Source: Candidatus Nitrosotalea okcheonensis (GTDB lineage Archaea; Thermoproteota; Nitrososphaeria; Nitrososphaerales; Nitrosopumilaceae). Taken from it: a stretch of 64,000 nt of DNA. The stretch lies in NCBI RefSeq assembly GCF_900177045.1, contig NZ_LT841358.1, positions 699,073 through 763,072 on the forward strand, given 5' to 3'. The notes below the pieces were generated by a model. It did no database searches. It was given only the letters and a program-made list of their open reading frames with translations, and was not told where the DNA came from. Shown piece by piece: positions 1 to 64,000 of the stretch. The first letter of the stretch is position 1. Each line of letters opens with the position of its first letter. A program made the position numbers and the translations under genes.

Positions 1-1196
1 CCTGTTTCGGTCTGCCACCATGTATCAACAATGGGGCATTTTTCCTTGCCAATTGTTTTAAAATACCATTTCCAGACTTGAGGATTAATTGGCTCACCTA
101 CCGTTCCAAGCAGCCTCAAGCTTGTCAAATTGTTAGAGTTTGGAAATTTGTCTCCAGACTTCATAAACATTCTGAGTGCAGTTGGAGTGGTATACAAGAT
201 TGTAACTCTATATCGTGAAATAATTTCCCAGATTCTTGCGGGTGTGTCATAATCAAGTGCTCCCTCATACATCACCTGTGTTGCACCATGCATAAGAGGA
301 CCATAAACTACATAGCTGTGACCTGTAACCCATCCAATGTCAGCTGTGCAAAAATAAACATCGGAATCACGAATGTCAAAAATCCACTTGAATGTTGCAA
401 AGACATGAGTGAGATATCCACCAGTACCATGTAGAACACCTTTTGGTTTTCCCGTTGTTCCTGAAGTATATAGAATGTAAAGCGGGTGACTGCTGTCAAG
501 CATCTCTGCATTGCATAATGGTTCCATAGAATCAACAAATTCGTTCCATTTCTTGTCCTTTGCATTGTATGTGATTTGGTTTCCAGTATGTTCTAGAACA
601 ATTACGCTTTGTATAAAATCAAGGCCTTCAATGGCATCATCTACAACATTTTTTAACTGTATTATGGTACCACGTCTCCTTCCGCCATCGGCAGTGATTA
701 TCACACTTGATTTAGAATCAATGACCCTGTCCCGAATCGACTGCGCACTGAATCCTGAAAATATCACGGTATGAATAGCACCTATTCGGGCACATGCTAA
801 AAGTGAAATTATCAGTTCAGGTACCATTGGGAGGTATATTGTTACCCTATCACCTTTTTTGACTCCAAGTTTTTTCAAGGCATTTGCAAGTTTTGCCACT
901 TTGAAAAGCAGGTCTTGGTATGTGAGTGTCCTATTTGATCCGTCTTCACCTTCCCAGAGTATTGCCTTTTTGTGTGGATTTTTCTTTACTGCTACATCCA
1001 GTGCATTGTATGATGCATTGGTTTTACCCCCAACAAACCATCTTGCAAATGGAGGATTCCACTCCAGCGCTCTATGCCATCGTTCAGACCAGAAAAGATT
1101 CTCAGCTTGTGATTCCCAGAATTTGACATTATCTTGATTTGCCAACGCCCTTATTGTGGAATCATTATTTCCAAGACCAATATCATAGGAATCCAA
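1..1196 (-). CDS. acs: AMP-forming acetyl/acyl-CoA synthetase, N-terminal part (runs off the left edge)
   Basis: Ligase of the ANL superfamily that joins a short carboxylic acid to CoA through an acyl-adenylate. The frame is open from a TTG start to the window edge. The N-terminal region reads WNPPFARWFVGG, followed by the core P-loop YTSGTTGKPKG (near residue 243) and the downstream DIGWVTGHSY and PTALRMF blocks typical of Acs. The C-terminal domain with the catalytic lysine lies outside the window. No ATG precedes the conserved region and a stop lies four codons upstream, so TTG is the most upstream usable start. Acetate is the default substrate; propionate or 3-hydroxypropionate cannot be excluded. 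Confidence 0.9.
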   Translation of the reverse strand, partial: MDSYDIGLGNNDSTIRALANQDNVKFWESQAENLFWSERWHRALEWNPPFARWFVGGKTNASYNALDVAVKKNPHKKAILWEGEDGSNRTLTYQDLLFKVAKLANALKKLGVKKGDRVTIYLPMVPELIISLLACARIGAIHTVIFSGFSAQSIRDRVIDSKSSVIITADGGRRRGTIIQLKNVVDDAIEGLDFIQSVIVLEHTGNQITYNAKDKKWNEFVDSMEPLCNAEMLDSSHPLYILYTSGTTGKPKGVLHGTGGYLTHVFATFKWIFDIRDSDVYFCTADIGWVTGHSYVVYGPLMHGATQVMYEGALDYDTPARIWEIISRYRVTILYTTPTALRMFMKSGDKFPNSNNLTSLRLLGTVGEPINPQVWKWYFKTIGKEKCPIVDTWWQTET

Positions 1197-1277
1197 TACA
1201 GACTTTTAGTGTACATGTCAAAAAAAAGGTTCGCTCAAACGGATTGGGAGCGAATCCTTCGGTCCCAGCAGACTATA

Positions 1278-2099
1278 TTAAGACGAGGATATTCGCTTAA
1301 GCCAGTCTGAATCTTCGGAGACTTCATCACCATCGGCTCCAATTGCTACAGGCTTTGCTGTTGGCACAGTGGGAATACTGGGACCAACCCCAATGTCAGT
1401 AGATATAGGAGTCTTTGGCTGTGAAGGAGAAGGACTTTCTACCTTTCCAAGATATGAAATGGCTGCTGAATGAACGTCCTGCTTTGGACTTTCTACACGC
1501 TCCCCACTCTCAACTGAAAGATCGTTGATGCGACGTTGGATGTTTGTTATCTCTGCTTTTTCATGTTCGATGTGTTCTATGATTTCAACCGTGTGAGTCT
1601 TGACCAAATCAAACTTGGCGTCAGATATCTCATTGCTCTTGTTTTGCAACTTGGCGTCAAATCGTAGCATCCGAATTGACTTGAGTTGCCCATCAAGTTC
1701 TCCGAGTCTTTTCTCAAGTTTTTCTCTGATCTGTCTCTCGGTCTCATCAAGAGTTAACAATTTCATCTTATATTTTTCATGGATCAATTCAGCATCCTCT
1801 TTCATGTCATCGTTTTCAGATACGATATCCATCAGGGCACGTATACGACGCATGGTAAGCCCCTTTTCTCGCAACAGTCTCTGGGCATCTAATCTCCATC
1901 TAGGGATAAAGATTACATATTGTCCCTGAATGACCAGTTGTTCGAATGCTATCTGCTTGAGTCCTTCAGAACCACAATCAACACCAACGGTTTGTACACT
2001 TCCATCAATGTCAGTTATAGTTCCTATTACTTTGCCAATATAGGTACCATACATGTCCTTTACTTGCTTGCCGATAAATTCGATCTCTTCCTTGCTCAT
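1278..2099 (-). CDS. cdvA: Cell division protein CdvA
   Basis: Archaeal division protein that polymerises at mid-cell and recruits ESCRT-III-like CdvB. 273 aa. Residues 1-70 form a PRC-barrel-like beta domain. Residues about 95-200 are a charged coiled coil rich in E, K and R. A Pro/Ser-rich linker then leads to a conserved short C-terminal tail (DSDWLKRISSS), the position of the CdvB-binding peptide in the family. It is divergent from the small gene that starts near 2219, and the 119-bp gap holds both promoters. CdvB and CdvC are not in the window, as expected because thaumarchaeal cdv genes are dispersed. Confidence 0.88.
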   Translation of the reverse strand: MSKEEIEFIGKQVKDMYGTYIGKVIGTITDIDGSVQTVGVDCGSEGLKQIAFEQLVIQGQYVIFIPRWRLDAQRLLREKGLTMRRIRALMDIVSENDDMKEDAELIHEKYKMKLLTLDETERQIREKLEKRLGELDGQLKSIRMLRFDAKLQNKSNEISDAKFDLVKTHTVEIIEHIEHEKAEITNIQRRINDLSVESGERVESPKQDVHSAAISYLGKVESPSPSQPKTPISTDIGVGPSIPTVPTAKPVAIGADGDEVSEDSDWLKRISSS

Positions 2100-2218
2100 A
2101 GGTAGGTGTTTTAAATTTCATATAATCAGCAAAGTGTTAACAAGCTTTTCAGTTTTGGTAAGATCATTTTAGCTAATGATGATGTAAAAATGCAAAAAAT
2201 ACGTAATTTTATAATCAC

Positions 2219-2524
2219 ATGATTAGTAATGGTCCAATAATGATTACAAAGGAGGAATTAGACCAGATACTGCACTTTGTCTCCAAGCGCTGGGTAGATA
2301 TGAGCAGGGATGAAAAGAACAAGGCGTTTGAAAACATGCCAACAGATTTTTGGATGAACTCCATGGGCGGCACTGCCGGTCCAGGAAAGTGGGTGACGAC
2401 TTTGATGTACACAGAAGATCCACAAGAAGCCGAGTCCTTCAAGGAAGTTTTGCTACGATGGCAGGCAAAACACAACATGCCAAAGTTGGGACCATCAGAT
2501 CTGATCCAAATTGGAAAGAAGTAG
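2219..2524 (+). CDS. Conserved-looking small protein of unknown function
   Basis: 101 aa, mixed charge, no membrane segment. An in-frame ATG seven codons later (2240) gives [11 protein letters not shown] and may be the true start. The motif [15 protein letters not shown] in the middle is Gly/Trp-rich and looks conserved, but I do not recognise a family. It ends only 26 bases before the ThyX-like gene on the same strand, so the two are probably co-transcribed. No function is proposed. Confidence 0.6.
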
Positions 2525-2550
2525 TTATTATCTACAGTTGGTTTGAACGA

Positions 2551-4170
2551 GTGTTGTCATCAGAGTTTTCAAATTTTGAAAAAGAAATTCTTTTGAAACA
2601 TTTTTCAAATGTTGATGATTCAGTATTTGCAATAATCAGTCCAAGACAAGTGGATAGAGGAGCTTTGATGTCAAGATATAGTAGAACCGATAAGAGCATG
2701 CGCAAAATTTTCTTGGACGAGTTTGCACAAAACGAAAACCGTGGTGAAGAATTTTACAATAAAGTTTTACTGGAATATGGGGATGATTCTGTTGCAGAGC
2801 TTGGAGAAGCACAAATTGCAATAGAAGGACTGTCAAACATCGCAGTAAAAAAAATTGAAGATCGCAGGATTGGATTATCGTATCTTGAAAAATCTTCAAG
2901 ATATGTTGCATGGGATAAAAAAGTAAATGGAGAATACAAGTTTTACAGAGAACCTGCAATAATGAGCTCAAAGTATGCTGACATGTATATTGAATCATGC
3001 AATCTGGATTTTGAGGTGTATTCCAAAAATATTCAGTCTACAATTGATTTTATGAAGGAGCAAGAGCCGATAGAGAAACAAAAATTCAGAAACTCTAGCG
3101 GGATTGATGTATCATATTCCAAACTTACAAGTGATGACGAGACAAAGTCTGCAACCAGAATCTACAATGCAACAATTCGGGCAAAGGCACTAGACATTCT
3201 CAGGGGAATACTGCCTGCATCAACCATGACCAATGTTGGAATCACAGGCAACGGCAGAGCGTTTGAATATTTGCTTACAATACTTTACTCATCAAATCTC
3301 AAGGAAGAAAATATTCTGGCAGGCAAGATCCAGAGAGAGCTGAACACCACAATTAGATCATTTGTAAGGCGAGCAGACGACACACATGGAAAAACATTGC
3401 AGAAATATCTAAACGACATCAAGATAAAATCTTCGGCACTTGGAAAGAAATATCTCAAGACAAAGAAGGGCTCAAATCATCTTGCAGACTTGGTCGACTA
3501 TGAACAAGAAAAAAAGGCAGAAGAAAAAATAATTTCTGCCATATTATATGAGCAGTCAGACGGTGCATCATATAGAGACATAAGTTCTCAAGTAAAAAAA
3601 ATAAAATCGTCAGAGAGGAAAAAAATAATCAAGACATTTGCAGATCTAAGGCAAAATAGGAGGCAGCGACCACCGCGTGCATTTGAAATGACAGAATATA
3701 CATTTGATTTTCTTACAAACTTTGGAATGTTCCGAGATTTTCATAGACACCGGGTGCTCACATTAGAGCGACAGTTTCTTTCAGCAAATCGAGGATATTT
3801 TATGCCAGATGAAATAAAACATCTGGGGATAGAAAAAGATTTTGATGATTGCATGTACAAGGCAAAAGAGGTTTGTGATATCATGAGAACAAAAATGCCA
3901 GAGCAGTCACAGTATGTTGTAAACTTTGCGTATAATTATCCATACTTTATGAAACTAAATCTGCGTGAAGCCACACACCTAATTGAGTTACGAACTGTCC
4001 CACAGGGACACCAAGACTATAGAAAAGCTGCACAGGAAATGTTTAATGCAATAAAAAAAACACATCCAAATCTGTCCAACATAATCAAATTTGTAGACAT
4101 GAAATCATATAGCCTTGAAAGACTAGAGGCAGAAAAAAGAATCGAAGAAAAACGGAAAAGATTTTCCTAG
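2551..4170 (+). CDS. Tandem ThyX-like protein (flavin-dependent thymidylate synthase family)
   Basis: About 539 aa with two copies of the ThyX fold. Copy 1 (about residues 15-235) begins [21 protein letters not shown], as ThyX does, and has [16 protein letters not shown] where ThyX has its RHRxxxxxxxSxRY motif. Copy 2 (about 300-530) keeps [19 protein letters not shown]. Canonical ThyX is a 220-250 aa homotetramer with active sites at subunit interfaces, so a fused pair is unusual and the degenerate copy 1 suggests division of labour. The start is uncertain: GTG at 2551 or TTG at 2554 fits the domain boundary, while an earlier ATG would overlap the preceding gene by more than 170 bases. dTMP synthesis is possible but not shown. 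Confidence 0.75.
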
Positions 4171-4223
4171 ATATGCACAGTAACTAGATATGCACCATAA
4201 CATGACAAATCATCATTGCATTA

Positions 4224-4631
4224 TTAGTCAGCCTTTTTGGATTTGCCAAACACCTGTTCCAATGTCCTGGGTTTTCCATCTTTGAATATATCTGAGCTGC
4301 AATGTCTCATCGAAAAAGATGCCATCTGCATTATGATTGATTTTAGTTCTTTTCCTTTTTCCGTAACGGTGTATTCGATCTTGATTGGAGTTTGAGCATA
4401 TACTTGTCTTTTTATAAGACCATTTTTTTCCATCTCACGTAATCTCACAGAGAGTGTTTTTGGATTTATGCCCTCTACCGATTCTAGAAATTGATTAAAT
4501 CTTGTTTGATTCAAAATCAACATGTTACGCAGTAGATGAATGGTGAATTTTTTCCCAACAAGTCTGAATGTGTTGTCTACAGGACAGCACTTCATCTGAT
4601 CTGACATGTCTTTGAGTTCTCGAGGCATCAA
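4224..4631 (-). CDS. HxlR-family winged-helix transcriptional regulator
   Basis: 135 aa. Single HxlR/MarR-like winged helix: LVGKKFTIHLLRNML (helix 2) and GINPKTLSVRLREMEKNGLI (recognition helix and wing), followed by VTEKGKELKSII. Many HxlR proteins sense redox state or electrophiles through cysteines; here Cys15 and Cys16 sit next to each other before the HTH and one Cys lies near the C-terminus. It is divergent from a Cys-rich protein gene, and the 83-bp gap has dyads suited to a dimeric repressor, so it probably controls itself and that neighbour. Confidence 0.85.
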   Translation of the reverse strand: MMPRELKDMSDQMKCCPVDNTFRLVGKKFTIHLLRNMLILNQTRFNQFLESVEGINPKTLSVRLREMEKNGLIKRQVYAQTPIKIEYTVTEKGKELKSIIMQMASFSMRHCSSDIFKDGKPRTLEQVFGKSKKAD

Positions 4632-4647
4632 CTTACTAAAATCTCAC

Positions 4648-4713
4648 TTACTTTCTATTTCATCACTTTCCAATTTATATACTTACTATTCTATAGTTAC
4701 TATAAGAAAGTAA
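4648..4713. promoter_or_regulatory. Inverted repeats between the HxlR gene and the Cys-rich gene
   Basis: A perfect 9-bp inverted repeat (TTACTTTCT at 4648-4656, AGAAAGTAA at 4705-4713) brackets a 5-3-5 palindrome, ACTAT-TCT-ATAGT (4685-4697). The right arm ends one base before the ATG of the downstream gene. HxlR proteins bind similar dyads; assignment to the adjacent regulator is inferred from position. Confidence 0.5.
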
Positions 4714-4714
4714 T

Positions 4715-5050
4715 ATGGAATGCAAATCAGAAACCGGTGATACAGAAGATGCAACATGCTCATGTACGTCAGAAATGGAATGCGGCGACTGTGGTTGTGG
4801 AACAGCTGATCCTGTAAAACAATCAACAGAATTACTGCATAAAGCGTTTCATGATGCATTGTATCAAGCACATGTAGAACGACTAAAAAAGAGAATCGAC
4901 TCCTCATTTGGTCCTTCACTTGACAAGGCTACAGATGCAATGATTGAAACAGCTTCCAAAGTTTGGCAGTCAATGCTGGTACAATCAGAGGCCAAAAAAG
5001 AGCTTGAATCAAAGTTGCAAAAAATATTTTCGGAAACAAGTAGGAGATAG
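4715..5050 (+). CDS. Small protein with Cys-rich N-terminus
   Basis: 111 aa. The first 35 residues carry seven cysteines (C3, then CSC, then CGDCGC) on an acidic background, a pattern suited to binding soft metals or thiol chemistry. The remainder is an amphipathic helical region (HKAFHDALYQAHVERLKKRI...). It is the first gene after a divergent promoter shared with an HxlR repressor and is followed by a strong terminator hairpin, so it is probably monocistronic. Metal or oxidant response is an inference; I recognise no family. Confidence 0.65.
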   Translation: MECKSETGDTEDATCSCTSEMECGDCGCGTADPVKQSTELLHKAFHDALYQAHVERLKKRIDSSFGPSLDKATDAMIETASKVWQSMLVQSEAKKELESKLQKIFSETSRR

Positions 5051-5090
5051 ACTTTCCCAAAAAAAGCAGAAATCTCCTACTTTATTTTTT
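5039..5090 (+). terminator. Hairpin plus T-rich tail
   Basis: AGTAGGAGAT (5039-5048, overlapping the stop codon) and ATCTCCTACT (5072-5081) form a perfect 10-bp stem, followed by TTATTTTTTT. The T tract fits archaeal termination; a stable stem is less usual in archaea. Confidence 0.6.
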
Positions 5091-5147
5091 TAAAATTGAC
5101 AATCCAGAACAAGTATTGTAAAAATAGCATTTGTGGGTTTCAGACAG

Positions 5148-5564
5148 TTATTGTACGAATCTTGGAATCTTTTTTACTATATGCGATATTGAAATTCTTC
5201 CAGGTCCCAATACAATCACGGTGAGAAGAATCACAAATACGAGCAGTTCAAGCTCAAGTCCGTTTTTTCCAGAAAATGATTGTAATTTTTTGAGATATAC
5301 CATGATTACAAACATCTCTATTGCAAGAAGACTGCCTGCAATTCTAGTCAGTACCCCTACGATAAGTAAAATACCTCCAATCAACTCCAACAATCCAATC
5401 AATAATGCCATTTCTGGAGGAAGACCAATACTTGAGAAAAATCCTGTAGCACCATTATCAAATTTGCCAATACTGTGAACTATGAACATAACGCCTACTA
5501 CAATTCTTAATCCAAAATGGCTGAGATCATGTAACCTGTGTGTTCTAAGAGATGCATCTGCCAT
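5148..5564 (-). CDS. DoxX-family membrane protein
   Basis: 138 aa with four hydrophobic segments. The family signature is clear: GLRIVVGVMFIVHSIGKF near the N-terminus, GLPPEMALLIGLLELIGGILLIVG in the middle, then a short polar loop and a last helix. DoxX-like proteins are small four-helix membrane proteins, some linked to thiosulfate:quinone oxidation and others to redox stress; the exact role here cannot be read from sequence. The start ATG lies next to a poorly structured promoter region. Confidence 0.85.
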   Translation of the reverse strand: MADASLRTHRLHDLSHFGLRIVVGVMFIVHSIGKFDNGATGFFSSIGLPPEMALLIGLLELIGGILLIVGVLTRIAGSLLAIEMFVIMVYLKKLQSFSGKNGLELELLVFVILLTVIVLGPGRISISHIVKKIPRFVQ

Positions 5565-5894
5565 ATACTAGCTACCTCGCATGTCAATACATATTATTTG
5601 TTTATGTCATTTGTCAAGACATTTGCTTGAAAATTCTATTGTCTTTTCTAGAACATAGATTCATACTGCTTGTTTTGAAAAATTGGAATCGTGATGGAGG
5701 TATTCATTGTTTTTAATAATTTGTTACTACATCTTACTTGTATACATTACTAGCCATAAAGATTTTTTCTTGTAAGACATGTGCACGTCAACCAAGAATG
5801 TCGATACAATGCAATACTTAATTTGATATCCCAGACCAAAAGATGATGAAGTCAAACCGTGATGCGGATTGGTGATCTCTTTTTTCATTACAGG
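5565..5894. other. Intergenic stretch without a visible gene
   Basis: 330 bases, AT-rich, between two genes on the minus strand. It contains scattered stop codons in all frames and no stable repeat. An ATGATGA near 5841 resembles a C box, but no CTGA D box follows. Confidence 0.5.
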
Positions 5895-6434
5895 CTAAAC
5901 TTGTTGCCGAAAATTCTTCAATTTAGATATCAATTTGAGATTTCGTCCAGTGAGTGCGCCTACACCTAACATCATTATCAAATCTACAACCAGTGTTATT
6001 TCAACAGCAAATGAACTCAGATTTTTTTGAGTACCATATGTAGTGATGAGATAGTCAGGACCTAGGAAGACATATCCCAAGACAAATCTTGATACCAACC
6101 CCACTAGCCAAATAACATATGGAATATTTCCGCCCTTTGCATGAATCTTACCATCATCTGCCTTCCAGACCATCACAGTTTTATCAACATGCCTGTATGA
6201 GAAATATGTCGAACCTATCAAGACGCCAGCATAGGCAAAGACATACCAAATGGATACGCCTACTTGAAATGAGCTAGATACGGTTAGTATGCTGATAACA
6301 AAATAAGATATCATTGAAAAGATTATCCTGTTTTTGTTGACAGGTCCTCCTGAGTATATCTTTCGAAATCTGAAGACAAATACTATAACGATAATTATAA
6401 CAAATATCAGAATCTGCGATGTTGGCATTATCAA
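5895..6434 (-). CDS. Multi-pass membrane protein, CcdC/DUF1453-like
   Basis: 179 aa with about five hydrophobic segments. After an N-terminal helix comes FRFRKIYSGGPVNKNRI, then helices, a YFSYRHVDKTVMVW strip and a short soluble loop (ADDGKIHAKGG). The order (basic FR..RK loop, central SYRH loop, terminal helices) resembles the CcdC-like family, but similarity is weak and I give it as a possibility only. It lies downstream of a histidine kinase on the same strand (81-base gap). Confidence 0.5.
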   Translation of the reverse strand: MIMPTSQILIFVIIIVIVFVFRFRKIYSGGPVNKNRIIFSMISYFVISILTVSSSFQVGVSIWYVFAYAGVLIGSTYFSYRHVDKTVMVWKADDGKIHAKGGNIPYVIWLVGLVSRFVLGYVFLGPDYLITTYGTQKNLSSFAVEITLVVDLIMMLGVGALTGRNLKLISKLKNFRQQV

Positions 6435-6515
6435 ATCACTGAAATTAGACCATTCATCTCACAAGTTTTTTATTTTAATGGTGTAATCAATTCTTTCTAT
6501 CAACGTATAATTGAT

Positions 6516-8525
6516 CTAGTCAAGAGGCAACAACATGTGGATCTCAGATCCCTTGCCCGGTCCTTCAGACTCTGCCCATATTTTTCCACCATGTGCCTCA
6601 ATTATTCCCTTGCATACAACAAGACCTAGTCCAGATCCGCCATGCTCCCTTGTTACAGATGTATCTATTTGATAAAACTTGACAAAGATTTGATCTAGTT
6701 TATTTTTAGATATTCCAATTCCATTATCTTTGACAATTATTTTTGCATTTTTTCCATCTGCATATAACTTTATAATAATTACCCCGTTTTCTTTTGGACA
6801 GAAATCAATTGCATTATTCAGCAGGTTGTTTATGACTTGTTCAAGTCTCAGCGAATCACAGAAACAAAAAAGATCAGGTTGTAATTGTGTTAACATATCG
6901 ATGCCATATTTTTTCATGGTGGGCCTCATATTTTCAATTATGCCATGCATGACATCGACAAGATTGTGTCGCTCTTTTGATATTCTTAACTGACCAATCT
7001 CAATCTTTTGCACATCCAAAAGATCAGTCATTAGTTTTGACAAAGTGTGTGCATTTAGTTTTATAATTTCAAGTCTTTGTCTTTGTGCCTCAGTTATCTT
7101 GCCAAATGCATCTGTTAGTAAAATGTCAACATATCCTTGTATTGGTACAAGAGGAGTCTTCAATTCGTGGGTTATCATAGTCAAAAACTCTTCCTTTGAT
7201 TTGTCAGTTATGCGCAGTTGTTCATATTGCGCCCGTATATGTGCCTCGTTTTCCTCTATTTTTTTTCTTGCATTGTAAAGTTCTGTTATATCCTTGATTA
7301 TCGTATTGCTTCTCATTTGGTTATCACCTTCATAGAACGTGGTTGCGCTCAATAAGGTTGGAAAGATGGTACCATCTTTCCTTTTCATCCATATCTCTTT
7401 GTTTATGATGCCTTGTCCAGATTTCCACTCGCCAAAGATTTGCCTCATATTGTCCATGTTTTTCTCTGCAGTATGATCAAAGATAGACATCCCGATGACT
7501 TCTTGTTTTTCGTATCCCAGATTGATAGCATATGCATCATTGCAGTCAGTGATATTACCATCACTGTCTATGGTACGCATCAAGTCAGGTGATGTATCAT
7601 AGAGGCTTCGAAATCTTGTTTCAGATTCCGCAAGTAAAAAGTTTATTTTTTTTAGATCATCGTATTGTTCATTAATCTTTTTCTGATCCTGCTCTATTCT
7701 AGTTCTTGCTGCATAAATATCAGATATGTCTCTAAATGCTACTGTTCTTCCAATGAGATGACCATTTTCATCATATAGGTTGTTTCCGGAGAACAGGGTA
7801 GGAAATGAACTCCCATTTTTTCTTTTGAGCCAGATTTCTCTGTTAGATATCATTCCAGACAGCCTCCATTCTGTTATTCCTTTTTTTAGATCACCGTAGC
7901 TTCTATCAGCAGTATGCTTGAGTATGGAACTTCCCATAATCTCATTTTTTTCATATCCTAGATTTTGTGCATATGATTTGTTACAGTTGATAATCACCCC
8001 ATTAAGATCAATGGTACGCAAAAGATCAGGAGAATGTTCATAAAGATTTTGATATTTATTTTCTACCATCATTATGGCGTCATATGCTTTCTTGAGCTCA
8101 TTGTATTTTTTTTCCAATTCCTTTTCTGCATGTTTTGTTTTTTCCACATAGTCATGTATCAGTGATACATCCTGTATAGTAATGAGATAGATGTTTGAAG
8201 TTTCAATGTCATCCCATATTTTTGCCCCATTGCACAAACCAAAAAACGTGGTATTGTTCTTTTTGACCAGTTGGATTTCAATTAGTGGACCTATTCCTTT
8301 TTCTCGCATCTCGTTGAACCCATCCAACACCATTTTTTTGTATTCAGGCATAACAAAATCAAAACATAATTTTCCGACAACTTCACTTTTTGAATACCCA
8401 AAGTGTTCCAACATGCGCTTGTTGGCATCAAGGATTATTCCATTTTCATCCAGTGTGCACACAAGATCTGGAGTCATTTCATAGAATGTCCTATATTTGA
8501 GGTCTGAGATATGTGGCGGAATCAT
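6516..8525 (-). CDS. Soluble PAS-PAS-PAS histidine kinase
   Basis: About 669 aa. PAS domains lie near residues 10-130 (FYEMTPDLVCTLDENG), 180-290 (YEHSPDLLRTIDLNG) and 325-435 (YDTSPDLMRTIDSDG); the last two are near duplicates. HisKA follows with the phospho-acceptor in FLTMITHELKTPLVP, then HATPase_c with NNAIDFCP (N box), KDNGIGIS (G1) and HGGSGLGLVV (G2). There is no membrane segment, so it senses a cytoplasmic cue. I chose the ATG giving MIPPHISDLKY, since the 34-residue upstream extension is not PAS-like. No response regulator is adjacent. Confidence 0.88.
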   Translation of the reverse strand: MIPPHISDLKYRTFYEMTPDLVCTLDENGIILDANKRMLEHFGYSKSEVVGKLCFDFVMPEYKKMVLDGFNEMREKGIGPLIEIQLVKKNNTTFFGLCNGAKIWDDIETSNIYLITIQDVSLIHDYVEKTKHAEKELEKKYNELKKAYDAIMMVENKYQNLYEHSPDLLRTIDLNGVIINCNKSYAQNLGYEKNEIMGSSILKHTADRSYGDLKKGITEWRLSGMISNREIWLKRKNGSSFPTLFSGNNLYDENGHLIGRTVAFRDISDIYAARTRIEQDQKKINEQYDDLKKINFLLAESETRFRSLYDTSPDLMRTIDSDGNITDCNDAYAINLGYEKQEVIGMSIFDHTAEKNMDNMRQIFGEWKSGQGIINKEIWMKRKDGTIFPTLLSATTFYEGDNQMRSNTIIKDITELYNARKKIEENEAHIRAQYEQLRITDKSKEEFLTMITHELKTPLVPIQGYVDILLTDAFGKITEAQRQRLEIIKLNAHTLSKLMTDLLDVQKIEIGQLRISKERHNLVDVMHGIIENMRPTMKKYGIDMLTQLQPDLFCFCDSLRLEQVINNLLNNAIDFCPKENGVIIIKLYADGKNAKIIVKDNGIGISKNKLDQIFVKFYQIDTSVTREHGGSGLGLVVCKGIIEAHGGKIWAESEGPGKGSEIHMLLPLD

Positions 8526-8739
8526 CTTTTTCTGTATAGATATTGATACGCTTTTGGTTAATAAAATATTGGTAAGCTGCACAACATACACCCTAATAGT
8601 TGCAGATTCCACATGAGTACGGTACATTTATTCCTTTTAGATTTTGCTTGAATCAGAGTCTACAAACATGATCCGATCTTCCATACAAGAAATTATATTC
8701 TTAAAAATATCGATTCTTCCAGTTTCGGGCATAGTTGTT

Positions 8740-8934
8740 TTATTTTTCATTTTTTCGGTATTTCTTGCCAGTATTTTTATCAAAATATATGAATTTACAA
8801 TTATGATTAGGGCAGTGAAATATGCCAGAGCCCACATCAAACTCTACTAATATGTCATCACAATCTGGACAATGCGGTATCAATAGATATAGTCCGGGAC
8901 TTGTATTTAAAAAACTAGCTAATTTTCTATCCAA
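8740..8934 (-). CDS. Small zinc-ribbon-like protein
   Basis: 64 aa. Two knuckles, CPDC and CPNHNC, separated by about 15 residues form a probable four-Cys zinc site. The tail is basic (KNTGKKYRKNEK). A different frame overlaps its 3' part but reads as low-complexity sequence. The ATG and the spaced CxxC...CxxxxC pattern favour this frame. Function unknown; nucleic-acid binding is a fair guess. Confidence 0.55.
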   Translation of the reverse strand: MDRKLASFLNTSPGLYLLIPHCPDCDDILVEFDVGSGIFHCPNHNCKFIYFDKNTGKKYRKNEK

Positions 8935-9051
8935 ATATTAAAAACAGGTCATCGTTGATACCATATTAATTTCAAAATGAACAAACATGTTCTTTTCAAT
9001 GTATGTGCCATATGCAATATTGCAGATTCTCTATCGGCGGTAAATGTTCCC

Positions 9052-9065
9052 AGGGTTAAAACCCT
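9052..9065. other. 14-bp perfect palindrome AGGGTTAAAACCCT
   Basis: 6-2-6 dyad in the 230-bp gap before the DnaJ-TPR gene, about 100 bases upstream of its ATG. It could be an operator; it occurs once in the window as far as I can see. Confidence 0.3.
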
Positions 9066-9164
9066 CTAGAACAACCGCTTGAATCTGTTATTTTTTTGCA
9101 TCATGTCAGGTAGAATTTTTTCCAAGAAAGACTCTTTATTTGTCCATTTAACATATGTGGTATA

Positions 9165-9902
9165 GTGGATATTTTCCAATGTCATGAAATACTTGGTCTC
9201 AAACAAGGTGCGTCAATACCAGAGATAAAGCAGGCATACCGAGAGATGGTATTACGATATCATCCCGACAAGAATTCCACGGAGGGCAGTGAGATAATAT
9301 TTAGTCGTATTTCAGAAGCGTATCAAACTTTACGAATGCAAAATAAAAAACATGACAAAATTATACAAAAATTTGATGACATTTACCCAGAGGATGCAGT
9401 ATTATCATACAATCAGGCCCAGACACTGGCTGCAAAACACCAATACGAGGAGGCCATTGTGTTCTATGATAAAGCATTGAAACAATTGCCTCGGTACGCA
9501 AATGCATGGCTCAAAAAAGGTGATGCATTAGATCATTTGAAAAGACATGAGGATGCGCTTTATTGCTATGGTAAAGTTTTGCAGATCAATCCTGAATCAG
9601 TAGACGCATGGAATCTTCAAGGGATATGCCTGTCAGATCTCAAAAGATATGAAGAAGCACTAGAATCTTTTGATGAGGCAACGGTACTTGACCCTACACA
9701 TGGACCTGCGTGGAACTTTAAGGGCGTCTGCTTTTTCATGTTAGGAAGATATGAGATGGCATTTGATTGTTTTGAGAGGGCGACAAAATCCCATCCAGAG
9801 TTTATAGTTGCGTGGCATAACAAGGGAGGCGTATTGATGAAGATGGGACGAAAAAAAGAGGCCGAAAAATGTTACGAAAAAGAAAAAAAGATAAAACAAT
9901 AG
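9165..9902 (+). CDS. J-domain protein fused to TPR repeats
   Basis: 245 aa. Residues 4-65 are a J domain with an intact HPD (MVLRYHPDKNS), which stimulates DnaK/Hsp70 ATPase. Residues about 85-240 hold four to five TPR units, each with the W/A/Y-A pattern (for example SVDAWNLQGICLSDLKRYEE). There is no Gly/Phe or zinc-finger region, so it is a type III J-protein rather than DnaJ itself. TPRs would select clients or partners. No Hsp70 gene is in the window. Confidence 0.88.
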   Translation: MDIFQCHEILGLKQGASIPEIKQAYREMVLRYHPDKNSTEGSEIIFSRISEAYQTLRMQNKKHDKIIQKFDDIYPEDAVLSYNQAQTLAAKHQYEEAIVFYDKALKQLPRYANAWLKKGDALDHLKRHEDALYCYGKVLQINPESVDAWNLQGICLSDLKRYEEALESFDEATVLDPTHGPAWNFKGVCFFMLGRYEMAFDCFERATKSHPEFIVAWHNKGGVLMKMGRKKEAEKCYEKEKKIKQ

Positions 9903-10005
9903 ACGGTAAACTGGATTTCACTGATGTACGCATATAGAAATACGAATAGACATTTGAAGATCGTGTAAATGAAATAAAAAACTTGTAAAAGATTATTTTT
10001 GCATG

Positions 10006-10383
10006 TCATACAGTAACGCCGTTGATGAATTTAGATATTTTTGTTGCAAATGCAATTGGACTGACTTTCTTTGTGCTTGTAACAATGATGATGTTTTTGT
10101 GGTATGGAAAACTAAACATCATAAAATCATCATGGCCTGAGTGATGATATCTAATTGGCCCATAAAGATCATCAAATTTTGCACCCAATGAAATGTCAAA
10201 TGTGCATTCCATGTAATGGACATTATTCCACTTGTCAAAGCTTGGTTGTGTAAATCCACGATGGGTTTCACTGTGAATCAACCTTCCATTTCTGTCCATT
10301 ATTGCAACAGAGCGTACATTCCTATCAATATTCAGCATAGACTTGCAAATTTGGTCGAATTTCACAGTTTTTGTAGTGTTCAT
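10006..10383 (-). CDS. DUF6659-like small archaeal protein
   Basis: 125 aa, alternating strands and helices with a sensor-like layout: KSMLNIDRNVRSVAIMDRNGRLI at the start and KNIIIVTSTKKVSPIAFATKIS near the end. The central block HSETHRGFTQ..HYMECTFDISLGAKFDD looks conserved. It resembles the protein at 48357 in the order of its elements. These are widespread in Nitrososphaerota with no known function; the fold recalls Roadblock/LC7-like modules, which is inference. Confidence 0.6.
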   Translation of the reverse strand: MNTTKTVKFDQICKSMLNIDRNVRSVAIMDRNGRLIHSETHRGFTQPSFDKWNNVHYMECTFDISLGAKFDDLYGPIRYHHSGHDDFMMFSFPYHKNIIIVTSTKKVSPIAFATKISKFINGVTV

Positions 10384-10438
10384 GCCCAGATCCTACCAAA
10401 AAGGAATACTAAAAACTACCGATCATTTAAGGCGAATT

Positions 10439-11719
10439 TTATCTCATCCACAACAAAAATAGCATTGTAACAGCCAATCCCATGACTAGGACCGTAATCC
10501 AGCCTACAATGTTAGATATCTTGCTGTTGGTTCTGCCCTGTAGGATTGTATTATCATTTCCAATTTTCATGATTGTTATGAGAAGTGGAATTGCAATAAT
10601 TCCATTAATTACTGCTGCATATATGAGGGCCATAATTGGATCAATACCAAGAAAATTTATCCATAGCCCTATTACGGTGGATGCAGTTATTATCAAGTAA
10701 AACCCTTTTGCCTGTCTGAATTTTTTATTCAGGCCTTGCTTCCATCCAAGTTCTTCTGATAATGCGTATGCCGATGAGCCTGCAAGCACAGGTATTGCTA
10801 ACAACCCTGTACCAATTATGCCAAGTGCAAATATTGTTTTTGCCCATTCTCCCGAATTTGGAAATGTTTTCACGAGTGGTTCTAGTGCCTTTGCAGCTTC
10901 ATCTGCGGTAGATATGTTAGTTATTCCATGAGCATAGAGCGTTCCAGCTGTAGTTGTTATGATAAACCACATTATTGCTTGTGAAAATATCATCCCGATT
11001 GCAACATCTTTCCTCATTATGTTTATCTCTCTTTTTCTAATCCTTGGCTTGTCTTGACCCATTTCTTTTATCTTGTTTTTTGCAACATCTTCTTCAGCTT
11101 CTTCAGAGGACTGCCAAAAAAACAGATATGGTGAGATAGTAGTACCAAAAATTGCAACAAACAACATTGCAAAGGTTGGCGTAAATTCAATATGCGGTAT
11201 TACACTCGCAGTCAACATTGCCACTAAATTTCCTCCAACAATGAATGCCGTAATCACATATGCAAGTAAGCTTAGAGTCAGATACTTGAGTATGGTCACA
11301 TATTTCTTGTATGTGATGAAAACTTCTGTGCAAACAATTAGTGCCGTAAATAGAATAGTGACAACAACTATTGGCGATTGTGGCAAAACAAGTTTAACAG
11401 ATGCCGCCATCGCTCCAATGTCTGCTCCTATGTTGATAGTATTTGCAATTAAGAGCAGACCTATAATTGGGTAGCCTATTTTTTTTGAATATCGGTTTCG
11501 CAGGACGCCTGCAAGTCCATTTCCTGTAACAAGTCCTATACGCGCACATATCTCTTGAATCACTATCATCATTGGCAGCTGAAATAGTGCTAGCCATAGA
11601 GTTCCAAAGCCAAATTGTGCGCCTGCCTGAGAATAAGTTGCTATTCCAGATGGGTCATCATCGGATGCTCCTGTTATTAATCCGGGACCTAGAAATTTGA
11701 AAAACGATTTGATTTTCAT
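10439..11719 (-). CDS. Nramp-family metal-ion transporter with atypical TM6
   Basis: 426 aa, about 11 membrane helices. TM1 carries DDDPSGIATYSQAG in place of the usual DPGN signature. In TM6 the usual MPH is replaced by ISPYLFF, so the Met that favours transition metals and the following His are both absent. Family knowledge: Nramp relatives without this Met (NRMT group) transport Mg2+ rather than Mn2+ or Fe2+. The cargo here may therefore differ from MntH. A cytoplasmic charged loop (EEAEEDVAKNKIKEMGQ) follows TM6. Confidence 0.85.
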   Translation of the reverse strand: MKIKSFFKFLGPGLITGASDDDPSGIATYSQAGAQFGFGTLWLALFQLPMMIVIQEICARIGLVTGNGLAGVLRNRYSKKIGYPIIGLLLIANTINIGADIGAMAASVKLVLPQSPIVVVTILFTALIVCTEVFITYKKYVTILKYLTLSLLAYVITAFIVGGNLVAMLTASVIPHIEFTPTFAMLFVAIFGTTISPYLFFWQSSEEAEEDVAKNKIKEMGQDKPRIRKREINIMRKDVAIGMIFSQAIMWFIITTTAGTLYAHGITNISTADEAAKALEPLVKTFPNSGEWAKTIFALGIIGTGLLAIPVLAGSSAYALSEELGWKQGLNKKFRQAKGFYLIITASTVIGLWINFLGIDPIMALIYAAVINGIIAIPLLITIMKIGNDNTILQGRTNSKISNIVGWITVLVMGLAVTMLFLLWMR

Positions 11720-11811
11720 AGGCTGCTATTTCTATCAAACATGTCCCATATTTGCAGTTATGCAAGTCTAGGACATACCAATCTTGAATATTTTGTCAAG
11801 TAATTGTGTTG

Positions 11812-12261
11812 TTATGCAATATGTTGCTGGGAACCCGGTATGATTTGCTCTTTTTTTAGATTGCGTAAAAGGATAGCAGATATTGCAATTATGCCAACCT
11901 GTATCGTTTTTGTAGCTAGATCAATCATGCCTATATCTGTCTGTATTCCAACTATTGGTAGACTGATGTTTCTTGATGCAATGTATAGAATTATCAGGAA
12001 AACAGAAATGAGAATTGAGATTACATATGGGGCTCTGCTGTGTAACCTGTTCTTTAGCATCCATATTCCAAGTGGAATGTAAACAATTCCCACAGTGGCA
12101 AAAAACATTGTTTGTATCTGAGATGCAGAATCCACACCTTCAAGAGATTGAGTATATGATGTTACAAAGTAGATCATTCCACATAGTGTCACTAGTACAG
12201 ATACGATCATGATTGATTTTTTGGTGGTGGGATTCACAAGACTATCATATACTTGTGCCAT
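11812..12261 (-). CDS. Four-helix membrane protein, unknown
   Basis: 149 aa. Four hydrophobic segments with a short basic linker (MLKNRLHSR) between TM2 and TM3 and a polar C-terminus. Starts MAQVYDSLVNPTTKKS. No conserved charged residue sits inside the membrane segments, which argues against a transporter. It is between an Nramp-like gene and a UspA gene, all on the minus strand but with separate gaps. Not recognised. Confidence 0.6.
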   Translation of the reverse strand: MAQVYDSLVNPTTKKSIMIVSVLVTLCGMIYFVTSYTQSLEGVDSASQIQTMFFATVGIVYIPLGIWMLKNRLHSRAPYVISILISVFLIILYIASRNISLPIVGIQTDIGMIDLATKTIQVGIIAISAILLRNLKKEQIIPGSQQHIA

Positions 12262-12394
12262 TTAATGTCTACCTGCCATTCTCATCCATAGGAATGGAAA
12301 TGAATGATGTTTTCATTAGATTTCCACAAACATATCATCAAAGTCACCCCGGGTATCAGAGATATCAGTTGAGGAATTGACGCATTAATTCAAA

Positions 12395-12829
12395 CTACTT
12401 GACAACCAATACAGGTATTTTGGATTTGTGAACAACGTCATTTGCTACACTTCCAAGGAAAGTACTTTTCATAGGTCCACGCCCTCTGGAAGCAATCACA
12501 ATCAGATCAAACTTTTTGTAAGTAGCATATTCAGTAATCTGCCATGACTCTGTTCCAAAGATTATTTTTTCATGGAATACTATTCCATTTTGTGCACAAA
12601 GTTTCTTAGCATCAGCCATGAATTGCTTGGCTTCTTTCAAAGTCTGATTCTTCAGTGATGTAAGTAATGGTCCAAGGTTGACTGTGTAAAAAGGCGTAAC
12701 ACATAATCCTGTAATTGTTGCCCCGCATTGTCTTGCCAGATAAATTGCTTCTTTTAATCCCTTAAATGATCTTTCAGAGCCATCAAGGGCAACTAGAATT
12801 TTGTTGATTTTTTGTTTCATGAGACCCAT
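12395..12829 (-). CDS. Universal stress protein (UspA fold, ATP-binding type)
   Basis: 144 aa. Starts KINKILVALDGSERS and ends with ASRGRGPMKSTFLGSVAND, matching the G-2x-G-9x-G(S/T) ATP-binding signature of the UspFG/MJ0577 group. UspA proteins act as ATP-dependent switches during starvation or stress. The start may be the ATG four codons in (12820). A GATTATCA half-site lies 32 bases upstream, linking it to the cluster operator seen at 13486, 14632, 14678 and 17423. Confidence 0.9.
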   Translation of the reverse strand: MGLMKQKINKILVALDGSERSFKGLKEAIYLARQCGATITGLCVTPFYTVNLGPLLTSLKNQTLKEAKQFMADAKKLCAQNGIVFHEKIIFGTESWQITEYATYKKFDLIVIASRGRGPMKSTFLGSVANDVVHKSKIPVLVVK

Positions 12830-12860
12830 TACAGATATTGGTACATATTAACAAATACCC

Positions 12861-12868
12861 GATTATCA
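12861..12868. promoter_or_regulatory. GATTATCA half operator upstream of the UspA gene
   Basis: Left arm of the cluster palindrome intact; the right arm (TTATTCCA) is degenerate. Lies 32 bases before the minus-strand UspA start. Confidence 0.35.
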
Positions 12869-12920
12869 AAATTTATTCCAAATTACCAATACAATAGCAC
12901 TAGTAATTGAGAATTGTGAC

Positions 12921-13064
12921 ATGAGTATAAAAGCACATGGAGACAACCCTGCCGGTTTTCACCCCACCTATCTATTATACTTGATTCCCATAAGATACTT
13001 TGACATGAAGGGAGTTGGCAAGTTTGCCAGGATCAAATTAAATAAATTCAATGATTGTAATTAG
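12921..13064 (+). CDS. Possible 47-residue small protein
   Basis: ATG-initiated frame MSIKAHGDNPAG followed by a hydrophobic stretch (TYLLYLIPIRYF) and a basic tail (KFARIKLNKFN). A TATA-like tract precedes it. Nothing supports it beyond composition and its position in an otherwise empty 277-bp gap. Confidence 0.25.
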   Translation: MSIKAHGDNPAGFHPTYLLYLIPIRYFDMKGVGKFARIKLNKFNDCN

Positions 13065-13106
13065 GAATCGCGTATTCTTCCAATTCTCCATATGATGTAC
13101 GTGATG

Positions 13107-13445
13107 CTAGTATGATGCTATTGAGGCAGACCCTGTTACCGTTTCAACCTCAGGATCATTCGATATTGCTTCTATTGTCTTCAGATTCATGTTTCCCTGT
13201 ACAAGAAGACTAGATTTTCCTTCTCTTGCCATGCAGTACCCATATCTTGACCTTAATTGATCCAATTTTTTTTCACTGTCCGTTCCTGCCTTGTAATGAA
13301 CATGCAAATTTACAGCAGGCGCTACATCATTGAACTTTCTTTCATACTCCATTACTCGCATGGCAAGTCCTGGATCTATTTTCTGCAGTTTTGACGAGAT
13401 GTTTTCTAGTACATAATCGTACATTGATTCAATTTCTTGTGACAT
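13107..13445 (-). CDS. Unknown small protein divergent from a CBS protein
   Basis: 112 aa, soluble, alpha/beta. Begins MSQEIESMYDYVLENISSKL and ends GSASIASY. Contains one Cys (RYGYCMAREG). It shares a divergent promoter and a near-perfect 20-bp palindrome (13486-13505) with the CBS gene on the other side, so it is probably co-regulated with the stress cluster. The family is not recognised. Confidence 0.6.
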   Translation of the reverse strand: MSQEIESMYDYVLENISSKLQKIDPGLAMRVMEYERKFNDVAPAVNLHVHYKAGTDSEKKLDQLRSRYGYCMAREGKSSLLVQGNMNLKTIEAISNDPEVETVTGSASIASY

Positions 13446-13485
13446 GTCGGTAACATGGCATAAAATGAATTTAAGAAGAATCTAC

Positions 13486-13505
13486 GATTACCACCTCTGA
13501 TAATC
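13486..13505. promoter_or_regulatory. Operator palindrome GATTACCA-CCTC-TGATAATC
   Basis: 8-4-8 dyad with one mismatch, centred between the divergent starts of the small protein and the CBS protein. Same architecture as the sites at 14632, 14678 and 17423. A TATA-like TTTAAAT follows at about 13516. Confidence 0.65.
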
Positions 13506-13544
13506 AGATTTAGATCTTTTAAATCTATGAACATCATATGGCAC

Positions 13545-13982
13545 ATGGTAGAAAGTTTTGTTAGAAATGTGATGAAATTTAATGTAGTTTCAATCAACTC
13601 GTCATCAACTGTTTCAGATGCGGCAAAGATGATGAAAGATGCAAGCATTGGATGTGTCATCATAACTGAAAATAATACTGCAGTGGGGATACTGACAGAA
13701 AGAGATCTTGTTCGTAAAATCATTGCTCTTCAAAAACCTCTATCCACTTCTGTCAAAGACATAATGTCAACTCCACTAGTTATGATAGATCCTGATGAAA
13801 GCCTATGGGAACTAGCCGAGATGATGAAACAAAAACAAATTCACAAGGTACCCGTAGTAGAGAATGGTAAACTAGTTGGAATTGTAACGGCAACGGATCT
13901 GACAAGAATATGTAGTCTCGGCTCGGGTTCAGAGATGAGTAGAATTTGCACTGAAATAATAGCCAGAATGCAAAAAATTTAA
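13545..13982 (+). CDS. Two-CBS-domain (Bateman) protein
   Basis: 145 aa, one Bateman module: CBS1 about residues 15-65 (DAAKMMKDASIGCVIITENN) and CBS2 about 75-130 (ELAEMMKQKQIHKVPVVENGKLVGIVT). Such modules bind AMP, ADP, ATP or S-adenosyl ligands. No other domain, so it acts in trans or as a nucleotide sensor. I chose the second ATG (MVESFVRNVM) because the TATA-like element at 13516 sits about 29 bases upstream, which fits leaderless transcription; the ATG at 13527 is the alternative. Confidence 0.85.
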   Translation: MVESFVRNVMKFNVVSINSSSTVSDAAKMMKDASIGCVIITENNTAVGILTERDLVRKIIALQKPLSTSVKDIMSTPLVMIDPDESLWELAEMMKQKQIHKVPVVENGKLVGIVTATDLTRICSLGSGSEMSRICTEIIARMQKI

Positions 13983-14111
13983 CCGTCTATCCGCCATTAT
14001 CAGATAAAAAATCAGCCCGAGTCAGATTCTTTCTTCATACATTCTTCCCCCAGTTTTTGCGCGGTGTCAGAAATACAATATGTAGTAACTATTGTTAGTC
14101 ATCAATTACGA

Positions 14112-14591
14112 TTATTTTACGCCCAATAGAGATACTGTTTCTGAATCTCTATCAATCATTATTGCAGTACCAGAATCTTCTGCCGGGTTTAACGAATATA
14201 CCGCATGCGGCCTGAACATTATTAGTTCTGGTTGTTCCGCATGAGCCATTCTTTCAAATATTTTTGCGCTAGTCTTGCCTGTTGCAGAACGACATATGAC
14301 ATCAGTGATTCTCGATTTTTCTTTTTCATTTGTTACAAAGCTAACCTTACCTTTCATCTGATAGCCCTTTAGATCTTCCTTGTCAAATACAGCAACACTT
14401 ACCCATGGAACATTTTTGAAATTATAGTGAGATTTGTGTTTGAAAAAATCAAGCCAGTAGATCACATCTTCTGAAAAGTAAAACGTGGTTCTAGGAGATA
14501 GATTACACATCCCATTTAGATCAATAGAGCCCACTACGATAAACTTTTGTTCAGACATCATACTTTGCACTTCTTTTGGAATTGTAACCAT
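14112..14591 (-). CDS. FMN split-barrel protein, pyridoxamine 5'-phosphate oxidase family
   Basis: 159 aa. Starts TIPKEVQSMMSEQKFIVVGS, then DLNGMCNLSPRTTFYFSED and KHKSHYNFKNVPWVSVAVFD, which match the PNPOx-like split barrel (flavin phosphate contacts). Members reduce or bind flavin, F420 or haem; true pyridoxamine oxidases are longer. F420 use is conceivable because cofC is present at the window end, but nothing here shows it. Two operator palindromes lie directly upstream in the divergent promoter. Confidence 0.8.
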   Translation of the reverse strand: MVTIPKEVQSMMSEQKFIVVGSIDLNGMCNLSPRTTFYFSEDVIYWLDFFKHKSHYNFKNVPWVSVAVFDKEDLKGYQMKGKVSFVTNEKEKSRITDVICRSATGKTSAKIFERMAHAEQPELIMFRPHAVYSLNPAEDSGTAIMIDRDSETVSLLGVK

Positions 14592-14631
14592 ATGATCATC
14601 TCCTATAATCTTTTAATTAAAGATAAAACAT

Positions 14632-14651
14632 GATTATCTCATCTGATAATT
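14632..14651. promoter_or_regulatory. Operator palindrome GATTATCT-CATC-TGATAATT
   Basis: 8-4-8 dyad, one of two in the divergent promoter between the split-barrel and cupredoxin genes; centres of the two dyads are 46 bp apart. Confidence 0.65.
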
Positions 14652-14677
14652 ATAGTTTATCGTAGCAGCATACAAAC

Positions 14678-14697
14678 GATTATCAGTGCTGATAATC
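14678..14697. promoter_or_regulatory. Perfect operator palindrome GATTATCA-GTGC-TGATAATC
   Basis: Best copy of the cluster motif, with perfect 8-bp arms. It lies 41 bases before the ATG of the cupredoxin gene. Confidence 0.75.
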
Positions 14698-14737
14698 ATA
14701 AGCGAATTAAAATAAAATTGTGTTTATCAACCCCACA

Positions 14738-15493
14738 ATGAAATATTTTATGTTACTTTTAATTTTGGTTTCCACTGTATTGTTTGGTACAGCATATGCA
14801 GATTCATCCTCAACTACAATGAGAGGGTCAGGAATTGCATTGCTAAATTCAGACTTGCCACAAATGTACGAGTCAAGTGTTAGAATCATACTTTCAAATC
14901 ATACTACAATTGACCGTGGCTTGGTAACAATAAGCACCGACCAACGTACAATAGTTGAAAGAATGATCGCAGACCAGTGGAAGTTTTCCTATGGTACGGA
15001 CGGCTCATTTCATGCATCTGGACCCCTAATTTCAGGGGATAATACTACATATGATATGGTTTTAGACGGCAATAGATTACTTGCATCAGTGGCAGGATCT
15101 TTGTGGAAGATAAGCGCAGAATTGAAAAATAATGATCAAAATTATATTTTAGAATACCTGGTAAACAGTAAGAGTCATCCAATTGACAATGTAACATCAT
15201 ATCTAACTGCCAATGTAACCATACCAAACGGCAACTCAGTACAGGCTAGCACTGGTTTCTTCATACCACTTAACTTGGAAGTTTTACAGGGTACAACTGT
15301 AACATGGAAAAACCAAGATAATATAGATCATACAGTTCAGAGCATAAACAGTCAGGGAACTATCATTCCAATATTTAACAGTCCTATCTTAAAGACAGGC
15401 GATACGTTTACCCACAAGTTTGACAAGCCCGGTGTGTATCACTATTTTTGTTCCATACATCCATGGCGAATTGGGGTAGTAACAGTATCATAG
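14738..15493 (+). CDS. Secreted protein with C-terminal cupredoxin domain
   Basis: 251 aa. Signal peptide MKYFMLLLILVSTVLFGTAYA. Residues about 25-150 form an N-terminal beta-rich domain of unknown type. The last about 95 residues are plastocyanin-like: WKNQDNIDHTV (His ligand), then YHYFCSIHPWRIG (Cys and His ligands). The axial Met that normally follows HPW or HPF is Arg here. Thaumarchaea use many blue copper proteins for electron transfer; loss of the axial ligand would alter copper geometry or potential. I chose the second ATG so that the signal peptide begins with the basic residue. Confidence 0.85.
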   Translation: MKYFMLLLILVSTVLFGTAYADSSSTTMRGSGIALLNSDLPQMYESSVRIILSNHTTIDRGLVTISTDQRTIVERMIADQWKFSYGTDGSFHASGPLISGDNTTYDMVLDGNRLLASVAGSLWKISAELKNNDQNYILEYLVNSKSHPIDNVTSYLTANVTIPNGNSVQASTGFFIPLNLEVLQGTTVTWKNQDNIDHTVQSINSQGTIIPIFNSPILKTGDTFTHKFDKPGVYHYFCSIHPWRIGVVTVS

Positions 15494-15508
15494 ATACACG
15501 GATGTAAC

Positions 15509-16087
15509 CTAGTACTTGTGTTCGTTAAAGTCAAAACCAAGATCTATGCTTGCTATAGTAGTATTGGAAGTTGTTTTGCATTGCATTGCAAGCCCTGGTA
15601 AAAACTGGTAAAATATTTGTCTCAATAGCTGTTCTGTAAAGAGCGACCATTTGATTCCAAGATTGTGTTGTATTATGAAATGATGTACACCTCCTTCTAT
15701 TCTATGATCTGATGTCATGCCAGAGGCACGCATATAATCTTCAAGTGCTTCTATTGCCCGCCTCAGATCATAATTTCCTTTCATGAACATAACCCAGTCT
15801 TTTATCATTGGAATCATGATGTCAATAATCTTGTTTATTTCATCACCCTTCATTTCATCTCCAAGTATCTTGAGAATTTCCTTTGGCACTGGGATTATGC
15901 CTATCTTATCTGCAAATCTGTCCCATCTGACATATTTTTCCAAGATTTGTTTTACTAGAACATTCTGTGAGACTTCTTTTTGCATTGCTTCTGTCTCCAA
16001 TTCGTTTACAATATACTCTGGAAGTCGATAACTTATGCTCCTTGTCTGTTCATGTTTTGCTTGATGCGGCTGTCTTTTAACAGTCAT
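15509..16087 (-). CDS. RHH-type regulator with C-terminal GIKWS domain (paralog of the 40.6 and 42.5 kb pair)
   Basis: 192 aa. Residues 15-60 look like a ribbon-helix-helix DNA-binding unit (RSISYRLPEYIVNELETEA). The C-terminal about 110 residues include HHFIIQHNLGIKWSLFTEQLL, aligning with HSYGIKWSKALGESL and HKLGIKWSRILGASI of the pair at 40622 and 41927. This domain probably senses a ligand or mediates oligomerisation; its function is unknown to me. It is in the stress cluster, convergent with the cupredoxin gene, and is a candidate regulator of the cluster. Confidence 0.65.
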   Translation of the reverse strand: MTVKRQPHQAKHEQTRSISYRLPEYIVNELETEAMQKEVSQNVLVKQILEKYVRWDRFADKIGIIPVPKEILKILGDEMKGDEINKIIDIMIPMIKDWVMFMKGNYDLRRAIEALEDYMRASGMTSDHRIEGGVHHFIIQHNLGIKWSLFTEQLLRQIFYQFLPGLAMQCKTTSNTTIASIDLGFDFNEHKY

Positions 16088-16202
16088 CGCTCTTTAACTT
16101 GGGGGATGATTTAATAAAAATATGTTGTTTAAATACCGTACCTCATCGAGGTTATATCAAGTCATCTAACATAGCATAATGTTTTGAAATAAAAAAGTAA
16201 AG

Positions 16203-16721
16203 TTACTTTGGTTGTACTTTGGTCTCTTTCTTGATGCTGGATTTTTTGGGTAACTCTACTGTTAAAGTTCCGTTGTTCATTTTTGCTGTTATATCAGATT
16301 CAGCAATCCTTTCTGGAACAGTCAAAATTCTCCTATACCTTAGGAAAGATCTTTCATTTTTGACATAATTTTTTGATTTTTCCTCGCTTACATCCCTATG
16401 TTCTGCTGAAATTTCCACATGTCTGCCAGTCGCGTTTACCTTTACATCCTCATCTTGTATTCCTGGCAAGTCTGCAGTGAGAACATATGTGTCTCCATGA
16501 TCTACAAGATCGCAACTTATATCCTTTGGAAACTGTCGCATGTAATTTGGAAACATCTCATACATGTGTTCAAAATTTTCTGAAAATTTGTCCCATGCTG
16601 AATCTATTCCCATAAACCCGGTTTTAAACCACGGCAGATCATTCCATTGCGTGAAAAAAGGTTCAAGCCACGGGTTAGGTGTTGCTACAGGTAGTCGTTT
16701 CTCGTTACTGATTTTTACCAT
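16203..16721 (-). CDS. hsp20: Small heat-shock protein, Hsp20 family
   Basis: 172 aa. The alpha-crystallin domain spans about residues 68-160, starting DISCDLVDHGDTYVLTADLPG and including RSFLRYRRILTVPERI and NNGTLTVELPK. N-terminal arm of about 65 residues rich in W and F. A C-terminal IxI/V motif is not obvious (tail KKETKVQPK). It acts as an ATP-independent holdase. A GATTATCAG half-site lies 39 bases upstream of the ATG, matching the cluster operator. Confidence 0.93.
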   Translation of the reverse strand: MVKISNEKRLPVATPNPWLEPFFTQWNDLPWFKTGFMGIDSAWDKFSENFEHMYEMFPNYMRQFPKDISCDLVDHGDTYVLTADLPGIQDEDVKVNATGRHVEISAEHRDVSEEKSKNYVKNERSFLRYRRILTVPERIAESDITAKMNNGTLTVELPKKSSIKKETKVQPK

Positions 16722-16759
16722 ATTTTATACATCACATAATTGCTTAAAAACAATCTTAC

Positions 16760-16768
16760 GATTATCAG
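16760..16768. promoter_or_regulatory. GATTATCAG half operator upstream of hsp20
   Basis: Left arm of the cluster palindrome; right arm CAAATATT is degenerate. Located 39 bases before the hsp20 start. Confidence 0.4.
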
Positions 16769-16932
16769 CATCAAATATTGCTTTTGGAGTATTCCATTAG
16801 CAATGCAGACTTGTGATGTCACTCATTACTGCGTTGATGGACAGTATCAAGACATTCGTATGTGATCAACTAGAAAAATAAATCATCCGTGTACCGTTCC
16901 CCACAGAAATGCTTATGTTTTATTAAAAATCA

Positions 16933-17382
16933 TCATTCATCCCAGTAGTCGTATTCTTCAAACAAATTTTCATATAGATCTTTTTTGTAATTATCTGAAT
17001 CAGTAGTTATTGCGCCAAAATGTTTTATGAAATCAGTTATAGAGATTAGTCCTAATGGCTGGTTGTTATTTACCACAAGTACATGTCTAATCTTTCCTTC
17101 CAACATTGTCTGTACAACATCATCTACAGATGCAGATGCAGAAATAGTGACAATTGGTGAAGACATCATTTCGGTAGATTTCACGTCGGATGGTTTTTTG
17201 TCTTGTGCTGAAATTTGAGATAAAAAGCTTCTCTCAGTTATTATCCCATAGGGTTTCTCATTTTGAGTCACAATTACACAGCTCACATTGTTTTTGTGCA
17301 TTATCTTTGCGATATCTGTTGGAGATGCAGTTGACTCCATAGTGATTATTTTTTTTGACATGATTGCTCGTGCAGTCAGCAT
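16933..17382 (-). CDS. Two-CBS-domain protein with acidic C-terminus
   Basis: 149 aa from the ATG giving MLTARAIMSKKIITM. CBS1 about residues 15-65 (ASPTDIAKIMHKNNVSCVIV), CBS2 about 78-130 (SASVDDVVQTMLEGKIRHVLVV). The tail KDLYENLFEEYDYWDE is acidic and aromatic. A further-upstream ATG would cover the operator at 17423 and add hydrophobic residues unlike CBS proteins, so I prefer the downstream start. Divergent from a UspA gene with which it shares the operator. Confidence 0.82.
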   Translation of the reverse strand: MLTARAIMSKKIITMESTASPTDIAKIMHKNNVSCVIVTQNEKPYGIITERSFLSQISAQDKKPSDVKSTEMMSSPIVTISASASVDDVVQTMLEGKIRHVLVVNNNQPLGLISITDFIKHFGAITTDSDNYKKDLYENLFEEYDYWDE

Positions 17383-17422
17383 GAGGTAAAATTGCCCAAT
17401 TTGATATAAAACCACTGGCAAA

Positions 17423-17440
17423 ATTATCACTGTTGATAAC
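17423..17440. promoter_or_regulatory. Operator palindrome ATTATCA-CTGT-TGATAAC
   Basis: 7-4-7 dyad with the same spacing as the copies at 14632 and 14678, between the divergent CBS and UspA genes. Confidence 0.65.
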
Positions 17441-17506
17441 AAGATAAAATCATATTTGATAATGTACCAATTCGTTAATATCGGCGAGATATTTTATAAC
17501 TTGCAA

Positions 17507-17953
17507 ATGTCAATAAAAAATATCCTAATTCCATACGATGGTTCACCCTTGTCAAAGAAAGCTCTTGCGTTAGCAAAAGATATTGCAAGAAACTTTACAG
17601 CAGATCTGACGCTTCTAATGGTTATCCCAGTGTATTATCCAATAAATGATTCAGTATTTTCAGGGGCAGCCGTGACAAATTACCAAGAAATAGTCAAAAC
17701 CCTCAAGCAACAGGGAGAAAAGGAGTTGGGAAAAGTTGTTGAGAGATGCAGGGAGGAAGGTACCAAGACTGCATACAAAATTGTACATGATGATGTTTCA
17801 AATGCAATCCTAAAGGAGGCAAAAAAACTAAAGGCAGACATGATAGTGATGGGAAGTAGAAGGCTTACAGGCATATCAGTGATAAAACGCCTTGGAAGCA
17901 CTGCAAGACATGTTTCAGAACATGCACAATGCCCTGTAACCATAATACATTGA
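17507..17953 (+). CDS. Universal stress protein (UspA fold)
   Basis: 148 aa from MSIKNILIPYDGS. The C-terminal motif is VMGSRRLTGISVIKRLGSTARHV: the first Gly and the late LGS are kept but the second Gly of the GxxG is replaced (GSRRLTG), so ATP binding is less certain than for the UspA at 12395. An upstream in-frame start exists at 17456 but overlaps the promoter. Divergent from a CBS gene and probably controlled by the shared palindrome. Confidence 0.88.
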   Translation: MSIKNILIPYDGSPLSKKALALAKDIARNFTADLTLLMVIPVYYPINDSVFSGAAVTNYQEIVKTLKQQGEKELGKVVERCREEGTKTAYKIVHDDVSNAILKEAKKLKADMIVMGSRRLTGISVIKRLGSTARHVSEHAQCPVTIIH

Positions 17954-18079
17954 GAAAGTAGGCATTACCTTTACAATAGGACTTTTCATCTGCAATCGGT
18001 GGTTCTGCACATACAGAAAGTCTGCATTGCACGGCAATGCAGTCCTACTTGTTATATCAGAAAAAGAGGTCAGGTCATC

Positions 18080-18412
18080 ATGCAAGTATTAATCCAGGGC
18101 AAACCTGTCCAAGAGCAAACAACAAAAGATATTCTGCTAGAAGTCATGGCAGACAAGTATTCCCGCCTGATACTGGAATCAACCATTGAAATGCCAAAAT
18201 CAGTTATCGATCTCAGCAAGGAATGTGGCGTACCAATCAGTACTGCATACAGGAGAGTACAAAGATTACATGGTCTCAAACTTCTTGGCATATCAGGCTC
18301 AATTAATGAAGATGGAAAAAAGTACTTTTTGTACAAATCCAAGATCAAGTCCATTATGACTTGTTTTAACAATGGCATGCTGGATGTAGAGATTATTCCC
18401 AATTTTGCATAA
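18080..18412 (+). CDS. Small winged-helix regulator
   Basis: 110 aa from MQVLIQGKPVQEQTT. HTH at about residues 18-75: MADKYSRLILESTIEMPKSV, then DLSKECGVPISTAYRRVQRL (recognition helix) and a short wing (KLLGISGSINEDGKKYFLY), like ArsR/GntR-type archaeal regulators. No metal-binding cysteine pair. It is the only plain wHTH in the stress cluster, so it is one candidate for the protein that reads the GATTATCA palindrome. An in-frame start at 17999 would add residues unlike the family. Confidence 0.75.
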   Translation: MQVLIQGKPVQEQTTKDILLEVMADKYSRLILESTIEMPKSVIDLSKECGVPISTAYRRVQRLHGLKLLGISGSINEDGKKYFLYKSKIKSIMTCFNNGMLDVEIIPNFA

Positions 18413-18496
18413 ATTGGGAATCTCCAAAAATTTTCTTACAATCATAACTGAGAATCATGCCGGTGTCTTAAATTCGTGTGCTAGGGTAAACATACA

Positions 18497-19366
18497 ATGA
18501 CAAAATTTGTTACTTATACTACTCCTGTCATAACATTAGGTTCTGAGAACAGTATTCATGAAACAATATCACTGATGAAAAAAAATGATATAAAACGAAT
18601 TGTTGTGATAAATGACGTCAATATTCCAGTTGGCATAGTAACTGAGCGTGACATTGGCAAGTTTTTGGAAAGTGATAGAACAACAAGAACTTTGGATAAG
18701 ATAACCCTCAACGAGATAATGAGTAGACATATCATAACAATCACCAATGACCAGGAGGAACTTTTAGTACAATGTGCAATACGAATGGACGCATTTCAGA
18801 TAAGCTCCATTGTAGTTGTAGATAACGATGGAGAACTGATAGGAATTGTTACAAAATCGGATCTTGTAAAAAGTTTCTCAACATCATTCAGAGGCATCTA
18901 TAAAGTTAAAAATTACATGAATACCAAGATGATAACATGCCGCAAATCGGATTCACTGCCATTTGCACTTAGCGCATTGAATAAAAATATGATATCAAGG
19001 CTTGTTGTAACTGATAACGATGGCAAGCCAGTAGGAGTAATCAGTTATGATACATTTTTGAAAAATAGCGAGTATTTTAAGTTTGGAACAAGAACTGAAA
19101 CCGCATTAGAATATCTACCATTGAAAACTTCTGCCAAAGAATTACAAGTAGGTGACTTGATTGGTGATGAGCTTCTTACAATTGAATCGGAAGAGGATCT
19201 TGCAAAAGCAGCCAAGTTAATGACACAGTACAAGATAAGTGGTGTTCCAGTAGTAGATCATAGAGGAAACCTAGAGGGAATGATTAGTGCTACAGATGTC
19301 ATTCATGCATATCATGAAGTAAAAGTTCATGCAGTAATGCAAAAACAGGATCCACATTTTACATGA
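18497..19366 (+). CDS. Four-CBS-domain protein
   Basis: 289 aa made of two Bateman modules: CBS units begin near residues 5 (VTYTTPVITLGSENSIHETI), 75 (IITITNDQEELLVQCAIRM), 140 (KMITCRKSDSLPFALSAL) and 215 (LLTIESEEDLAKAAKLM). Each has the usual IVTxxDL-type end. No catalytic domain. Likely binds adenine nucleotides and reports energy charge to an unseen partner. It follows the wHTH gene by 84 bases on the same strand. Confidence 0.88.
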   Translation: MTKFVTYTTPVITLGSENSIHETISLMKKNDIKRIVVINDVNIPVGIVTERDIGKFLESDRTTRTLDKITLNEIMSRHIITITNDQEELLVQCAIRMDAFQISSIVVVDNDGELIGIVTKSDLVKSFSTSFRGIYKVKNYMNTKMITCRKSDSLPFALSALNKNMISRLVVTDNDGKPVGVISYDTFLKNSEYFKFGTRTETALEYLPLKTSAKELQVGDLIGDELLTIESEEDLAKAAKLMTQYKISGVPVVDHRGNLEGMISATDVIHAYHEVKVHAVMQKQDPHFT

Positions 19367-19534
19367 AACTAGAGTAATAAAATACAGTTCAAGAACCATG
19401 AAGAATGGATGGTGGAAAATAAATCACTCCAGTTCTTTTCAATCTTAAATTAATCTTTCAAGTTTTTCTTCATCAATTTCGACATCTTGGCCACTCCTAA
19501 AGATGCAAGAAAATGCATGTATGATCCAGGTTGC

Positions 19535-20707
19535 TTAGAAAATGTCTTTTTTGTTTATTTTTCTAATAGACGTTTTCAAACGTTTCTTCTTACCATGTTG
19601 AACCAAATTTCGGGCTACTTTAGTACCAAGAACATCAAAAACTTTTGAGAGATCCCATCCCATTTCAGCATAGTTGAAAGTTCGGTATGGACTAAATATT
19701 CTGACTGTGACTTCATAATGTGGCCTATTGCTGACTTGATTATGTATAGTCTTGATTGATGCCTTTGCCTGTTCTACATCAGGAAATACTTTGATGAGAT
19801 TTCTAATTATTTTATCGAATTTTGTCTTGACAATCGCTGCACTGCCGTAATCTTCTGGGAGACCAACAATGAAAAGCGGAACATTACTAGGAATTTTTGA
19901 CTCGAGTATATTGACAATGTCTTTGTAGGTAATTATGCCATGAACATGATCCCACAAAGTCAGTAAACAGCATGATGCATCATTTTTTAACATGGATTCT
20001 ATTACAGTGCTAAGAGATTCACCGGTGTCAAGATTCGGAATGCGTGTACTGCCCATATTTCCAATCTCGGACTGGTATTCCTTGTGCAAGTCCAGTCCTC
20101 TCAACATGCTTCCTAGCCTTTCGGTAGGCTTTATCACCTGTAACAGATGCATCGAGGTTAAGACATGTGAGACCTTGTTGGCTTTGATGACTGGGAGATG
20201 ATCTATTTTTTTGGTAAACATTATTTTTCTTGCAGTTGCAAGAGAATCACTATTTTTCACTGTGATTGGATCTGCAGTGAGAATATTGTTTGCCGGTATC
20301 CATTTTAAATCCTGTTTATGTAATAGTCCAACAATGTCTTTTACGTCAACTACTCCTACTATCTCATTGCCTTCAACAACGGGAACCGAACGCATTCTAT
20401 AATGAGACAAAATTGCAGCTGCTTTTTCTATCGTATCATCCCTAGTCAAGGCCTGAATTTTTCGTAAAATTGGTTTGATTTTCATATTTTCTACATCTTT
20501 TGTTCCCAAAAGTTCTCTTGCACTCACTGCAAGCACATCCTTGCCATCCATACAAAATACATCATAAGAATTTGAATTTACCATAGCCCCAACTGTTTTG
20601 GATACAGTGTATGAAACATCGATGATGGTTGCTTTCTTTAGTATCTTGTTTACCTGAAGATCCCTGACTACTTTCAAATGTGCATAAATAATTTGGGGTG
20701 AAACCAC
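19535..20707 (-). CDS. CBS protein fused to an HPF/S30AE-like C-terminal domain
   Basis: 390 aa. Four CBS-like units lie at about 10-70, 80-130, 138-195 and 210-272 (clearest: DDTIEKAAAILSHYRMRSVP and SLATARKIMFTKKIDHLPVI). Residues about 280-375 read VPLFIVGLPEDYGSAA, a helix, FPDVEQAKASIKTIH, HYEVTVRIFSPYRTFNYAE and a helix ending VARNLVQHGKKKR. This beta-alpha-beta-beta-beta-alpha layout with a basic end matches ribosome-hibernation (HPF/YfiA, S30AE) domains. Inference: a nucleotide-gated ribosome silencing factor. Starts with GTG. TGATAATCA lies 69 bases upstream. Confidence 0.7.
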   Translation of the reverse strand: MVSPQIIYAHLKVVRDLQVNKILKKATIIDVSYTVSKTVGAMVNSNSYDVFCMDGKDVLAVSARELLGTKDVENMKIKPILRKIQALTRDDTIEKAAAILSHYRMRSVPVVEGNEIVGVVDVKDIVGLLHKQDLKWIPANNILTADPITVKNSDSLATARKIMFTKKIDHLPVIKANKVSHVLTSMHLLQVIKPTERLGSMLRGLDLHKEYQSEIGNMGSTRIPNLDTGESLSTVIESMLKNDASCCLLTLWDHVHGIITYKDIVNILESKIPSNVPLFIVGLPEDYGSAAIVKTKFDKIIRNLIKVFPDVEQAKASIKTIHNQVSNRPHYEVTVRIFSPYRTFNYAEMGWDLSKVFDVLGTKVARNLVQHGKKKRLKTSIRKINKKDIF

Positions 20708-20775
20708 TTTCTTCTCTTTTCCTTCTTCTCAATGACAATCAGGGTTATAAAAAGAAACCATATGACTATTGTTTG

Positions 20776-20784
20776 TGATAATCA
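20776..20784. promoter_or_regulatory. TGATAATCA half operator
   Basis: Right arm of the cluster palindrome, 69 bases upstream of the CBS-HPF-like gene and 9 bases before a possible small plus-strand gene. The left arm is degenerate. Confidence 0.4.
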
Positions 20785-20792
20785 TCTTGCCT

Positions 20793-20945
20793 ATGAAAGT
20801 AAAACTTTTTGAAGAATTCATTGCAATGTTTAGAAGAAAGCCAAAGTCGAAAGGATTGTTAAAATCGTATTTTCTTTTAAGGTCAATCCATAATCAAAAG
20901 ACAGATCATCTTACGTGCGTTTCGCCATTATCAGTCAATATGTAA
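20793..20945 (+). CDS. Possible 50-residue basic protein
   Basis: ATG frame MKVKLFEEFIAMFRRKPKSK followed by GLLKSYFLLRS; amphipathic and strongly basic. It starts right after the half operator in the 371-bp gap before ppk2. The rest of the gap holds a minus-strand 20-codon frame (20966-21028, MIIADYEYGEDLEKFEELGY) that may extend upstream as a tiny membrane protein from a non-ATG start. Neither is confirmed. Confidence 0.3.
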   Translation: MKVKLFEEFIAMFRRKPKSKGLLKSYFLLRSIHNQKTDHLTCVSPLSVNM

Positions 20946-21078
20946 TCATAACCCCAATTCCCATCTCAATATCCGAGCTCTTCAAATTTCTCGAGATCCT
21001 CTCCATACTCGTAATCTGCAATAATCATGCCAATGTAAAACAGCAAGAATAAGAAGTTCTCAGTACATATGTGACTAG

Positions 21079-21945
21079 ATGAAAATAAATTCCAAAGACT
21101 TTCGTGTGAAGCCGGGAGAAAAGGTCAGACTCAACAAATGGCCTACAGTGGTAAAGCCTGTTTACAAATCAAAAGATCAGTACAAACAGATACTTTGCGA
21201 GCACATCAAGGAGTTAAGCTCGTTACAAAATCTTCTCTATGCATACAACAGATATTCCATATTGTTGATCTTCCAGTCCATGGATGCTGCGGGAAAGGAC
21301 AGCTCCATCAAACATGTCATGTCAGGCATAAACCCACAAGGCTGTCAAGTCTTTAGTTTTAAGCACCCTAGTGCAAATGAGCTTGAACATGATTTTCTAT
21401 GGCGTGAAATTCGTTGTCTGCCTGAACGGGGAAAAATTGGCATCTTCAATCGTTCTCATTATGAGGAAGTATTGATTGTTCGCGTACACCCAGATATACT
21501 GGATAGTGAAGGAGTTGTTGACAAATCCAACAACAAGGATGTTTGGCGTGGACGATATCGTTCAATCGTAGATCTGGAAAATCACCTATACAGGAACGGG
21601 ACCAGAATCATCAAGTTTTTTCTCCACATTTCAAAGGAAGAACAGCGAAAGCGTTTTCTCAAGCGTATTGACGACCCAAAAAAGAACTGGAAATTCAGCA
21701 CTGCAGACATGGCGGAAAGAAAATTCTGGAAGCAATACATAAAGGCTTATGAAGATTGTCTAACTGCTACAAGCATACCTAATTCACCATGGTATGTCAT
21801 TCCAGCAGATGACAAGGAGAACACTCATCTTATCATTTCCCAGATTGTTCTTGATACGCTAAAAAAACTCAAAATGTCTTACCCAAAGATGGATGCAAAG
21901 CGAATGCAGGAATTAAAAACAATCAGAAAACTTTTAGATACCTGA
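21079..21945 (+). CDS. ppk2: Polyphosphate kinase 2 family protein
   Basis: 288 aa. P-loop kinase fold with Walker A-like [17 protein letters not shown], then [16 protein letters not shown] and the lid-associated [21 protein letters not shown], all PPK2 hallmarks. PPK2 enzymes move phosphate between polyphosphate and nucleoside mono- or diphosphates (AMP to ADP, ADP to ATP). Single-domain length fits class I or III; AMP versus ADP preference cannot be read with confidence. Its place in the stress cluster fits energy rescue from polyphosphate during dormancy. Confidence 0.92.
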
Positions 21946-22127
21946 AAGTTGAACTGGACATTTTTCAATCACAGCACAACAGATTAGAAAAAGACTTACT
22001 ATGGTAATGAGACCAAGAGTTGTTTATTTGTAGAAACATACTTGATGTTCAGATGTACAGCAGTTTCTAGATCTTTTTGTTCTATGCCATTCTTTTCCAG
22101 AGAAATTTTCCAGTTCCCAACAATAGG

Positions 22128-22528
22128 CTACAATGATGTAATCAGGAATCTTTCCAGTGTGCCATTTCCACCCGGATAATATACTACATAGTTTGTCCCA
22201 TCAAGTGTGATGCTAGAGTACCTTCCACTCGTGCTTATAGTAGATTTGCCAACAAGACATACAGGTGATTCCCCAATTACACATGTTCCGTCGGAGGAGA
22301 CACATGACATGTGACCTCATCACTTGGTACAAACAACGGATATAGAGACCCAGGAGCGGCAACAATGCTTCCTTGTGTATCAACAAGTGATTTTAGCAGT
22401 CCCATGTTTTCAAGTGACATTATAGACGTTCCCCTGTCAAATACATGGTCAATAAACTGCGATACTTGCTTGCCATCAACAACTAGCGATATTGTTCCAT
22501 ACAACGTACCGGAATCCAAGTCATTCAT
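22128..22528 (-). pseudogene. Unknown protein split by a frameshift, downstream of a KTSC protein
   Basis: The first frame (22528 to 22277) reads MNDLDSGTLYGTISLVVDGK through PSDEVTCHVS and then runs to a stop. A second frame overlaps and continues with VSSDGTCVIGESPVCLVGKS to TLERFLITSL. The two parts join sensibly if one base is changed near 22290-22300 (TCCTCC run). The start overlaps the KTSC stop as ATGA, so they form an operon. It could be a sequencing error, a decayed gene, or two genes; I favour one interrupted gene of about 130 residues. Function unknown. Confidence 0.5.
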
Positions 22529-22740
22529 GCAATTTTCTCATGCCTATACCTGTTCTTGATGTACCGGTCATGATATTTCCCATAAGATGATTCAGACTTT
22601 ATCAGCTTGTCATAGATTTGTTTTGGCACTCCAAAATACCGATAAGTCCCACCATGCTGAAAATCTATTTCCAGTATTTGCCCTGGTTCATCATATCCGA
22701 TAGTTCGCAGGGTGCCAGACTTGACTCGTATTTTTTCCAC
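22525..22740 (-). CDS. KTSC-domain protein
   Basis: 71 aa, GTG start. Matches the KTSC pattern: an S-x-x-x-x-x-x-x-GYD opening (SGTLRTIGYDEPGQILEIDF), GGTYRYFGVPKQIYDKLIKS, then SSYGKYHDRYIKNRY. KTSC modules are small beta-rich units also found at the C-terminus of some lysyl-tRNA synthetases; the stand-alone role is unknown. Four-base overlap with the next gene. Confidence 0.75.
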   Translation of the reverse strand: MEKIRVKSGTLRTIGYDEPGQILEIDFQHGGTYRYFGVPKQIYDKLIKSESSYGKYHDRYIKNRYRHEKIA

Positions 22741-22925
22741 CAGATATCACAGTTACAAAATGGCATTCTCAAATCTATCTATTTCTATCCCAGTGGCAAT
22801 CACAGTTGCATCCCTGTTTACAATTTACCCTCTTACAATCAGAGCACATGTCCTGTCTCCAAGAATTGTACCCATCCATAAAATGTCAGCACCTCAAGTG
22901 AGGTAGTGATTGTACCAGATCAAAA

Positions 22926-23087
22926 TTATTCTTCATCTTCTGTTTCCCGAATCTCTTCTTGTTCATCTTGTTTGACTTGTTCTAGTTCATGAGTCTCTTC
23001 GTTCATTTCTTCCTGTTCTGCCTTGCGTTCTTCTTTAGATTCTGCACCTTTTGAGTTCCACCCGGTTTTAAAAAATTTCTTGATCAT
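22926..23087 (-). CDS. Highly charged 53-residue protein
   Basis: MIKKFFKTGWNSKGAESKEE followed by a long Glu/Lys/Gln helix ending ETEDEE. About 40 percent Glu plus Asp. The amphipathic basic start (IKKFFK) could touch membranes or nucleic acids. The coding look comes from the continuous acidic helix and a clear ATG; no family is recognised. Confidence 0.5.
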   Translation of the reverse strand: MIKKFFKTGWNSKGAESKEERKAEQEEMNEETHELEQVKQDEQEEIRETEDEE

Positions 23088-23171
23088 TTTTAGATTCAAT
23101 AGTTGTATAACGCGATGCTACTTAATGATACCTTTAGATTCATGTGCAGATGTAAACACCGCATCGGGCCT

Positions 23172-23402
23172 TTAAGATAATTCAGTACTGCATTGTGGAC
23201 AAGTAATGAACCATTCCAGCGTGATAGTCTTTTCTGGGTTTTGCTCGATATCTGCACTTTTTACATGATCCAGTTGTTGACATGATACCTGATAATTGCA
23301 CGCTCTTATCTTGCTTAAGGAAATATTTATCAAAACATAATTTCGTGATGACTCATAGAAGTCAATGGCAAAAAGGGTTTTAGATGATTTAATGAAAATC
23401 AA
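23172..23402 (-). CDS. Small protein in operon with TFB
   Basis: 76 aa; the ATG overlaps the TFB stop by four bases. Ends with TCPQCSTELS, one CxxC knuckle, with a second pair (C32..C41 region: RACNYQVSCQQL) that might complete a metal site. Unknown function; the overlap suggests translational coupling to TFB. Confidence 0.5.
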   Translation of the reverse strand: MIFIKSSKTLFAIDFYESSRNYVLINISLSKIRACNYQVSCQQLDHVKSADIEQNPEKTITLEWFITCPQCSTELS

Positions 23403-24379
23403 TGATTTTGGTTAGTTATTTTTGCATAATCAGGCATAATGTCAGGATTATGCGGTCCACTCAAATCCAAGTAGAGTGTTTTTCCCAGCCCTTTGTACCT
23501 GTTTCGTATAGTCACTTCGGTCACTCCTGCTGCAAGTGCAATCACTTTTTGAGATACTTGGTCTCCATTTATTACACATGAAAGATACAATGCGGCAGCA
23601 GCAAGCGCCATAGGATTTTTCCCCGATGTGATATCTTTATTGACTGCATTTTCAAGAATTGCAATAGCGCCACGTTTTGTTTTTTCTTTCAGACCCACCT
23701 TGCTTGCGATTCTGGAGATACATTGCACGGGATTTACAACAGGCATTCGTAAATCAAGTTCCTGTAAAAGTAGCCTATAGCATTTTGATGCATACTTGAT
23801 TTTCACATTGTTTTGATCTGCAATTTCACGTAATGTTCTAGGTGTCCCACTATCTCTACAGGCAATGTGTAATGCTGCTGCAAGAAGTACTGGAATTGAT
23901 CTTCCCTTTACAAGGTGTTTCTCCAATGCTTTTCTGTAAATATATGCGGTTTTTTCTATGACTGCATCTGGAAGTGCAAGCTTGTCTGCTAACCTTTTTA
24001 GTTCACCAAACGCCTCTGTGAGATTCCTGCTAGCAGATTCATGCATTTGACTTCTACTATCCCATACTCGTAGGCGAGTTATCGTACTCTTCATTAGTGA
24101 AGACAGTGGTTTTCCAGACGAGTCTTTATTTTGGCGGCCAATTATGGTGGCAAGGCCCATATCATGCATAGCAAGCGAAGTGGGAGAGCCCGTCCTTGTC
24201 CTATTATCATACTCATCTTTCGAAGACGAGTGCCACTCTGCTCTCGAGTCTTCAATGCGTTCAAGTACGACAGAGCCGCATCCCCTACAAAATTTCTCCC
24301 CTGTTACATCGTCAGACGTCATAGAACATTTTCCGCAACGGCTGCATTTCATACCCAAGTTTGATTCAAGTAAAACCAT
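23399..24379 (-). CDS. tfb: Transcription initiation factor B (TFB)
   Basis: 326 aa. N-terminal zinc ribbon CSRCGKCS...CRGCGSVV, a B-reader/linker region (WHSSSKDEYDNRTRTGSPTS), then two cyclin folds (about 125-215 and 220-310) with SIPVLLAAALHIACRDSG and NPMALAAAALYLSCVINGDQ. Binds the TBP-promoter complex and recruits RNA polymerase. Nitrososphaerota carry many TFB paralogs that act as global regulators, so this one may be promoter-specific. The zinc ribbon has CxxC plus CxxC intact. Confidence 0.95.
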   Translation of the reverse strand: MVLLESNLGMKCSRCGKCSMTSDDVTGEKFCRGCGSVVLERIEDSRAEWHSSSKDEYDNRTRTGSPTSLAMHDMGLATIIGRQNKDSSGKPLSSLMKSTITRLRVWDSRSQMHESASRNLTEAFGELKRLADKLALPDAVIEKTAYIYRKALEKHLVKGRSIPVLLAAALHIACRDSGTPRTLREIADQNNVKIKYASKCYRLLLQELDLRMPVVNPVQCISRIASKVGLKEKTKRGAIAILENAVNKDITSGKNPMALAAAALYLSCVINGDQVSQKVIALAAGVTEVTIRNRYKGLGKTLYLDLSGPHNPDIMPDYAKITNQNH

Positions 24380-24479
24380 TTTTTATCACAGCAATATACC
24401 GACCAACCAATAAGAATGATGGTATGTCAAATTTTTTTCATAGAATGACAATGATTTGTTTTAACAAGAGAAGAGAGTT

Positions 24480-24811
24480 CTATTTTAGAACTGCAGTGAT
24501 GATTCTGGCTCCAATCATTGCACCAAGGGCCAAAAACAAGATGCCAAAAGCAATGACTTTCCTAAAAGATGCATGTACTTGTTTTTTCAGACTGACTGTT
24601 TTTCTATTTTAGGTGCAGCAATCAAAGGTGAGAATCTTTTTCCTAGTATCTGTTTTCCCATCTTGTAACGATTCTGATTTTCGTTTATTTGATTCACTTG
24701 TCTTGTATATGTCCTAATATCACGGAAGGAAACACAACCAAAGTAGGACAGCACGAACCATTTTGTAGCTGTAAATGACACATTACGCCGCTTTATTAGC
24801 GATGAGGGCAT
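24480..24811 (-). pseudogene. Tail-anchored small protein broken by a frameshift
   Basis: Frame A reads MPSSLIKRRNVSFTATKWFV ... MGKQILGKRFSPLIAAPKIE and stops after KQSV. Frame B, offset by one base, continues LKKQVHASFRKVIAFGILFL and a Gly/Ala helix to ITAVLK, a typical C-terminal membrane anchor. Adding one A to the five-A run in GAAAAAC (about 24606-24610) joins them. It could be a true gene with an assembly error. Not recognised. Confidence 0.4.
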
Positions 24812-24834
24812 AACATCAACAGAGGCATTAACGC

Positions 24835-25107
24835 ATGATTCAACAAACTGTAAAATATTTTGATGATAAATCCAGTCCATCATTTTCATTTATCATCTGT
24901 GAGCCTGGAAAAGTAGATCTAGTGATAGAAAAACTCCAGACACTCAAGACAGTCAAGGAGATTCATAGGACATATGGCAAGTATGACATACTTGTCAAAC
25001 TTGAGAACATGACTGAACCTGAACTTCAAGAGTTTATTCATGATCAAGTACAGAACATGGTCGTAGTCCATTCTGTCATGAATTTGACATCAGTTTATGC
25101 AGCATAA
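24835..25107 (+). CDS. Lrp/AsnC-type RAM (ligand-binding) domain protein
   Basis: 90 aa: a stand-alone RAM/Lrp effector domain without HTH. PSFSFIICEPGKVDLVIEKL, VKEIHRTYGKYDILVKLENM and HDQVQNMVVVHSVMNLTSVY are the beta-alpha-beta elements. Such stand-alone modules bind amino acids or pair with HTH-bearing relatives. It overlaps the next gene's region by a few bases, so the two are likely co-transcribed. Confidence 0.85.
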   Translation: MIQQTVKYFDDKSSPSFSFIICEPGKVDLVIEKLQTLKTVKEIHRTYGKYDILVKLENMTEPELQEFIHDQVQNMVVVHSVMNLTSVYAA

Positions 25108-25123
25108 AGAGAGGATCATAATC

Positions 25124-25357
25124 ATGGAAGAAATTGCGTGGGATGTAATTGAACAAGTCTTTGCACAAACAGTCAAGGAATCAGGAATAACAGACTATGG
25201 CTTGCAGCAAACTATTTTCAACAACATCAAAAAGGAATTGACTTGTCAGATTGAGGCAAGCCTTGGCAGAAACGTGGAAAGTATGACGCATGACAATCTT
25301 AAAAATATCATACAAAAAGCAATTGAAAGGGTCAATACTCCTGTAAGAGCTGGTTAG
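25124..25357 (+). CDS. Small helical protein downstream of the RAM protein
   Basis: 77 aa from MEEIAWDVIEQVFAQTVKES. All-helical with alternating charges; contains LTCQIEASLGRNVESMTHDN. A start at 25097 (MQHKERIIIMEE) overlaps the previous gene; I prefer the later ATG. Unknown function, probably operon partner of the RAM protein. Confidence 0.55.
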   Translation: MEEIAWDVIEQVFAQTVKESGITDYGLQQTIFNNIKKELTCQIEASLGRNVESMTHDNLKNIIQKAIERVNTPVRAG

Positions 25358-25575
25358 TTAATCCAGTCTTTCCCTGGGCATAAATTCCAGAGATGTGCCA
25401 ACTCACACCACTCTACGGTTACTAATACTTGCTTACATTAAAAGACTGGGATATTAAAACAGGGTTTGAGTGACTAGAAAGCGCCAGGTAAGTGAATGGT
25501 GTGAAAAGTTTGATACCCTCTCAGTTCCCATATAAAGAACACGCGGTTGACGTGAAATCAGATGTAGCGGGCCCG

Positions 25576-25600
25576 GGTTACCGCTATAACGGTTGTAGTG
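25576..25600 (+). repeat. Intergenic repeat, copy A
   Basis: GGTTACCGC-TATAAC-GGTTGTAGTG, 22 of 25 bases identical to copy C at 30446. Sits in the 336-bp gene-free gap left of the metal cluster; nothing else is visible in that gap. Confidence 0.6.
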
Positions 25601-25693
25601 TGCACCTGTCCCTAATTTTTCTTATCATTTGAATTTTTAGTCTTTTAGATTTTGTCAAATCTGTTTTTGTGTTTCTTTACTGTAAATAATCAG

Positions 25694-26275
25694 TTATCCT
25701 ATTGGTGGCATAAACCATTTTAGAAAATCAGGAGTATTGACACCAAGGCCATAAAGAATTAACGGTATTGCAGTGCTAGTAAGAAGTATTCCAGCTACAA
25801 GTCTTGTTATCCTAAGGGGAACTTTCTTTACCACTCCAAGCCAAACCAAGCCCACAAGCAAGGCTATTGCAATAAAAAATCCTATCAATGCACTTGTTAT
25901 CTCAATGAGACTAAAAGTGGCCAGTGCCACTGAATTTTCTACTGCCTCAAGCATTGCTATGTAAAAATAAGTTATCTTGTATTTTGTTGATTGATGTTCC
26001 TCATCCTCATCTTCAAAAAATTCTTTAAACATTGTACCGCTAAAAAATAGTAATCCCACTCCCAAAGATACCTCAAGGATTCCAGTAGGTACAAAGCCAG
26101 CTACTTTCAAGAAGACAAAATAAAGTATTACACCAACTATTAGGCCTAGAATAGTTATCTTGACTGTCTGTCTTAATCCTATCTTGCTTGCAGTGCCTAT
26201 TCCTACAAGAACCTGTTCCCCACCCTCTATGAATATGTACTTGAATGAAGTGAAAAATACGATCAGCTCAAACAT
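25694..26275 (-). CDS. Membrane protein resembling FTR1-type iron permeases
   Basis: 193 aa with about six hydrophobic helices. Helix 1 has FKYIFIEGGEQVLVGIGTA, placed like the REGxE iron-exchange motif of FTR1 but with EGGE. The second half has a similar MLEAVENSVALATFSL and a KKVPLRITRLVAGILLTSTA strip close to the FTR1 C-terminal region. An acidic loop EFFEDEDEEH separates the halves and could bind metal. The family assignment is tentative; a TMEM165/GDT1-like exporter is the alternative. It opens the metal cluster. Confidence 0.55.
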   Translation of the reverse strand: MFELIVFFTSFKYIFIEGGEQVLVGIGTASKIGLRQTVKITILGLIVGVILYFVFLKVAGFVPTGILEVSLGVGLLFFSGTMFKEFFEDEDEEHQSTKYKITYFYIAMLEAVENSVALATFSLIEITSALIGFFIAIALLVGLVWLGVVKKVPLRITRLVAGILLTSTAIPLILYGLGVNTPDFLKWFMPPIG

Positions 26276-26294
26276 GGAATCAATACCTATGAAT

Positions 26295-26762
26295 CTATTT
26301 TGTTATTATAATCTTCCAAACAGGGTGTATCTCGTTCCAGCCATGTGGGGTATCAGTAACCCAAGCACCGATAGCACGAATTTTATCTCCTTCTTTTGGA
26401 ATTTGTACATTGGAGGAATTCTGATCTTTTGGTATTATCTCAACTACAAGCATGCCCTTTACCTGGTTGTTATTTGCATCATTTAGCAGATGTTTGTATT
26501 GAGAATCTAAATCTACATTGAACTGGTAATCCCCGTCATCCTGCTTTGATATGTCATGTACCGTTCCTGTTATGGTTTCACAAGTGGAAAGAACGTTAAA
26601 TCGTGCCTGCCTGTCTACGCCGTCCAAAACATTTCCCTGCCTGCAACTTGGGTCAGAGTTTGTCTGCAGTACAGTTTGTGGTCCAAAATAATGATAATAA
26701 CCATATATGCCTATTATAGCTACAATTACTACTGCAATTGCAGCCAAATACTTCTTTTTCAA
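26295..26762 (-). CDS. Membrane-anchored beta-domain protein, unknown
   Basis: From a TTG start giving KKKYLAAIAVVIVAIIGIYG: one N-terminal anchor, then an extracytoplasmic domain. One Cys pair (DPSCRQGN and VLSTCETITG) could form a disulfide. The later part (GTVHDISKQDDGDYQFNVDL, then DTPHGWNEIHPVWKI) looks like an OB-type beta barrel with a conserved WNEIHPV end. A longer frame to 26810 exists with another TTG. Placed between the FTR1-like permease and the CsoR-like remnant. Confidence 0.6.
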   Translation of the reverse strand: MKKKYLAAIAVVIVAIIGIYGYYHYFGPQTVLQTNSDPSCRQGNVLDGVDRQARFNVLSTCETITGTVHDISKQDDGDYQFNVDLDSQYKHLLNDANNNQVKGMLVVEIIPKDQNSSNVQIPKEGDKIRAIGAWVTDTPHGWNEIHPVWKIIITK

Positions 26763-26905
26763 AATATCGACCTTGAATTTGTTCGATTTTGCATAATAAA
26801 AATCACACAAAATTCAATATGGTCTGAAACATGCTGTAGATTATAGAATTTTAGAAACCTTATTCCTTAGTTCTATTGCAGATTTCTTTCCACTTCCATT
26901 GGTCT

Positions 26906-27099
26906 TCAGGCTTTGTGTTCGACCAGATCTTCAACTATTACTCCCAACGCACCGTCCAAAGCAGCTCTTACTGCAGTAATTTGCTGCACAATTTCTGGAT
27001 TAACTCTTCCCTCATCAATCATTTTCCTTTTATGCCTTTGACATGTCCCTCTATCCTTGCAAGTCTTCTTTCTACCTCAGGAAGTTTGTGATGTGTCAT
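26906..27099 (-). pseudogene. CsoR/RcnR-family (DUF156) metal repressor with a frameshift
   Basis: First frame: MTHHKLPEVERRLARIEGHV KGIKGK, then stop. Shifted frame: MIDEGRVNPEIVQQITAVRA followed by ALDGALGVIVEDLVEHKA. Together they give the four-helix CsoR core (RIEGxVxGIxxMI..QIxAVRxAL). The break is at an A run near 27021-27025. The copper-site Cys residues of CsoR (in 'rC' of helix 2 and 'HxxxC' of helix 2') are absent: Asn and His occupy these places, so metal specificity would differ or the gene has lost function. It precedes a P1B ATPase, the usual CsoR context. Confidence 0.65.
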
Positions 27100-27185
27100 G
27101 TTTTATTTTTCATCTCACAGTGGGATCTATCTGGTCGGATAGTTTATCCAACGTTTAAAATGGATATCCATGCCATGAGGTAGAA

Positions 27186-29225
27186 TCAAGGCTTTGCACC
27201 TGTGAATTGCTTATCAAGAATCAATCGTGCCGAGTTTACCATAAAGACAAGCTCAGAAGACACGTGGATCGCTGCTGCAAGAAGCGGATTTATGTGGCCA
27301 GTAAAAGCAAGTACAAATCCAAAGCCATCAACGCTCAACGTTCCAAAGTAGTTTTGCTTGATTGCAAAAATGGATTGTCGTGAATTTTTAATCAAGTATG
27401 GAATCTTCATCAGATCTTCTGACATCAGGACCACATCCGCAGTTTCTATGGCAACATCTGTTCCGGTCTTACCCATAGCTATTCCGATATGAGCTTTTGC
27501 AAGTGCAGGTGCATCATTTACTCCATCTCCAACCATTACAACCATCTTGTCTTTGCCATGTGTTTTTACAATATCTTCGATCTTTGAGACCTTGTCTTGT
27601 GGAAGCAACTCTGCATAATACTCATCAATGCCAACTTCTTCTGCAATTCTTTTTGCTATCTTCTCATTGTCGCCAGTTAACATTACAACTTTGATATTCA
27701 TTTTTTTGATCTTGTTGATTGCTTCTTTTGCATCATCTCTTAGAGAATCCTCAAAAAATAGTGCTCCAACAAGTTGTCGGTCTATTGCAAGAAACGTGGC
27801 AGTAAGTGCAAACTGTAAAAGATTAACATCTTGCTGTCTTACAATCTGTAAAGTATGACCTGCGTTATCCTTGTATTCATTTACCAAATATTGAAACGAA
27901 CTTCTTTTTGATTTCAATAATTCTGACATTCTCTGGGACGCATGTTCTGTATCGCCATCATTGATCACCTTGTCTATAAATTCAAGATTACCAAGGCTGA
28001 TTTGTTGTTGATTGAATATCCTTCTTACTCCCCCTCCTACTGTAACCATGTTGGAAACAGTAGAACGCTCATTTGAAATCAGTATCCCTTCCTGAATTGC
28101 TCTCTCCTCCACTGCTCTTGCAAGGGGATGATTGATGTTTTTCTCAATCGTGGCTGCATATTCAAGTATCTTTTTGGGTGTCTCGGAGGGATCCAGAGAG
28201 ACTACCTGAGAAACGACAGGCTTGCCGTGGGTTAACGTGCCTGTCTTGTCAAAGACCACTATTCCAGCACGGCTTAGATTCTCAATCTGAAGGCCCCCTT
28301 TGATGACAATTCCGCGCTTTGAGATTTTGCCTATTGTAGCAAGCAATGCTATCGGAGTTCCAACTGCTAGACCGCATGCACCTGCCACAATAATTACTGA
28401 AAGTGTTGATACGATGTTTTGTGTTACAAGATATGTTACAACAGATAGTCCTATTGCAAACTGGATAAGTCGAGTAGCCATTTTATCGCTTAATTTTTGT
28501 ATCGGAGCCTTTGATGCCTCAGCTTCCTCTACAAGCTGTATTATTTTTGCAAAGGTTGTGTCTGTGGACTTCTTTTCACATCGAATTTCCAACTGTTGTG
28601 TCAAATTTATCGTTCCCGCAAATACGTGGTCTCCGATCTTCTTTTCAACTGGAAGGCTTTCTCCGGTTATGCTAGACTGATCAATTGTGGATGAGCCTGA
28701 AATTATTACACCGTCAACTGGTATTACGTCTCCTTCTCTTACAATTATTATGTTTCCAACATTTACCTGTTCTATCTCAAGTGATTGTGTTTGGCCGTCA
28801 TCGTTTTTGACAAGCGCTTTTCTTGGGGCTAAACTGTATAGCTTCTCAATGTTTTTTCTCCCTTTTTTCACAATAAAGCCTTCAATAAATTCCGACATTA
28901 TTGCAAAGAATGTAACAACTATTGCAGGAAGAAATTGAAACAAAGCTAATGAGGCAATTATTGCTATGACCATGGAAAGTTCCATGTTTACACGACCATT
29001 TCTTAGCGCGCCCAGTGATTCTTTGAAGAGCGGATAACCGCCAATCATCACCGTGATTGTAATGACGATTTTTCCAATCCAATCAGGCTGTATGATCTGT
29101 AGCCATGCGATAAATATCATAACTAGTCCGATTCCAACTATGCGTAGAATTTCTATCCGTTTATCATCTGGTTCCTCAGCTAACTCGTGTGCCTTTTTGG
29201 GATCGTATTCACAGGCTCCAGACAT
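27186..29225 (-). CDS. P1B-type heavy-metal ATPase with altered CPC motif
   Basis: 679 aa. A-domain TGES (SSITGESLPVEKK), phosphorylation DKTGTLTHGKP, N-domain HP (NHPLARAVEERA) and P-domain hinge MVGDGVNDAPALAKAHIG are all intact. In TM6, where P1B pumps have CPC, SPC or TPC, the sequence is VAGACGLAVGTPIALLAT: only the last Cys remains and the invariant Pro is Ala. No N-terminal HMA domain; the N-terminus is short with one Cys (SGACEYDP). Metal could be Zn2+, Co2+, Cu+ or another ion. Flanked by a CsoR-like remnant and a CDF exporter. Confidence 0.88.
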   Translation of the reverse strand: MSGACEYDPKKAHELAEEPDDKRIEILRIVGIGLVMIFIAWLQIIQPDWIGKIVITITVMIGGYPLFKESLGALRNGRVNMELSMVIAIIASLALFQFLPAIVVTFFAIMSEFIEGFIVKKGRKNIEKLYSLAPRKALVKNDDGQTQSLEIEQVNVGNIIIVREGDVIPVDGVIISGSSTIDQSSITGESLPVEKKIGDHVFAGTINLTQQLEIRCEKKSTDTTFAKIIQLVEEAEASKAPIQKLSDKMATRLIQFAIGLSVVTYLVTQNIVSTLSVIIVAGACGLAVGTPIALLATIGKISKRGIVIKGGLQIENLSRAGIVVFDKTGTLTHGKPVVSQVVSLDPSETPKKILEYAATIEKNINHPLARAVEERAIQEGILISNERSTVSNMVTVGGGVRRIFNQQQISLGNLEFIDKVINDGDTEHASQRMSELLKSKRSSFQYLVNEYKDNAGHTLQIVRQQDVNLLQFALTATFLAIDRQLVGALFFEDSLRDDAKEAINKIKKMNIKVVMLTGDNEKIAKRIAEEVGIDEYYAELLPQDKVSKIEDIVKTHGKDKMVVMVGDGVNDAPALAKAHIGIAMGKTGTDVAIETADVVLMSEDLMKIPYLIKNSRQSIFAIKQNYFGTLSVDGFGFVLAFTGHINPLLAAAIHVSSELVFMVNSARLILDKQFTGAKP

Positions 29226-29293
29226 ACATATCCTCTGGAGGAGGATGGGATATATTGTTTTCTGGCTATAATTTTTGGAATAAACACAGGAAT

Positions 29294-30178
29294 TTATTTA
29301 TCTAAATTAATCAGATCATCATCGTTTTCAATCTGTATCGTACAGTGATTAATCCCGAATTTTTCCCTCATCAGTACATTAATTTTTTTCAAGATCGAGT
29401 TTGCTCTGCCCATGTGTTGATGCTTTACCTTGATATGAGCTGACATGGCAACAACATTGGACGTCAGAGTCCAGATGTGAAGATCGTGTATTTCCGTAAT
29501 CTCCTCAAATTTGTGAATTTCTTTTGCAACATCATCTGCCTTTATCTCATGAGGTGTCCCCTCCATGAAGATGTGGAAGCACTCCTTGCACAGAGATATT
29601 CCAGATCGCAGTATCAATCCTGCAATCCCAATGCTGATTATTACATCGATTATCGCGTTTGGTATGAACATCATCAACACTGCACCACCAATCACAGCTA
29701 CTGTAGATATCAGGTCGCCCAGAACGTGTGCATACGAGCCTTTGACGTTCAGGTTGGACTTGCTCTCCTTTTTCAGGAGAAGAGCCGTTACTACGTTTGC
29801 TACGAGTCCTATTGCCGCAAAAATCAGGACTGTCGTAATGTCAACCTTGTGTGTACTGAGAAATCGTGAGTAGGCCTCATAGAAAATCCATCCAGTAATT
29901 GCAATCAGGGATACGCCGTTTGCAAGTGCGGCAAATATCTCTATTCTGTGGAACCCGAAGCTCATTGTTGAAGAATGCGGCCTTTGCGCAACCCTGAAGG
30001 CTATGAAAGTCAGCCCTATTGCAAGAAAATCTGTCAGTATGTGAAACGAGTCTGAAAGAAGGGCGAGGCTGTTGCTCACCAGTCCTCCGACTAGCTCTAC
30101 CACGAATATTCCGACTGTAATTACAAATGCAATCCCAAGTTTCTTTTCAACCTGCATACCCTCATGAGAATGGTTCAA
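29294..30178 (-). CDS. Cation diffusion facilitator, CzcD/ZitB-like exporter
   Basis: 294 aa, six membrane helices. The metal site shows as LLSDSFHILTD (TM2, HxxxD) and HVLGDLISTV (TM5, HxxxD), the Zn2+ pattern of CDF proteins. The cytoplasmic C-terminal domain (about 210-290) has IHDLHIWTLTSNVVAMSAHI, the dimer ferredoxin-like fold. His-rich N-terminus MNHSHEG. Exports Zn2+ or similar by H+ antiport. Downstream of it on the same strand is the P1B ATPase (68-base gap), so both probably serve metal efflux. Confidence 0.92.
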   Translation of the reverse strand: MNHSHEGMQVEKKLGIAFVITVGIFVVELVGGLVSNSLALLSDSFHILTDFLAIGLTFIAFRVAQRPHSSTMSFGFHRIEIFAALANGVSLIAITGWIFYEAYSRFLSTHKVDITTVLIFAAIGLVANVVTALLLKKESKSNLNVKGSYAHVLGDLISTVAVIGGAVLMMFIPNAIIDVIISIGIAGLILRSGISLCKECFHIFMEGTPHEIKADDVAKEIHKFEEITEIHDLHIWTLTSNVVAMSAHIKVKHQHMGRANSILKKINVLMREKFGINHCTIQIENDDDLINLDK

Positions 30179-30373
30179 ATCGTCTTCACTCTGGCATGTT
30201 GCATCATATGTTATTAACGTCGTGCTAGAAATTTATGCTCTTTTTAATAATTGTTAATAACAGAACGATATTTTCTTAACATATCTAGGTTATGATAGCA
30301 TATTTTTCCATCTGCCAAAACCTGACTCCTTGACAGGCCCAAGTTCGTAACATCTTTTGCGTATGGTTCCAAT

Positions 30374-30398
30374 GGTTCCCGCCATAACAGTTGTGGTG
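30374..30398 (+). repeat. Intergenic repeat, copy B
   Basis: GGTTCCCGCC-ATAACAG-TTGTGGTG; 22 of 25 identical to copy C. First of three related copies in the 512-bp gene-free gap right of the metal cluster. Confidence 0.55.
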
Positions 30399-30445
30399 AG
30401 CTCTTTTGAATTCGTCAATTTACTAAAAAAATCTACGGGTCCGAT

Positions 30446-30470
30446 GGTTACCGCCAGAACAGTTGTAGTG
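30446..30470 (+). repeat. Intergenic repeat, copy C
   Basis: GGTTACCGCC-AGAACAG-TTGTAGTG with GGGTCC on both outer sides (about 30438 and 30470). Confidence 0.6.
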
Positions 30471-30487
30471 GGTCCTGCAAAAACAAG

Positions 30488-30514
30488 GCCCGTGAAAACA
30501 GTTTTAGCTGGCCC
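30488..30514 (+). repeat. Intergenic repeat, shorter copy D
   Basis: GGCCCGTGAAAACAG then TTTTAGCTGGCCC: shares the AACAGTT-TAG core and the GGCC-type flanks with copy C but lacks the ACCGCC part. Coordinates good to about two bases. Confidence 0.4.
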
Positions 30515-30690
30515 GTGGGTTTTCTAGCTCCAGAGGATTTGGATTCAAGGTTTTGTCAGAAAAAATTAGTACAAAATGGGCAGTAATCTTATAGGAGTAG
30601 CTACAAAACTCCTTTTCCTTAATTTTTTCTAATTTCTTTAACTCTCATGTTTGAATGATTTTGAATGATTTTTGTTAAATGTTTTATCTA

Positions 30691-32226
30691 TTATTTTACA
30701 ATAAAAAAGATTTGGCCCAAATCCATGTCTTGATAGTTTCCGCTCACAACATATTTTCCAGAAGGATAAGAATTATCCAGAGTTATCGACGTACTAAAAC
30801 TGCCACTGTCAGTTACATCCGCATTTACTCGTACTTTGGTATTATCTGGTTTTACTATTGTCAGAACCACATATCCTCCAACGGGATTACCTACTGTTCC
30901 AGATATAGTTTCTACTAGAGGTCTGTTCATTGTTAACTTTGCATCATGATATTTTACCATTACAGTATATGATTTATCATTGTAAGAAAATATTGCTGAT
31001 GTGTCTCTAGGTGCATTGTCGGCAATCTTCACATCTGCAATTCCGCCATCATCGTAATTAGCAAAGATGCCGACATTTGGTTGAATTTCTCTGGTGGTAA
31101 AAGGTCCAGAGAGTCCACTAATTGAATTGGTACGCATAAGTCCATTATTGTCTTTAAACAAGGTTTGAATTCCATTACTTTGGGATTCTGTAATAACCAC
31201 TCCTTGAGGAAGATATCCTGTTAATGCGCCATTATGATTGAACATAAGAGCAGTCAAATTCCCAATAAGATTTTGCATTGCCAGTGTACCGTCTGCATCT
31301 GGCTTGCCATTTCTGTCAAATGCCATGTAATACAACGTGTTATTAATTGGAGAGATACCCCAAGTCCAAGAGTCTTCAGAGGTTGGATCAATGTTAAGTT
31401 GTGGATCAATCAAGTCGCCCTGAATTTCTGCACCTGGAGGAAAATCGGGCCTATTGGAATACGCATTAATCATGTTAGACGGAATTTTGTCAAAGATCAA
31501 GGCGACTATTTGATCACCACCTGCTTTTTGATAATCAACTGTGACTGGAGTTGGAATTGATGAGAAGTCATACAATTGGATTACGGGCCATATATTTTCC
31601 TCAATAGCATTAGCTGCAAAACCATTTGGATTCATGTTAAGAGTTTTATTTTGTCTTATCACATGTTCCATTTGGTTTGCAGTGAGCATTCCTTGTATGT
31701 TTGTGCATAGAGGAAGATTTGATGGACTAATTTTTGTACCTCCATTATTGGTGTCATTGATTGAACCAAATCCTCCTCTAGCAATCGTAAATCCCACAGT
31801 ATCCGAATAGACAAGACCAGATTTTGGTGAGAATGAACTATTTGGTGCACAGAAACCGCCAAAATTCAGCCCTTTACCAGTAATTACGGCAGTGTTAGCA
31901 GCAGCAATCGCTTGATTTCTATCAGCAAAGTACGCATACCAATTTCCATCTGTTGTTTGAGCCATTCTTAATCTCTTGCCATTGACAGTTACTATTGGTT
32001 CACCGTAGGCCTGATCTAATCTGTTTATGCCAGGATCATTTACACTCACTTCAATTACTTGCGGACCTGCAAAATAATTTTTAAACAAAGAATTTTCTGT
32101 AGATACATACAAGTTGGGATTTGATGACATATGTTGAGTTGGTTCATACGATGGAAGAAGTGGTTCCATTGCGTAAGCCTGTGACATGGCAATGATTTCC
32201 ATGACAATGTTAACTGTTAACAACAT
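30691..32226 (-). CDS. Large secreted beta-rich protein
   Basis: About 511 aa from an ATG giving a short signal peptide (MLLTVNIVMEIIAMSQAYA). Body rich in Asn, Gly, Thr and Ser. An N-terminal domain carries IEVSVNDPGINRLDQAYGEP (Ig-like strand pattern with DPGIN). A C-terminal Ig/PKD-like unit reads VETISGTVGNPVGGYVVLTI ending GQIFFIVK. Similar DP-x-x-N and Ig-like modules occur in thaumarchaeal S-layer and surface proteins, so a cell-envelope role is likely; an enzyme activity is not evident. Confidence 0.65.
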   Translation of the reverse strand: MLLTVNIVMEIIAMSQAYAMEPLLPSYEPTQHMSSNPNLYVSTENSLFKNYFAGPQVIEVSVNDPGINRLDQAYGEPIVTVNGKRLRMAQTTDGNWYAYFADRNQAIAAANTAVITGKGLNFGGFCAPNSSFSPKSGLVYSDTVGFTIARGGFGSINDTNNGGTKISPSNLPLCTNIQGMLTANQMEHVIRQNKTLNMNPNGFAANAIEENIWPVIQLYDFSSIPTPVTVDYQKAGGDQIVALIFDKIPSNMINAYSNRPDFPPGAEIQGDLIDPQLNIDPTSEDSWTWGISPINNTLYYMAFDRNGKPDADGTLAMQNLIGNLTALMFNHNGALTGYLPQGVVITESQSNGIQTLFKDNNGLMRTNSISGLSGPFTTREIQPNVGIFANYDDGGIADVKIADNAPRDTSAIFSYNDKSYTVMVKYHDAKLTMNRPLVETISGTVGNPVGGYVVLTIVKPDNTKVRVNADVTDSGSFSTSITLDNSYPSGKYVVSGNYQDMDLGQIFFIVK

Positions 32227-32473
32227 TATATTAAACTTGGAAAAATAATCTTTGCATTTACATTTTTCTGTTCTGGCACAATATGAAAACTGTAGTAGGA
32301 TCTTATGGCAAAATGATACCATATCTATTTTATGCTTAATTTCTGATTATATTTAAGAAATTTCTTAATTTTTTATGCTGTATCAAACTGGTAAATTTCT
32401 GTGATTTGATCTTTTTCAATGTATTATGATACTGGTTTTGATGATTGATTATGATGAACTTTGTTGCCTATTC

Positions 32474-34162
32474 TCATGCATTCCAGTTAGCAGGAATAGT
32501 AAACGCAAAAGTAGCCCCCTTTCCTCCCATGTTGTTTTCAGTCCACATGTTACCACCATGAGCTTCAACAATGTTTTTAGAAATGAACAATCCTAGACCT
32601 GTTCCTGTCTCAGATTTTATTGCAAACTTGGTGAACAGTTGTGATAATACATCATTGTTTATTCCTGTACCAGTATCTTTTACCTTTACCAAAACATTAT
32701 CATCAATCCTTTCAACAGAAATGGTAATTACTCCTTTATCCGTGAACTTGAGTGCATTGTGAAACAAATTCATTATGATTTGAGTTAATCGTGCTCTATC
32801 TGCAGTGACAAAGATGTCTTTTTTTGCTTCAAATTTCAACTCAACATCTTTTTCCTTGTAATTGGAATGTAGGTGGTAATTAAAGTCCTGAAAGAGGTCG
32901 TAGATTAGATCTTTTATGTTAAATTGTTCTTTGTTAATTTTTAGTGTATTACTTTCTATTCTAGTAACATCCAAGATATTCTCGGCTACTCTTTGAAGTC
33001 TTTTTCCACTTTTAATGATTACATCTATCAAGTTAGTTTGTGATGAGATGTCTCCTTTTTTGTCTCGAAGAGATTCTGCCAAGCCTATGATTGGCTGTAT
33101 TGGAGTTCGCAATTCATGTGCTGCCACATTGATGAATTCTTTTTGCATTTTGTCCTGCACTTCCAATTTTTTATTTAATTTTTCCAATTCCTCAAATTGT
33201 TCTCTTAGGCGTGCCTCTCGTTCTTGAAGGTTCAATCTGGCTTTGTGTATCTCAGTCAAGTCTGTCAGTGCTACAGTTCTTCCAATCAAAATTCCGTGTT
33301 CGTCAAATAGACTTGTTCCTGTTAATAGCGTGGGGAAAATAATTCCATCCTTTCTTTTCATCCAAATTTCTATGCGTGAAATTTGTTGGGTTTTCTTCCA
33401 TTTTTTCAGGTCATTTCTCATATCTTCTATACTTCTTTCTGCAGTATGATCAAATATGGACATCCCAATAGCTTCTTCTTTTGTATAGCCTAGTGATTTG
33501 GCATATGCTTCATTGCAGTCAGTCAGGATTCCATCAGTTGTAATACTTCGTAACAAACTAGGAGATTTTTCATAGAGGTTTTTGTATTTTTTTTCAGTCG
33601 ATGATAGTTGTAGGTTAGATTGCTGCAACCTTTTGTTTGATTCTTTTATGTTTTCATGCAGTTCTAGTTCGGCCCAGAGACTTTCAAATATGAAGACATG
33701 CGAAAGAACAATTGGATTGCTACTAGAGTACGTAGTAAGACCCATTGCTTCATAAGATGTTTCTTTTGAATCATCCTTTAATTCCGCTATTAAGGAACAA
33801 ATTCTATCTACTATTAGAATTGATATTTTACTTTGAAGAGTAGATTCGATAAACTGGATATGGAGTTTGCCAGGTTCTTTATTTATTCTGTCAGATAATT
33901 CTCTTATCGCATTGTCTGTGGGAACAAGAATTCTTATCGATACATCTTTTTCTTTTGCTACTTTTTTTAGCAAATCTAACAATCCTGTCTTCTCCTGACG
34001 GCGAAATGCGTTGGCAGTAGAAAGCATCACAAGGATTTCTGTCTTGGCCGATTCTATAAGATCAATTGCAACTTTTAGTGCCTTGCGTGGATTTACAATA
34101 GTTTCCATCACATGCGGTGTTACTTCGGTTTGGTTAATTCTAAATTCAGTATCAATTTCCAT
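32474..34162 (-). CDS. PAS histidine kinase with N-terminal TrmB/PLD-like sensor
   Basis: About 562 aa. Residues 1-185 resemble the effector part of TrmB-type or phospholipase-D-like domains (NPRKALKVAIDLIESAKTEI and SIRILVPTDNAIRELSDRIN). One PAS at about 205-315 (YEKSPSLLRSITTDG) is close in sequence to the PAS units of the kinase at 6516. HisKA H in FINVAAHELRTPIQP; HATPase NLFHNALKFTD, DTGTGINN, TGTGLGLFIS. The ATG lies 11 bases inside the end of the upstream cyclase-REC gene, so the two are translationally coupled and likely one pathway. Confidence 0.88.
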   Translation of the reverse strand: MEIDTEFRINQTEVTPHVMETIVNPRKALKVAIDLIESAKTEILVMLSTANAFRRQEKTGLLDLLKKVAKEKDVSIRILVPTDNAIRELSDRINKEPGKLHIQFIESTLQSKISILIVDRICSLIAELKDDSKETSYEAMGLTTYSSSNPIVLSHVFIFESLWAELELHENIKESNKRLQQSNLQLSSTEKKYKNLYEKSPSLLRSITTDGILTDCNEAYAKSLGYTKEEAIGMSIFDHTAERSIEDMRNDLKKWKKTQQISRIEIWMKRKDGIIFPTLLTGTSLFDEHGILIGRTVALTDLTEIHKARLNLQEREARLREQFEELEKLNKKLEVQDKMQKEFINVAAHELRTPIQPIIGLAESLRDKKGDISSQTNLIDVIIKSGKRLQRVAENILDVTRIESNTLKINKEQFNIKDLIYDLFQDFNYHLHSNYKEKDVELKFEAKKDIFVTADRARLTQIIMNLFHNALKFTDKGVITISVERIDDNVLVKVKDTGTGINNDVLSQLFTKFAIKSETGTGLGLFISKNIVEAHGGNMWTENNMGGKGATFAFTIPANWNA

Positions 34163-35270
34163 GTTGACCAAGAGTTGTTTTTACTACCTCGACAAAATCT
34201 TCCTTGCTTATGGGCTTTCTCAATATCTGGCTTTTTTTTACTCCTGGTAACACACTTGCAATCTCTTCGATCCCATCAAGTGCAGATACAAAGAGTATTT
34301 TGACGGATAGTGATAATTCTCTGAGTCTATTGTAGAGTTCTAGGCCATTGACAGGTGACATCCTTACGTCTGATATTACCAAGTCATAATGGGAAGGATT
34401 GACTGTAACAAAACTACGGAGGGCCTCATCCCCATTTTTAAACATGTCAACTGCATAATTTTCATCGCTCAAAATTGTGTTGAAAGTAGTCAGAGTCTCC
34501 AAGTCATCATCAACTAACATAATGTTAATTTCAGATTTGTTTTTTTGATCTTGACTCAAATTTACTTTTGAGTTTTGTAGTGTACAAAGTCTTGATTCCC
34601 GTTTAAACGGATTTACAGGATTTGGTTTTTCTACTCTCAAGATGTACACAGGGTAAGGGAATTTGAGACCGGATGAATATGTACCTAATTCAGTCAAGCG
34701 GTACTCTTGTTTATCAAGGTGTAAGTATCGCAACACTTGATACAAATCACCACCAAGTGTAATGCTGTTTGTAGGTGTAAATGAATTAATTTTAGAACAC
34801 ATGTTCATTGTTGCACCAAAAAGATCATCTTCCTTTGAACTTAGGGATTTTGCGACTTCTACTTTTCCATAATCTGCACTAATTCTATAGTTAATGGCTG
34901 GTAAACCTTCTTGATATAGTTTAGTGTTAACTATTGGTCTGGCATCTATCAGTGCAAGTAAACAATCAAGGATATCTTTCCATGCATCTTTGTTTGTGGA
35001 ATCTTGCGATTCTGGAAAATAAAATATTAACGAATCCCCCACATTTTTCACTATTTTGGCACCAAAGCTTCTAACTATTGCCGCCATGGAGTTTAAAAAT
35101 AGTGAGTAGTATTTCCTTACTTTTGCAGTGTCATAAATGCAAGCTACCTCTTTGGTAGAACTTACCATGTCTACATAACAAACGCAGTAATTTCCCGATG
35201 ATGAAAAGCATACTTCTTCGTATGGAATATTGGAAAGAAAATCTGAATCTTGGGCATTATTATTGTTCAT
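34152..35270 (-). CDS. Class III nucleotidyl cyclase domain fused to a response-regulator receiver
   Basis: 372 aa. Residues about 18-215: cyclase homology domain with both metal-binding Asp (YVDMVSSTK and KNVGDSLIFYF). The transition-state Arg position is Lys (TMNMCSKIN), so activity may be reduced or changed. Residues about 248-368: REC domain with INIMLVDDDLETL, phospho-acceptor VISDVRMSPVNG, and ILRKPIS (conserved Lys). The order cyclase-then-REC is less common than REC first. The downstream histidine kinase overlaps and is the likely phosphodonor. Confidence 0.82.
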   Translation of the reverse strand: MNNNNAQDSDFLSNIPYEEVCFSSSGNYCVCYVDMVSSTKEVACIYDTAKVRKYYSLFLNSMAAIVRSFGAKIVKNVGDSLIFYFPESQDSTNKDAWKDILDCLLALIDARPIVNTKLYQEGLPAINYRISADYGKVEVAKSLSSKEDDLFGATMNMCSKINSFTPTNSITLGGDLYQVLRYLHLDKQEYRLTELGTYSSGLKFPYPVYILRVEKPNPVNPFKRESRLCTLQNSKVNLSQDQKNKSEINIMLVDDDLETLTTFNTILSDENYAVDMFKNGDEALRSFVTVNPSHYDLVISDVRMSPVNGLELYNRLRELSLSVKILFVSALDGIEEIASVLPGVKKSQILRKPISKEDFVEVVKTTLGQHGN

Positions 35271-35784
35271 TTCTTATATCCAAAGTAATAGAAGTAATAG
35301 GAAATAATGTATGGTTAGCTGAAATTACAAGTATTAAGCTGATTTGGTAAGCAGGTTTAGAATAATCCTGTATGCATGTAATTAATATATTAGCGATCCT
35401 ATGTGATGACAATTTTTGATCAATAGAATTATGTATAAACCATATTTAATATGCCACCACTGAGATACACGAACTTGCACGAATTTTATGAATTTAAATA
35501 CATATCATACTGTTTGCTCTGAAGACATGTAAACTTCCTTCCCTAATTTTTATTCTAATGCTCCAAACTAGTATGTTGACAATCTGTACAAAAGGACATA
35601 TGTACGGTACATACGCACCCGAATCTAATAAACAAATTCTTGGCTATTGTAAATGGTTTTAGATGGTTCTCAAAGGAAAACAAAACCACTATAACATAAA
35701 TTCCTAAAGGGCTATTGATTTATCAATCAAGGTTAAAGATTCAAAAATCATTCTAAATAATGTGGGGAGATGTATTCTTATTTG
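35271..35784. other. Gene-free stretch left of the IS
   Basis: 514 bases, AT-rich, no convincing frame, tRNA or repeat. It probably holds the promoter of the cyclase operon near 35280-35340 and neutral DNA. Confidence 0.5.
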
Positions 35785-36799
35785 TAGAGTACATGAATTA
35801 ATGTCCATAAAGCGTGCCACGGTGTGTCCATCTTACCATGCATGTTCCGTTAACATTGCATGGTAAAATCTACAATCAATACAAAATCTAGAGCAGTTCT
35901 CCTCTACGTGGAACATGTCCGCCAAGCAAATGAAATATGTGTAATGTTTGGAATATCTAGAAGAACACTAACCAGATGGGTCAGCACGTACAACAGGGAG
36001 GGATTCAAGCACTAGAATCAAAGAAGCTAGGTCCAAAACATCCGCATTTTATTCCAAAGAAGATTGAGCTGAAGATAGTAAGACTCAAACAAAAACATCC
36101 ATCATAGGGAGCAAGACGATCAAGTACCAGTACGATCTTCCATGTCACTGGAGGACGGTCCACCGTGTCATCAAGAGACGCCAGATGCTTGTGAGAACCA
36201 AGCCAAAACCACAACCAGCAAAAAGATTCCAGAGACGACACGTTGATTCCATGTGGCAGGGAGACACGTTTCAGTTCCGCATTTCAGGCACGGGAAAGGT
36301 GTATGTGACAGGGTTTACTGATGACCGCTCACGGTACCGTATCATATCGAAGGCATATCTGCGCAAGAGTGCTACCGAGGCAGTCAACGCACTACGTAAC
36401 GCGGTCAAAAAAGGTAAGGATCTCAAGGCAACTCTACCTTGACAACGGGAGACAGTTCACATCAAAAGAGTTCTCAGGGACGAGATTACAAAATGCGGCA
36501 TCAGGTCAGTCTATGGCATACCGTATCATCCACGAGGGAGAGGGAAGATTGAGAACTATCACAAGGTACTCTACAAGGATCTGATAACTCAGATCAGGTT
36601 CAGGTCACTTGCACATTTCAAGAGAGCTTGGAAAGTTTGACATGATATACAAACAATGGAGGAAGAGTCAAGCGTTAGGTTGTAAGACTCCAGAATCCAT
36701 TTACAACGACAAGAAGTACATTAGCAGGCATGTCAAAAGATGATTATAACATGGACAGAGATTCTGTCAACAAACATGGACATTAATTGTGGTACACTA
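35785..36799 (+). mobile_element. Decayed IS with terminal inverted repeats
   Basis: ATTAATGTCCAT (35797-35808) and ATGGACATTAAT (36776-36787) are perfect 12-bp inverted repeats, extended outward with mismatches (GTAC...AATTAATGTCCAT). Between them lies one frameshifted transposase. Outer boundaries are approximate and no target-site duplication was found. A relative lies at 40282. Confidence 0.75.
35860..36743 (+). pseudogene. Frameshifted DDE (integrase-core) transposase
   Basis: N-terminal HTH frame (35860-36015): RQANEICVMFGISRRTLTRW. After stops and shifts, the catalytic core reads HVDSMWQGDTFQFR (first Asp), DNGRQFTSKEF (second Asp, in another frame) and YHPRGRGKIENYHKV (Glu). The end is YNDKKYISRHVKR. 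This order is that of IS3/IS481-type transposases. At least three frame changes, so inactive. Confidence 0.8.
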
Positions 36800-36857
36800 C
36801 ATATAATGATACCAGATTGAAGACAAAAATAACGTAAGATCATAGATAATAATTGGG

Positions 36858-37013
36858 ATGACGTATTGTATCATGATAGAAAAAGAGTCGCCAAAATTTT
36901 GCAAAGGAATTTGCTGGTTTTGTCAAAACCACTGCAATATGTACAGTTATACTCATGAAGCATGTATAATAGATTATTTTAGCAAACCAAAACAGCGTCT
37001 AGTCACAGCATAG
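36858..37013 (+). CDS. Possible small Cys-rich protein
   Basis: 51 aa from ATG: MTYCIMIEKE, then KFCKGICWFCQNHCN and THEAC. Six cysteines and two His in a compact CxxxCxxCxxxC...HxxxC layout, suited to a zinc or Fe-S site. It occupies the gap between two mobile elements and may be cargo of either. Not seen as a known family. Confidence 0.4.
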   Translation: MTYCIMIEKESPKFCKGICWFCQNHCNMYSYTHEACIIDYFSKPKQRLVTA

Positions 37014-37102
37014 AAAATCAAATGATGAAAAATAAAACACAAAACAAAAAGTATGACATATGATCTAACTAAATTTTCATAAGTTTTTCGGGTTCTGTCA
37101 AC

Positions 37103-38275
37103 TTACTGGCTCACTGTTCTCCTTGTAAACTCTCGGCTCATTTGTGCATTTTGAATTAATGTAATCCACTTGTTATCACCTTCTACTTTGATACCACAGG
37201 CTTCACTTGGTGTTTTCCCATCCAAGCCCATGTGCGGTCTAACGTAGTTGTGGAATATCTCATAGCCTTTCAAGATTGGTGTATCCATTTTCTTTAGTCC
37301 TCTCATAGTCTTTTCACGATCTCGTATTTCTCCGTTTAGTCGTTCCATCTTGTTATTGTTCATGTCATTTTTGAAATGAATGTGACGAATATGCTCGGTT
37401 CTCTGTTCCAAAGGTCGTGCCCAAAACTCTTTCATGTAAGCTTGTTGAAAGTTCATAGCTCCGTCTGTAATCAAGACTTTAGGCTTCTTTCCTGCTACTT
37501 TTTTACCCTCTCTGAATAATTCGTTAATGTTCTCTTTGTATTTTGTATTTCCTACTTGTTGTGCAATTATGTATCTAGTTTCGTCATCTAATAGTGCATA
37601 CATGTATTTCATATTGCCTGAAATTTTCAAGAATAGTTCATCTGATCTCCAAGTGTCGCCTACTTGTGGAGTTATTTTCTCCAAATATCCGCTCATTAGT
37701 TTAGTGTATTTCTTAATCCAGTTGTAAACAGTCTGATGTGATACGTTTACTCCTTGCAGTTTCAAGAACTGTTGAACATTCCTTAATGATTCACCTGTAA
37801 AGTATAGTTGCATAGCTGAAGTGATTGCTTTAGGATTTACTCTCATTCCCTCAAATCCAATATTGAATACAAACCACTTGCCACAGTCCTTGCATGAAAA
37901 TCTCTGAATGTCACCTGACTTGTTTCGTCTAATTCCGTGCTTGACTATGTTGATAGATTGACATTCAATACACTTTGAACAATCAATTTGTTCTATTACG
38001 ACATTGTTTCTTTCCTTGACTTCTTTTCTTATCTTTACGCTAAACTCTACTGCGTGAATATGCTTACAGCAAATCTTTCGGTAAATGTGATCTTCGCAAT
38101 CACAAATTAGTCCAGATTCGGTAGATATGACATCATGTTCTAGGTTTCTTGATTGTGATTTTACTTTGTAGTGATGTTCGTCTATTCTTCTTACTTGATT
38201 ATGATTAGCTATTTCCTTTCCTCTTTCTTCACGGTTGTTATCATGTTTCAATGTATATCTATTGATTCTATACAT
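37103..38275 (-). CDS. IS6-like DDE transposase with SWIM and zinc-ribbon domains
   Basis: About 390 aa. The N-terminus has a SWIM-type zinc motif (CDCEDHIYRKICCKHIHAV), then a zinc ribbon (CSKCIECQS ... FSCKDCGKW), an HTH (GVNVSHQTVYNWIKKY) and the DDE core: WRSDELFLKI (D), KPKVLITDGAMNF (D), NNNKMERLNGEIRDREKTM (E). The YVRPHMGLDGKTPSEACGI end is typical of IS6/IS240. The upstream extension to 38470 crosses the RHH gene and is non-coding. The frame is intact, so the enzyme may be active. Confidence 0.85.
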   Translation of the reverse strand: MYRINRYTLKHDNNREERGKEIANHNQVRRIDEHHYKVKSQSRNLEHDVISTESGLICDCEDHIYRKICCKHIHAVEFSVKIRKEVKERNNVVIEQIDCSKCIECQSINIVKHGIRRNKSGDIQRFSCKDCGKWFVFNIGFEGMRVNPKAITSAMQLYFTGESLRNVQQFLKLQGVNVSHQTVYNWIKKYTKLMSGYLEKITPQVGDTWRSDELFLKISGNMKYMYALLDDETRYIIAQQVGNTKYKENINELFREGKKVAGKKPKVLITDGAMNFQQAYMKEFWARPLEQRTEHIRHIHFKNDMNNNKMERLNGEIRDREKTMRGLKKMDTPILKGYEIFHNYVRPHMGLDGKTPSEACGIKVEGDNKWITLIQNAQMSREFTRRTVSQ

Positions 38276-38315
38276 AGCGATATTATTAAATATATCGATA
38301 GGTATCAATATGTAC

Positions 38316-38453
38316 ATGGCAATGAAGAGATTCATGGTTTCAATACCTGAAGAGATGGAACGAGCATTGGAGAAGGAACGAAAAGAGAGAATGTTGGAAA
38401 CTGTCCCCGAAGTAATTCGGGTTATTCTTAGTGAATACCTAAGAAAAAAGTAA
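38316..38453 (+). CDS. Small ribbon-helix-helix protein (transposon passenger)
   Basis: 45 aa: MAMKRFMVSIPEEMERALEK then ERMLETVPEVIRVILSEYLR. An RHH of the CopG/Arc type: the beta strand KRFMVSIP contacts DNA and the two helices dimerise. An ATG six bases earlier is possible. Divergent from the transposase, whose start is 40 bases away, so it may repress transposase transcription. Ends one base before the convergent membrane-protein gene. Confidence 0.65.
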   Translation: MAMKRFMVSIPEEMERALEKERKERMLETVPEVIRVILSEYLRKK

Positions 38454-38454
38454 A

Positions 38455-39342
38455 TTATCTTGGAGGACAACGATCACACTTTCCCTTAAGATTTTGTTGT
38501 CCTTCACATAAATCTAATAGAAACACTTTTCTGCTCTCATTGAATCTGTTCTTGAACGATTCATCAAGATTTTTTTCCATTGTATCAAGCTCTTTCACTA
38601 TTGACATTAAATTCTGATCAAATGTTAAAGGAGAAAGAATATCCAATAATTTTTCAAGTGTAGACATATCACCTACTGCAATACTACCTTTGTTTTCCAC
38701 TTCCAGTGAGGGTAACAGATCAGAACGATTTTCAGTGACATTAATCTTAATCTTACATAATGGAATATACTCATTTACATGATGATCATACATGCTTTTC
38801 ATCATGAACTTCTCAAATTGTTTTTTCATAATATGGTGTTTGGTCTGACCAAGATATTCATCACTATCTGGTAAGTCTTTGAACGATTCAAGTTTTCTAT
38901 CTATGTAATTGTTAAACTCTCTGATTTTTTGTTCCATTTCATCCGTTTTAACATCATAATGAGCCCTACATTGTTGATACAGTTTACCAAGTTCGTATTG
39001 TTGTAGGTGTGATTTCAGATTTTCAAAGAGATCATGATGCTCACACCAAGAGAATTTGTTGATGGTTTGTGTCTCCCAATAAACACTAGGAGATGATGCA
39101 AGTTGATCCAAAATATCATAGAAAAATTCTTTATGTTTTTCTCTTCTATCATCTAGACGGCTTCTCTTTCCCGCTATATATGTAAAAATTCCGTTAAATG
39201 CTTCCACCATGATCAATCCTATTAGTAAATAATTGGAGGCGTATGTCGTTCCAAAAAATGTGTTTATAGATTGTGTGTAGTAGATTGAAAATCCCGCTAG
39301 GATCGGTATTACCACCAATGTTATGGTTAGTATCTTTCTCAT
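38455..39342 (-). CDS. Two-TM coiled-coil protein (transposon passenger)
   Basis: 295 aa. Two N-terminal hydrophobic helices (ILTITLVVIPILAGFSIYYT and SNYLLIGLIMVEAFNGIFTY), then a long charged helical cytoplasmic region with conserved-looking YWETQTINKFSWCEHHDLF, and a C-terminal CEGQQNLKGKCDRCPPR with three Cys. Located inside the right terminal repeat of the element. Unknown; membrane-helix plus helical domains occur in some defence proteins, but no such family is recognised. Confidence 0.6.
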   Translation of the reverse strand: MRKILTITLVVIPILAGFSIYYTQSINTFFGTTYASNYLLIGLIMVEAFNGIFTYIAGKRSRLDDRREKHKEFFYDILDQLASSPSVYWETQTINKFSWCEHHDLFENLKSHLQQYELGKLYQQCRAHYDVKTDEMEQKIREFNNYIDRKLESFKDLPDSDEYLGQTKHHIMKKQFEKFMMKSMYDHHVNEYIPLCKIKINVTENRSDLLPSLEVENKGSIAVGDMSTLEKLLDILSPLTFDQNLMSIVKELDTMEKNLDESFKNRFNESRKVFLLDLCEGQQNLKGKCDRCPPR

Positions 39343-39474
39343 TTCTCAGATCCCCGATCGTGCCTAGCGATTTAAATGAGCCGATGGTTGACAGAGAGAA
39401 ATATGAGCCATCAAGTTGACAACACCTTCTAGGATCATCTTTTTATTTTATAAAATCGTATATAATACAGCGAT

Positions 39475-40245
39475 ATGGCATCAACTGCTCGCATGTCTTG
39501 GCGAGTAAGCAACTCGCTTATTGTGATACTAGTCATAACCCTGTACATTTTACTTCCATTACCATTCTTTCTGGGTGAAAAAACTGACAGTAAAACCATG
39601 CTAACTTTTTATCAATACTCGATGCCATTTCTTGCAGGTGGGCTTGTACTGTTATTTTTATTCAAACAAAATAGAATAGCTGTTCCAACAAAAGATGAAA
39701 AACAACGAAGAGGATCTGAGAGAAGACAGATAGTCAGGCTTGGTGCAATAGCAGGTTGTATTGCCTCTTTTTCTGTCCTTGTGCCCATATTTTTGGGTGA
39801 ATATGCAACACATCTGCCTCCAGGCACATATCTTTCAGTACTTGGAACAGTACTTGGAAGCTACATTGGAAATACCCAGTACAGCTTTGTGCTTGGCCTT
39901 ATGGCACACTTGATAACTGGAACTGCGATAGGCGCTGTATTTAGCTGTATCATGTCAGCGTCTGAAATATTTGATTTTAGGAAAAAAAGTCAGGTGTTTG
40001 CATTTGGCCTTGGTGCAGGCTTTATCACATTTCTTGCACTGTTCAATCCAATATCGAGACTTGGCATAGAGCCATACCTGCAACAGTCGTTGCATGTTAC
40101 AATGACAAACGCAGATCCAATAACCATATCCAATACTGCAAGAGAGATAATGTCAAATCTATTGGCAGGATCTCTTTTGATGCATCTGCTCTTTGGTTTC
40201 ATGCTGGGAATGGCTTTCTACGTACTGGCACGAAGATATACGTGA
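39475..40245 (+). CDS. Multi-pass membrane protein, unknown
   Basis: 256 aa with about seven hydrophobic segments. Cytoplasmic basic loop KDEKQRRGSERRQIVRLGA after TM2; helices 3-7 are Gly/Ala/Ser-rich (GTVLGSYIGNTQYSFVLGLM, HLITGTAIGAVFSCIM). Composition is more typical of the core genome than of the neighbouring elements. No family recognised; possibly a transporter subunit. Confidence 0.6.
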   Translation: MASTARMSWRVSNSLIVILVITLYILLPLPFFLGEKTDSKTMLTFYQYSMPFLAGGLVLLFLFKQNRIAVPTKDEKQRRGSERRQIVRLGAIAGCIASFSVLVPIFLGEYATHLPPGTYLSVLGTVLGSYIGNTQYSFVLGLMAHLITGTAIGAVFSCIMSASEIFDFRKKSQVFAFGLGAGFITFLALFNPISRLGIEPYLQQSLHVTMTNADPITISNTAREIMSNLLAGSLLMHLLFGFMLGMAFYVLARRYT

Positions 40246-40281
40246 TTACGTGTAGAGTATCAGAGATAATGCCCGCTTAGC

Positions 40282-40543
40282 GTATCACAATTAATGTCCG
40301 CATAAACACCCACGGCATGCTTCTGATGCATGGTAAAAGTAACAGATGAAATCAGAATCAGGGCGGTCATTTTGCATACCCTCAATGGCAAACATGCAAA
40401 GGAAATTTGTTCTGCGTATGCGATATCTGACCTAACCCTCAGAAGATGGGTCAGATCATACAGGAGTGGGGGTGGCTGGAATCAGACACAAAATGGATCC
40501 ATTAAAGTTATTACAACGAGGAAGTTTACATGTCTTCAAAGCA
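40282..40543 (+). pseudogene. Truncated relative of the 35.8-kb IS
   Basis: Starts with the same terminal repeat (GTATCACAATTAATGTCC, 40282-40299), then a 50-residue HTH frame from 40330 (KHAKEICSAYAISDLTLRRW) homologous to the start of the decayed transposase at 35860. The rest of the element is missing: sequence stops resembling it before the 171-bp repeat starts at 40544. Confidence 0.7.
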
Positions 40544-40714
40544 GAAATACAATAAAAATAATTCTGAACCGTATGATCAGTCTTATTAGAATCTTTAAAG
40601 TACATCACACATGTTAAGAGAATGTGGGAAATAATGAAAGGAGATCTAAAATTAAATAATAAATCAAATGTCACACTATCTATAGATACTGCAATTTTTA
40701 ATGAAATAAAAAAA
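40544..40714. repeat. Left arm of a perfect 171-bp inverted repeat
   Basis: Identical, base for base as read, to the reverse complement of 42398-42568. Contains 78 bases upstream of the start codon plus the first 31 codons of the RHH gene. Identity ends abruptly on both sides. Confidence 0.9.
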
Positions 40715-41185
40715 TATGCTGAAGATCAAGGACAAAGTGTCAATGCGTTGTTGAATACTGTGTTGACAAAGTATGTTCTGCTCTATGGACCTGCTGAGGT
40801 GCAAGAGGGCATGCTAGTTCCGCACAAGTTCTTTAGTGGGTTACTGAAATACATTCCTGATGATGATCTGTTGGAGTTGATACATGAAGATGGTTTTGAA
40901 GCTATCAGATCAATTTTCGTACAAGGGGGAATTTCATTTAGTATTGATAATATGATCACATACGTTTTTGAACGCATTGCTCTATGGGCTGGTACATACT
41001 ACAAATTCCGTAGTTATCATGATGATGATGGTTGGCTATGTCTTGCCTTTGAACATAGTTATGGGATAAAATGGTCTAAAGCCTTAGGTGAATCTCTCTC
41101 TATTATCATTAAAGAAATATTGAATCATGATTCAGAACATAAAATTACTGCCTCAACAACACTCATCCGAGTAAACGTTAAATGA
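40622..41185 (+). CDS. RHH regulator with GIKWS domain, paralog 1
   Basis: 187 aa. Residues 15-50 form an RHH unit (NVTLSIDTAIFNEIKK, then QSVNALLNTVLTKYVLLY). The rest includes ISFSIDNMITYVFERIALWA and FEHSYGIKWSKALGESL, shared with paralogs at 41927 and 15509. The first 31 residues, including the DNA-reading beta strand, are identical to those of paralog 2 at DNA level; after that, identity falls to about 40 percent. The start may be the ATG five codons in (MKGDLKLNNK). A GGAG Shine-Dalgarno-like string is inside the repeat but downstream of both ATGs. Confidence 0.75.
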   Translation: MWEIMKGDLKLNNKSNVTLSIDTAIFNEIKKYAEDQGQSVNALLNTVLTKYVLLYGPAEVQEGMLVPHKFFSGLLKYIPDDDLLELIHEDGFEAIRSIFVQGGISFSIDNMITYVFERIALWAGTYYKFRSYHDDDGWLCLAFEHSYGIKWSKALGESLSIIIKEILNHDSEHKITASTTLIRVNVK

Positions 41186-41248
41186 TGTTTTCTACTCTTC
41201 TAATATGATATTGTAAATTAATTTTCATAATTTTTCTTACTGTAAATT

Positions 41249-41822
41249 TCAGAACACTTGTTGGTCCATGGTAAAAACTTCGCTGTGCCCAGATTTTGGT
41301 ACGTAAATAACTGTATGATGGTTTTGACGTAGATCGTCGCGCCACTGTTTCTTTTTACTCGGTTCAATCTTTGAAACATCATATGAGCACATTATAGAAC
41401 CTCCAAGATCGTCAAATTGATTTTGAACATCTCTTTCAATGTTCAATTCTGCAGAAATTCTTTCCATGGTATCTACATTTGGAATAATTCTAGAAACTAT
41501 TCGAAATGGTGTTCTGATATTCATCTGAATCATTATCCAATCTCTCCTACAATGCAAAATCTCATCTCGACTACCAGATCTATGACTAATTTGTAAAATA
41601 CGTTAGTTGTTTACTCTGGAAATATTTCAAAGGAATGCCATAATTTAACATTTCAATAACTATGGAGCAAGAATCTTCTTCTGTTGCATACCTGCATTCT
41701 TCTCCACTTGTTAGCCCGTTTTTTATGAACCTGAACATTATCATCTTGGCATGTTCTAGATCCTCGTAAAGTAGGAGTATGTGCTTACGTGATGTAAGAT
41801 TATCTACATAATTAATCGGGTA
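41249..41822 (-). pseudogene. MEDS-domain sensor remnant
   Basis: The 5' part, without any start codon, reads RKHILLLYEDLEHAKMIMFR then FIKNGLTSGEECRYATEEDS, and the 3' part, one frame over, reads ERDVQNQFDDLGGSIMCSYD then VSKIEPSKKKQWRDDLRQNH. These match the start and end of MEDS (DcmR-type sensory) domains: HxxLLYxxxEE, GLxxGExCxY and CxYDxSxI. The two frames meet near a TAG at 41617. It lies inside the inverted-repeat segment, between the two RHH paralogs, on the strand of paralog 2. Confidence 0.65.
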
Positions 41823-41926
41823 TCACATATTGTTTTCAATTACGTGACTTGGGAACAAATTGAATATTTAATACCCTGCCACTGATCTACACTGTTTACA
41901 CGATAAAAATGTCATTAGTCTTACAG

Positions 41927-42490
41927 TTATTTTTTATCTACTTTTACTAATACTGCTGTTGATAGGGCTTTGAAAGTAGAAGTCTGGTTTGCCATCTCTC
42001 TGATCATATTACAGATGCTTGCTCCTAATATCCTAGACCACTTGATTCCTAATTTATGGTCAAACACAAGACATGTGTATCCTTCTTCATCAACATAGTG
42101 TCGAAATCGTCGATATGCTCCCGCCCATAATGCAACTTTTTCAAAATGATGTTTAATTAAACCGTCTAGTGTGAAAGGTATGTTGTCATGCACATAAACG
42201 GCTTGCATTGTTTCCACTGAAACGTTGGTTAACAATTCAATGTGTTTATTTTCATCTAATAATTCTATGAATGCTTCAAAATATTTTCTCGGTATGGATG
42301 CACCCTCTTGATCTTCAAGATGTTTATAAAATAATACATGTTTTGCCAGTATGGTATTAATTTTTGTGTTAACGCTTATTGTTTGATTTTTTGAATCTTT
42401 TTTTATTTCATTAAAAATTGCAGTATCTATAGATAGTGTGACATTTGATTTATTATTTAATTTTAGATCTCCTTTCATTATTTCCCACAT
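41927..42490 (-). CDS. RHH regulator with GIKWS domain, paralog 2
   Basis: 187 aa, same length as paralog 1 and convergent with it. Shared RHH start (SNVTLSIDTAIFNEIKK), then a divergent helix (QTISVNTKINTILAKHVLFY) and sensor part (IPFTLDGLIKHHFEKVALWA, FDHKLGIKWSRILGASI). Because the promoter and DNA-reading strand are identical to paralog 1, both proteins probably bind the same operator and may form mixed dimers, while the sensor parts differ. Confidence 0.75.
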   Translation of the reverse strand: MWEIMKGDLKLNNKSNVTLSIDTAIFNEIKKDSKNQTISVNTKINTILAKHVLFYKHLEDQEGASIPRKYFEAFIELLDENKHIELLTNVSVETMQAVYVHDNIPFTLDGLIKHHFEKVALWAGAYRRFRHYVDEEGYTCLVFDHKLGIKWSRILGASICNMIREMANQTSTFKALSTAVLVKVDKK

Positions 42491-42568
42491 TCTCTTAACA
42501 TGTGTGATGTACTTTAAAGATTCTAATAAGACTGATCATACGGTTCAGAATTATTTTTATTGTATTTC
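42398..42568. repeat. Right arm of the perfect 171-bp inverted repeat
   Basis: Reverse complement of 40544-40714. The arms enclose 1683 bp holding both divergent gene bodies and the MEDS remnant. Confidence 0.9.
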
Positions 42569-42794
42569 CATTGTTACAGTATTTGTGGAAACTTTTGTTG
42601 TAACTTTTGCTGAGAATGATTTCGTGAGCATATCAGAAAATGAGGTCGCTAGCACTGCGACAGTACGAAGCCAAGAGTTACAGAAGATTCGTTGTTTTTT
42701 ACAACGTTTCCAAGTCTTCTTATCTCTACGTCCTGACTGAGTGTATAACAATTTCAAAAAATTAGGCGTGAACTATTTAAAGAAAAAATAGGTA

Positions 42795-42890
42795 CGCCAG
42801 GTAAGGGATTCGAACCCCTGCATGCTTGCGCATAACCGCTACCTTGTTTTTGATCTCGAGGCGGTCGCCGTTCCGCTTGGCTAACCTGGC
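42795..42890 (-). tRNA. tRNA-Ser (CGA) with a short intron
   Basis: Acceptor GCCAGGT pairs with ACCTGGC, discriminator G, CCA not encoded. D arm GCC...GGC, anticodon stem ACCGC/GCGGT, T arm TTCGAAT. The long variable arm (ATGC-GCAA-GCAT) marks a class II tRNA. The anticodon loop reads CTCGAG, then an extra 14 bases (ATCAAAAACAAGGT) before A and the 3' stem, consistent with an archaeal intron at 37/38. Anticodon CGA reads UCG. Just upstream of fen1 and 1.6 kb from a recombinase remnant. Confidence 0.9.
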
Positions 42891-42977
42891 ACTTGTTAGA
42901 AAGTTGGATTTTGGTACATAAATAACATGGCAATGAAACTGATCAGTAGATCAAGTATATAATAAAGGATATAAAGT

Positions 42978-42993
42978 AGATAATTTATTATCT
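42978..42993. promoter_or_regulatory. Palindrome AGATAAT-TT-ATTATCT
   Basis: Perfect 7-2-7 dyad that ends six bases before the ATG of the next small gene. A related AGATAATTTAT precedes the following RHH gene. Confidence 0.6.
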
Positions 42994-42999
42994 AAACAA

Positions 43000-43179
43000 A
43001 TGGAGACAATAATAAAAAAGACAGTCTCAATAGAATATGCAGGCAAAAAACACGCAGTCTCAGATGATCTTACCATATCATTACTCTTGGCCCAAATTGG
43101 CCTCCCAGAGGACACGCATGTTAGGATGGTTCCAACAAAAGAAGGGTTCATAATCATACCACAGACAGAAAAAAATTGA
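43000..43179 (+). CDS. Small 59-residue protein before an RHH gene
   Basis: METIIKKTVSIEYAGKKHAV, then DLTISLLLAQIGLPEDTHVR and KEGFIIIPQTEKN. A compact beta-rich design. Leaderless-type start directly behind a palindrome. With the RHH gene 48 bases downstream it resembles a two-gene self-regulated module, but neither partner has a recognised toxin fold. Confidence 0.6.
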   Translation: METIIKKTVSIEYAGKKHAVSDDLTISLLLAQIGLPEDTHVRMVPTKEGFIIIPQTEKN

Positions 43180-43183
43180 TAAT

Positions 43184-43197
43184 AGATAATTTATCAT
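43184..43197. promoter_or_regulatory. AGATAATTTATCAT site
   Basis: Shares AGATAATTTAT with the palindrome at 42978 and lies 31 bases before the TTG start of the RHH gene. It is embedded in a wider dyad (TGATAA...TTATCA). Confidence 0.45.
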
Positions 43198-43227
43198 TGA
43201 TATTAAACCATGATACAGTGATACCCA

Positions 43228-43407
43228 TTGGCAAAGACTAGAATTTCCATAACAATTGATGATAGCATTGCAAAGGCAATAGAACTGTATTACAGAGAAA
43301 AGGTAAAAAATGCAGCAGAAAAGGGAGAAGCAATACCAAAACTATCAAACATTTACGAGGAAATTATAGAAAAGGGCTGGGACAAGTCTTTTCTAAAAAA
43401 GAAATAA
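43228..43407 (+). CDS. Small RHH protein with TTG start
   Basis: 59 aa: MAKTRISITIDDSIAKAIEL then EKVKNAAEKGEAIPKLSNIY and EEIIEKGWDKSFLKKK. The strand TRISITID plus two helices is an RHH of the MetJ/Arc class. It probably binds the AGATAATTTAT sites in front of itself and its neighbour. No ATG fits; TTG gives the complete strand. Confidence 0.6.
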   Translation: MAKTRISITIDDSIAKAIELYYREKVKNAAEKGEAIPKLSNIYEEIIEKGWDKSFLKKK

Positions 43408-43437
43408 GAATACTTGAAAACAACGTAACATCAAGAG

Positions 43438-44463
43438 ATGGGCCTAGATCTAAAACAGCTTTGTGTGAGGGACAGGACAAACCTAGAGTCGTTTACATCA
43501 AAAATTGTTGCAATAGATGCATACAATGCAATATACCAGTTTCTATCAATAATTCGCGGACCTGATGGACTTCCATTAACTGATTACAATGGAAAGATAA
43601 CAAGTCACATCAGTGGGCTTTTTTACAGGAACATCAATTTTTTGTCGCTTGGAATAAAGCCTGTTTATGTCTTTGACGGCAGGCCCCCGTCGTTAAAGTC
43701 TGCAGAAATACAGAGAAGAAAGCAGGTAAAAAAAGATGCTACTGTAAAATATGAAAAAGCAATAAGCGAGGGAAATTATGTCGAGGCAAAAAAGTTTGCC
43801 CAGCAGACATCGGTTTTGCGTGACGACATGGTAGACGAGTCAAAAAAATTTCTTGACTTGTTTGGCATACCATGGATCCAGGCACCATCAGAGGGAGAGG
43901 CAACTGCCGCACAGATGACAATATCTGGACAGGCATATGCGTCTGCAAGTCAAGACTTTGATTCGTTGTTGTTTGGCGCAAAAAAACTTGTCAGAAACTT
44001 TACAAACAGTGGCAAGCGAAAACTGCCAAATAGAAATACTACGATTGAGATAGAGCCTGAAGTTATCCAGCTTGACAAGACACTTTCATCACTTGGTGTG
44101 ACGCGAGAGCAGCTTGTGGATATTGGCATTCTGATTGGCACTGACTTTAATCCAGATGGGTTTGAGAGGATTGGCCCCAAGACTGCATTGAAGATGATAA
44201 AGGACAATGGTGCTCTTGAAAATATCTCGCAGATTCAGGAGAAACTCGAAGAGATTGACTACAAACAGATACGTAATATTTTCTTGAATCCACAGGTTGC
44301 TGACATATCTGAGATAAAGTTTGGCAATGTCGACTATTCTGGAGCTGTAAATTACCTTACAAAGGAGAGAAGTTTTTCACTTGACCGTGTAGACACTTCA
44401 TTGAACAGGCTCAAAAAAGCGTTAGAGAAAAAAAGTCACAACCTTGAACAGTGGTTTACGTAA
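43438..44463 (+). CDS. fen: Flap endonuclease 1
   Basis: 341 aa. N region [20 protein letters not shown] with [13 protein letters not shown] (first metal Asp), the [12 protein letters not shown] block, the I region with [16 protein letters not shown] (Glu ligands) and [11 protein letters not shown] (Asp pair), and an H3TH with [16 protein letters not shown] (Asp). The C-terminal PCNA-binding box is SHNLEQWFT. Removes 5' flaps in Okazaki-fragment maturation and base-excision repair. Complete and probably essential, so the flanking mobile DNA has not disrupted it. Confidence 0.95.
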
Positions 44464-44507
44464 ACTAACACGCCGATTTTATTTATTCATCTGGCTTTCT
44501 GAACTCT

Positions 44508-45581
44508 GTGGTACAAACACTAGTTGAAGTGATAGAAGAATTTGATCCTGTAAAAGATTACGGAATAGAAATCAGAAAACAGTACAGGATGTGCCTTTCT
44601 GTTCTGAAAAAAGGACAGAAGATTAATCCAAATGAGTTTATCAAGAGCAATCTAAACAGATTTACTCACGGAAAAAAATCATTCAAAACAAACAGGGAAG
44701 CAGTGTACCATGCTTTTTGGATAGGAAAGAAAGTTGGCATCTCAAACCATTGTCACGTGAAGAATCAGGAGTACACAACTCATTTGATAATTTTTGTAAT
44801 CCCGAGTCTGTATCATATTTTATTGATCAGCACAGAGAAAGCAGATACAGAAACCTCACAGCAGTAAAAGGAACAGGAACCAGGTATGCTTACGGGTACC
44901 TATTATGGAGGTTTGACACCTGGTTGCACGGCAAGACTTTTCCGTTCAATCAGGAGGTCATGGTAGGAAACAACACATACCAGAGAACCATAGAAAACGT
45001 TACTCTTGACGGAGTGGAACACTTGTTAAGGCTTTACCAGCAGCCATTCAAAACAGAATCGGATTTTATCAGGGTTGTAAAAAGATACCTGTTGATCCAA
45101 TGCATGCAAACAAGCGCGCCAGGACAATCAAGATAGACTACAATGCCATCAAGTCATTGAGAAAAACGATTCGCCTTTGCATTTCAGGTTTGACTATAAC
45201 GCAAGATACAAGACTACAAATGGAGAAGATGAGCAGGCGTCACTGAGTCTTGAAGACATGGTCAATCTTTTGACCGTGGGCAAGCCAAGCCTGATGCAAA
45301 AGGCAGTATTCCTATGCAAGTTGCACAGGGGCTGGACACCTCAACGCTTACAGACAGGTTCAACTTCCAAGGTTCGTCACGAGGGTAAGATCTTGAATCG
45401 CGATATGCCATATGGTAAAGTTCTTGCGGTTTCAAGACAAAAGGAGCTACGGCAAGAAAACCTGATGGTATCAATTAGGTTCATGAGGGGCTTGGCGCAA
45501 TCCATTGTGCGCATGCAAGAAAAAATAGAATGGATGAAAAATGAATACGGCGATGAGGCAATCAAAAATACCTTTGAATAA
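44508..45581 (+). pseudogene. Tyrosine-recombinase-type integrase, frameshifted
   Basis: Three frames in sequence: VQTLVEVIEEFDPVKDYGIE to HAFWIGKKVG; then LSREESGVHNSF, NLTAVKGTGTRYAYGYLLWR (core-binding domain) and PFKTESDFIRVVKRYL; then LHFRFDYNARYKT and QASLSLEDMVNLLTVGKPSL followed by AVFLCKLHRGLDTSTLT (start of the catalytic domain with the likely first Arg). The His-x-x-Arg and Tyr regions are not recognisable. At least three frame changes. A remnant of an integrated element near tRNA-Ser. Confidence 0.65.
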
Positions 45582-45700
45582 AATTAACGCCTAATTTTCT
45601 TTAGTTTTCAAATAGGTTTTTAGAGCATTTCATAGATTAGAAAGAAGCCACATTTTGAAATCCATTTACCTCAGATATCTGATCATTATAGCATCTAGAC

Positions 45701-45756
45701 TATAATATTATACAAATAATGGTATAATATTATATCAACAATACTATAATATTATA
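45701..45756. promoter_or_regulatory. Three TATAATATTATA palindromes spaced 22 bp
   Basis: Identical 12-bp palindromes at 45701-45712, 45723-45734 and 45745-45756, that is, two helical turns apart on one face of the DNA. The last ends 24 bases before the ATG of the module's first gene, overlapping any promoter. Typical of cooperative autorepression in toxin-antitoxin operons. Confidence 0.75.
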
Positions 45757-45780
45757 CCATTATTACTATAGATACACACT

Positions 45781-46869
45781 ATGAATAAAACAACATTGAG
45801 AATTCTAGAGGTATTATCAAGCGAGATAGGCACCGGATTATCCATTAATCATCTCACTGACAAAATACATACTCGATTCAATACGGGTTTTTACAGGGAT
45901 GTATACAAAAATGTACAATCCCTTGCCAAACAGAGAATATTACAAATATCAAAAGAGGGTAATTCATCCATCATTTCTTTGAACTTTGATGATCCATTCT
46001 TAGTGGATATGTTAGCAGAAATGGAATTGGAGCGCAAACGTAATTTTCTTCAAAAAAGAAAAGAATTTCAAATATGGATATCCACATTATCTAGTAGAAT
46101 AATTGACTATTCTTTCATAAATTCAATATCTTTGATTCGTCCAGAACTAAATGCAAAACTAAATCGTGCAGAGCTTCTTTTTTTGATTTCCAATCAAACC
46201 AATCAAACCAATCAAAACGATATGGAATACCATCAACGTGACAAACTTCATGAACTAACAGATTCCCTTCAAAAAGAATACAACATCAGCATAGATGCAT
46301 TAATCATGAATCCAGAAGAATTTATCATAACATTTCGTTCAAGCAGTATAAACCCAGTAAAAGAAATGATGTCCAATAAAATTGTAATATTCTTTCCACA
46401 GATGTTTTGGCTTGAAATTGGAAATACAATAAAGAAAGAGCGACCTTTTAAAACTGAAGAATATGAAATACGCCCTTTGAAAATTACCGAGGAAGAACTC
46501 GTATCAAACCTTGCAATGTTGGGATACAAAGAGATTGGAACAGACATAAGACCGCCTTCGAAATTAATAGGAATAGAATATATCATAATTTCAATTTTGA
46601 TGGGAAATGATTCAAGGAGAATAGATGCAGTTCCAATAATAATTGCAAAAAATCAAGATATGATAAATTATGATCTTTTGATATTCCTATCTACAAAATA
46701 TCATACATCGGATTTATTGTATTCATTGCTCAAGGCACTAGATCAAATCAAACCCACTGCACGTGCTAAGAAGATATTAGATAGACTGCATTTTATGCAC
46801 ATAGGTGAAGTTCAGATAGATTTGAAGGATTTAGAGAAGAGGTTGAGATTGTATAATGTCATTAAATAA
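45781..46869 (+). CDS. AbiE-like module, first gene: winged helix plus unknown domain
   Basis: 362 aa. Residues 1-65 are a winged helix (TLRILEVLSSEIGTGLSINH, VQSLAKQRILQISKEGNSSI), then a helical charged stretch and a C-terminal alpha/beta domain (EEYEIRPLKITEEELVSNLA). A 9-bp unit (AATCAAACC) is repeated at about 46191-46217 and gives NQTNQTNQN. The gene overlaps the next by 14 bases. By analogy with AbiEi, the wHTH would repress the operon through the palindromes and act as the antitoxin side. Confidence 0.65.
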   Translation: MNKTTLRILEVLSSEIGTGLSINHLTDKIHTRFNTGFYRDVYKNVQSLAKQRILQISKEGNSSIISLNFDDPFLVDMLAEMELERKRNFLQKRKEFQIWISTLSSRIIDYSFINSISLIRPELNAKLNRAELLFLISNQTNQTNQNDMEYHQRDKLHELTDSLQKEYNISIDALIMNPEEFIITFRSSSINPVKEMMSNKIVIFFPQMFWLEIGNTIKKERPFKTEEYEIRPLKITEEELVSNLAMLGYKEIGTDIRPPSKLIGIEYIIISILMGNDSRRIDAVPIIIAKNQDMINYDLLIFLSTKYHTSDLLYSLLKALDQIKPTARAKKILDRLHFMHIGEVQIDLKDLEKRLRLYNVIK

Positions 46870-47364
46870 GAATTCACTTTTGGAGTTCCTAGAGGTTTTA
46901 GATGATGAATTCACGAAGAAAATAATCATCGTAGCTGCGGGGGTACCGCAATGACGCTCTTAGATGGAAAACCATCCACAATAGATGTTGATTTTACAGT
47001 GCCTAAGGAATACTATGATGATTTTCTATCCGCGTTAAAAACTGTCCCGCATGGATTTAAAGTAGAAGCATGGCCTGAAGGTCAAGTATTTAGTCAGATG
47101 TTGCCATCTGATTATCTAGCTATAAGCATCCTGATAGAAACTACGTTAAAACACATCGAATTAAGGGCTTTACATCCTTTAGATATAGTAATCACCAAAA
47201 TAGGCAGATTAATTGGAAGAGATTTGGGCGACATTGAGATTTGCATTAGAAACTTTGGGCTAAAAGCAGATCAGATACGTGAAAGAGCAAGTAAAATTGG
47301 TTATGCTGGAAATGACGAAGTGTATGAAATGAAATTGAATGTAGTAATTCGAGATTTCTTTTGA
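46856..47364 (+). pseudogene. AbiEii/DUF6036-like nucleotidyltransferase, frameshifted at a G run
   Basis: Frame 1 starts MSLNKNSLLEFLEVLDDEFT and runs to KKIIIVAAG, then to a TGA; frame 2 continues GTAMTLLDGKPSTIDVDFTV. Together they give the GG-x-A...D-x-D nucleotidyltransferase signature (GGTAMTLL, STIDVDF) followed by LHPLDIVITKIGRLIGRDLG. The break is at five G (46939-46943); six would restore the frame. Slippage switching, decay or an assembly error are all possible. Confidence 0.7.
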
Positions 47365-47535
47365 TTGCAGTAATGAAATATCAAATACAGTTGTACAAAA
47401 AAGTCATACTTTGAAACTATTTTATGGTGTAAATATATTGAACCAGTGGTTCAAGTAAACAGGTGTTATTCACTACCGCCTTACATCATATGATATATTT
47501 TATAAAAACATAAGGTTCTGAAATAATATTCTTTA

Positions 47536-47775
47536 TTATTTCACAGGAACCTGAGTCTGTTCATTGTCTGTCTTTTTCTGTTTTGAGATCATCTTACTTA
47601 ACACGGCATACAATCCAATGAATGCAATCTGACATATTTCAATTGGTTGTATGAGTATGGCAAAACCTATTCCCAGAGACCCATGAGTGTCATTTCTGTG
47701 AAATCCACCTTCCGGTACATTTCCCTGTGAAAAATTGCCTTTGTAACCAGGACTTGTGGCCCACCAAAGTGTCAC
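47536..47775 (-). CDS. Small single-pass membrane protein
   Basis: 79 aa, GTG start. Polar N-terminus rich in Gly, Asn and His (GNVPEGGFHRNDTHGSLG), one hydrophobic helix (QPIEICQIAFIGLYAVLSKM) and a basic tail. Coding likelihood is moderate; not recognised. Confidence 0.45.
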   Translation of the reverse strand: MTLWWATSPGYKGNFSQGNVPEGGFHRNDTHGSLGIGFAILIQPIEICQIAFIGLYAVLSKMISKQKKTDNEQTQVPVK

Positions 47776-48356
47776 AATTCTTTGTTAGGTAAACCTAGTA
47801 TCTCAAATAAAAAATAAAAAAGACATATGAATTTATCAGAAATAAATATTGTAAATGCAAAGTTATGAGAAACATTTCATGAAAATAAATTCGACCATTT
47901 TAGACTTTTCCAGTAATTTCAAACCAGTATATTTACAGATTCATTCTTGCAGAGAATGACTGTATTTTTTGTATCAGATCTCAGAGATTGGTTAAAACTT
48001 AGAAAAGATACGCGAATCTTATAAGATGCCAAATCTCTGTTAAACCAGTCACGGGTAAAGACCATCTGTGAATATGTGCGCCAAGTGGTCATTTATCACC
48101 CTGACTAAAAATTTTCATGTTTTAAAAAACCATTTACGCTAAATCTAGATCATTTTGTCATAATTTCATTCCTATTGTTAACTGTATTTGTAAGATCCAG
48201 TATTACATTACACAAAATAATGTTATGACGAAACAACAGGAACTGTAAAAAATCCCATAATGTTATCTATGAAGCCAAATTAGTCAGTACAGAAAAGTTT
48301 ATCGGATACAAGCAAGCATATCAGGCACGAATTACAAGCCACTATTTGACAAAATC
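47776..48356. other. Long gene-free region with a hairpin
   Basis: 581 bases without a convincing frame. Its one structured part is the hairpin at 48047. A frame open from about 48290 to the ATG at 48357 (NYKPLFDKIMEID) resembles the start of the DUF6659-like relative but has no ATG, GTG or TTG. Confidence 0.5.
48047..48106. ncRNA. Candidate structured RNA or terminator hairpin
   Basis: AGTCA-C-GGGT-AAA-GACCA pairs with TGGTC-ATTTATC-ACCC-TGACT: 14 base pairs in three helices with one bulge and one internal loop, closing a 21-base loop. It is followed by an A-rich then T-rich tail. No known RNA family is recognised. Strand unknown. Confidence 0.4.
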
Positions 48357-48707
48357 ATGGAAATTGATCCAAAAATTCGTTTTGCTACAATATTTGACAT
48401 GACTGGACAGGTTTTGTTCAGTGCTCATCGAGAGGGAGTGGTAAATTTGCTTTCACCAGAAGAGAGCCAGAAATCACTACATCTTGCAATCAACGCATGG
48501 AAGTCAAGAAATGAAGTCTCAGATAAAATTGGAAAGGGAAAATATGCACTTGTCGAATATGAAAAATTAAAGAGAATTACGATGCCCTTGGATTCTGAAC
48601 ACATACTTTACATCACAACAGATGTAGAGGCAGACCACGGTCCGATAATTTACAGGGCCTTGAGATTAAAACATGATGCATTGCATACACCTGAAGGAAT
48701 GCCCTAA
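48357..48707 (+). CDS. DUF6659-like small archaeal protein
   Basis: 116 aa from ATG. Same arrangement as the protein at 10006: opening IDPKIRFATIFDMTGQVLFS, then EYEKLKRITMPLDSEHILYI. The relative has about 15 more residues at the front, and matching codons (YKPLFDKIM) exist upstream here without a standard start, so initiation may use ATT or ATA, or the start was lost. Function unknown. Confidence 0.6.
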   Translation: MEIDPKIRFATIFDMTGQVLFSAHREGVVNLLSPEESQKSLHLAINAWKSRNEVSDKIGKGKYALVEYEKLKRITMPLDSEHILYITTDVEADHGPIIYRALRLKHDALHTPEGMP

Positions 48708-48756
48708 GTCACGACCTGTATTCAAAATTGCACATGTATTCCTTACTAGAATTAAT

Positions 48757-49206
48757 TTAACGGCTGCACCAGTCTGAAAAATATGATTGTTGAAGATGAT
48801 CCTGTGCGGAATCTTTTGTTTGCCCCACAATTACAACTCCTGCCGAATTTGGATGCAGATTATCAAAATAAGTAAAGGAACCTATCCTGTCAAACTTGTG
48901 TGAGAATACACCATGTGGTGCAATAAGTGAGCTTGCAAACCAGCCATCAGGTCCGCTCTGACCGCTACCACTTGTAATCATGTGAATAGAACTGCCAGAA
49001 TTTATCCAAGTTATTGTATCTCCCTTGACTAGTGTAACTTGGCACGGGCTAAAGCAAGCTCCTACAGTACTACAATCGGTGATGAAAATGGTTGTTTCAT
49101 TAGTTGTAGTTGACACATCGGCATACGCAACAGAGTCATCAACATTGTAAACTAGAAAAACCACAAGATATAGTACAAATGCAGTCATTCCAATCTTTTT
49201 GTGCAT
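48757..49206 (-). CDS. Secreted cupredoxin-like protein lacking the Cys ligand
   Basis: 149 aa. Signal peptide MHKKIGMTAFVLYLVVFLVY with cleavage near AYA. The cupredoxin barrel is plain: CQVTLVKGDTITWINSGSSI, then a His (SIHMITSG), and FDRIGSFTYFDNLHPNSAG. The usual YxCxxHPxM is YFDNLHPNS: the Cys is Asp and the Met is Asn or Ser. A blue copper site is therefore not possible; a type 2 metal site or a purely structural role is. Two Cys in VGACFSPCQV may pair. The DWCSR tail is unusual. Confidence 0.75.
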   Translation of the reverse strand: MHKKIGMTAFVLYLVVFLVYNVDDSVAYADVSTTTNETTIFITDCSTVGACFSPCQVTLVKGDTITWINSGSSIHMITSGSGQSGPDGWFASSLIAPHGVFSHKFDRIGSFTYFDNLHPNSAGVVIVGQTKDSAQDHLQQSYFSDWCSR

Positions 49207-49311
49207 ATCCCAAACATAGTGTGAACGTGTTATTAATATTGAGATGTGCGTAGCGTCAAGCCTCAGATTGATTTCTAAATAAAACCAACACTAAAAATGT
49301 GATGCAATATT

Positions 49312-49995
49312 TCACTTTAGTGCATTAGAACAATTTTCAAAAAATCCACATGCTTTGCATTTTGGTTTGCTATTATGATGTATCAAATCATCCCATTGTA
49401 AACACTTTTTGGTAAATTGTGAAGCATAGTCGAAAAGCAATTCCGTGTGACTTGCATCTACAATTTCTTCATATGTCTTGTAAATCGACCTAGTTCTGGT
49501 ATCCACAATGTTGATCTGGTACATTTTCTGCGTGTGTGGAATTCCAGCCCACCCTCCAAAAGAATCACCCAGATAGTACATGGAATCAAGATAGGTAAGC
49601 ACCTGTAGCAATTGGCCTATGTAGGGTTTTGACATGGCACCATAGCGTTCTGGATTTGAGGCATGTTTGTCATCAGAGACTATAAGAGTTTCATTTTGAC
49701 GAGTGACCTTGTCTGCCCTTCCAAATAATACCAGTCTTGCTTGTCCTTCTTTGAAATCAAATTCTTGTACAAAAGATGTCTGGATATCTTCTCGCATAAA
49801 ATTTAGATCAGATTTTGTGTCTTCCAGCCTTGTTTTTGTCAATTGCATTGGAATGGTTGTCTCTTTTTCTATTCTTTCTGCCTCCTCGTGGTGCTCGGTA
49901 CCCTTTAACATTTGAGCAGTTTCTGCACGCACCCCCTCAATGAAAAACGGTATCTGGAACTGGCAGTATCCCATAGCACCTGTAAAATCAGTCAC
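49312..49995 (-). CDS. Cas4-like PD-(D/E)XK nuclease with C-terminal Fe-S cysteines
   Basis: 227 aa, GTG start. GYCQFQIPFFIEG near the start (first Cys), KGTEHHEEAERIEKE (His of RecB-type fold), LVLFGRADKVTRQ with SDDKHASNPERYG (D...D-x-K), QLLQVLTYLDSMYY (Q-x-x-x-Y), then KCKACGFFENC at the end, giving a four-Cys iron-sulfur set. Resembles Cas4/Dna2-type 5'-3' exonucleases; no cas genes are near, so a repair role is likelier. The SDDKH spacing deviates from the strict (D/E)XK pattern. Confidence 0.75.
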   Translation of the reverse strand: MTDFTGAMGYCQFQIPFFIEGVRAETAQMLKGTEHHEEAERIEKETTIPMQLTKTRLEDTKSDLNFMREDIQTSFVQEFDFKEGQARLVLFGRADKVTRQNETLIVSDDKHASNPERYGAMSKPYIGQLLQVLTYLDSMYYLGDSFGGWAGIPHTQKMYQINIVDTRTRSIYKTYEEIVDASHTELLFDYASQFTKKCLQWDDLIHHNSKPKCKACGFFENCSNALK

Positions 49996-50246
49996 AAATG
50001 CCTTGACCTGATTAACGCCGTTTTCATCCTTGTCTATTGTAATCGTATTATGTTTTGATTGACAGATGTAGATAAAACATGCTGGATAAATGATTCAACT
50101 CCAATATTTTTGATCCAGTTCTTTTGACGCCTTTTCAATTAAAGAAAATTTTCACAACAAGAAAACCTTGAAAAATCAGCAGCGATATACACATCTGTCA
50201 ATCATTAAATATAATCAAGTCATCATCGTACTCATCTAGGAGAAAA

Positions 50247-51296
50247 ATGATGAAAGTCAATGGTTATGCAGCACAGAGTGCCAAGGCAGCACTTGTACCA
50301 TACTCGTTTGAAAGGCGCGAGGTTGGGGACAATGATGTTCTAGTAGAGATACAATACTGTGGGATATGCCACACAGACATTCACCAAGTGGGTGACGAGT
50401 GGGGCGGTTCCACATTTCCAATGGTTCCCGGACACGAGATAACAGGAATTATATCAAAAACTGGACCCAAGGTAACAAGATACAAGATAGGTGACAGGGT
50501 AGGAGTAGGATGTTTTGTAAATTCATGCCGCAAGTGTGACGCCTGCAAGAAAAACCTGGAACAATATTGTACTGATGGAATGGTTACAACATACAATGGA
50601 ACTGAAAAAGACGGCACCGTAACCCATGGAGGATACTCAAATAGAATTGTGGTAGATGAAAATTATGTGTTACGCATCCCAGATTCTTTGCCACTTGATA
50701 AAGCTGCACCACTTTTATGCGCTGGAATAACACTATACTCTCCACTCATGCACTGGAATGCAGGTCCTGGAAAAAAAGTTGCGATAATAGGACTTGGTGG
50801 AATCGGCCACATGGGAGTAAAGATTGCACATGCACTAGGTGCAGAGGTCACAGTTCTTAGCCACTCGCTAAAAAAACAAGAGGATGGAAAAAAACTTGGT
50901 GCTTATTATTTTTATGCCACGTCAGATCCTGAAACATTTGAGAAATTAAAGGGACGTTTTGACTTGATAATAAACACAGTATCTGCAGATCTTGATTGGA
51001 ACCAATACCTTGAGCTTTTGGCACTTGACGGTTCCATGATAGTAGTCGGGATTCCAGAAAAACAAACATCTGTTGGTGCGTTTCCACTTGTTGCCGGACG
51101 TCGCAGCCTTTCGGGCTCGCTCATCGGGGGAATAAAAGAGACACAGGAGATGCTAGACTTTTGTGCAAAGAATAACATTGCAAGCGAGATCGAACTGATT
51201 CCGATTCAAAAGGTAAATGATGCATACAAGAGAGTTCTCAACAGTGACGTCAGATACAGGTTTGTAATTGACATAAAATCACTTGAGCAAAAGTGA
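50247..51296 (+). CDS. Zinc-dependent alcohol dehydrogenase (cinnamyl-alcohol/YahK type)
   Basis: 349 aa. Catalytic zinc: [16 protein letters not shown] and GHEITGII; structural zinc: [20 protein letters not shown] (four Cys); Rossmann [21 protein letters not shown](H) use is likely because the dinucleotide loop lacks an acidic residue ([10 protein letters not shown]). Broad reduction of aldehydes to alcohols. Two ATG codons in a row; either may start. Confidence 0.93.
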
Positions 51297-51310
51297 TGTG
51301 CCGCACATGA

Positions 51311-51589
51311 GAAATATCAATAGGCAACTTTTCAAAAAACAACAAACCTAGTGTTGTAAGTGATATACTTCAGACGTGGTCACATGACAAGATTTCAAGT
51401 GTAGAATTTCTCAATGCAGTCAAGTCAGTGTTATCGCAAGGTACAGAAAACAGTATGCCAAGTTACAACTTTACAACAATTCCAAGATGGGTAAAGCGTA
51501 CTGCCAATCTCCAGTCGCAGGGACTGATTTCAGATGACGAGTTTCTAAGTGCAGTTGAATATCTTGTCAAGATCCAAGCAATAAAATAG
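51311..51589 (+). CDS. Small protein with thaumarchaeal C-terminal repeats, no standard start
   Basis: The frame directly after the dehydrogenase contains two helical repeats: WSHDKISSVEFLNAVKSVLS and IPRWVKRTANLQSQGLISDD followed by EFLSAVEYLVKIQAIK. The second matches the IPxWVKxxAxxWxxGxIxDxxFxxxxxYL motif found at the ends of many thaumarchaeal secreted proteins. No ATG, GTG or TTG precedes the first repeat, so the start is unknown (ATA is the first near-start) or the gene is a fragment. I list the whole open stretch. Confidence 0.5.
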   Translation, partial: EISIGNFSKNNKPSVVSDILQTWSHDKISSVEFLNAVKSVLSQGTENSMPSYNFTTIPRWVKRTANLQSQGLISDDEFLSAVEYLVKIQAIK

Positions 51590-51592
51590 ATT

Positions 51593-51901
51593 TCAAGTGT
51601 CCTTTGAGCCAAGCATCTCATTGTCTTTAACATCATGATCCCATTTTCCGCGTATTCCCTTGTACATGACAAACCCCCCTATTCCCAAAAGGGCAAATGA
51701 CAAAAGGAGATACAGCATGTGGTCGTAGCTCTTGTCTGAGCACTTGACATGCATTGCAACGCCTGAGGAATAGTCATAACAGTCATCAAAGGTTTGCTGC
51801 TGGACTGCATATTGGGCATAGTCGGCATTTCCTATGCTTGCAACCACAAAGCCTGCAAATATCACAACTGCGCCTATCATGACAAGCCGTATGTCACTCA
51901 T
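51593..51901 (-). CDS. Two-TM small membrane protein
   Basis: 102 aa. TM1 LVMIGAVVIFAGFVVASIG, external loop with two Cys (DDCYDYSSG and HVKCSDKSYDH) probably in a disulfide, TM2 MLYLLLSFALLGIGGFVMYK, charged tail. Convergent with the fragment before it. Unknown function. Confidence 0.6.
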   Translation of the reverse strand: MSDIRLVMIGAVVIFAGFVVASIGNADYAQYAVQQQTFDDCYDYSSGVAMHVKCSDKSYDHMLYLLLSFALLGIGGFVMYKGIRGKWDHDVKDNEMLGSKDT

Positions 51902-51967
51902 GATGACTGAACATTGTTATGCATAATATTTAATGTTCTTAAAATATCATATCAAGTGATCAAAAAA

Positions 51968-53248
51968 ATGGTTTTCGGCTTTGGCAAGAAAAAAACACAT
52001 GAACAGCAGCCCACCGCACCAGTCCAGACTGAAAGAAAAGTATCGCTAGAAGAAATACCAGGTATATTGCATGAGATCGAATTGCCACAAATGGCAGAGG
52101 CAGTAGAGATTGCACAGTCAACCAAGAAGGAGATAGAGGCACACCGAAAAAAAATCCTCAGTCTGATTTTACATTTAGAGTCAGATGACCTAAAGCTTGA
52201 CGACGTCGACAAGAGTCTAAGAGTCATTGTAAAGAGGGGCAAAAATGCAATTGTGTCAACTATAAAAAAAGAGACGACAACCGTTCTGACAAGTGCTACC
52301 AAGTATGATCAGGCAGTACTTCTCAATATGGAAATAAGCCAGATGCTGAAAAAAATGGGTGACGTATTAGGACAGAATTCAAGAATAATTCACATTTTTG
52401 CAAAAAAATATGCTGACAATCTCAAGGAAGAGATTGCAAAGGTTGCAAAGAGCAGAAATCAATTACAGACATCAATAAACACCACAGAAAATTTCAGGAC
52501 AGATGGAAAAATCATAGCAGATCTGAGCCAAAAAATTTCAGAGCAGAGAACATCAATAGCACAAAAAAACTACAGGCTGTCGGAGATAGAGTTAGAAGTC
52601 AAGTCCCTCAAGGATACCATTTCAAGTCTTGAAAAACAAATTCATGATTTGAAATCAAGTGAAGAGCACACAAAGTTTCTTGAAATAAAAAACAAGATAG
52701 ATCCCATGTCGTCTGAAAAGTCAGAAATAAAAAATGTCATAGATTTCCAATTCTCAAAGATTTCAAGACCACTTGGCAGGTATAGCTACATCTCGTCATT
52801 TGAGAAGCCAGTAAGAAAAATGATGGATGAACTTCTTGCCAATCCATACGATGTAATCTCCCCGCACAACAAGGATTCCATAATACATATTTTAGAAGCA
52901 GTCGAAAAATCAGTAATCTCTGGCTCCATATCTGTCAAGGACTCTGAAAAATCCACAGAGCAGATCCAAGAGACAATATCAAAACTTGACGAATTCGTGT
53001 CATTAAAAGAGGCATATTCCAAGAAGGTGTCGGCATTAGAAAAAGATCTTACAGTTTTTGATATCAAATCACTAGAATCAAAAGAGCATGACTTGTACAA
53101 AGCAAAAACAGACATAGCAAACATGGAACGAATCAAACAGAAACTGGAGGAAGAGATCAATGATGGAAATCACACTCTAGCAAAAAATATTTCAGAGATA
53201 GAATCAGATGTTGCAAGGTTGACAGGCTCCAAAGTCTTGCTAAAATAA
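51968..53248 (+). CDS. Long coiled-coil protein
   Basis: 426 aa from MVFGFGKKKTHEQQ. Nearly all helical with heptad patterns (about 60-110, 170-260, 345-425), interrupted by a compact region (SRPLGRYSYISSFEKPVRKM, then SPHNKDSIIHILEAVEKSVI) at about 265-330. No membrane segment; a basic N-terminus could bind membranes. The next gene encodes a JAMM protease 44 bases away. Not a known ESCRT-III or SMC family by motif; structural or scaffold role inferred. Confidence 0.7.
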   Translation: MVFGFGKKKTHEQQPTAPVQTERKVSLEEIPGILHEIELPQMAEAVEIAQSTKKEIEAHRKKILSLILHLESDDLKLDDVDKSLRVIVKRGKNAIVSTIKKETTTVLTSATKYDQAVLLNMEISQMLKKMGDVLGQNSRIIHIFAKKYADNLKEEIAKVAKSRNQLQTSINTTENFRTDGKIIADLSQKISEQRTSIAQKNYRLSEIELEVKSLKDTISSLEKQIHDLKSSEEHTKFLEIKNKIDPMSSEKSEIKNVIDFQFSKISRPLGRYSYISSFEKPVRKMMDELLANPYDVISPHNKDSIIHILEAVEKSVISGSISVKDSEKSTEQIQETISKLDEFVSLKEAYSKKVSALEKDLTVFDIKSLESKEHDLYKAKTDIANMERIKQKLEEEINDGNHTLAKNISEIESDVARLTGSKVLLK

Positions 53249-53292
53249 GTCACGTCTAAGATTAATTAGCGCGTGATGTAAAAACAACGATA

Positions 53293-53700
53293 ATGATCTT
53301 TTCCAAGAAAGAAAAACCTAGGAGAACCATAACCATAAAAAAAGAGATCAGGGACAGTATTTTGTCATATTGTAAGATGAATCACCCAAATGAGTGCATA
53401 TTGGTGCTCAGGGGCAAGTCAAGAAAGGGCAGAGTACTTGTGGAAGGCTTGGTTATTCCTCCATTTTTTCACACAGGTCCCACATTTGCAGGATTTCCGC
53501 ATTCTTTTCTTCCATTTGATACAAGTTACATAGGAACAGTCCACTCTCATCCATCAGGTGTTGCCAAGCCATCGGTTACCGATTTGCACAACTTTTTTGG
53601 TTTTGTGTCAATTATCATACAATCACCGTATGAAGACGGTGACATTTTTGCCTATGATCGTGATGGCAACCTGCTTGAAACAACTATAAGTTCGGATTAA
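53293..53700 (+). CDS. JAMM/MPN metalloprotease
   Basis: 135 aa. Complete JAMM motif: Glu in HPNECILVL, then GTVHSHPSGVAKPSVTDLH (H-x-H-x10-D with Ser). Zinc isopeptidase fold as in archaeal JAMM1 and Rpn11. Could remove ubiquitin-like SAMP proteins or process other substrates. Downstream of the coiled-coil protein and upstream of a zinc-ribbon membrane protein, all on the plus strand with short gaps. Confidence 0.88.
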   Translation: MIFSKKEKPRRTITIKKEIRDSILSYCKMNHPNECILVLRGKSRKGRVLVEGLVIPPFFHTGPTFAGFPHSFLPFDTSYIGTVHSHPSGVAKPSVTDLHNFFGFVSIIIQSPYEDGDIFAYDRDGNLLETTISSD

Positions 53701-53739
53701 TCCTAACAAAAATTTATAAGCTTTTTGATGTAACCACTA

Positions 53740-54066
53740 GTGTTGATAAATTACAAGACATATCTCGTATTCCTTTTCGGATCTTTGGCTTTTAGCATCG
53801 GTATCCAGTTGCTTGCATCGTACTTGAACTGGCCTCCGTTCTCGGGAGTGGCAATAGCACTTGCTGTATTCATAATTTTCCCGCTAATTCTAAGAAACAG
53901 GTCGATCAAGCGCATGGGTGGAATGGGTTCAGACGCAGGCGTCGGTGGCGGAGGATTTTTTGGACAGAATCAGGGAGTAAAATACATCTGCCTTGCATGC
54001 AACAACAGATACAAGGGCGGAATGTGTCCACGATGCGGCTCCAAGATGAAGCGAGCAGATTTCTAG
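53740..54066 (+). CDS. Two-TM protein with C-terminal zinc ribbon
   Basis: 108 aa, GTG (or the next codon, TTG) start. Helices TYLVFLFGSLAFSIGIQLLA and PPFSGVAIALAVFIIFPLIL, a Gly-rich linker (GVGGGGFFGQNQG), then CLACNNRYKGGMCPRCGSKM, a four-Cys zinc ribbon. Unknown role, probably operonic with the JAMM gene. Confidence 0.7.
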   Translation: MLINYKTYLVFLFGSLAFSIGIQLLASYLNWPPFSGVAIALAVFIIFPLILRNRSIKRMGGMGSDAGVGGGGFFGQNQGVKYICLACNNRYKGGMCPRCGSKMKRADF

Positions 54067-54075
54067 AAATAAAAA

Positions 54076-54402
54076 ATGACCCTCGAAGAATTAAGGAGTA
54101 GGGCATTATTCCAAAATACAATCGATACATGGATAATGACATGCGAGGAAAAAAAAGCAGATTGGTACCTGCCTGAAAATTATAAAAAATTCATTGCACA
54201 TTTGTTTCAGAGTGGACTAAAGATGCAAAAGTTTCCACTATGCATAAAAGAATCTGGTGGAATGTACCAGAGAGGCAAGGACAAGACCCAGTTTGCAGAG
54301 ACACTTGCCCAGTCAATTGATCCAAATGCAGCAGCCTACACAATCAAATTATCAGATGATACCATCAAGATAATTCGCCAATTCAACGCTGTCGAAGCTT
54401 AG
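54076..54402 (+). CDS. Small soluble protein, unknown
   Basis: 108 aa. MTLEELRSRALFQNTIDTWI, then LPENYKKFIAHLFQSGLKMQ and SGGMYQRGKDKTQFAETLAQ. Starts nine bases after the zinc-ribbon gene, so it is in that operon. Its end overlaps the convergent permease gene by 20 bases. Confidence 0.6.
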   Translation: MTLEELRSRALFQNTIDTWIMTCEEKKADWYLPENYKKFIAHLFQSGLKMQKFPLCIKESGGMYQRGKDKTQFAETLAQSIDPNAAAYTIKLSDDTIKIIRQFNAVEA

Positions 54403-55747
54403 GATTTACGATACCATCCATTGCGTGACCCATAAACACAAACGCAAGACCTGTCACTGCAATCATTATACCAGGAGGCATGATCCACCACCACATTCCA
54501 CGGGCTGCTGCACTGTATGAGCTTGCATCATGGAGTATCTGGCCCCATGTTGGGAAGGTCGGATCTCCCAGCCCCAGAAAACTCAGGCCGGCTTCAGTAG
54601 TGATTGCACCAGGTACAGAAATTGCAATGCTTGCAAATGCATATGGAAGAAGTTGTGGCAAGATGTGCTTGAAGATTATCTTGTAATTTTTTTGGCCCAT
54701 TAGTTGTGCCGCCTCTACATACTGGAGTGTTTTAATCTGCATTGCCATGCTTCTAGACACCTTTGCTATTCCGACCCAGCCAAATATCACTAGAAATCCA
54801 ACCATCAAAAATATGCTGTTGCCAATTGTCACTGCAAGAATAATTAACAGAGGCAGGGCAGGCATTGCGTATATGATATCATTGAAGCGCATCAGAACCT
54901 CATCTGTTGCACTTCCTTTGTAGCCAGCATAGACACCATAGATCAGGCCAATCACTACGGATCCGATTGATACCGTTATACCTATGAATAATGCAAGAGG
55001 CGTTCCCCAAAGCAGCCCAATTGAGAGATCTCTTCTTAGCTCATCTGTTCCCATGACTCCATATACCTGTCCTCCAAGAATCAGGCGTGATTTTTCCAAA
55101 ACTGGTTTTGTTGACACGTCATACAGATGAACATGGAATACATACAGGCCCTTTAGAATTTTGTTCTCGTCAAGTTTTGAAAAAATAATTTTTTCAGAAG
55201 ACAGGCCATCAAGTGAAAATGCATAGTTTGATCTTTTATCTGCAATGTTTTTCAGTATGACATTTTGTGTTGAAAATATCATACTGCTGTACACAGAATC
55301 ATTGCTTGCAAAAGGCAATGATGTTGATACAAGTTGTAGATCGGTCCCATCTGGCCTTGTCACAGTTATTTGTAAAAGCGGTGAGCCGCTGTATTTTGCA
55401 GCATACTGGTAGATAAAATCACTTGGAAACCCATCATACTGATAGTTTACCGCAAATGAGTCAGTCAGCACATTAACAGAACCGAGTTGTTGTGATGACT
55501 GGACAGGTGACAGTATCAAGTGCTCTGGAATTTTTTCAGACTGGAAATAGTTGACCCACGCAGGCTGGGCAGATTTTGGATATAGTAACCAGCTTGCCGG
55601 ATCGTTCCATGTCTTGAAGCTGTCAAGAGGTATAGTTACAAATGCAACAATTGACATGGTAAAAAGAATTAAAAGTATTGCAACACCGGTCATCCCAATT
55701 TTGCTGTGTGAAAACTCTTTCCACACAGCTCTGGCTGAAAAGCTCAT
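54383..55747 (-). CDS. ABC transporter permease, DppC/OppC type, with large extracytoplasmic insert
   Basis: 454 aa. TM1 near the N-terminus, then about 190 residues outside the membrane (DSFAVNYQYDGFPSDFIYQY and more), then the permease domain with LLWGTPLALFIGITVSIGSV and the EAA loop region (EAAQLMGQKNYKIIFKHILP). The last part is EAGLSFLGLGDPTFPTWGQI, typical of DppC. The insert makes it longer than bacterial DppC (about 300). It overlaps DppB by four bases. Confidence 0.88.
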   Translation of the reverse strand: MSFSARAVWKEFSHSKIGMTGVAILLILFTMSIVAFVTIPLDSFKTWNDPASWLLYPKSAQPAWVNYFQSEKIPEHLILSPVQSSQQLGSVNVLTDSFAVNYQYDGFPSDFIYQYAAKYSGSPLLQITVTRPDGTDLQLVSTSLPFASNDSVYSSMIFSTQNVILKNIADKRSNYAFSLDGLSSEKIIFSKLDENKILKGLYVFHVHLYDVSTKPVLEKSRLILGGQVYGVMGTDELRRDLSIGLLWGTPLALFIGITVSIGSVVIGLIYGVYAGYKGSATDEVLMRFNDIIYAMPALPLLIILAVTIGNSIFLMVGFLVIFGWVGIAKVSRSMAMQIKTLQYVEAAQLMGQKNYKIIFKHILPQLLPYAFASIAISVPGAITTEAGLSFLGLGDPTFPTWGQILHDASSYSAAARGMWWWIMPPGIMIAVTGLAFVFMGHAMDGIVNPKLRQR

Positions 55748-56808
55748 TGCCTTCGCACCCTTGGATCAAAGTATCCATACAAGACATCCGCTACAAAGAC
55801 ACTGACAAGAAAGAATACAGTCAGTACATAGGTTGCCCCAATTATCACTGGCAAGTCAAGAACGCTTATCGCCTCAAAGTACAGCCTGCCCATCCCAGGC
55901 CAGTCAAAAACTGCTTCCGTTATTATTGCACCACCAAGTGAGCCTGACAAGCTAAGTGCAAGTATTGTAACAATGGGCGGAGCAGCATTTTTTAACGCAT
56001 GAGAGAACAGAATATGTTTTTCATCAATTCCTTCAGCCCTTTTTGCAGTGATAAAATCTTCTTGGAGTACACCCACCAAGAAATTTCTCACGAGGTATGC
56101 CCAAGAACCGAACCCAATCATTACAAGAGTTATCAACGGCAGTGCCATGTGATACAAGAGCGATCCCAAGTATCCCGGGTCTGACGCAGAAACATCAGGA
56201 GTTGCTCGTGCAGGAAATATCGGGTAGAGAAATGCAAAGACAAAGATCATCAATACTCCAATCCACCAGACAGGAAAGCTACTGGATATTACTGCAAACC
56301 CCGATGTTATCTTGTCAATTTTTGAATTGACCTTGCTTGCAGCTACTGCTCCAAGAAATATTCCGAGAACTGATACAATGACAGTAGCCGTTGTAAAAAG
56401 AAGAATTGTCCTTGGAAGTTTCTCAAGTATGATATCCCGGACATCAGACGAGCCACTATCACTCGTAAGAAACTTGGCATGACCAAAGTCTAGTGTCAAA
56501 ATTTTGTACATTGACAACCCAATTCTTTGTGGCGAGTACCAAGGCTGGTCAAGTCCAAGTGCAGTGATTCGCATCTTTACTTGATTGTCAACATACAAGT
56601 CAAGCTGTTCGGTTGTTTTAAAACTTGAAAGAAGACTCTTGTTGTTTGTCACCTGTTGCCGTACATCTAGTGCTGCACTTTGCTTTGATATTGAATCCAT
56701 GTTAGAGCCAACAAGAAGTATCGTAAGAAGAAGTGTAGCCATCAATACACCAAACATGGTGATCGCGCGTTTGACAAGGAATTTTTTAAATCCCAAACTA
56801 GGATGCAC
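55744..56808 (-). CDS. ABC transporter permease, DppB/OppB type
   Basis: 354 aa, six helices. FLVKRAITMFGVLMATLLLT start, then an extracytoplasmic loop, SGFAVISSSFPVWWIGVLMI, and EDFITAKRAEGIDEKHILFS (EAA loop), ending IITEAVFDWPGMGRLYFEAI, the DppB signature. Forms the channel with the DppC-type permease. Overlaps the binding-protein gene by 11 bases. Confidence 0.9.
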   Translation of the reverse strand: MHPSLGFKKFLVKRAITMFGVLMATLLLTILLVGSNMDSISKQSAALDVRQQVTNNKSLLSSFKTTEQLDLYVDNQVKMRITALGLDQPWYSPQRIGLSMYKILTLDFGHAKFLTSDSGSSDVRDIILEKLPRTILLFTTATVIVSVLGIFLGAVAASKVNSKIDKITSGFAVISSSFPVWWIGVLMIFVFAFLYPIFPARATPDVSASDPGYLGSLLYHMALPLITLVMIGFGSWAYLVRNFLVGVLQEDFITAKRAEGIDEKHILFSHALKNAAPPIVTILALSLSGSLGGAIITEAVFDWPGMGRLYFEAISVLDLPVIIGATYVLTVFFLVSVFVADVLYGYFDPRVRRQ

Positions 56809-59257
56809 GCCTCTTTTTTACAACATAAAATGACACTGCAACTGCAACTCCTACTGATATTATTCCAAAAAAGAGATACCTGTTATCTCCTGTAGGCTGC
56901 ACAGTACTGGTTATGGAATTATCCACAGCAAGCAAAGTCACGCCTTTTGTTACAAGAAAGCTAGTATGATACATGTCTGGCTTGTACGCCTCGTCTGAGA
57001 CAACAAATACTTGCAGGTCATTTGAGCCTAGCTCAAGAGTTGCAGTCTTTTCAGGCAATAGTGTTATCTTTGCAGTGCCGTTCTGTGACATCATGTTTCC
57101 TTCATCAATTACCTTTCCATGAGGATTTGTAAAGTAATAGTATACGGTGGCATTTGGCGTGACAGATATAGGGATCACAAGTGTAGACCCAACAGATACA
57201 CTTGTTGGCACACTTATGCCAAGTATCTGCGGCATGTTTACCTGTTCAAACTTTTTCCAGTATCCTGCGGCAAATGGATATGTCGGATCATCAAATGCCT
57301 TTATTGTGATCGTTCTTGCATCAGGGGCATAGTTGTCAAGATAGTATGGACCGTTACTTATCACAGCATGGCCGTGCTCTGCAATCCATGATGATGAAGC
57401 ATCATACCTAGACTTGAAATATTTTGAATCATTTACAAAGGCAAGTGCTGGCGGGATAGAGTTTTCCTTTGCAAATTCATCAAGGTTTGCCTTTATTATC
57501 TTGGCATCGTTTGGGATTATCAATGACATCAAGTCAATGTTTTTGCTCACAGCATCTGATCGTGAAAACGCAAGTTTTCCATCAGTCACTGCCTTTTCCA
57601 TAGAGTAGATCATTTCCCATGGCATTGCAGGCCAAACTTGTGCAGAATCTGCAATCTCGCCTGAATCAAAGTGCCAGTAATTTTGATACACCTCGATTGT
57701 ATTACCATTAACTACTCGTACTCCTATGAGTGTCTTGGCAGCCTGGTTTGCCTTGGGCGAGTATTCAGAATCAAAGGTCATGGTACCATTTGTCTGATCT
57801 GTGCCCCATTGGTACAGAAAATAAATTCCATACAAGACATCATTCATGTCCATCGGAGTCTTATCATGCCAGTTTCCAAACTTGAGGCGAAATGTAACTT
57901 CGCTTGTTGCCTTGGCACCAGGTCCCACATGGACCCACTTTTGCTTTGAGACATCCCACCGTATTGCATCAGATGGCACATCAAGTTTGTCAAGAGGTCC
58001 CTTGGTATTAACAGTCCAGTCAGACCGTACCGGAATTGTATATCCGGTGAAAGGGTTCTTGAAACTCCCAGGATCAGAAACTGCCCCCCATATTTGCTGA
58101 CTAGCCGAGTCTGCAAATCCAGATATGGGATTCCATGCACCCTGATAGATATTTTTCACACCAATTGTTAGTGTGTCAGAATCCGACCTTGCATTGATTG
58201 GTGTGAACCTGCTTGTTATCCCTGCACCAAAATCATTGATGATGCCGCTAATTTTTTTGCTTGCAACAAACTGGTCAGTCTTGCATGCAAGAAATATTCT
58301 AACAGAATCATTTATCCCCCTGTTAACTGCCTGGTTTATCAGACTGGCACGTTGTTCAGATGATGTAAAGTTTCCAAAAAATATTGCCTTTGACAGAGAG
58401 TCTACTTTCGGGTCTTGGAAATTCCAGTATGACGGATTATTAAATCCAGGCATGTTTGAGTACCATGGAGAATACATTTGTGCAGTAATTACAGAATCAT
58501 ATCTTACAAAGCCACCCATTGTCCACCCTTCTGTATAGATATTCCATTTCAGATCAGACGGGTTGGAACCATATACAGTTGAAAATGCCTTGGTCAGGTC
58601 ACCATAGTCTTTTTTCACCGCAAATCCCATGCCCTGCAATTGTGATGCCAGAATTTCTCCAATTGATTTTCTCACGGGATCGTCATTTCTTATGAAAATG
58701 GAGATTGCTACCGGTTTAGAGTCATAGTACCAGAATCCACCAGTCTTTTTTGCTCCTGCTTTTTCCAGCGCATCAGTTATCATTGAATCTGCAAGTACCG
58801 GATTGTGCTTGAAGTTAAATGACTGGAGATCTCCAAGTATGAGAAGATAGTCAGGGTCGTATGGCTTGTACGCAGATATCATGGTAGCCCCATATCCACC
58901 AAGTATTTCATCCACAATAAGATCCCTGTCCACCAAATAATTTAGTGCAAACCTTACTTGTTGGATTGAAAATGGATTAAACTGTACTGTAGATACTGCA
59001 GGATTTATCAAAAGACTATAGCTTGTCCCAGAAGACTGGAATATCTGCAGGTGTTGTCTTGACTGGTCATCAAGTCTGTCAATCGGTATTGCGGAATAGT
59101 ACATGTCAAGGTGTCCGTTTTCAACTTCCTGTACTGCTGTATTATCATCAGAGTATTGAACAAACTGGACCCGGTCAAAGTTTGTGCCTTTTATCCCAAA
59201 TGCAATTGTGGGTCCCAAAACAAAAAGTGCTAGCATCAGGACTAGCATGAGCTTCAT
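56798..59257 (-). CDS. Solute-binding protein family 5, membrane-anchored
   Basis: 819 aa. N-terminal signal/anchor (LMLVLMLALFVLGPTIAFGI) and a C-terminal helix (YLFFGIISVGVAVAVSFYVV) followed by KKRRAS, so tethered at both or one end. Family 5 features: QQVRFALNYLVDRDLIVDEI, FIRNDDPVRKSIGEILASQL. About 560 residues is usual, and the extra C-terminal beta domain (PTSVSVGSTLVIPISVTPNA) explains the length. Binds peptides or similar. First gene of the operon; no ATPase genes follow. Confidence 0.88.
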   Translation of the reverse strand: MKLMLVLMLALFVLGPTIAFGIKGTNFDRVQFVQYSDDNTAVQEVENGHLDMYYSAIPIDRLDDQSRQHLQIFQSSGTSYSLLINPAVSTVQFNPFSIQQVRFALNYLVDRDLIVDEILGGYGATMISAYKPYDPDYLLILGDLQSFNFKHNPVLADSMITDALEKAGAKKTGGFWYYDSKPVAISIFIRNDDPVRKSIGEILASQLQGMGFAVKKDYGDLTKAFSTVYGSNPSDLKWNIYTEGWTMGGFVRYDSVITAQMYSPWYSNMPGFNNPSYWNFQDPKVDSLSKAIFFGNFTSSEQRASLINQAVNRGINDSVRIFLACKTDQFVASKKISGIINDFGAGITSRFTPINARSDSDTLTIGVKNIYQGAWNPISGFADSASQQIWGAVSDPGSFKNPFTGYTIPVRSDWTVNTKGPLDKLDVPSDAIRWDVSKQKWVHVGPGAKATSEVTFRLKFGNWHDKTPMDMNDVLYGIYFLYQWGTDQTNGTMTFDSEYSPKANQAAKTLIGVRVVNGNTIEVYQNYWHFDSGEIADSAQVWPAMPWEMIYSMEKAVTDGKLAFSRSDAVSKNIDLMSLIIPNDAKIIKANLDEFAKENSIPPALAFVNDSKYFKSRYDASSSWIAEHGHAVISNGPYYLDNYAPDARTITIKAFDDPTYPFAAGYWKKFEQVNMPQILGISVPTSVSVGSTLVIPISVTPNATVYYYFTNPHGKVIDEGNMMSQNGTAKITLLPEKTATLELGSNDLQVFVVSDEAYKPDMYHTSFLVTKGVTLLAVDNSITSTVQPTGDNRYLFFGIISVGVAVAVSFYVVKKRRAS

Positions 59258-59373
59258 GATATGTTTTTCAATGAACTGTATTTAACCGTGGTCCAATGCG
59301 CGACATCATAAAAAAATTTTCAAATCTTAGACAATGTGACAAGTATTTTATTTGAGAAACATAAAACTTACAG

Positions 59374-59997
59374 ATGTTGAATCTTGTAACTTTGGTAAAA
59401 GCAATACCTGGAATAATTCCAGGCGGATTGTCTGTCAAGGATTTCAGCATGGCAACCCAGACAGGCGAAGATCTTGCAAAAGAGATGCTGGACAATCTGA
59501 TGCAAAACGGCATTGGAAGATTTGAAGATGGCCAAATCCAATTCGAAGACTCTGACAAGCTAAAGACAGGCGTGATTGCGATAAGCATGGGCGCTCCAAT
59601 TGATGAGATATCTCGCATGCTAGAGTGGCAAGACTTTGAGTCACTTGCAGCAGAGGTTCTTGAAAAGCGGGACTTTGATACAACAAAAAACGTAATCATG
59701 AAAAATCCCAGAATACAGATTGATGTGGTTGGAATCAAGTCAGAGGTTGCAATACTGATTGATTGCAAACACTGGAACAACATGACCCAGTCAGCACTTT
59801 CGGAGGCAGTGAAAAAACAGATTATCAGGACCAAGCAGTTTATCTTAAAACACAAGCTCAGAGGAGCAATCCCTGCAATTGTAACGCTGTATCAACATAG
59901 TGTCCAGTTCATCGACAAGGTACCAATAATTCCGATCCACCAGCTAGATTCATTTTGCGACGAGTTTTATGGAAATCTAGAAGCAATGCAGGACTAG
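59374..59997 (+). CDS. PD-(D/E)XK restriction-endonuclease-like protein
   Basis: 207 aa. N-terminal helical segment (KAIPGIIPGGLSVKDFSMAT, DLAKEMLDNLMQNGIGRFED), then a nuclease-like core: EWQDFESLAAEVLEKRDFDT (first Glu), RIQIDVVGIKSEVAILIDCK (Asp and the x-C-K strand). This is the Mrr/HJC-type D-x-n-(D/E)xK core. No methylase nearby, so repair or RNA/DNA processing is more likely than restriction. Start at MLNLV; a later ATG at 59449 is possible. Confidence 0.7.
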   Translation: MLNLVTLVKAIPGIIPGGLSVKDFSMATQTGEDLAKEMLDNLMQNGIGRFEDGQIQFEDSDKLKTGVIAISMGAPIDEISRMLEWQDFESLAAEVLEKRDFDTTKNVIMKNPRIQIDVVGIKSEVAILIDCKHWNNMTQSALSEAVKKQIIRTKQFILKHKLRGAIPAIVTLYQHSVQFIDKVPIIPIHQLDSFCDEFYGNLEAMQD

Positions 59998-61733
59998 AGC
60001 ATAGTATAGATGAAAAACCCAGTAGTTATCAAGAGAAACGCCTGTGTGATTCTCATTGCATTGTCAAGCGATTTCGAATAAAGTTCAAGTTGATTTCCCC
60101 CCATGACTTTGACCTGAGTTTCGCTTTTTAGTAACTCGTATGATGTAGGCCTTGCAGCATGATCTGCCTTTTTGGCAAGATCAGAAAACCATGATATCAC
60201 ATCAGGTGCCTTTGAGAGGCTGCCAAACTCAAAATATCCATGCTTGTTCTTTGCTGTTCGCGCCTTGTAATGTGTATCAGAAGTACATATCTCAAGAAAG
60301 TTGTAGCCATTCTTTGAAAAATGGTTTGCAATCTCTTCACGCAACCCATTTAGCATGTTATTTGCATCAGCCCACGCAAGAAAGAAATTCTCCCCTCCAA
60401 TCTTAAAGCACATCATTGCAACTTTTCCAGGTCCAAGATCATCTGCCTGGAAATGCAGATTTTCAGAATTTGCATACCCTACCTCTAGTGGAAGTGTCTC
60501 TTTTGTAATCAATGTATCAAGTGTTGATTTTGCAGCAGTTAGAAGATCATCTGCATCAAGTTTCTCGATCTCTTTTCCCATGGCATTGTGACTGTCAACA
60601 ATCAACACCCGTTCATATCCACGATTCATGCCGTACTGCTCCAAATCAGACTTGATATGATACGGAATGTCTTCCATTCCATATGGCGATAATGAAAGTA
60701 TCAACACTGCCGTCTTGTCAAACAAAAGTCCGGTTGTTCGTGCTTTATTTACCTGGACTGTTACAGGTTTTGTGCACATTGACCCTTCCCTAATCTTTGA
60801 GTTTTGGTGAAGGCTGGTAATATACAGGTCAACTTGAGATTTTGATGGCAGGTTAAGAGCATGGTCAGAGATGCTATGCATTACCATTGCAGACGAGTCA
60901 AGATTTTTGTAGATAAGATATGGAATGTTACTTCCACCTATTGGATGAAATGGTCCTGGATGCAAGTCAGGGATTACAAGCCTGCAGTTTTTGTCAGATG
61001 TTTTGAATAAAATTTGAAATGTTGATACCTTTGATTGTTCTGAGCGCTTTTCCATTAGGGATTCCATTGGAACAGGGTCATCGTTTGTCCATGCAGCAAG
61101 ATATGCTTGCAAAAATGCATGAGTGCTGGATAACTTTCCGCTTCCTGCAATTCTGTCACTCAGTAAGGTCCAGATGCTACCAAGCACACAAAAGACAATG
61201 CCATATTCAATTGCTTTTGGGTCAGATAGCATTGGGACCCATAGATGAGTTGGCACAAATGCAAGAAAAACTGCAAGTGGTTGGAGAAGGCAAATTATCC
61301 ACGCAGTAGTGAGCTTGGTTCCAAGTACAGATGTAAATATAGCAATACGAAAACTTGCGTACAATAGCATTCCTTCTGTTATGTAGACTGGCAAAACCGA
61401 TGGTTTTGAAAATACATAGGCAGCAAGAATGCCACAAAGAATTGTCACAAGCCATAACAGATTTCCAAATGCAGACATGTGGATTGATTTGGAATATTCC
61501 GTCTTGAGGATTTTTGGGTCAATAAACTGGGTTATTACAAGCACTGTAACAGCAATTGGAAGTGCAATAAACAGGTTATCAGTTGACTTGAAATAATCAA
61601 TGTAAGATACTGCAGCTATCACACATACAACTGCAATAGATATTGCAAGGGATACATAGTGTGATGTAGGAGTAAATGTTGTTAGCGTATACCGCTTGTG
61701 AATACGGGATACGTCGTTCGAACTTTCCGTCAT
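59994..61733 (-). CDS. DUF2070 membrane protein
   Basis: About 579 aa from MTESSNDVSRIHKRYTL. Around seven N-terminal helices (to residue about 205), then a soluble alpha/beta domain with RLVIPDLHPGPFHPIGGSNI and LIVDSHNAMGKEIEKLDADD (conserved acidic/His-containing loops that look catalytic), and one C-terminal helix. DUF2070 is archaeal and uncharacterised. Its ATG overlaps the Sec61-beta stop as ATGA, so it is translationally coupled to a protein-export subunit. Confidence 0.85.
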   Translation of the reverse strand: MTESSNDVSRIHKRYTLTTFTPTSHYVSLAISIAVVCVIAAVSYIDYFKSTDNLFIALPIAVTVLVITQFIDPKILKTEYSKSIHMSAFGNLLWLVTILCGILAAYVFSKPSVLPVYITEGMLLYASFRIAIFTSVLGTKLTTAWIICLLQPLAVFLAFVPTHLWVPMLSDPKAIEYGIVFCVLGSIWTLLSDRIAGSGKLSSTHAFLQAYLAAWTNDDPVPMESLMEKRSEQSKVSTFQILFKTSDKNCRLVIPDLHPGPFHPIGGSNIPYLIYKNLDSSAMVMHSISDHALNLPSKSQVDLYITSLHQNSKIREGSMCTKPVTVQVNKARTTGLLFDKTAVLILSLSPYGMEDIPYHIKSDLEQYGMNRGYERVLIVDSHNAMGKEIEKLDADDLLTAAKSTLDTLITKETLPLEVGYANSENLHFQADDLGPGKVAMMCFKIGGENFFLAWADANNMLNGLREEIANHFSKNGYNFLEICTSDTHYKARTAKNKHGYFEFGSLSKAPDVISWFSDLAKKADHAARPTSYELLKSETQVKVMGGNQLELYSKSLDNAMRITQAFLLITTGFFIYTML

Positions 61734-61894
61734 GGCGAGAAGAAGAACTTTAGAATCCACGAAATTCCAATCAAAGATGCCGGTATTGCTACTACCACCT
61801 CTGGTTTTAACTTGTATCCCTTAGTCTCATCCTCGAAGAATCTTAGCAGTCCTGCGCTTGATGCCGGCAGTGGTGCAGATTTTTTGCTGCTCAT
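61730..61894 (-). CDS. secG: Preprotein translocase Sec61-beta subunit
   Basis: 54 aa: MSSKKSAPLPASSAGLLRFF, then EDETKGYKLKPEVVVAIPAS and a single C-terminal helix (LIGISWILKFFFSP). The PLP-SSAGLxRFxEDE signature is diagnostic for archaeal Sec61-beta. Tail-anchored partner of SecY and SecE. It is shorter than 60 residues, so easily missed; it heads a two-gene operon with DUF2070. Confidence 0.93.
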   Translation of the reverse strand: MSSKKSAPLPASSAGLLRFFEDETKGYKLKPEVVVAIPASLIGISWILKFFFSP

Positions 61895-61938
61895 ACTAGT
61901 GCTGCTTTAAGGATCTTTAAATAAATACCTTTTTGTGC

Positions 61939-62265
61939 CTAGCGAACCCCAAGTTTTTCCTTGATTGAAATTATTGCAGTAATTGTTTCCAAGATTTGTT
62001 TCTGCTTGCCAAGATCTTTTTCCTTTGCTAGATCTACCGTTAGATCCAATAGTTTTTGATCCAAGTTTTCAATGGAAGTGTTTCCAGTTTTTTCTTTTTT
62101 TGTCATGACATCATCTGCCTCTTCAATTACTTGCCTGCCACAGTTTATACACAGTGCACTGCCATTTTTCATCACTCGTACACCCTTGCAGTAAGGACAA
62201 GGATCGCCTACCAGTGTGGCCCCGCTTAGTAAAAGATCAACTGCTTTCTTTGTTAGATTTGACAT
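61939..62265 (-). CDS. Sjogren/scleroderma autoantigen 1 family (UPF0148) protein
   Basis: 108 aa from MSNLTKKAVDLLLSGATL. Zinc ribbon CPYCKGVRVMKNGSALCINC GRQV, then a helical tail. Matches the archaeal UPF0148/ZNRD2 family, whose function is unknown. A 16-residue upstream extension is hydrophobic and unlikely. Confidence 0.85.
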   Translation of the reverse strand: MSNLTKKAVDLLLSGATLVGDPCPYCKGVRVMKNGSALCINCGRQVIEEADDVMTKKEKTGNTSIENLDQKLLDLTVDLAKEKDLGKQKQILETITAIISIKEKLGVR

Positions 62266-62347
62266 AAAGATAATGTACACAATCAAATAAAAAAACATAA
62301 GGGGGATAAACAAGGCTTAATAGTAGGATCTCGACTTTTTATTTCGA

Positions 62348-62656
62348 ATGGCGGTAATCTGCAACACTTGCGGACTTCCTAATGATTTATGCGCCTGTGG
62401 CGAACTAGAAAAAGATCAAACACAAATTGTCGTTAGAATTGAAGAAAGACGTTTCAAAAAGAAAGGAACGATGATTGAAGGAGTGAATCCAAAGATGAAT
62501 GATTTAGGAAAAGTTGTGAAAGAGTTGAAGGCTCGTTATGCTTGCGGTGGCACTGTAAAAGAAGGTTACATATTTCTCCAAGGAGATCATAGAGATACTA
62601 TCAAGGCAACGCTTGTTAAGCTTGGATTTCCAGAAGCAAGTATCGAAGTCCATTGA
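62348..62656 (+). CDS. Translation initiation factor aIF1 (SUI1)
   Basis: 102 aa. N-terminal zinc-type motif CNTCGLPNDLCACG, then the SUI1 fold (RIEERRFKKKGTMIEGV, then LKARYACGGTVKEGYIFLQG DHRD, ending ATLVKLGFP). Acts in start-codon selection on the 30S subunit. ATG start. Its stop overlaps the next gene's TTG. Confidence 0.95.
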   Translation: MAVICNTCGLPNDLCACGELEKDQTQIVVRIEERRFKKKGTMIEGVNPKMNDLGKVVKELKARYACGGTVKEGYIFLQGDHRDTIKATLVKLGFPEASIEVH

Positions 62657-63660
62657 TATCAACTCTAGAAAATTTAAATAAAATCATAAAAGCTCTTCTC
62701 ATTCCATATTCAGGATTATTATCTGTGATATTTGGAGTAATGATTCTGTCGTTTCCAATCGGACTTTATGTCATGTACAACTCGGACGTTGGAAAAGAGA
62801 TCAATTACCAATATCCCATCAATGGGTTTGATGTATTTTTGGGAGGGATTGGTTACAAGATTCCAGTCTCTTTTGAGATGGGCGATGCATTCATCATAGC
62901 ATGGACAATATTTCTCATCTTATTTACAATATCATATTTCGGCCCAAAGGATTCACTTCTCAAAACCCTCTCAAACATGATGTCAAGAGAAGTAAAGCGA
63001 TTTCAGGGAAACGCCATGATAAACATGATGGCGTGGTTTTCAATCCTGATCCTGTTTTCCGTAATAATTGATGCCGTACAGCAAAGCTTTGGGGTAAAGA
63101 TAGAACTTCCCACTTCTAGCAATGACTTGGTACGGTTCTTCCAGATTGGCATTTCTCCACTGACAGAAGAGACGGGGTTTAGAATTCTTCTAATTGGTGT
63201 ACCGTTGTTTTTGATGTATTCACACAGTGCATCGTGGAAGACGCTTGTCAAGTCATTGTGGAGACCGTCAAAGTATCTTTCAATTTCAGATTATAAAAAA
63301 CCAATGACACTCATCATAACAATTGGGTTGCTTTTTGGCGTAGCTCACATCATTTCAGGTACACCATGGAGTCCAGGAAAAATAACACAGGCTACAATGG
63401 CAGGAATAATAATCGGTTGGGTCTATGTAAGATATGGTATTGCACCTGCAATTCTTGTACACTGGGCCACAAACTATTTCTTGTTTTCATACCTGTTCTT
63501 CCTCTCAGACCTCAGCCAGAGTTCGGCAATAACTGATTCATCAAATCCATTTTCAGACACTCTAGAGGTCATACTTGTTATCACGGGAGTATTTGCAATA
63601 GCAATCAAGATCTTAGAATACATAGAAACAAGACAGCTTGAAACAAGCCAGAGTCCATAA
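62653..63660 (+). CDS. CPBP intramembrane metalloprotease
   Basis: 335 aa, about eight helices. Motif 1 SPLTEETGFRILLIGVPLFL (EExxxR), motif 2 LLFGVAHIISGT (FxxxH), motif 3 ILVHWATNYFLF (HxxxN). Homologous to Rce1/Abi (CAAX and bacteriocin-processing). Starts TTG overlapping the aIF1 stop (TTGA). Substrate unknown. Confidence 0.88.
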   Translation: MISTLENLNKIIKALLIPYSGLLSVIFGVMILSFPIGLYVMYNSDVGKEINYQYPINGFDVFLGGIGYKIPVSFEMGDAFIIAWTIFLILFTISYFGPKDSLLKTLSNMMSREVKRFQGNAMINMMAWFSILILFSVIIDAVQQSFGVKIELPTSSNDLVRFFQIGISPLTEETGFRILLIGVPLFLMYSHSASWKTLVKSLWRPSKYLSISDYKKPMTLIITIGLLFGVAHIISGTPWSPGKITQATMAGIIIGWVYVRYGIAPAILVHWATNYFLFSYLFFLSDLSQSSAITDSSNPFSDTLEVILVITGVFAIAIKILEYIETRQLETSQSP

Positions 63661-63661
63661 G

Positions 63662-64000
63662 TCAGCCAAGAACTTTTTTGAGTGAGTTTGCAATGGCAGT
63701 GTCAGAAAATGAAAGTATGAAATTCAGGTCAGATTGGTCGTCAATGTCAAGCATTATCCTTCGAATAAGCACAAGCGAAGAGTTGGCATTTCGTTTCTCC
63801 GCAGTATTGAGATGTATCTTGTAGCTGTCCTCGTCATAATGAGTTTCCATAACACATGGCGGAGTTCGAAATAGTGCATTTGTCCCATCAAATTTTCTTG
63901 ATGGCACCACAAGCACACACCTGTCAGATGTCCTCATCTGGTATAGCGTACGAATGTCACCAGACTGGATCAGTGGAATATCTTGCGGAAATACGATTGT
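63662..64000 (-). CDS. cofC: CofC-type 2-phospholactate guanylyltransferase, C-terminal part (runs off the right edge)
   Basis: Open frame from the window edge: FPQDIPLIQSGDIRTLYQ, CVLVVPSRKFDGTNALFRTP and ETHYDEDSYKIHL, matching the D-x-P, GGTNAL and F-G-x-x-S-F-x-x-H blocks of CofC. The enzyme activates 2-phospholactate (or phosphoenolpyruvate) with GTP in coenzyme F420 synthesis. The N-terminal nucleotide-binding part is outside the window. Tail to LKKVLG complete. Convergent with the CPBP gene, one base apart. Confidence 0.85.
   Translation of the reverse strand, partial: TIVFPQDIPLIQSGDIRTLYQMRTSDRCVLVVPSRKFDGTNALFRTPPCVMETHYDEDSYKIHLNTAEKRNANSSLVLIRRIMLDIDDQSDLNFILSFSDTAIANSLKKVLG

Follow-up and report, generated by a model that had tools for sequence, protein, structure and literature searches.

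Two RHH regulator genes at one end of a decaying genomic island in Candidatus Nitrosotalea okcheonensis, here called RHH1 and RHH2, share identical 5' ends in inverted orientation on old, diverged bodies, an arrangement that we think probably arose by one recent ectopic gene conversion between old paralogs, running from right to left and truncated by an insertion sequence (IS). The locus has the look of a single recombination scar and not of a new genetic switch. Its components (mobile island, IS decay, conversion between paralogs) are all of ordinary kinds. Features are listed in Table 1, with positions given in the window, that is, the whole stretch of 64,000 nucleotides that was analysed.

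Table 1. Features of the locus and its surroundings in the window, with the basis for each assignment
Feature	Position	Strand	Basis
Genomic island of 17.3 kb in a tRNA gene 3' end, att repeat of ~11 bp, CGCCAGGTAAG	25482..42808	.	Window positions 25495 and 42795 are directly contiguous in G210 and G205
IS remnant related to that at 40330; its terminal repeat (35515-35539) matches, its right limit is approximate	35515..36750	+	HTH and rve pieces; 24/25 terminal repeat
IS remnant: transposase HTH start and IS end, terminal repeat at 40519-40543	40330..40543	+	HTH_28 / HTH_Tnp_1; copies end at same base
Left arm, derived copy: RHH-gene tail (12 bp), 78 bp with promoter, 27 codons of RHH1	40544..40714	+	100% to right arm; G202 RHH-b homology ends at outer border
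RHH1: RHH domain and possible TRAPP/V4R/H-NOX-like body, 183 aa; ORF extendable to 40622	40634..41185	+	Domain searches, relatives' starts, low-confidence model
MEDS gene (DcmR-type sensory domain), disrupted by a frameshift near 41603	41255..41819	-	tblastn with G202 MEDS: frame changes 41604/41602; Pfam MEDS E 1.4e-6 (first piece); 70% nt to G202
RHH2: paralog with same 5' end, 183 aa; ORF extendable to 42490	41927..42478	-	Relatives' starts, low-confidence model
Right arm, native copy, putative donor	42398..42568	-	RHH-b homology crosses outer border to 42656
C-terminal remnant of RHH-b (third RHH gene)	42557..42656	-	65% aa over 34 residues of G202 RHH-b, E 7e-9; 82% nt
Intron-containing tRNA gene, 3' end the integration site	42798..42892	-	Read from sequence; synteny break at 3' end

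Compared within the one assembly, the two arms agree at 171 of 171 positions, as the earlier note had reported, and this identity, which runs through noncoding and silent sites without a single difference, is beyond chance as judged from the sequence. The arms are the sole perfect repeat longer than 22 bp within the window, and no perfect inverted repeat of at least 30 bp was found in 381 kb of related loci. Their sequence occurs at exactly two sites in the single-contig genome of 1,972,585 bp, a copy number that rules out transposon ends. In other sequence collections, neither the arms nor the genes had an exact 33-mer match (genome contigs, viral contigs), and no relatives were found there as proteins by pattern scan or among phages or plasmids. 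Each arm holds the last 12 bp of a third RHH gene (EIQ and the stop), an intergenic stretch of 78 bp, and 27 codons. These codons encode the beta strand and the greater part of helix A; RHH1 and RHH2 differ in the second helix and in the body. Related proteins begin MRGD, MRGE or MRGN, and so the start codons of RHH1 and RHH2 are probably those of the MKGD at 40634 (+) and 42478 (-). Of the content first ascribed to the arms, the beta strand stands, the 31 codons become 27 by the relatives' starts, and the 12-bp tail of the third gene had been missed. A 12-bp palindrome at 40677, TATCTATAGATA, sits in coding sequence and was not accepted as a recombination site.

Beyond the arms the two genes are far apart. 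Both are intact, convergent ORFs, pointing toward each other as had been described, and over codons 28-183 they share 38% amino-acid identity (close to the roughly 40 percent claimed) and 53% nucleotide identity. Identity by codon position is 54% at first, 66% at second and 39% at third positions; the differences are thus concentrated at third positions, implying a long history of constraint at the protein level in both genes. In a tree built from the bodies only, weakened by long branches, RHH1 and RHH2 fall with relatives from G197 and G207 in a clade with 97/96 support, without grouping as recent twins. By these comparisons RHH1 and RHH2 are old paralogs, and the age of the bodies rules out a recent duplication of the whole gene. 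Set against such bodies, the 171/171 arms uphold the earlier claim that the starts were recently homogenised, and the identical 78 bp of intergenic DNA bears out a common promoter for the two genes.

The outer borders of the arms point to the direction of copying. By tblastn the C-terminus of RHH-b from the related genome G202 lies at 42655-42554, terminating inside the right arm, and DNA similarity to G202 is unbroken over 42543-42656, across the right-arm border, while it stops at the outer border of the left arm. The RHH-b gene thus runs on past the right arm, which marks that arm as the native one. The outer neighbour of the left arm (40519-40543) is an IS end preceded by a transposase HTH piece, and three IS copies end at this same base: 40519-40543, 35515-35539 (24/25, inverted), and G197:C34:5653-5686. 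Repeat and IS thus meet at this left border, and the tract originally copied may have been longer; an RHH-b remnant was looked for beyond the IS at 35514, and none was found. Homology flanking the tract is present on the body side, and on the left outer side it has been replaced by the IS end. These borders also bear on the possibility that the arms are collapsed copies or that the inverted layout was misassembled, because short-read assembly can go wrong at repeats of such length. We consider such an artefact very unlikely: the assembly is 99.8% complete and in one contig, both sides have unique flanks and bodies, the right border continues into homologous RHH-b, and the left border coincides with an IS end that is found elsewhere.

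The copying can be dated relative to the two nearest species, G210 and G205, which differ by ~6-7% from this genome. Arms as old as that split should differ at ~11 of 171 positions. They differ at 0, so the event is younger than the split, with an age of at most ~30% of the time since then (95% bound); the absence of the island from both species agrees with a young event. As in ectopic conversions between paralogs, a sharply bordered identical tract lies within diverged copies (171/171 against 53% nucleotide identity), and the copies are older than the tract by both the body tree and the age bound. Unlike the usual case, the tract spans a promoter and a start, is inverted, and has one border at an IS end. 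We hypothesize that the 5' end of RHH2 (the RHH-b tail, the intergenic promoter and the first 27 codons) was copied onto RHH1, by ectopic gene conversion or by inverted copying followed by repair, and that later, or alongside, an IS insertion or an IS-adjacent deletion truncated the left copy on its outer side, at 40543. With that outer side of the original left copy lost, conversion between two existing gene copies looks the same as the joining of an inverted, duplicated fragment to RHH1. RHH1 would have lost its own start and would now stand under the RHH2 promoter, reading DNA with the same strand. The likely outcome is two regulators transcribed from the same promoter, with the same DNA-reading strand and different effector domains.

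The earlier note had proposed instead that recombination between the arms inverts the 1683-bp middle, which holds the two bodies and the frameshifted MEDS gene, and thereby swaps the body that follows each flank. Such an inversion is possible: homologous recombination needs no more than the 171 bp of perfect inverted identity present here, and in inverting hsdS loci repeats of 15-85 bp recombine (PMC7394358). When the inversion was computed, however, both reading frames were kept and both proteins were unchanged, as promoter and start lie inside both arms; only the outer flank standing upstream would be altered. Recombination between the arms is feasible as claimed, but it does not amount to an inversion system: a switch should change product or expression, and here the same two proteins result, with the promoter in both arms, so that the proposed switch has no output readable from the sequence. 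The order of genes tells against it as well. In G202, RHH-a, RHH-b and MEDS follow one another on one strand; in the window the RHH-b remnant, RHH2 and MEDS lie on one strand and are followed by RHH1 on the opposite strand, such that RHH-b and MEDS keep the orientation that they have in G202, with no sign of flipping. The island ORFs scanned yielded no recognisable recombinase gene, and no inverted arms were found in the 381 kb of related loci. We regard an invertible regulatory cassette as most improbable.

The surface-layer genes of Campylobacter fetus, like RHH1 and RHH2, combine conserved 5' ends with bodies that differ between copies; there, one promoter in an invertible segment selects the expressed copy, whereas here the promoter is present in both copies. 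Surface-gene inversion systems in that species and others are among those cited in PMC11852207. Inverting type I hsdS loci (PMC7394358) likewise hold close-lying, differing paralogs with identical inverted DNA, but inversion there makes new proteins, often with a recombinase gene at the locus, unlike the unchanged proteins and the lack of a recognised recombinase gene here. With such loci known, and ectopic conversion between paralogs being ordinary, the statement that no system of this type had been described was too strong.

Members of the RHH-sensor family are present in 91 of 250 genomes of the organism's family, and another (15509-16087, RHH and sensor body) lies in the window outside the island. 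No orthologous RHH1/RHH2 pair was found in the other genomes searched. At other loci with at least two members, upstream regions are 54-73% alike and starts 62-72%, near the bodies at 61-68%, and a shared 5' end is absent from every other paralog pair compared; the earlier note had itself counted a lack of relatives with shared 5' ends on different bodies against its reading, and among the pairs examined this is what was found. A tandem pair with one member from each of two RHH clades occurs in five species of the genus (L022, L027, L033, L036, L077); in the sequences compared, then, the pairing of RHH clades recurs and the sharing of 5' ends does not. MEDS genes adjoin family members in G202, G197, G182 and G209. 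Separately, L068:501-5700 (G186:C261) has perfect direct repeats of up to 500 bp, with MEDS pieces repeated with shorter direct repeats at ~353-bp spacing, which suggests recent tandem duplication.

These comparisons bear on whether the two starts are actively kept equal, by selection or by repeated conversion, to serve one promoter and operator, perhaps with mixed dimers. Such maintenance would account for the zero differences at noncoding and silent sites, for the two intact ORFs and for the mostly third-position differences in the bodies, and the tandem two-clade pairs in five species would make paired use a family habit; yet a single recent event suffices for zero differences, at other loci the 5' ends of the recurrent pairs have diverged in the ordinary way, and we judge this reading unlikely. 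Its narrower form, in which repeated conversion keeps the promoter and DNA-reading start equal such that two signals act on one operator, possibly via mixed dimers, we hold to be slightly less likely again. A common operator or mixed dimers of RHH1 and RHH2 would be plausible in themselves.

The locus forms the right end of the 17.3-kb island, which is bounded by direct att repeats and is absent from G210 and G205, where the flanks are 91-94% identical and the site is empty. The tRNA gene at its border receives no call from ARAGORN at default settings. Island cargo includes a P-type ATPase, a cation efflux protein, a PAS histidine kinase, a cyclase-receiver protein and several IS remnants. At 34152-35270 a class III nucleotidyl cyclase is fused to a response-regulator receiver domain, and at 37096-39421 lies an IS240/IS6-like element whose terminal inverted repeats are 48 bp long and 79% alike; it encodes a transposase (37103-38470) and has a passenger ORF of 295 aa (38455-39342) that is unexplained. 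No integrase or tyrosine recombinase was recognised among the island ORFs scanned, and no tyrosine recombinase exceeded the cut-off genome-wide. By gene content the host resembles the ammonia oxidisers among the thaumarchaea. Integrated elements of thaumarchaea occupy tRNA genes, including intron-containing ones, and CopG/RHH genes are frequent in their cargo (PMC6563490). The island resembles them in its site at a tRNA gene 3' end and in its CopG/RHH proteins, and differs in the lack of a recognised integrase, in its metal-transport and signalling cargo, and in its heavy IS decay.

Both proteins open with the strand-helix-helix of RHH (CopG/Arc/MetJ) regulators, the two helices being predicted at low confidence, and their profile matches (DUF6364, CopG, Arc-like) are weak: RHH1 matches DUF6364 at E 1.3e-5, just under the cut-off, and an Arc-like PHROG at E 1.2e-5, and the RHH2 matches are weaker. 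Unlike those regulators, they are fused to a body of ~130 aa that may resemble TRAPP/V4R/H-NOX folds, consistent with the earlier description of two RHH regulators with separate C-terminal domains, both RHH and diverged in their bodies. The two structure models share a topology; their confidence is low (pLDDT 61 and 59) because the input was limited to proteins of the window. For residues 52-183 of RHH1 (the pLDDT 61 model), most natural structural matches were Bet3/TRAPP, H-NOX and the phenol sensors PoxR/DmpR/MopR, with Z values of 6.5-8.1; the top-scoring matches were designed proteins and were not counted as relatives. Middling Z values are frequent in structural comparison. The models suggest that the bodies are TRAPP/V4R/H-NOX-like sensors, which we take as a lead, not a result.

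The locus offers a clean, datable case in which partial gene conversion would have rewired archaeal regulators within a mobile island. It also exposes a little-described RHH family, often paired or beside MEDS genes, with a possible TRAPP/V4R/H-NOX-like sensor body; if that fold is true, RHH1 and RHH2 would be one-component sensors.
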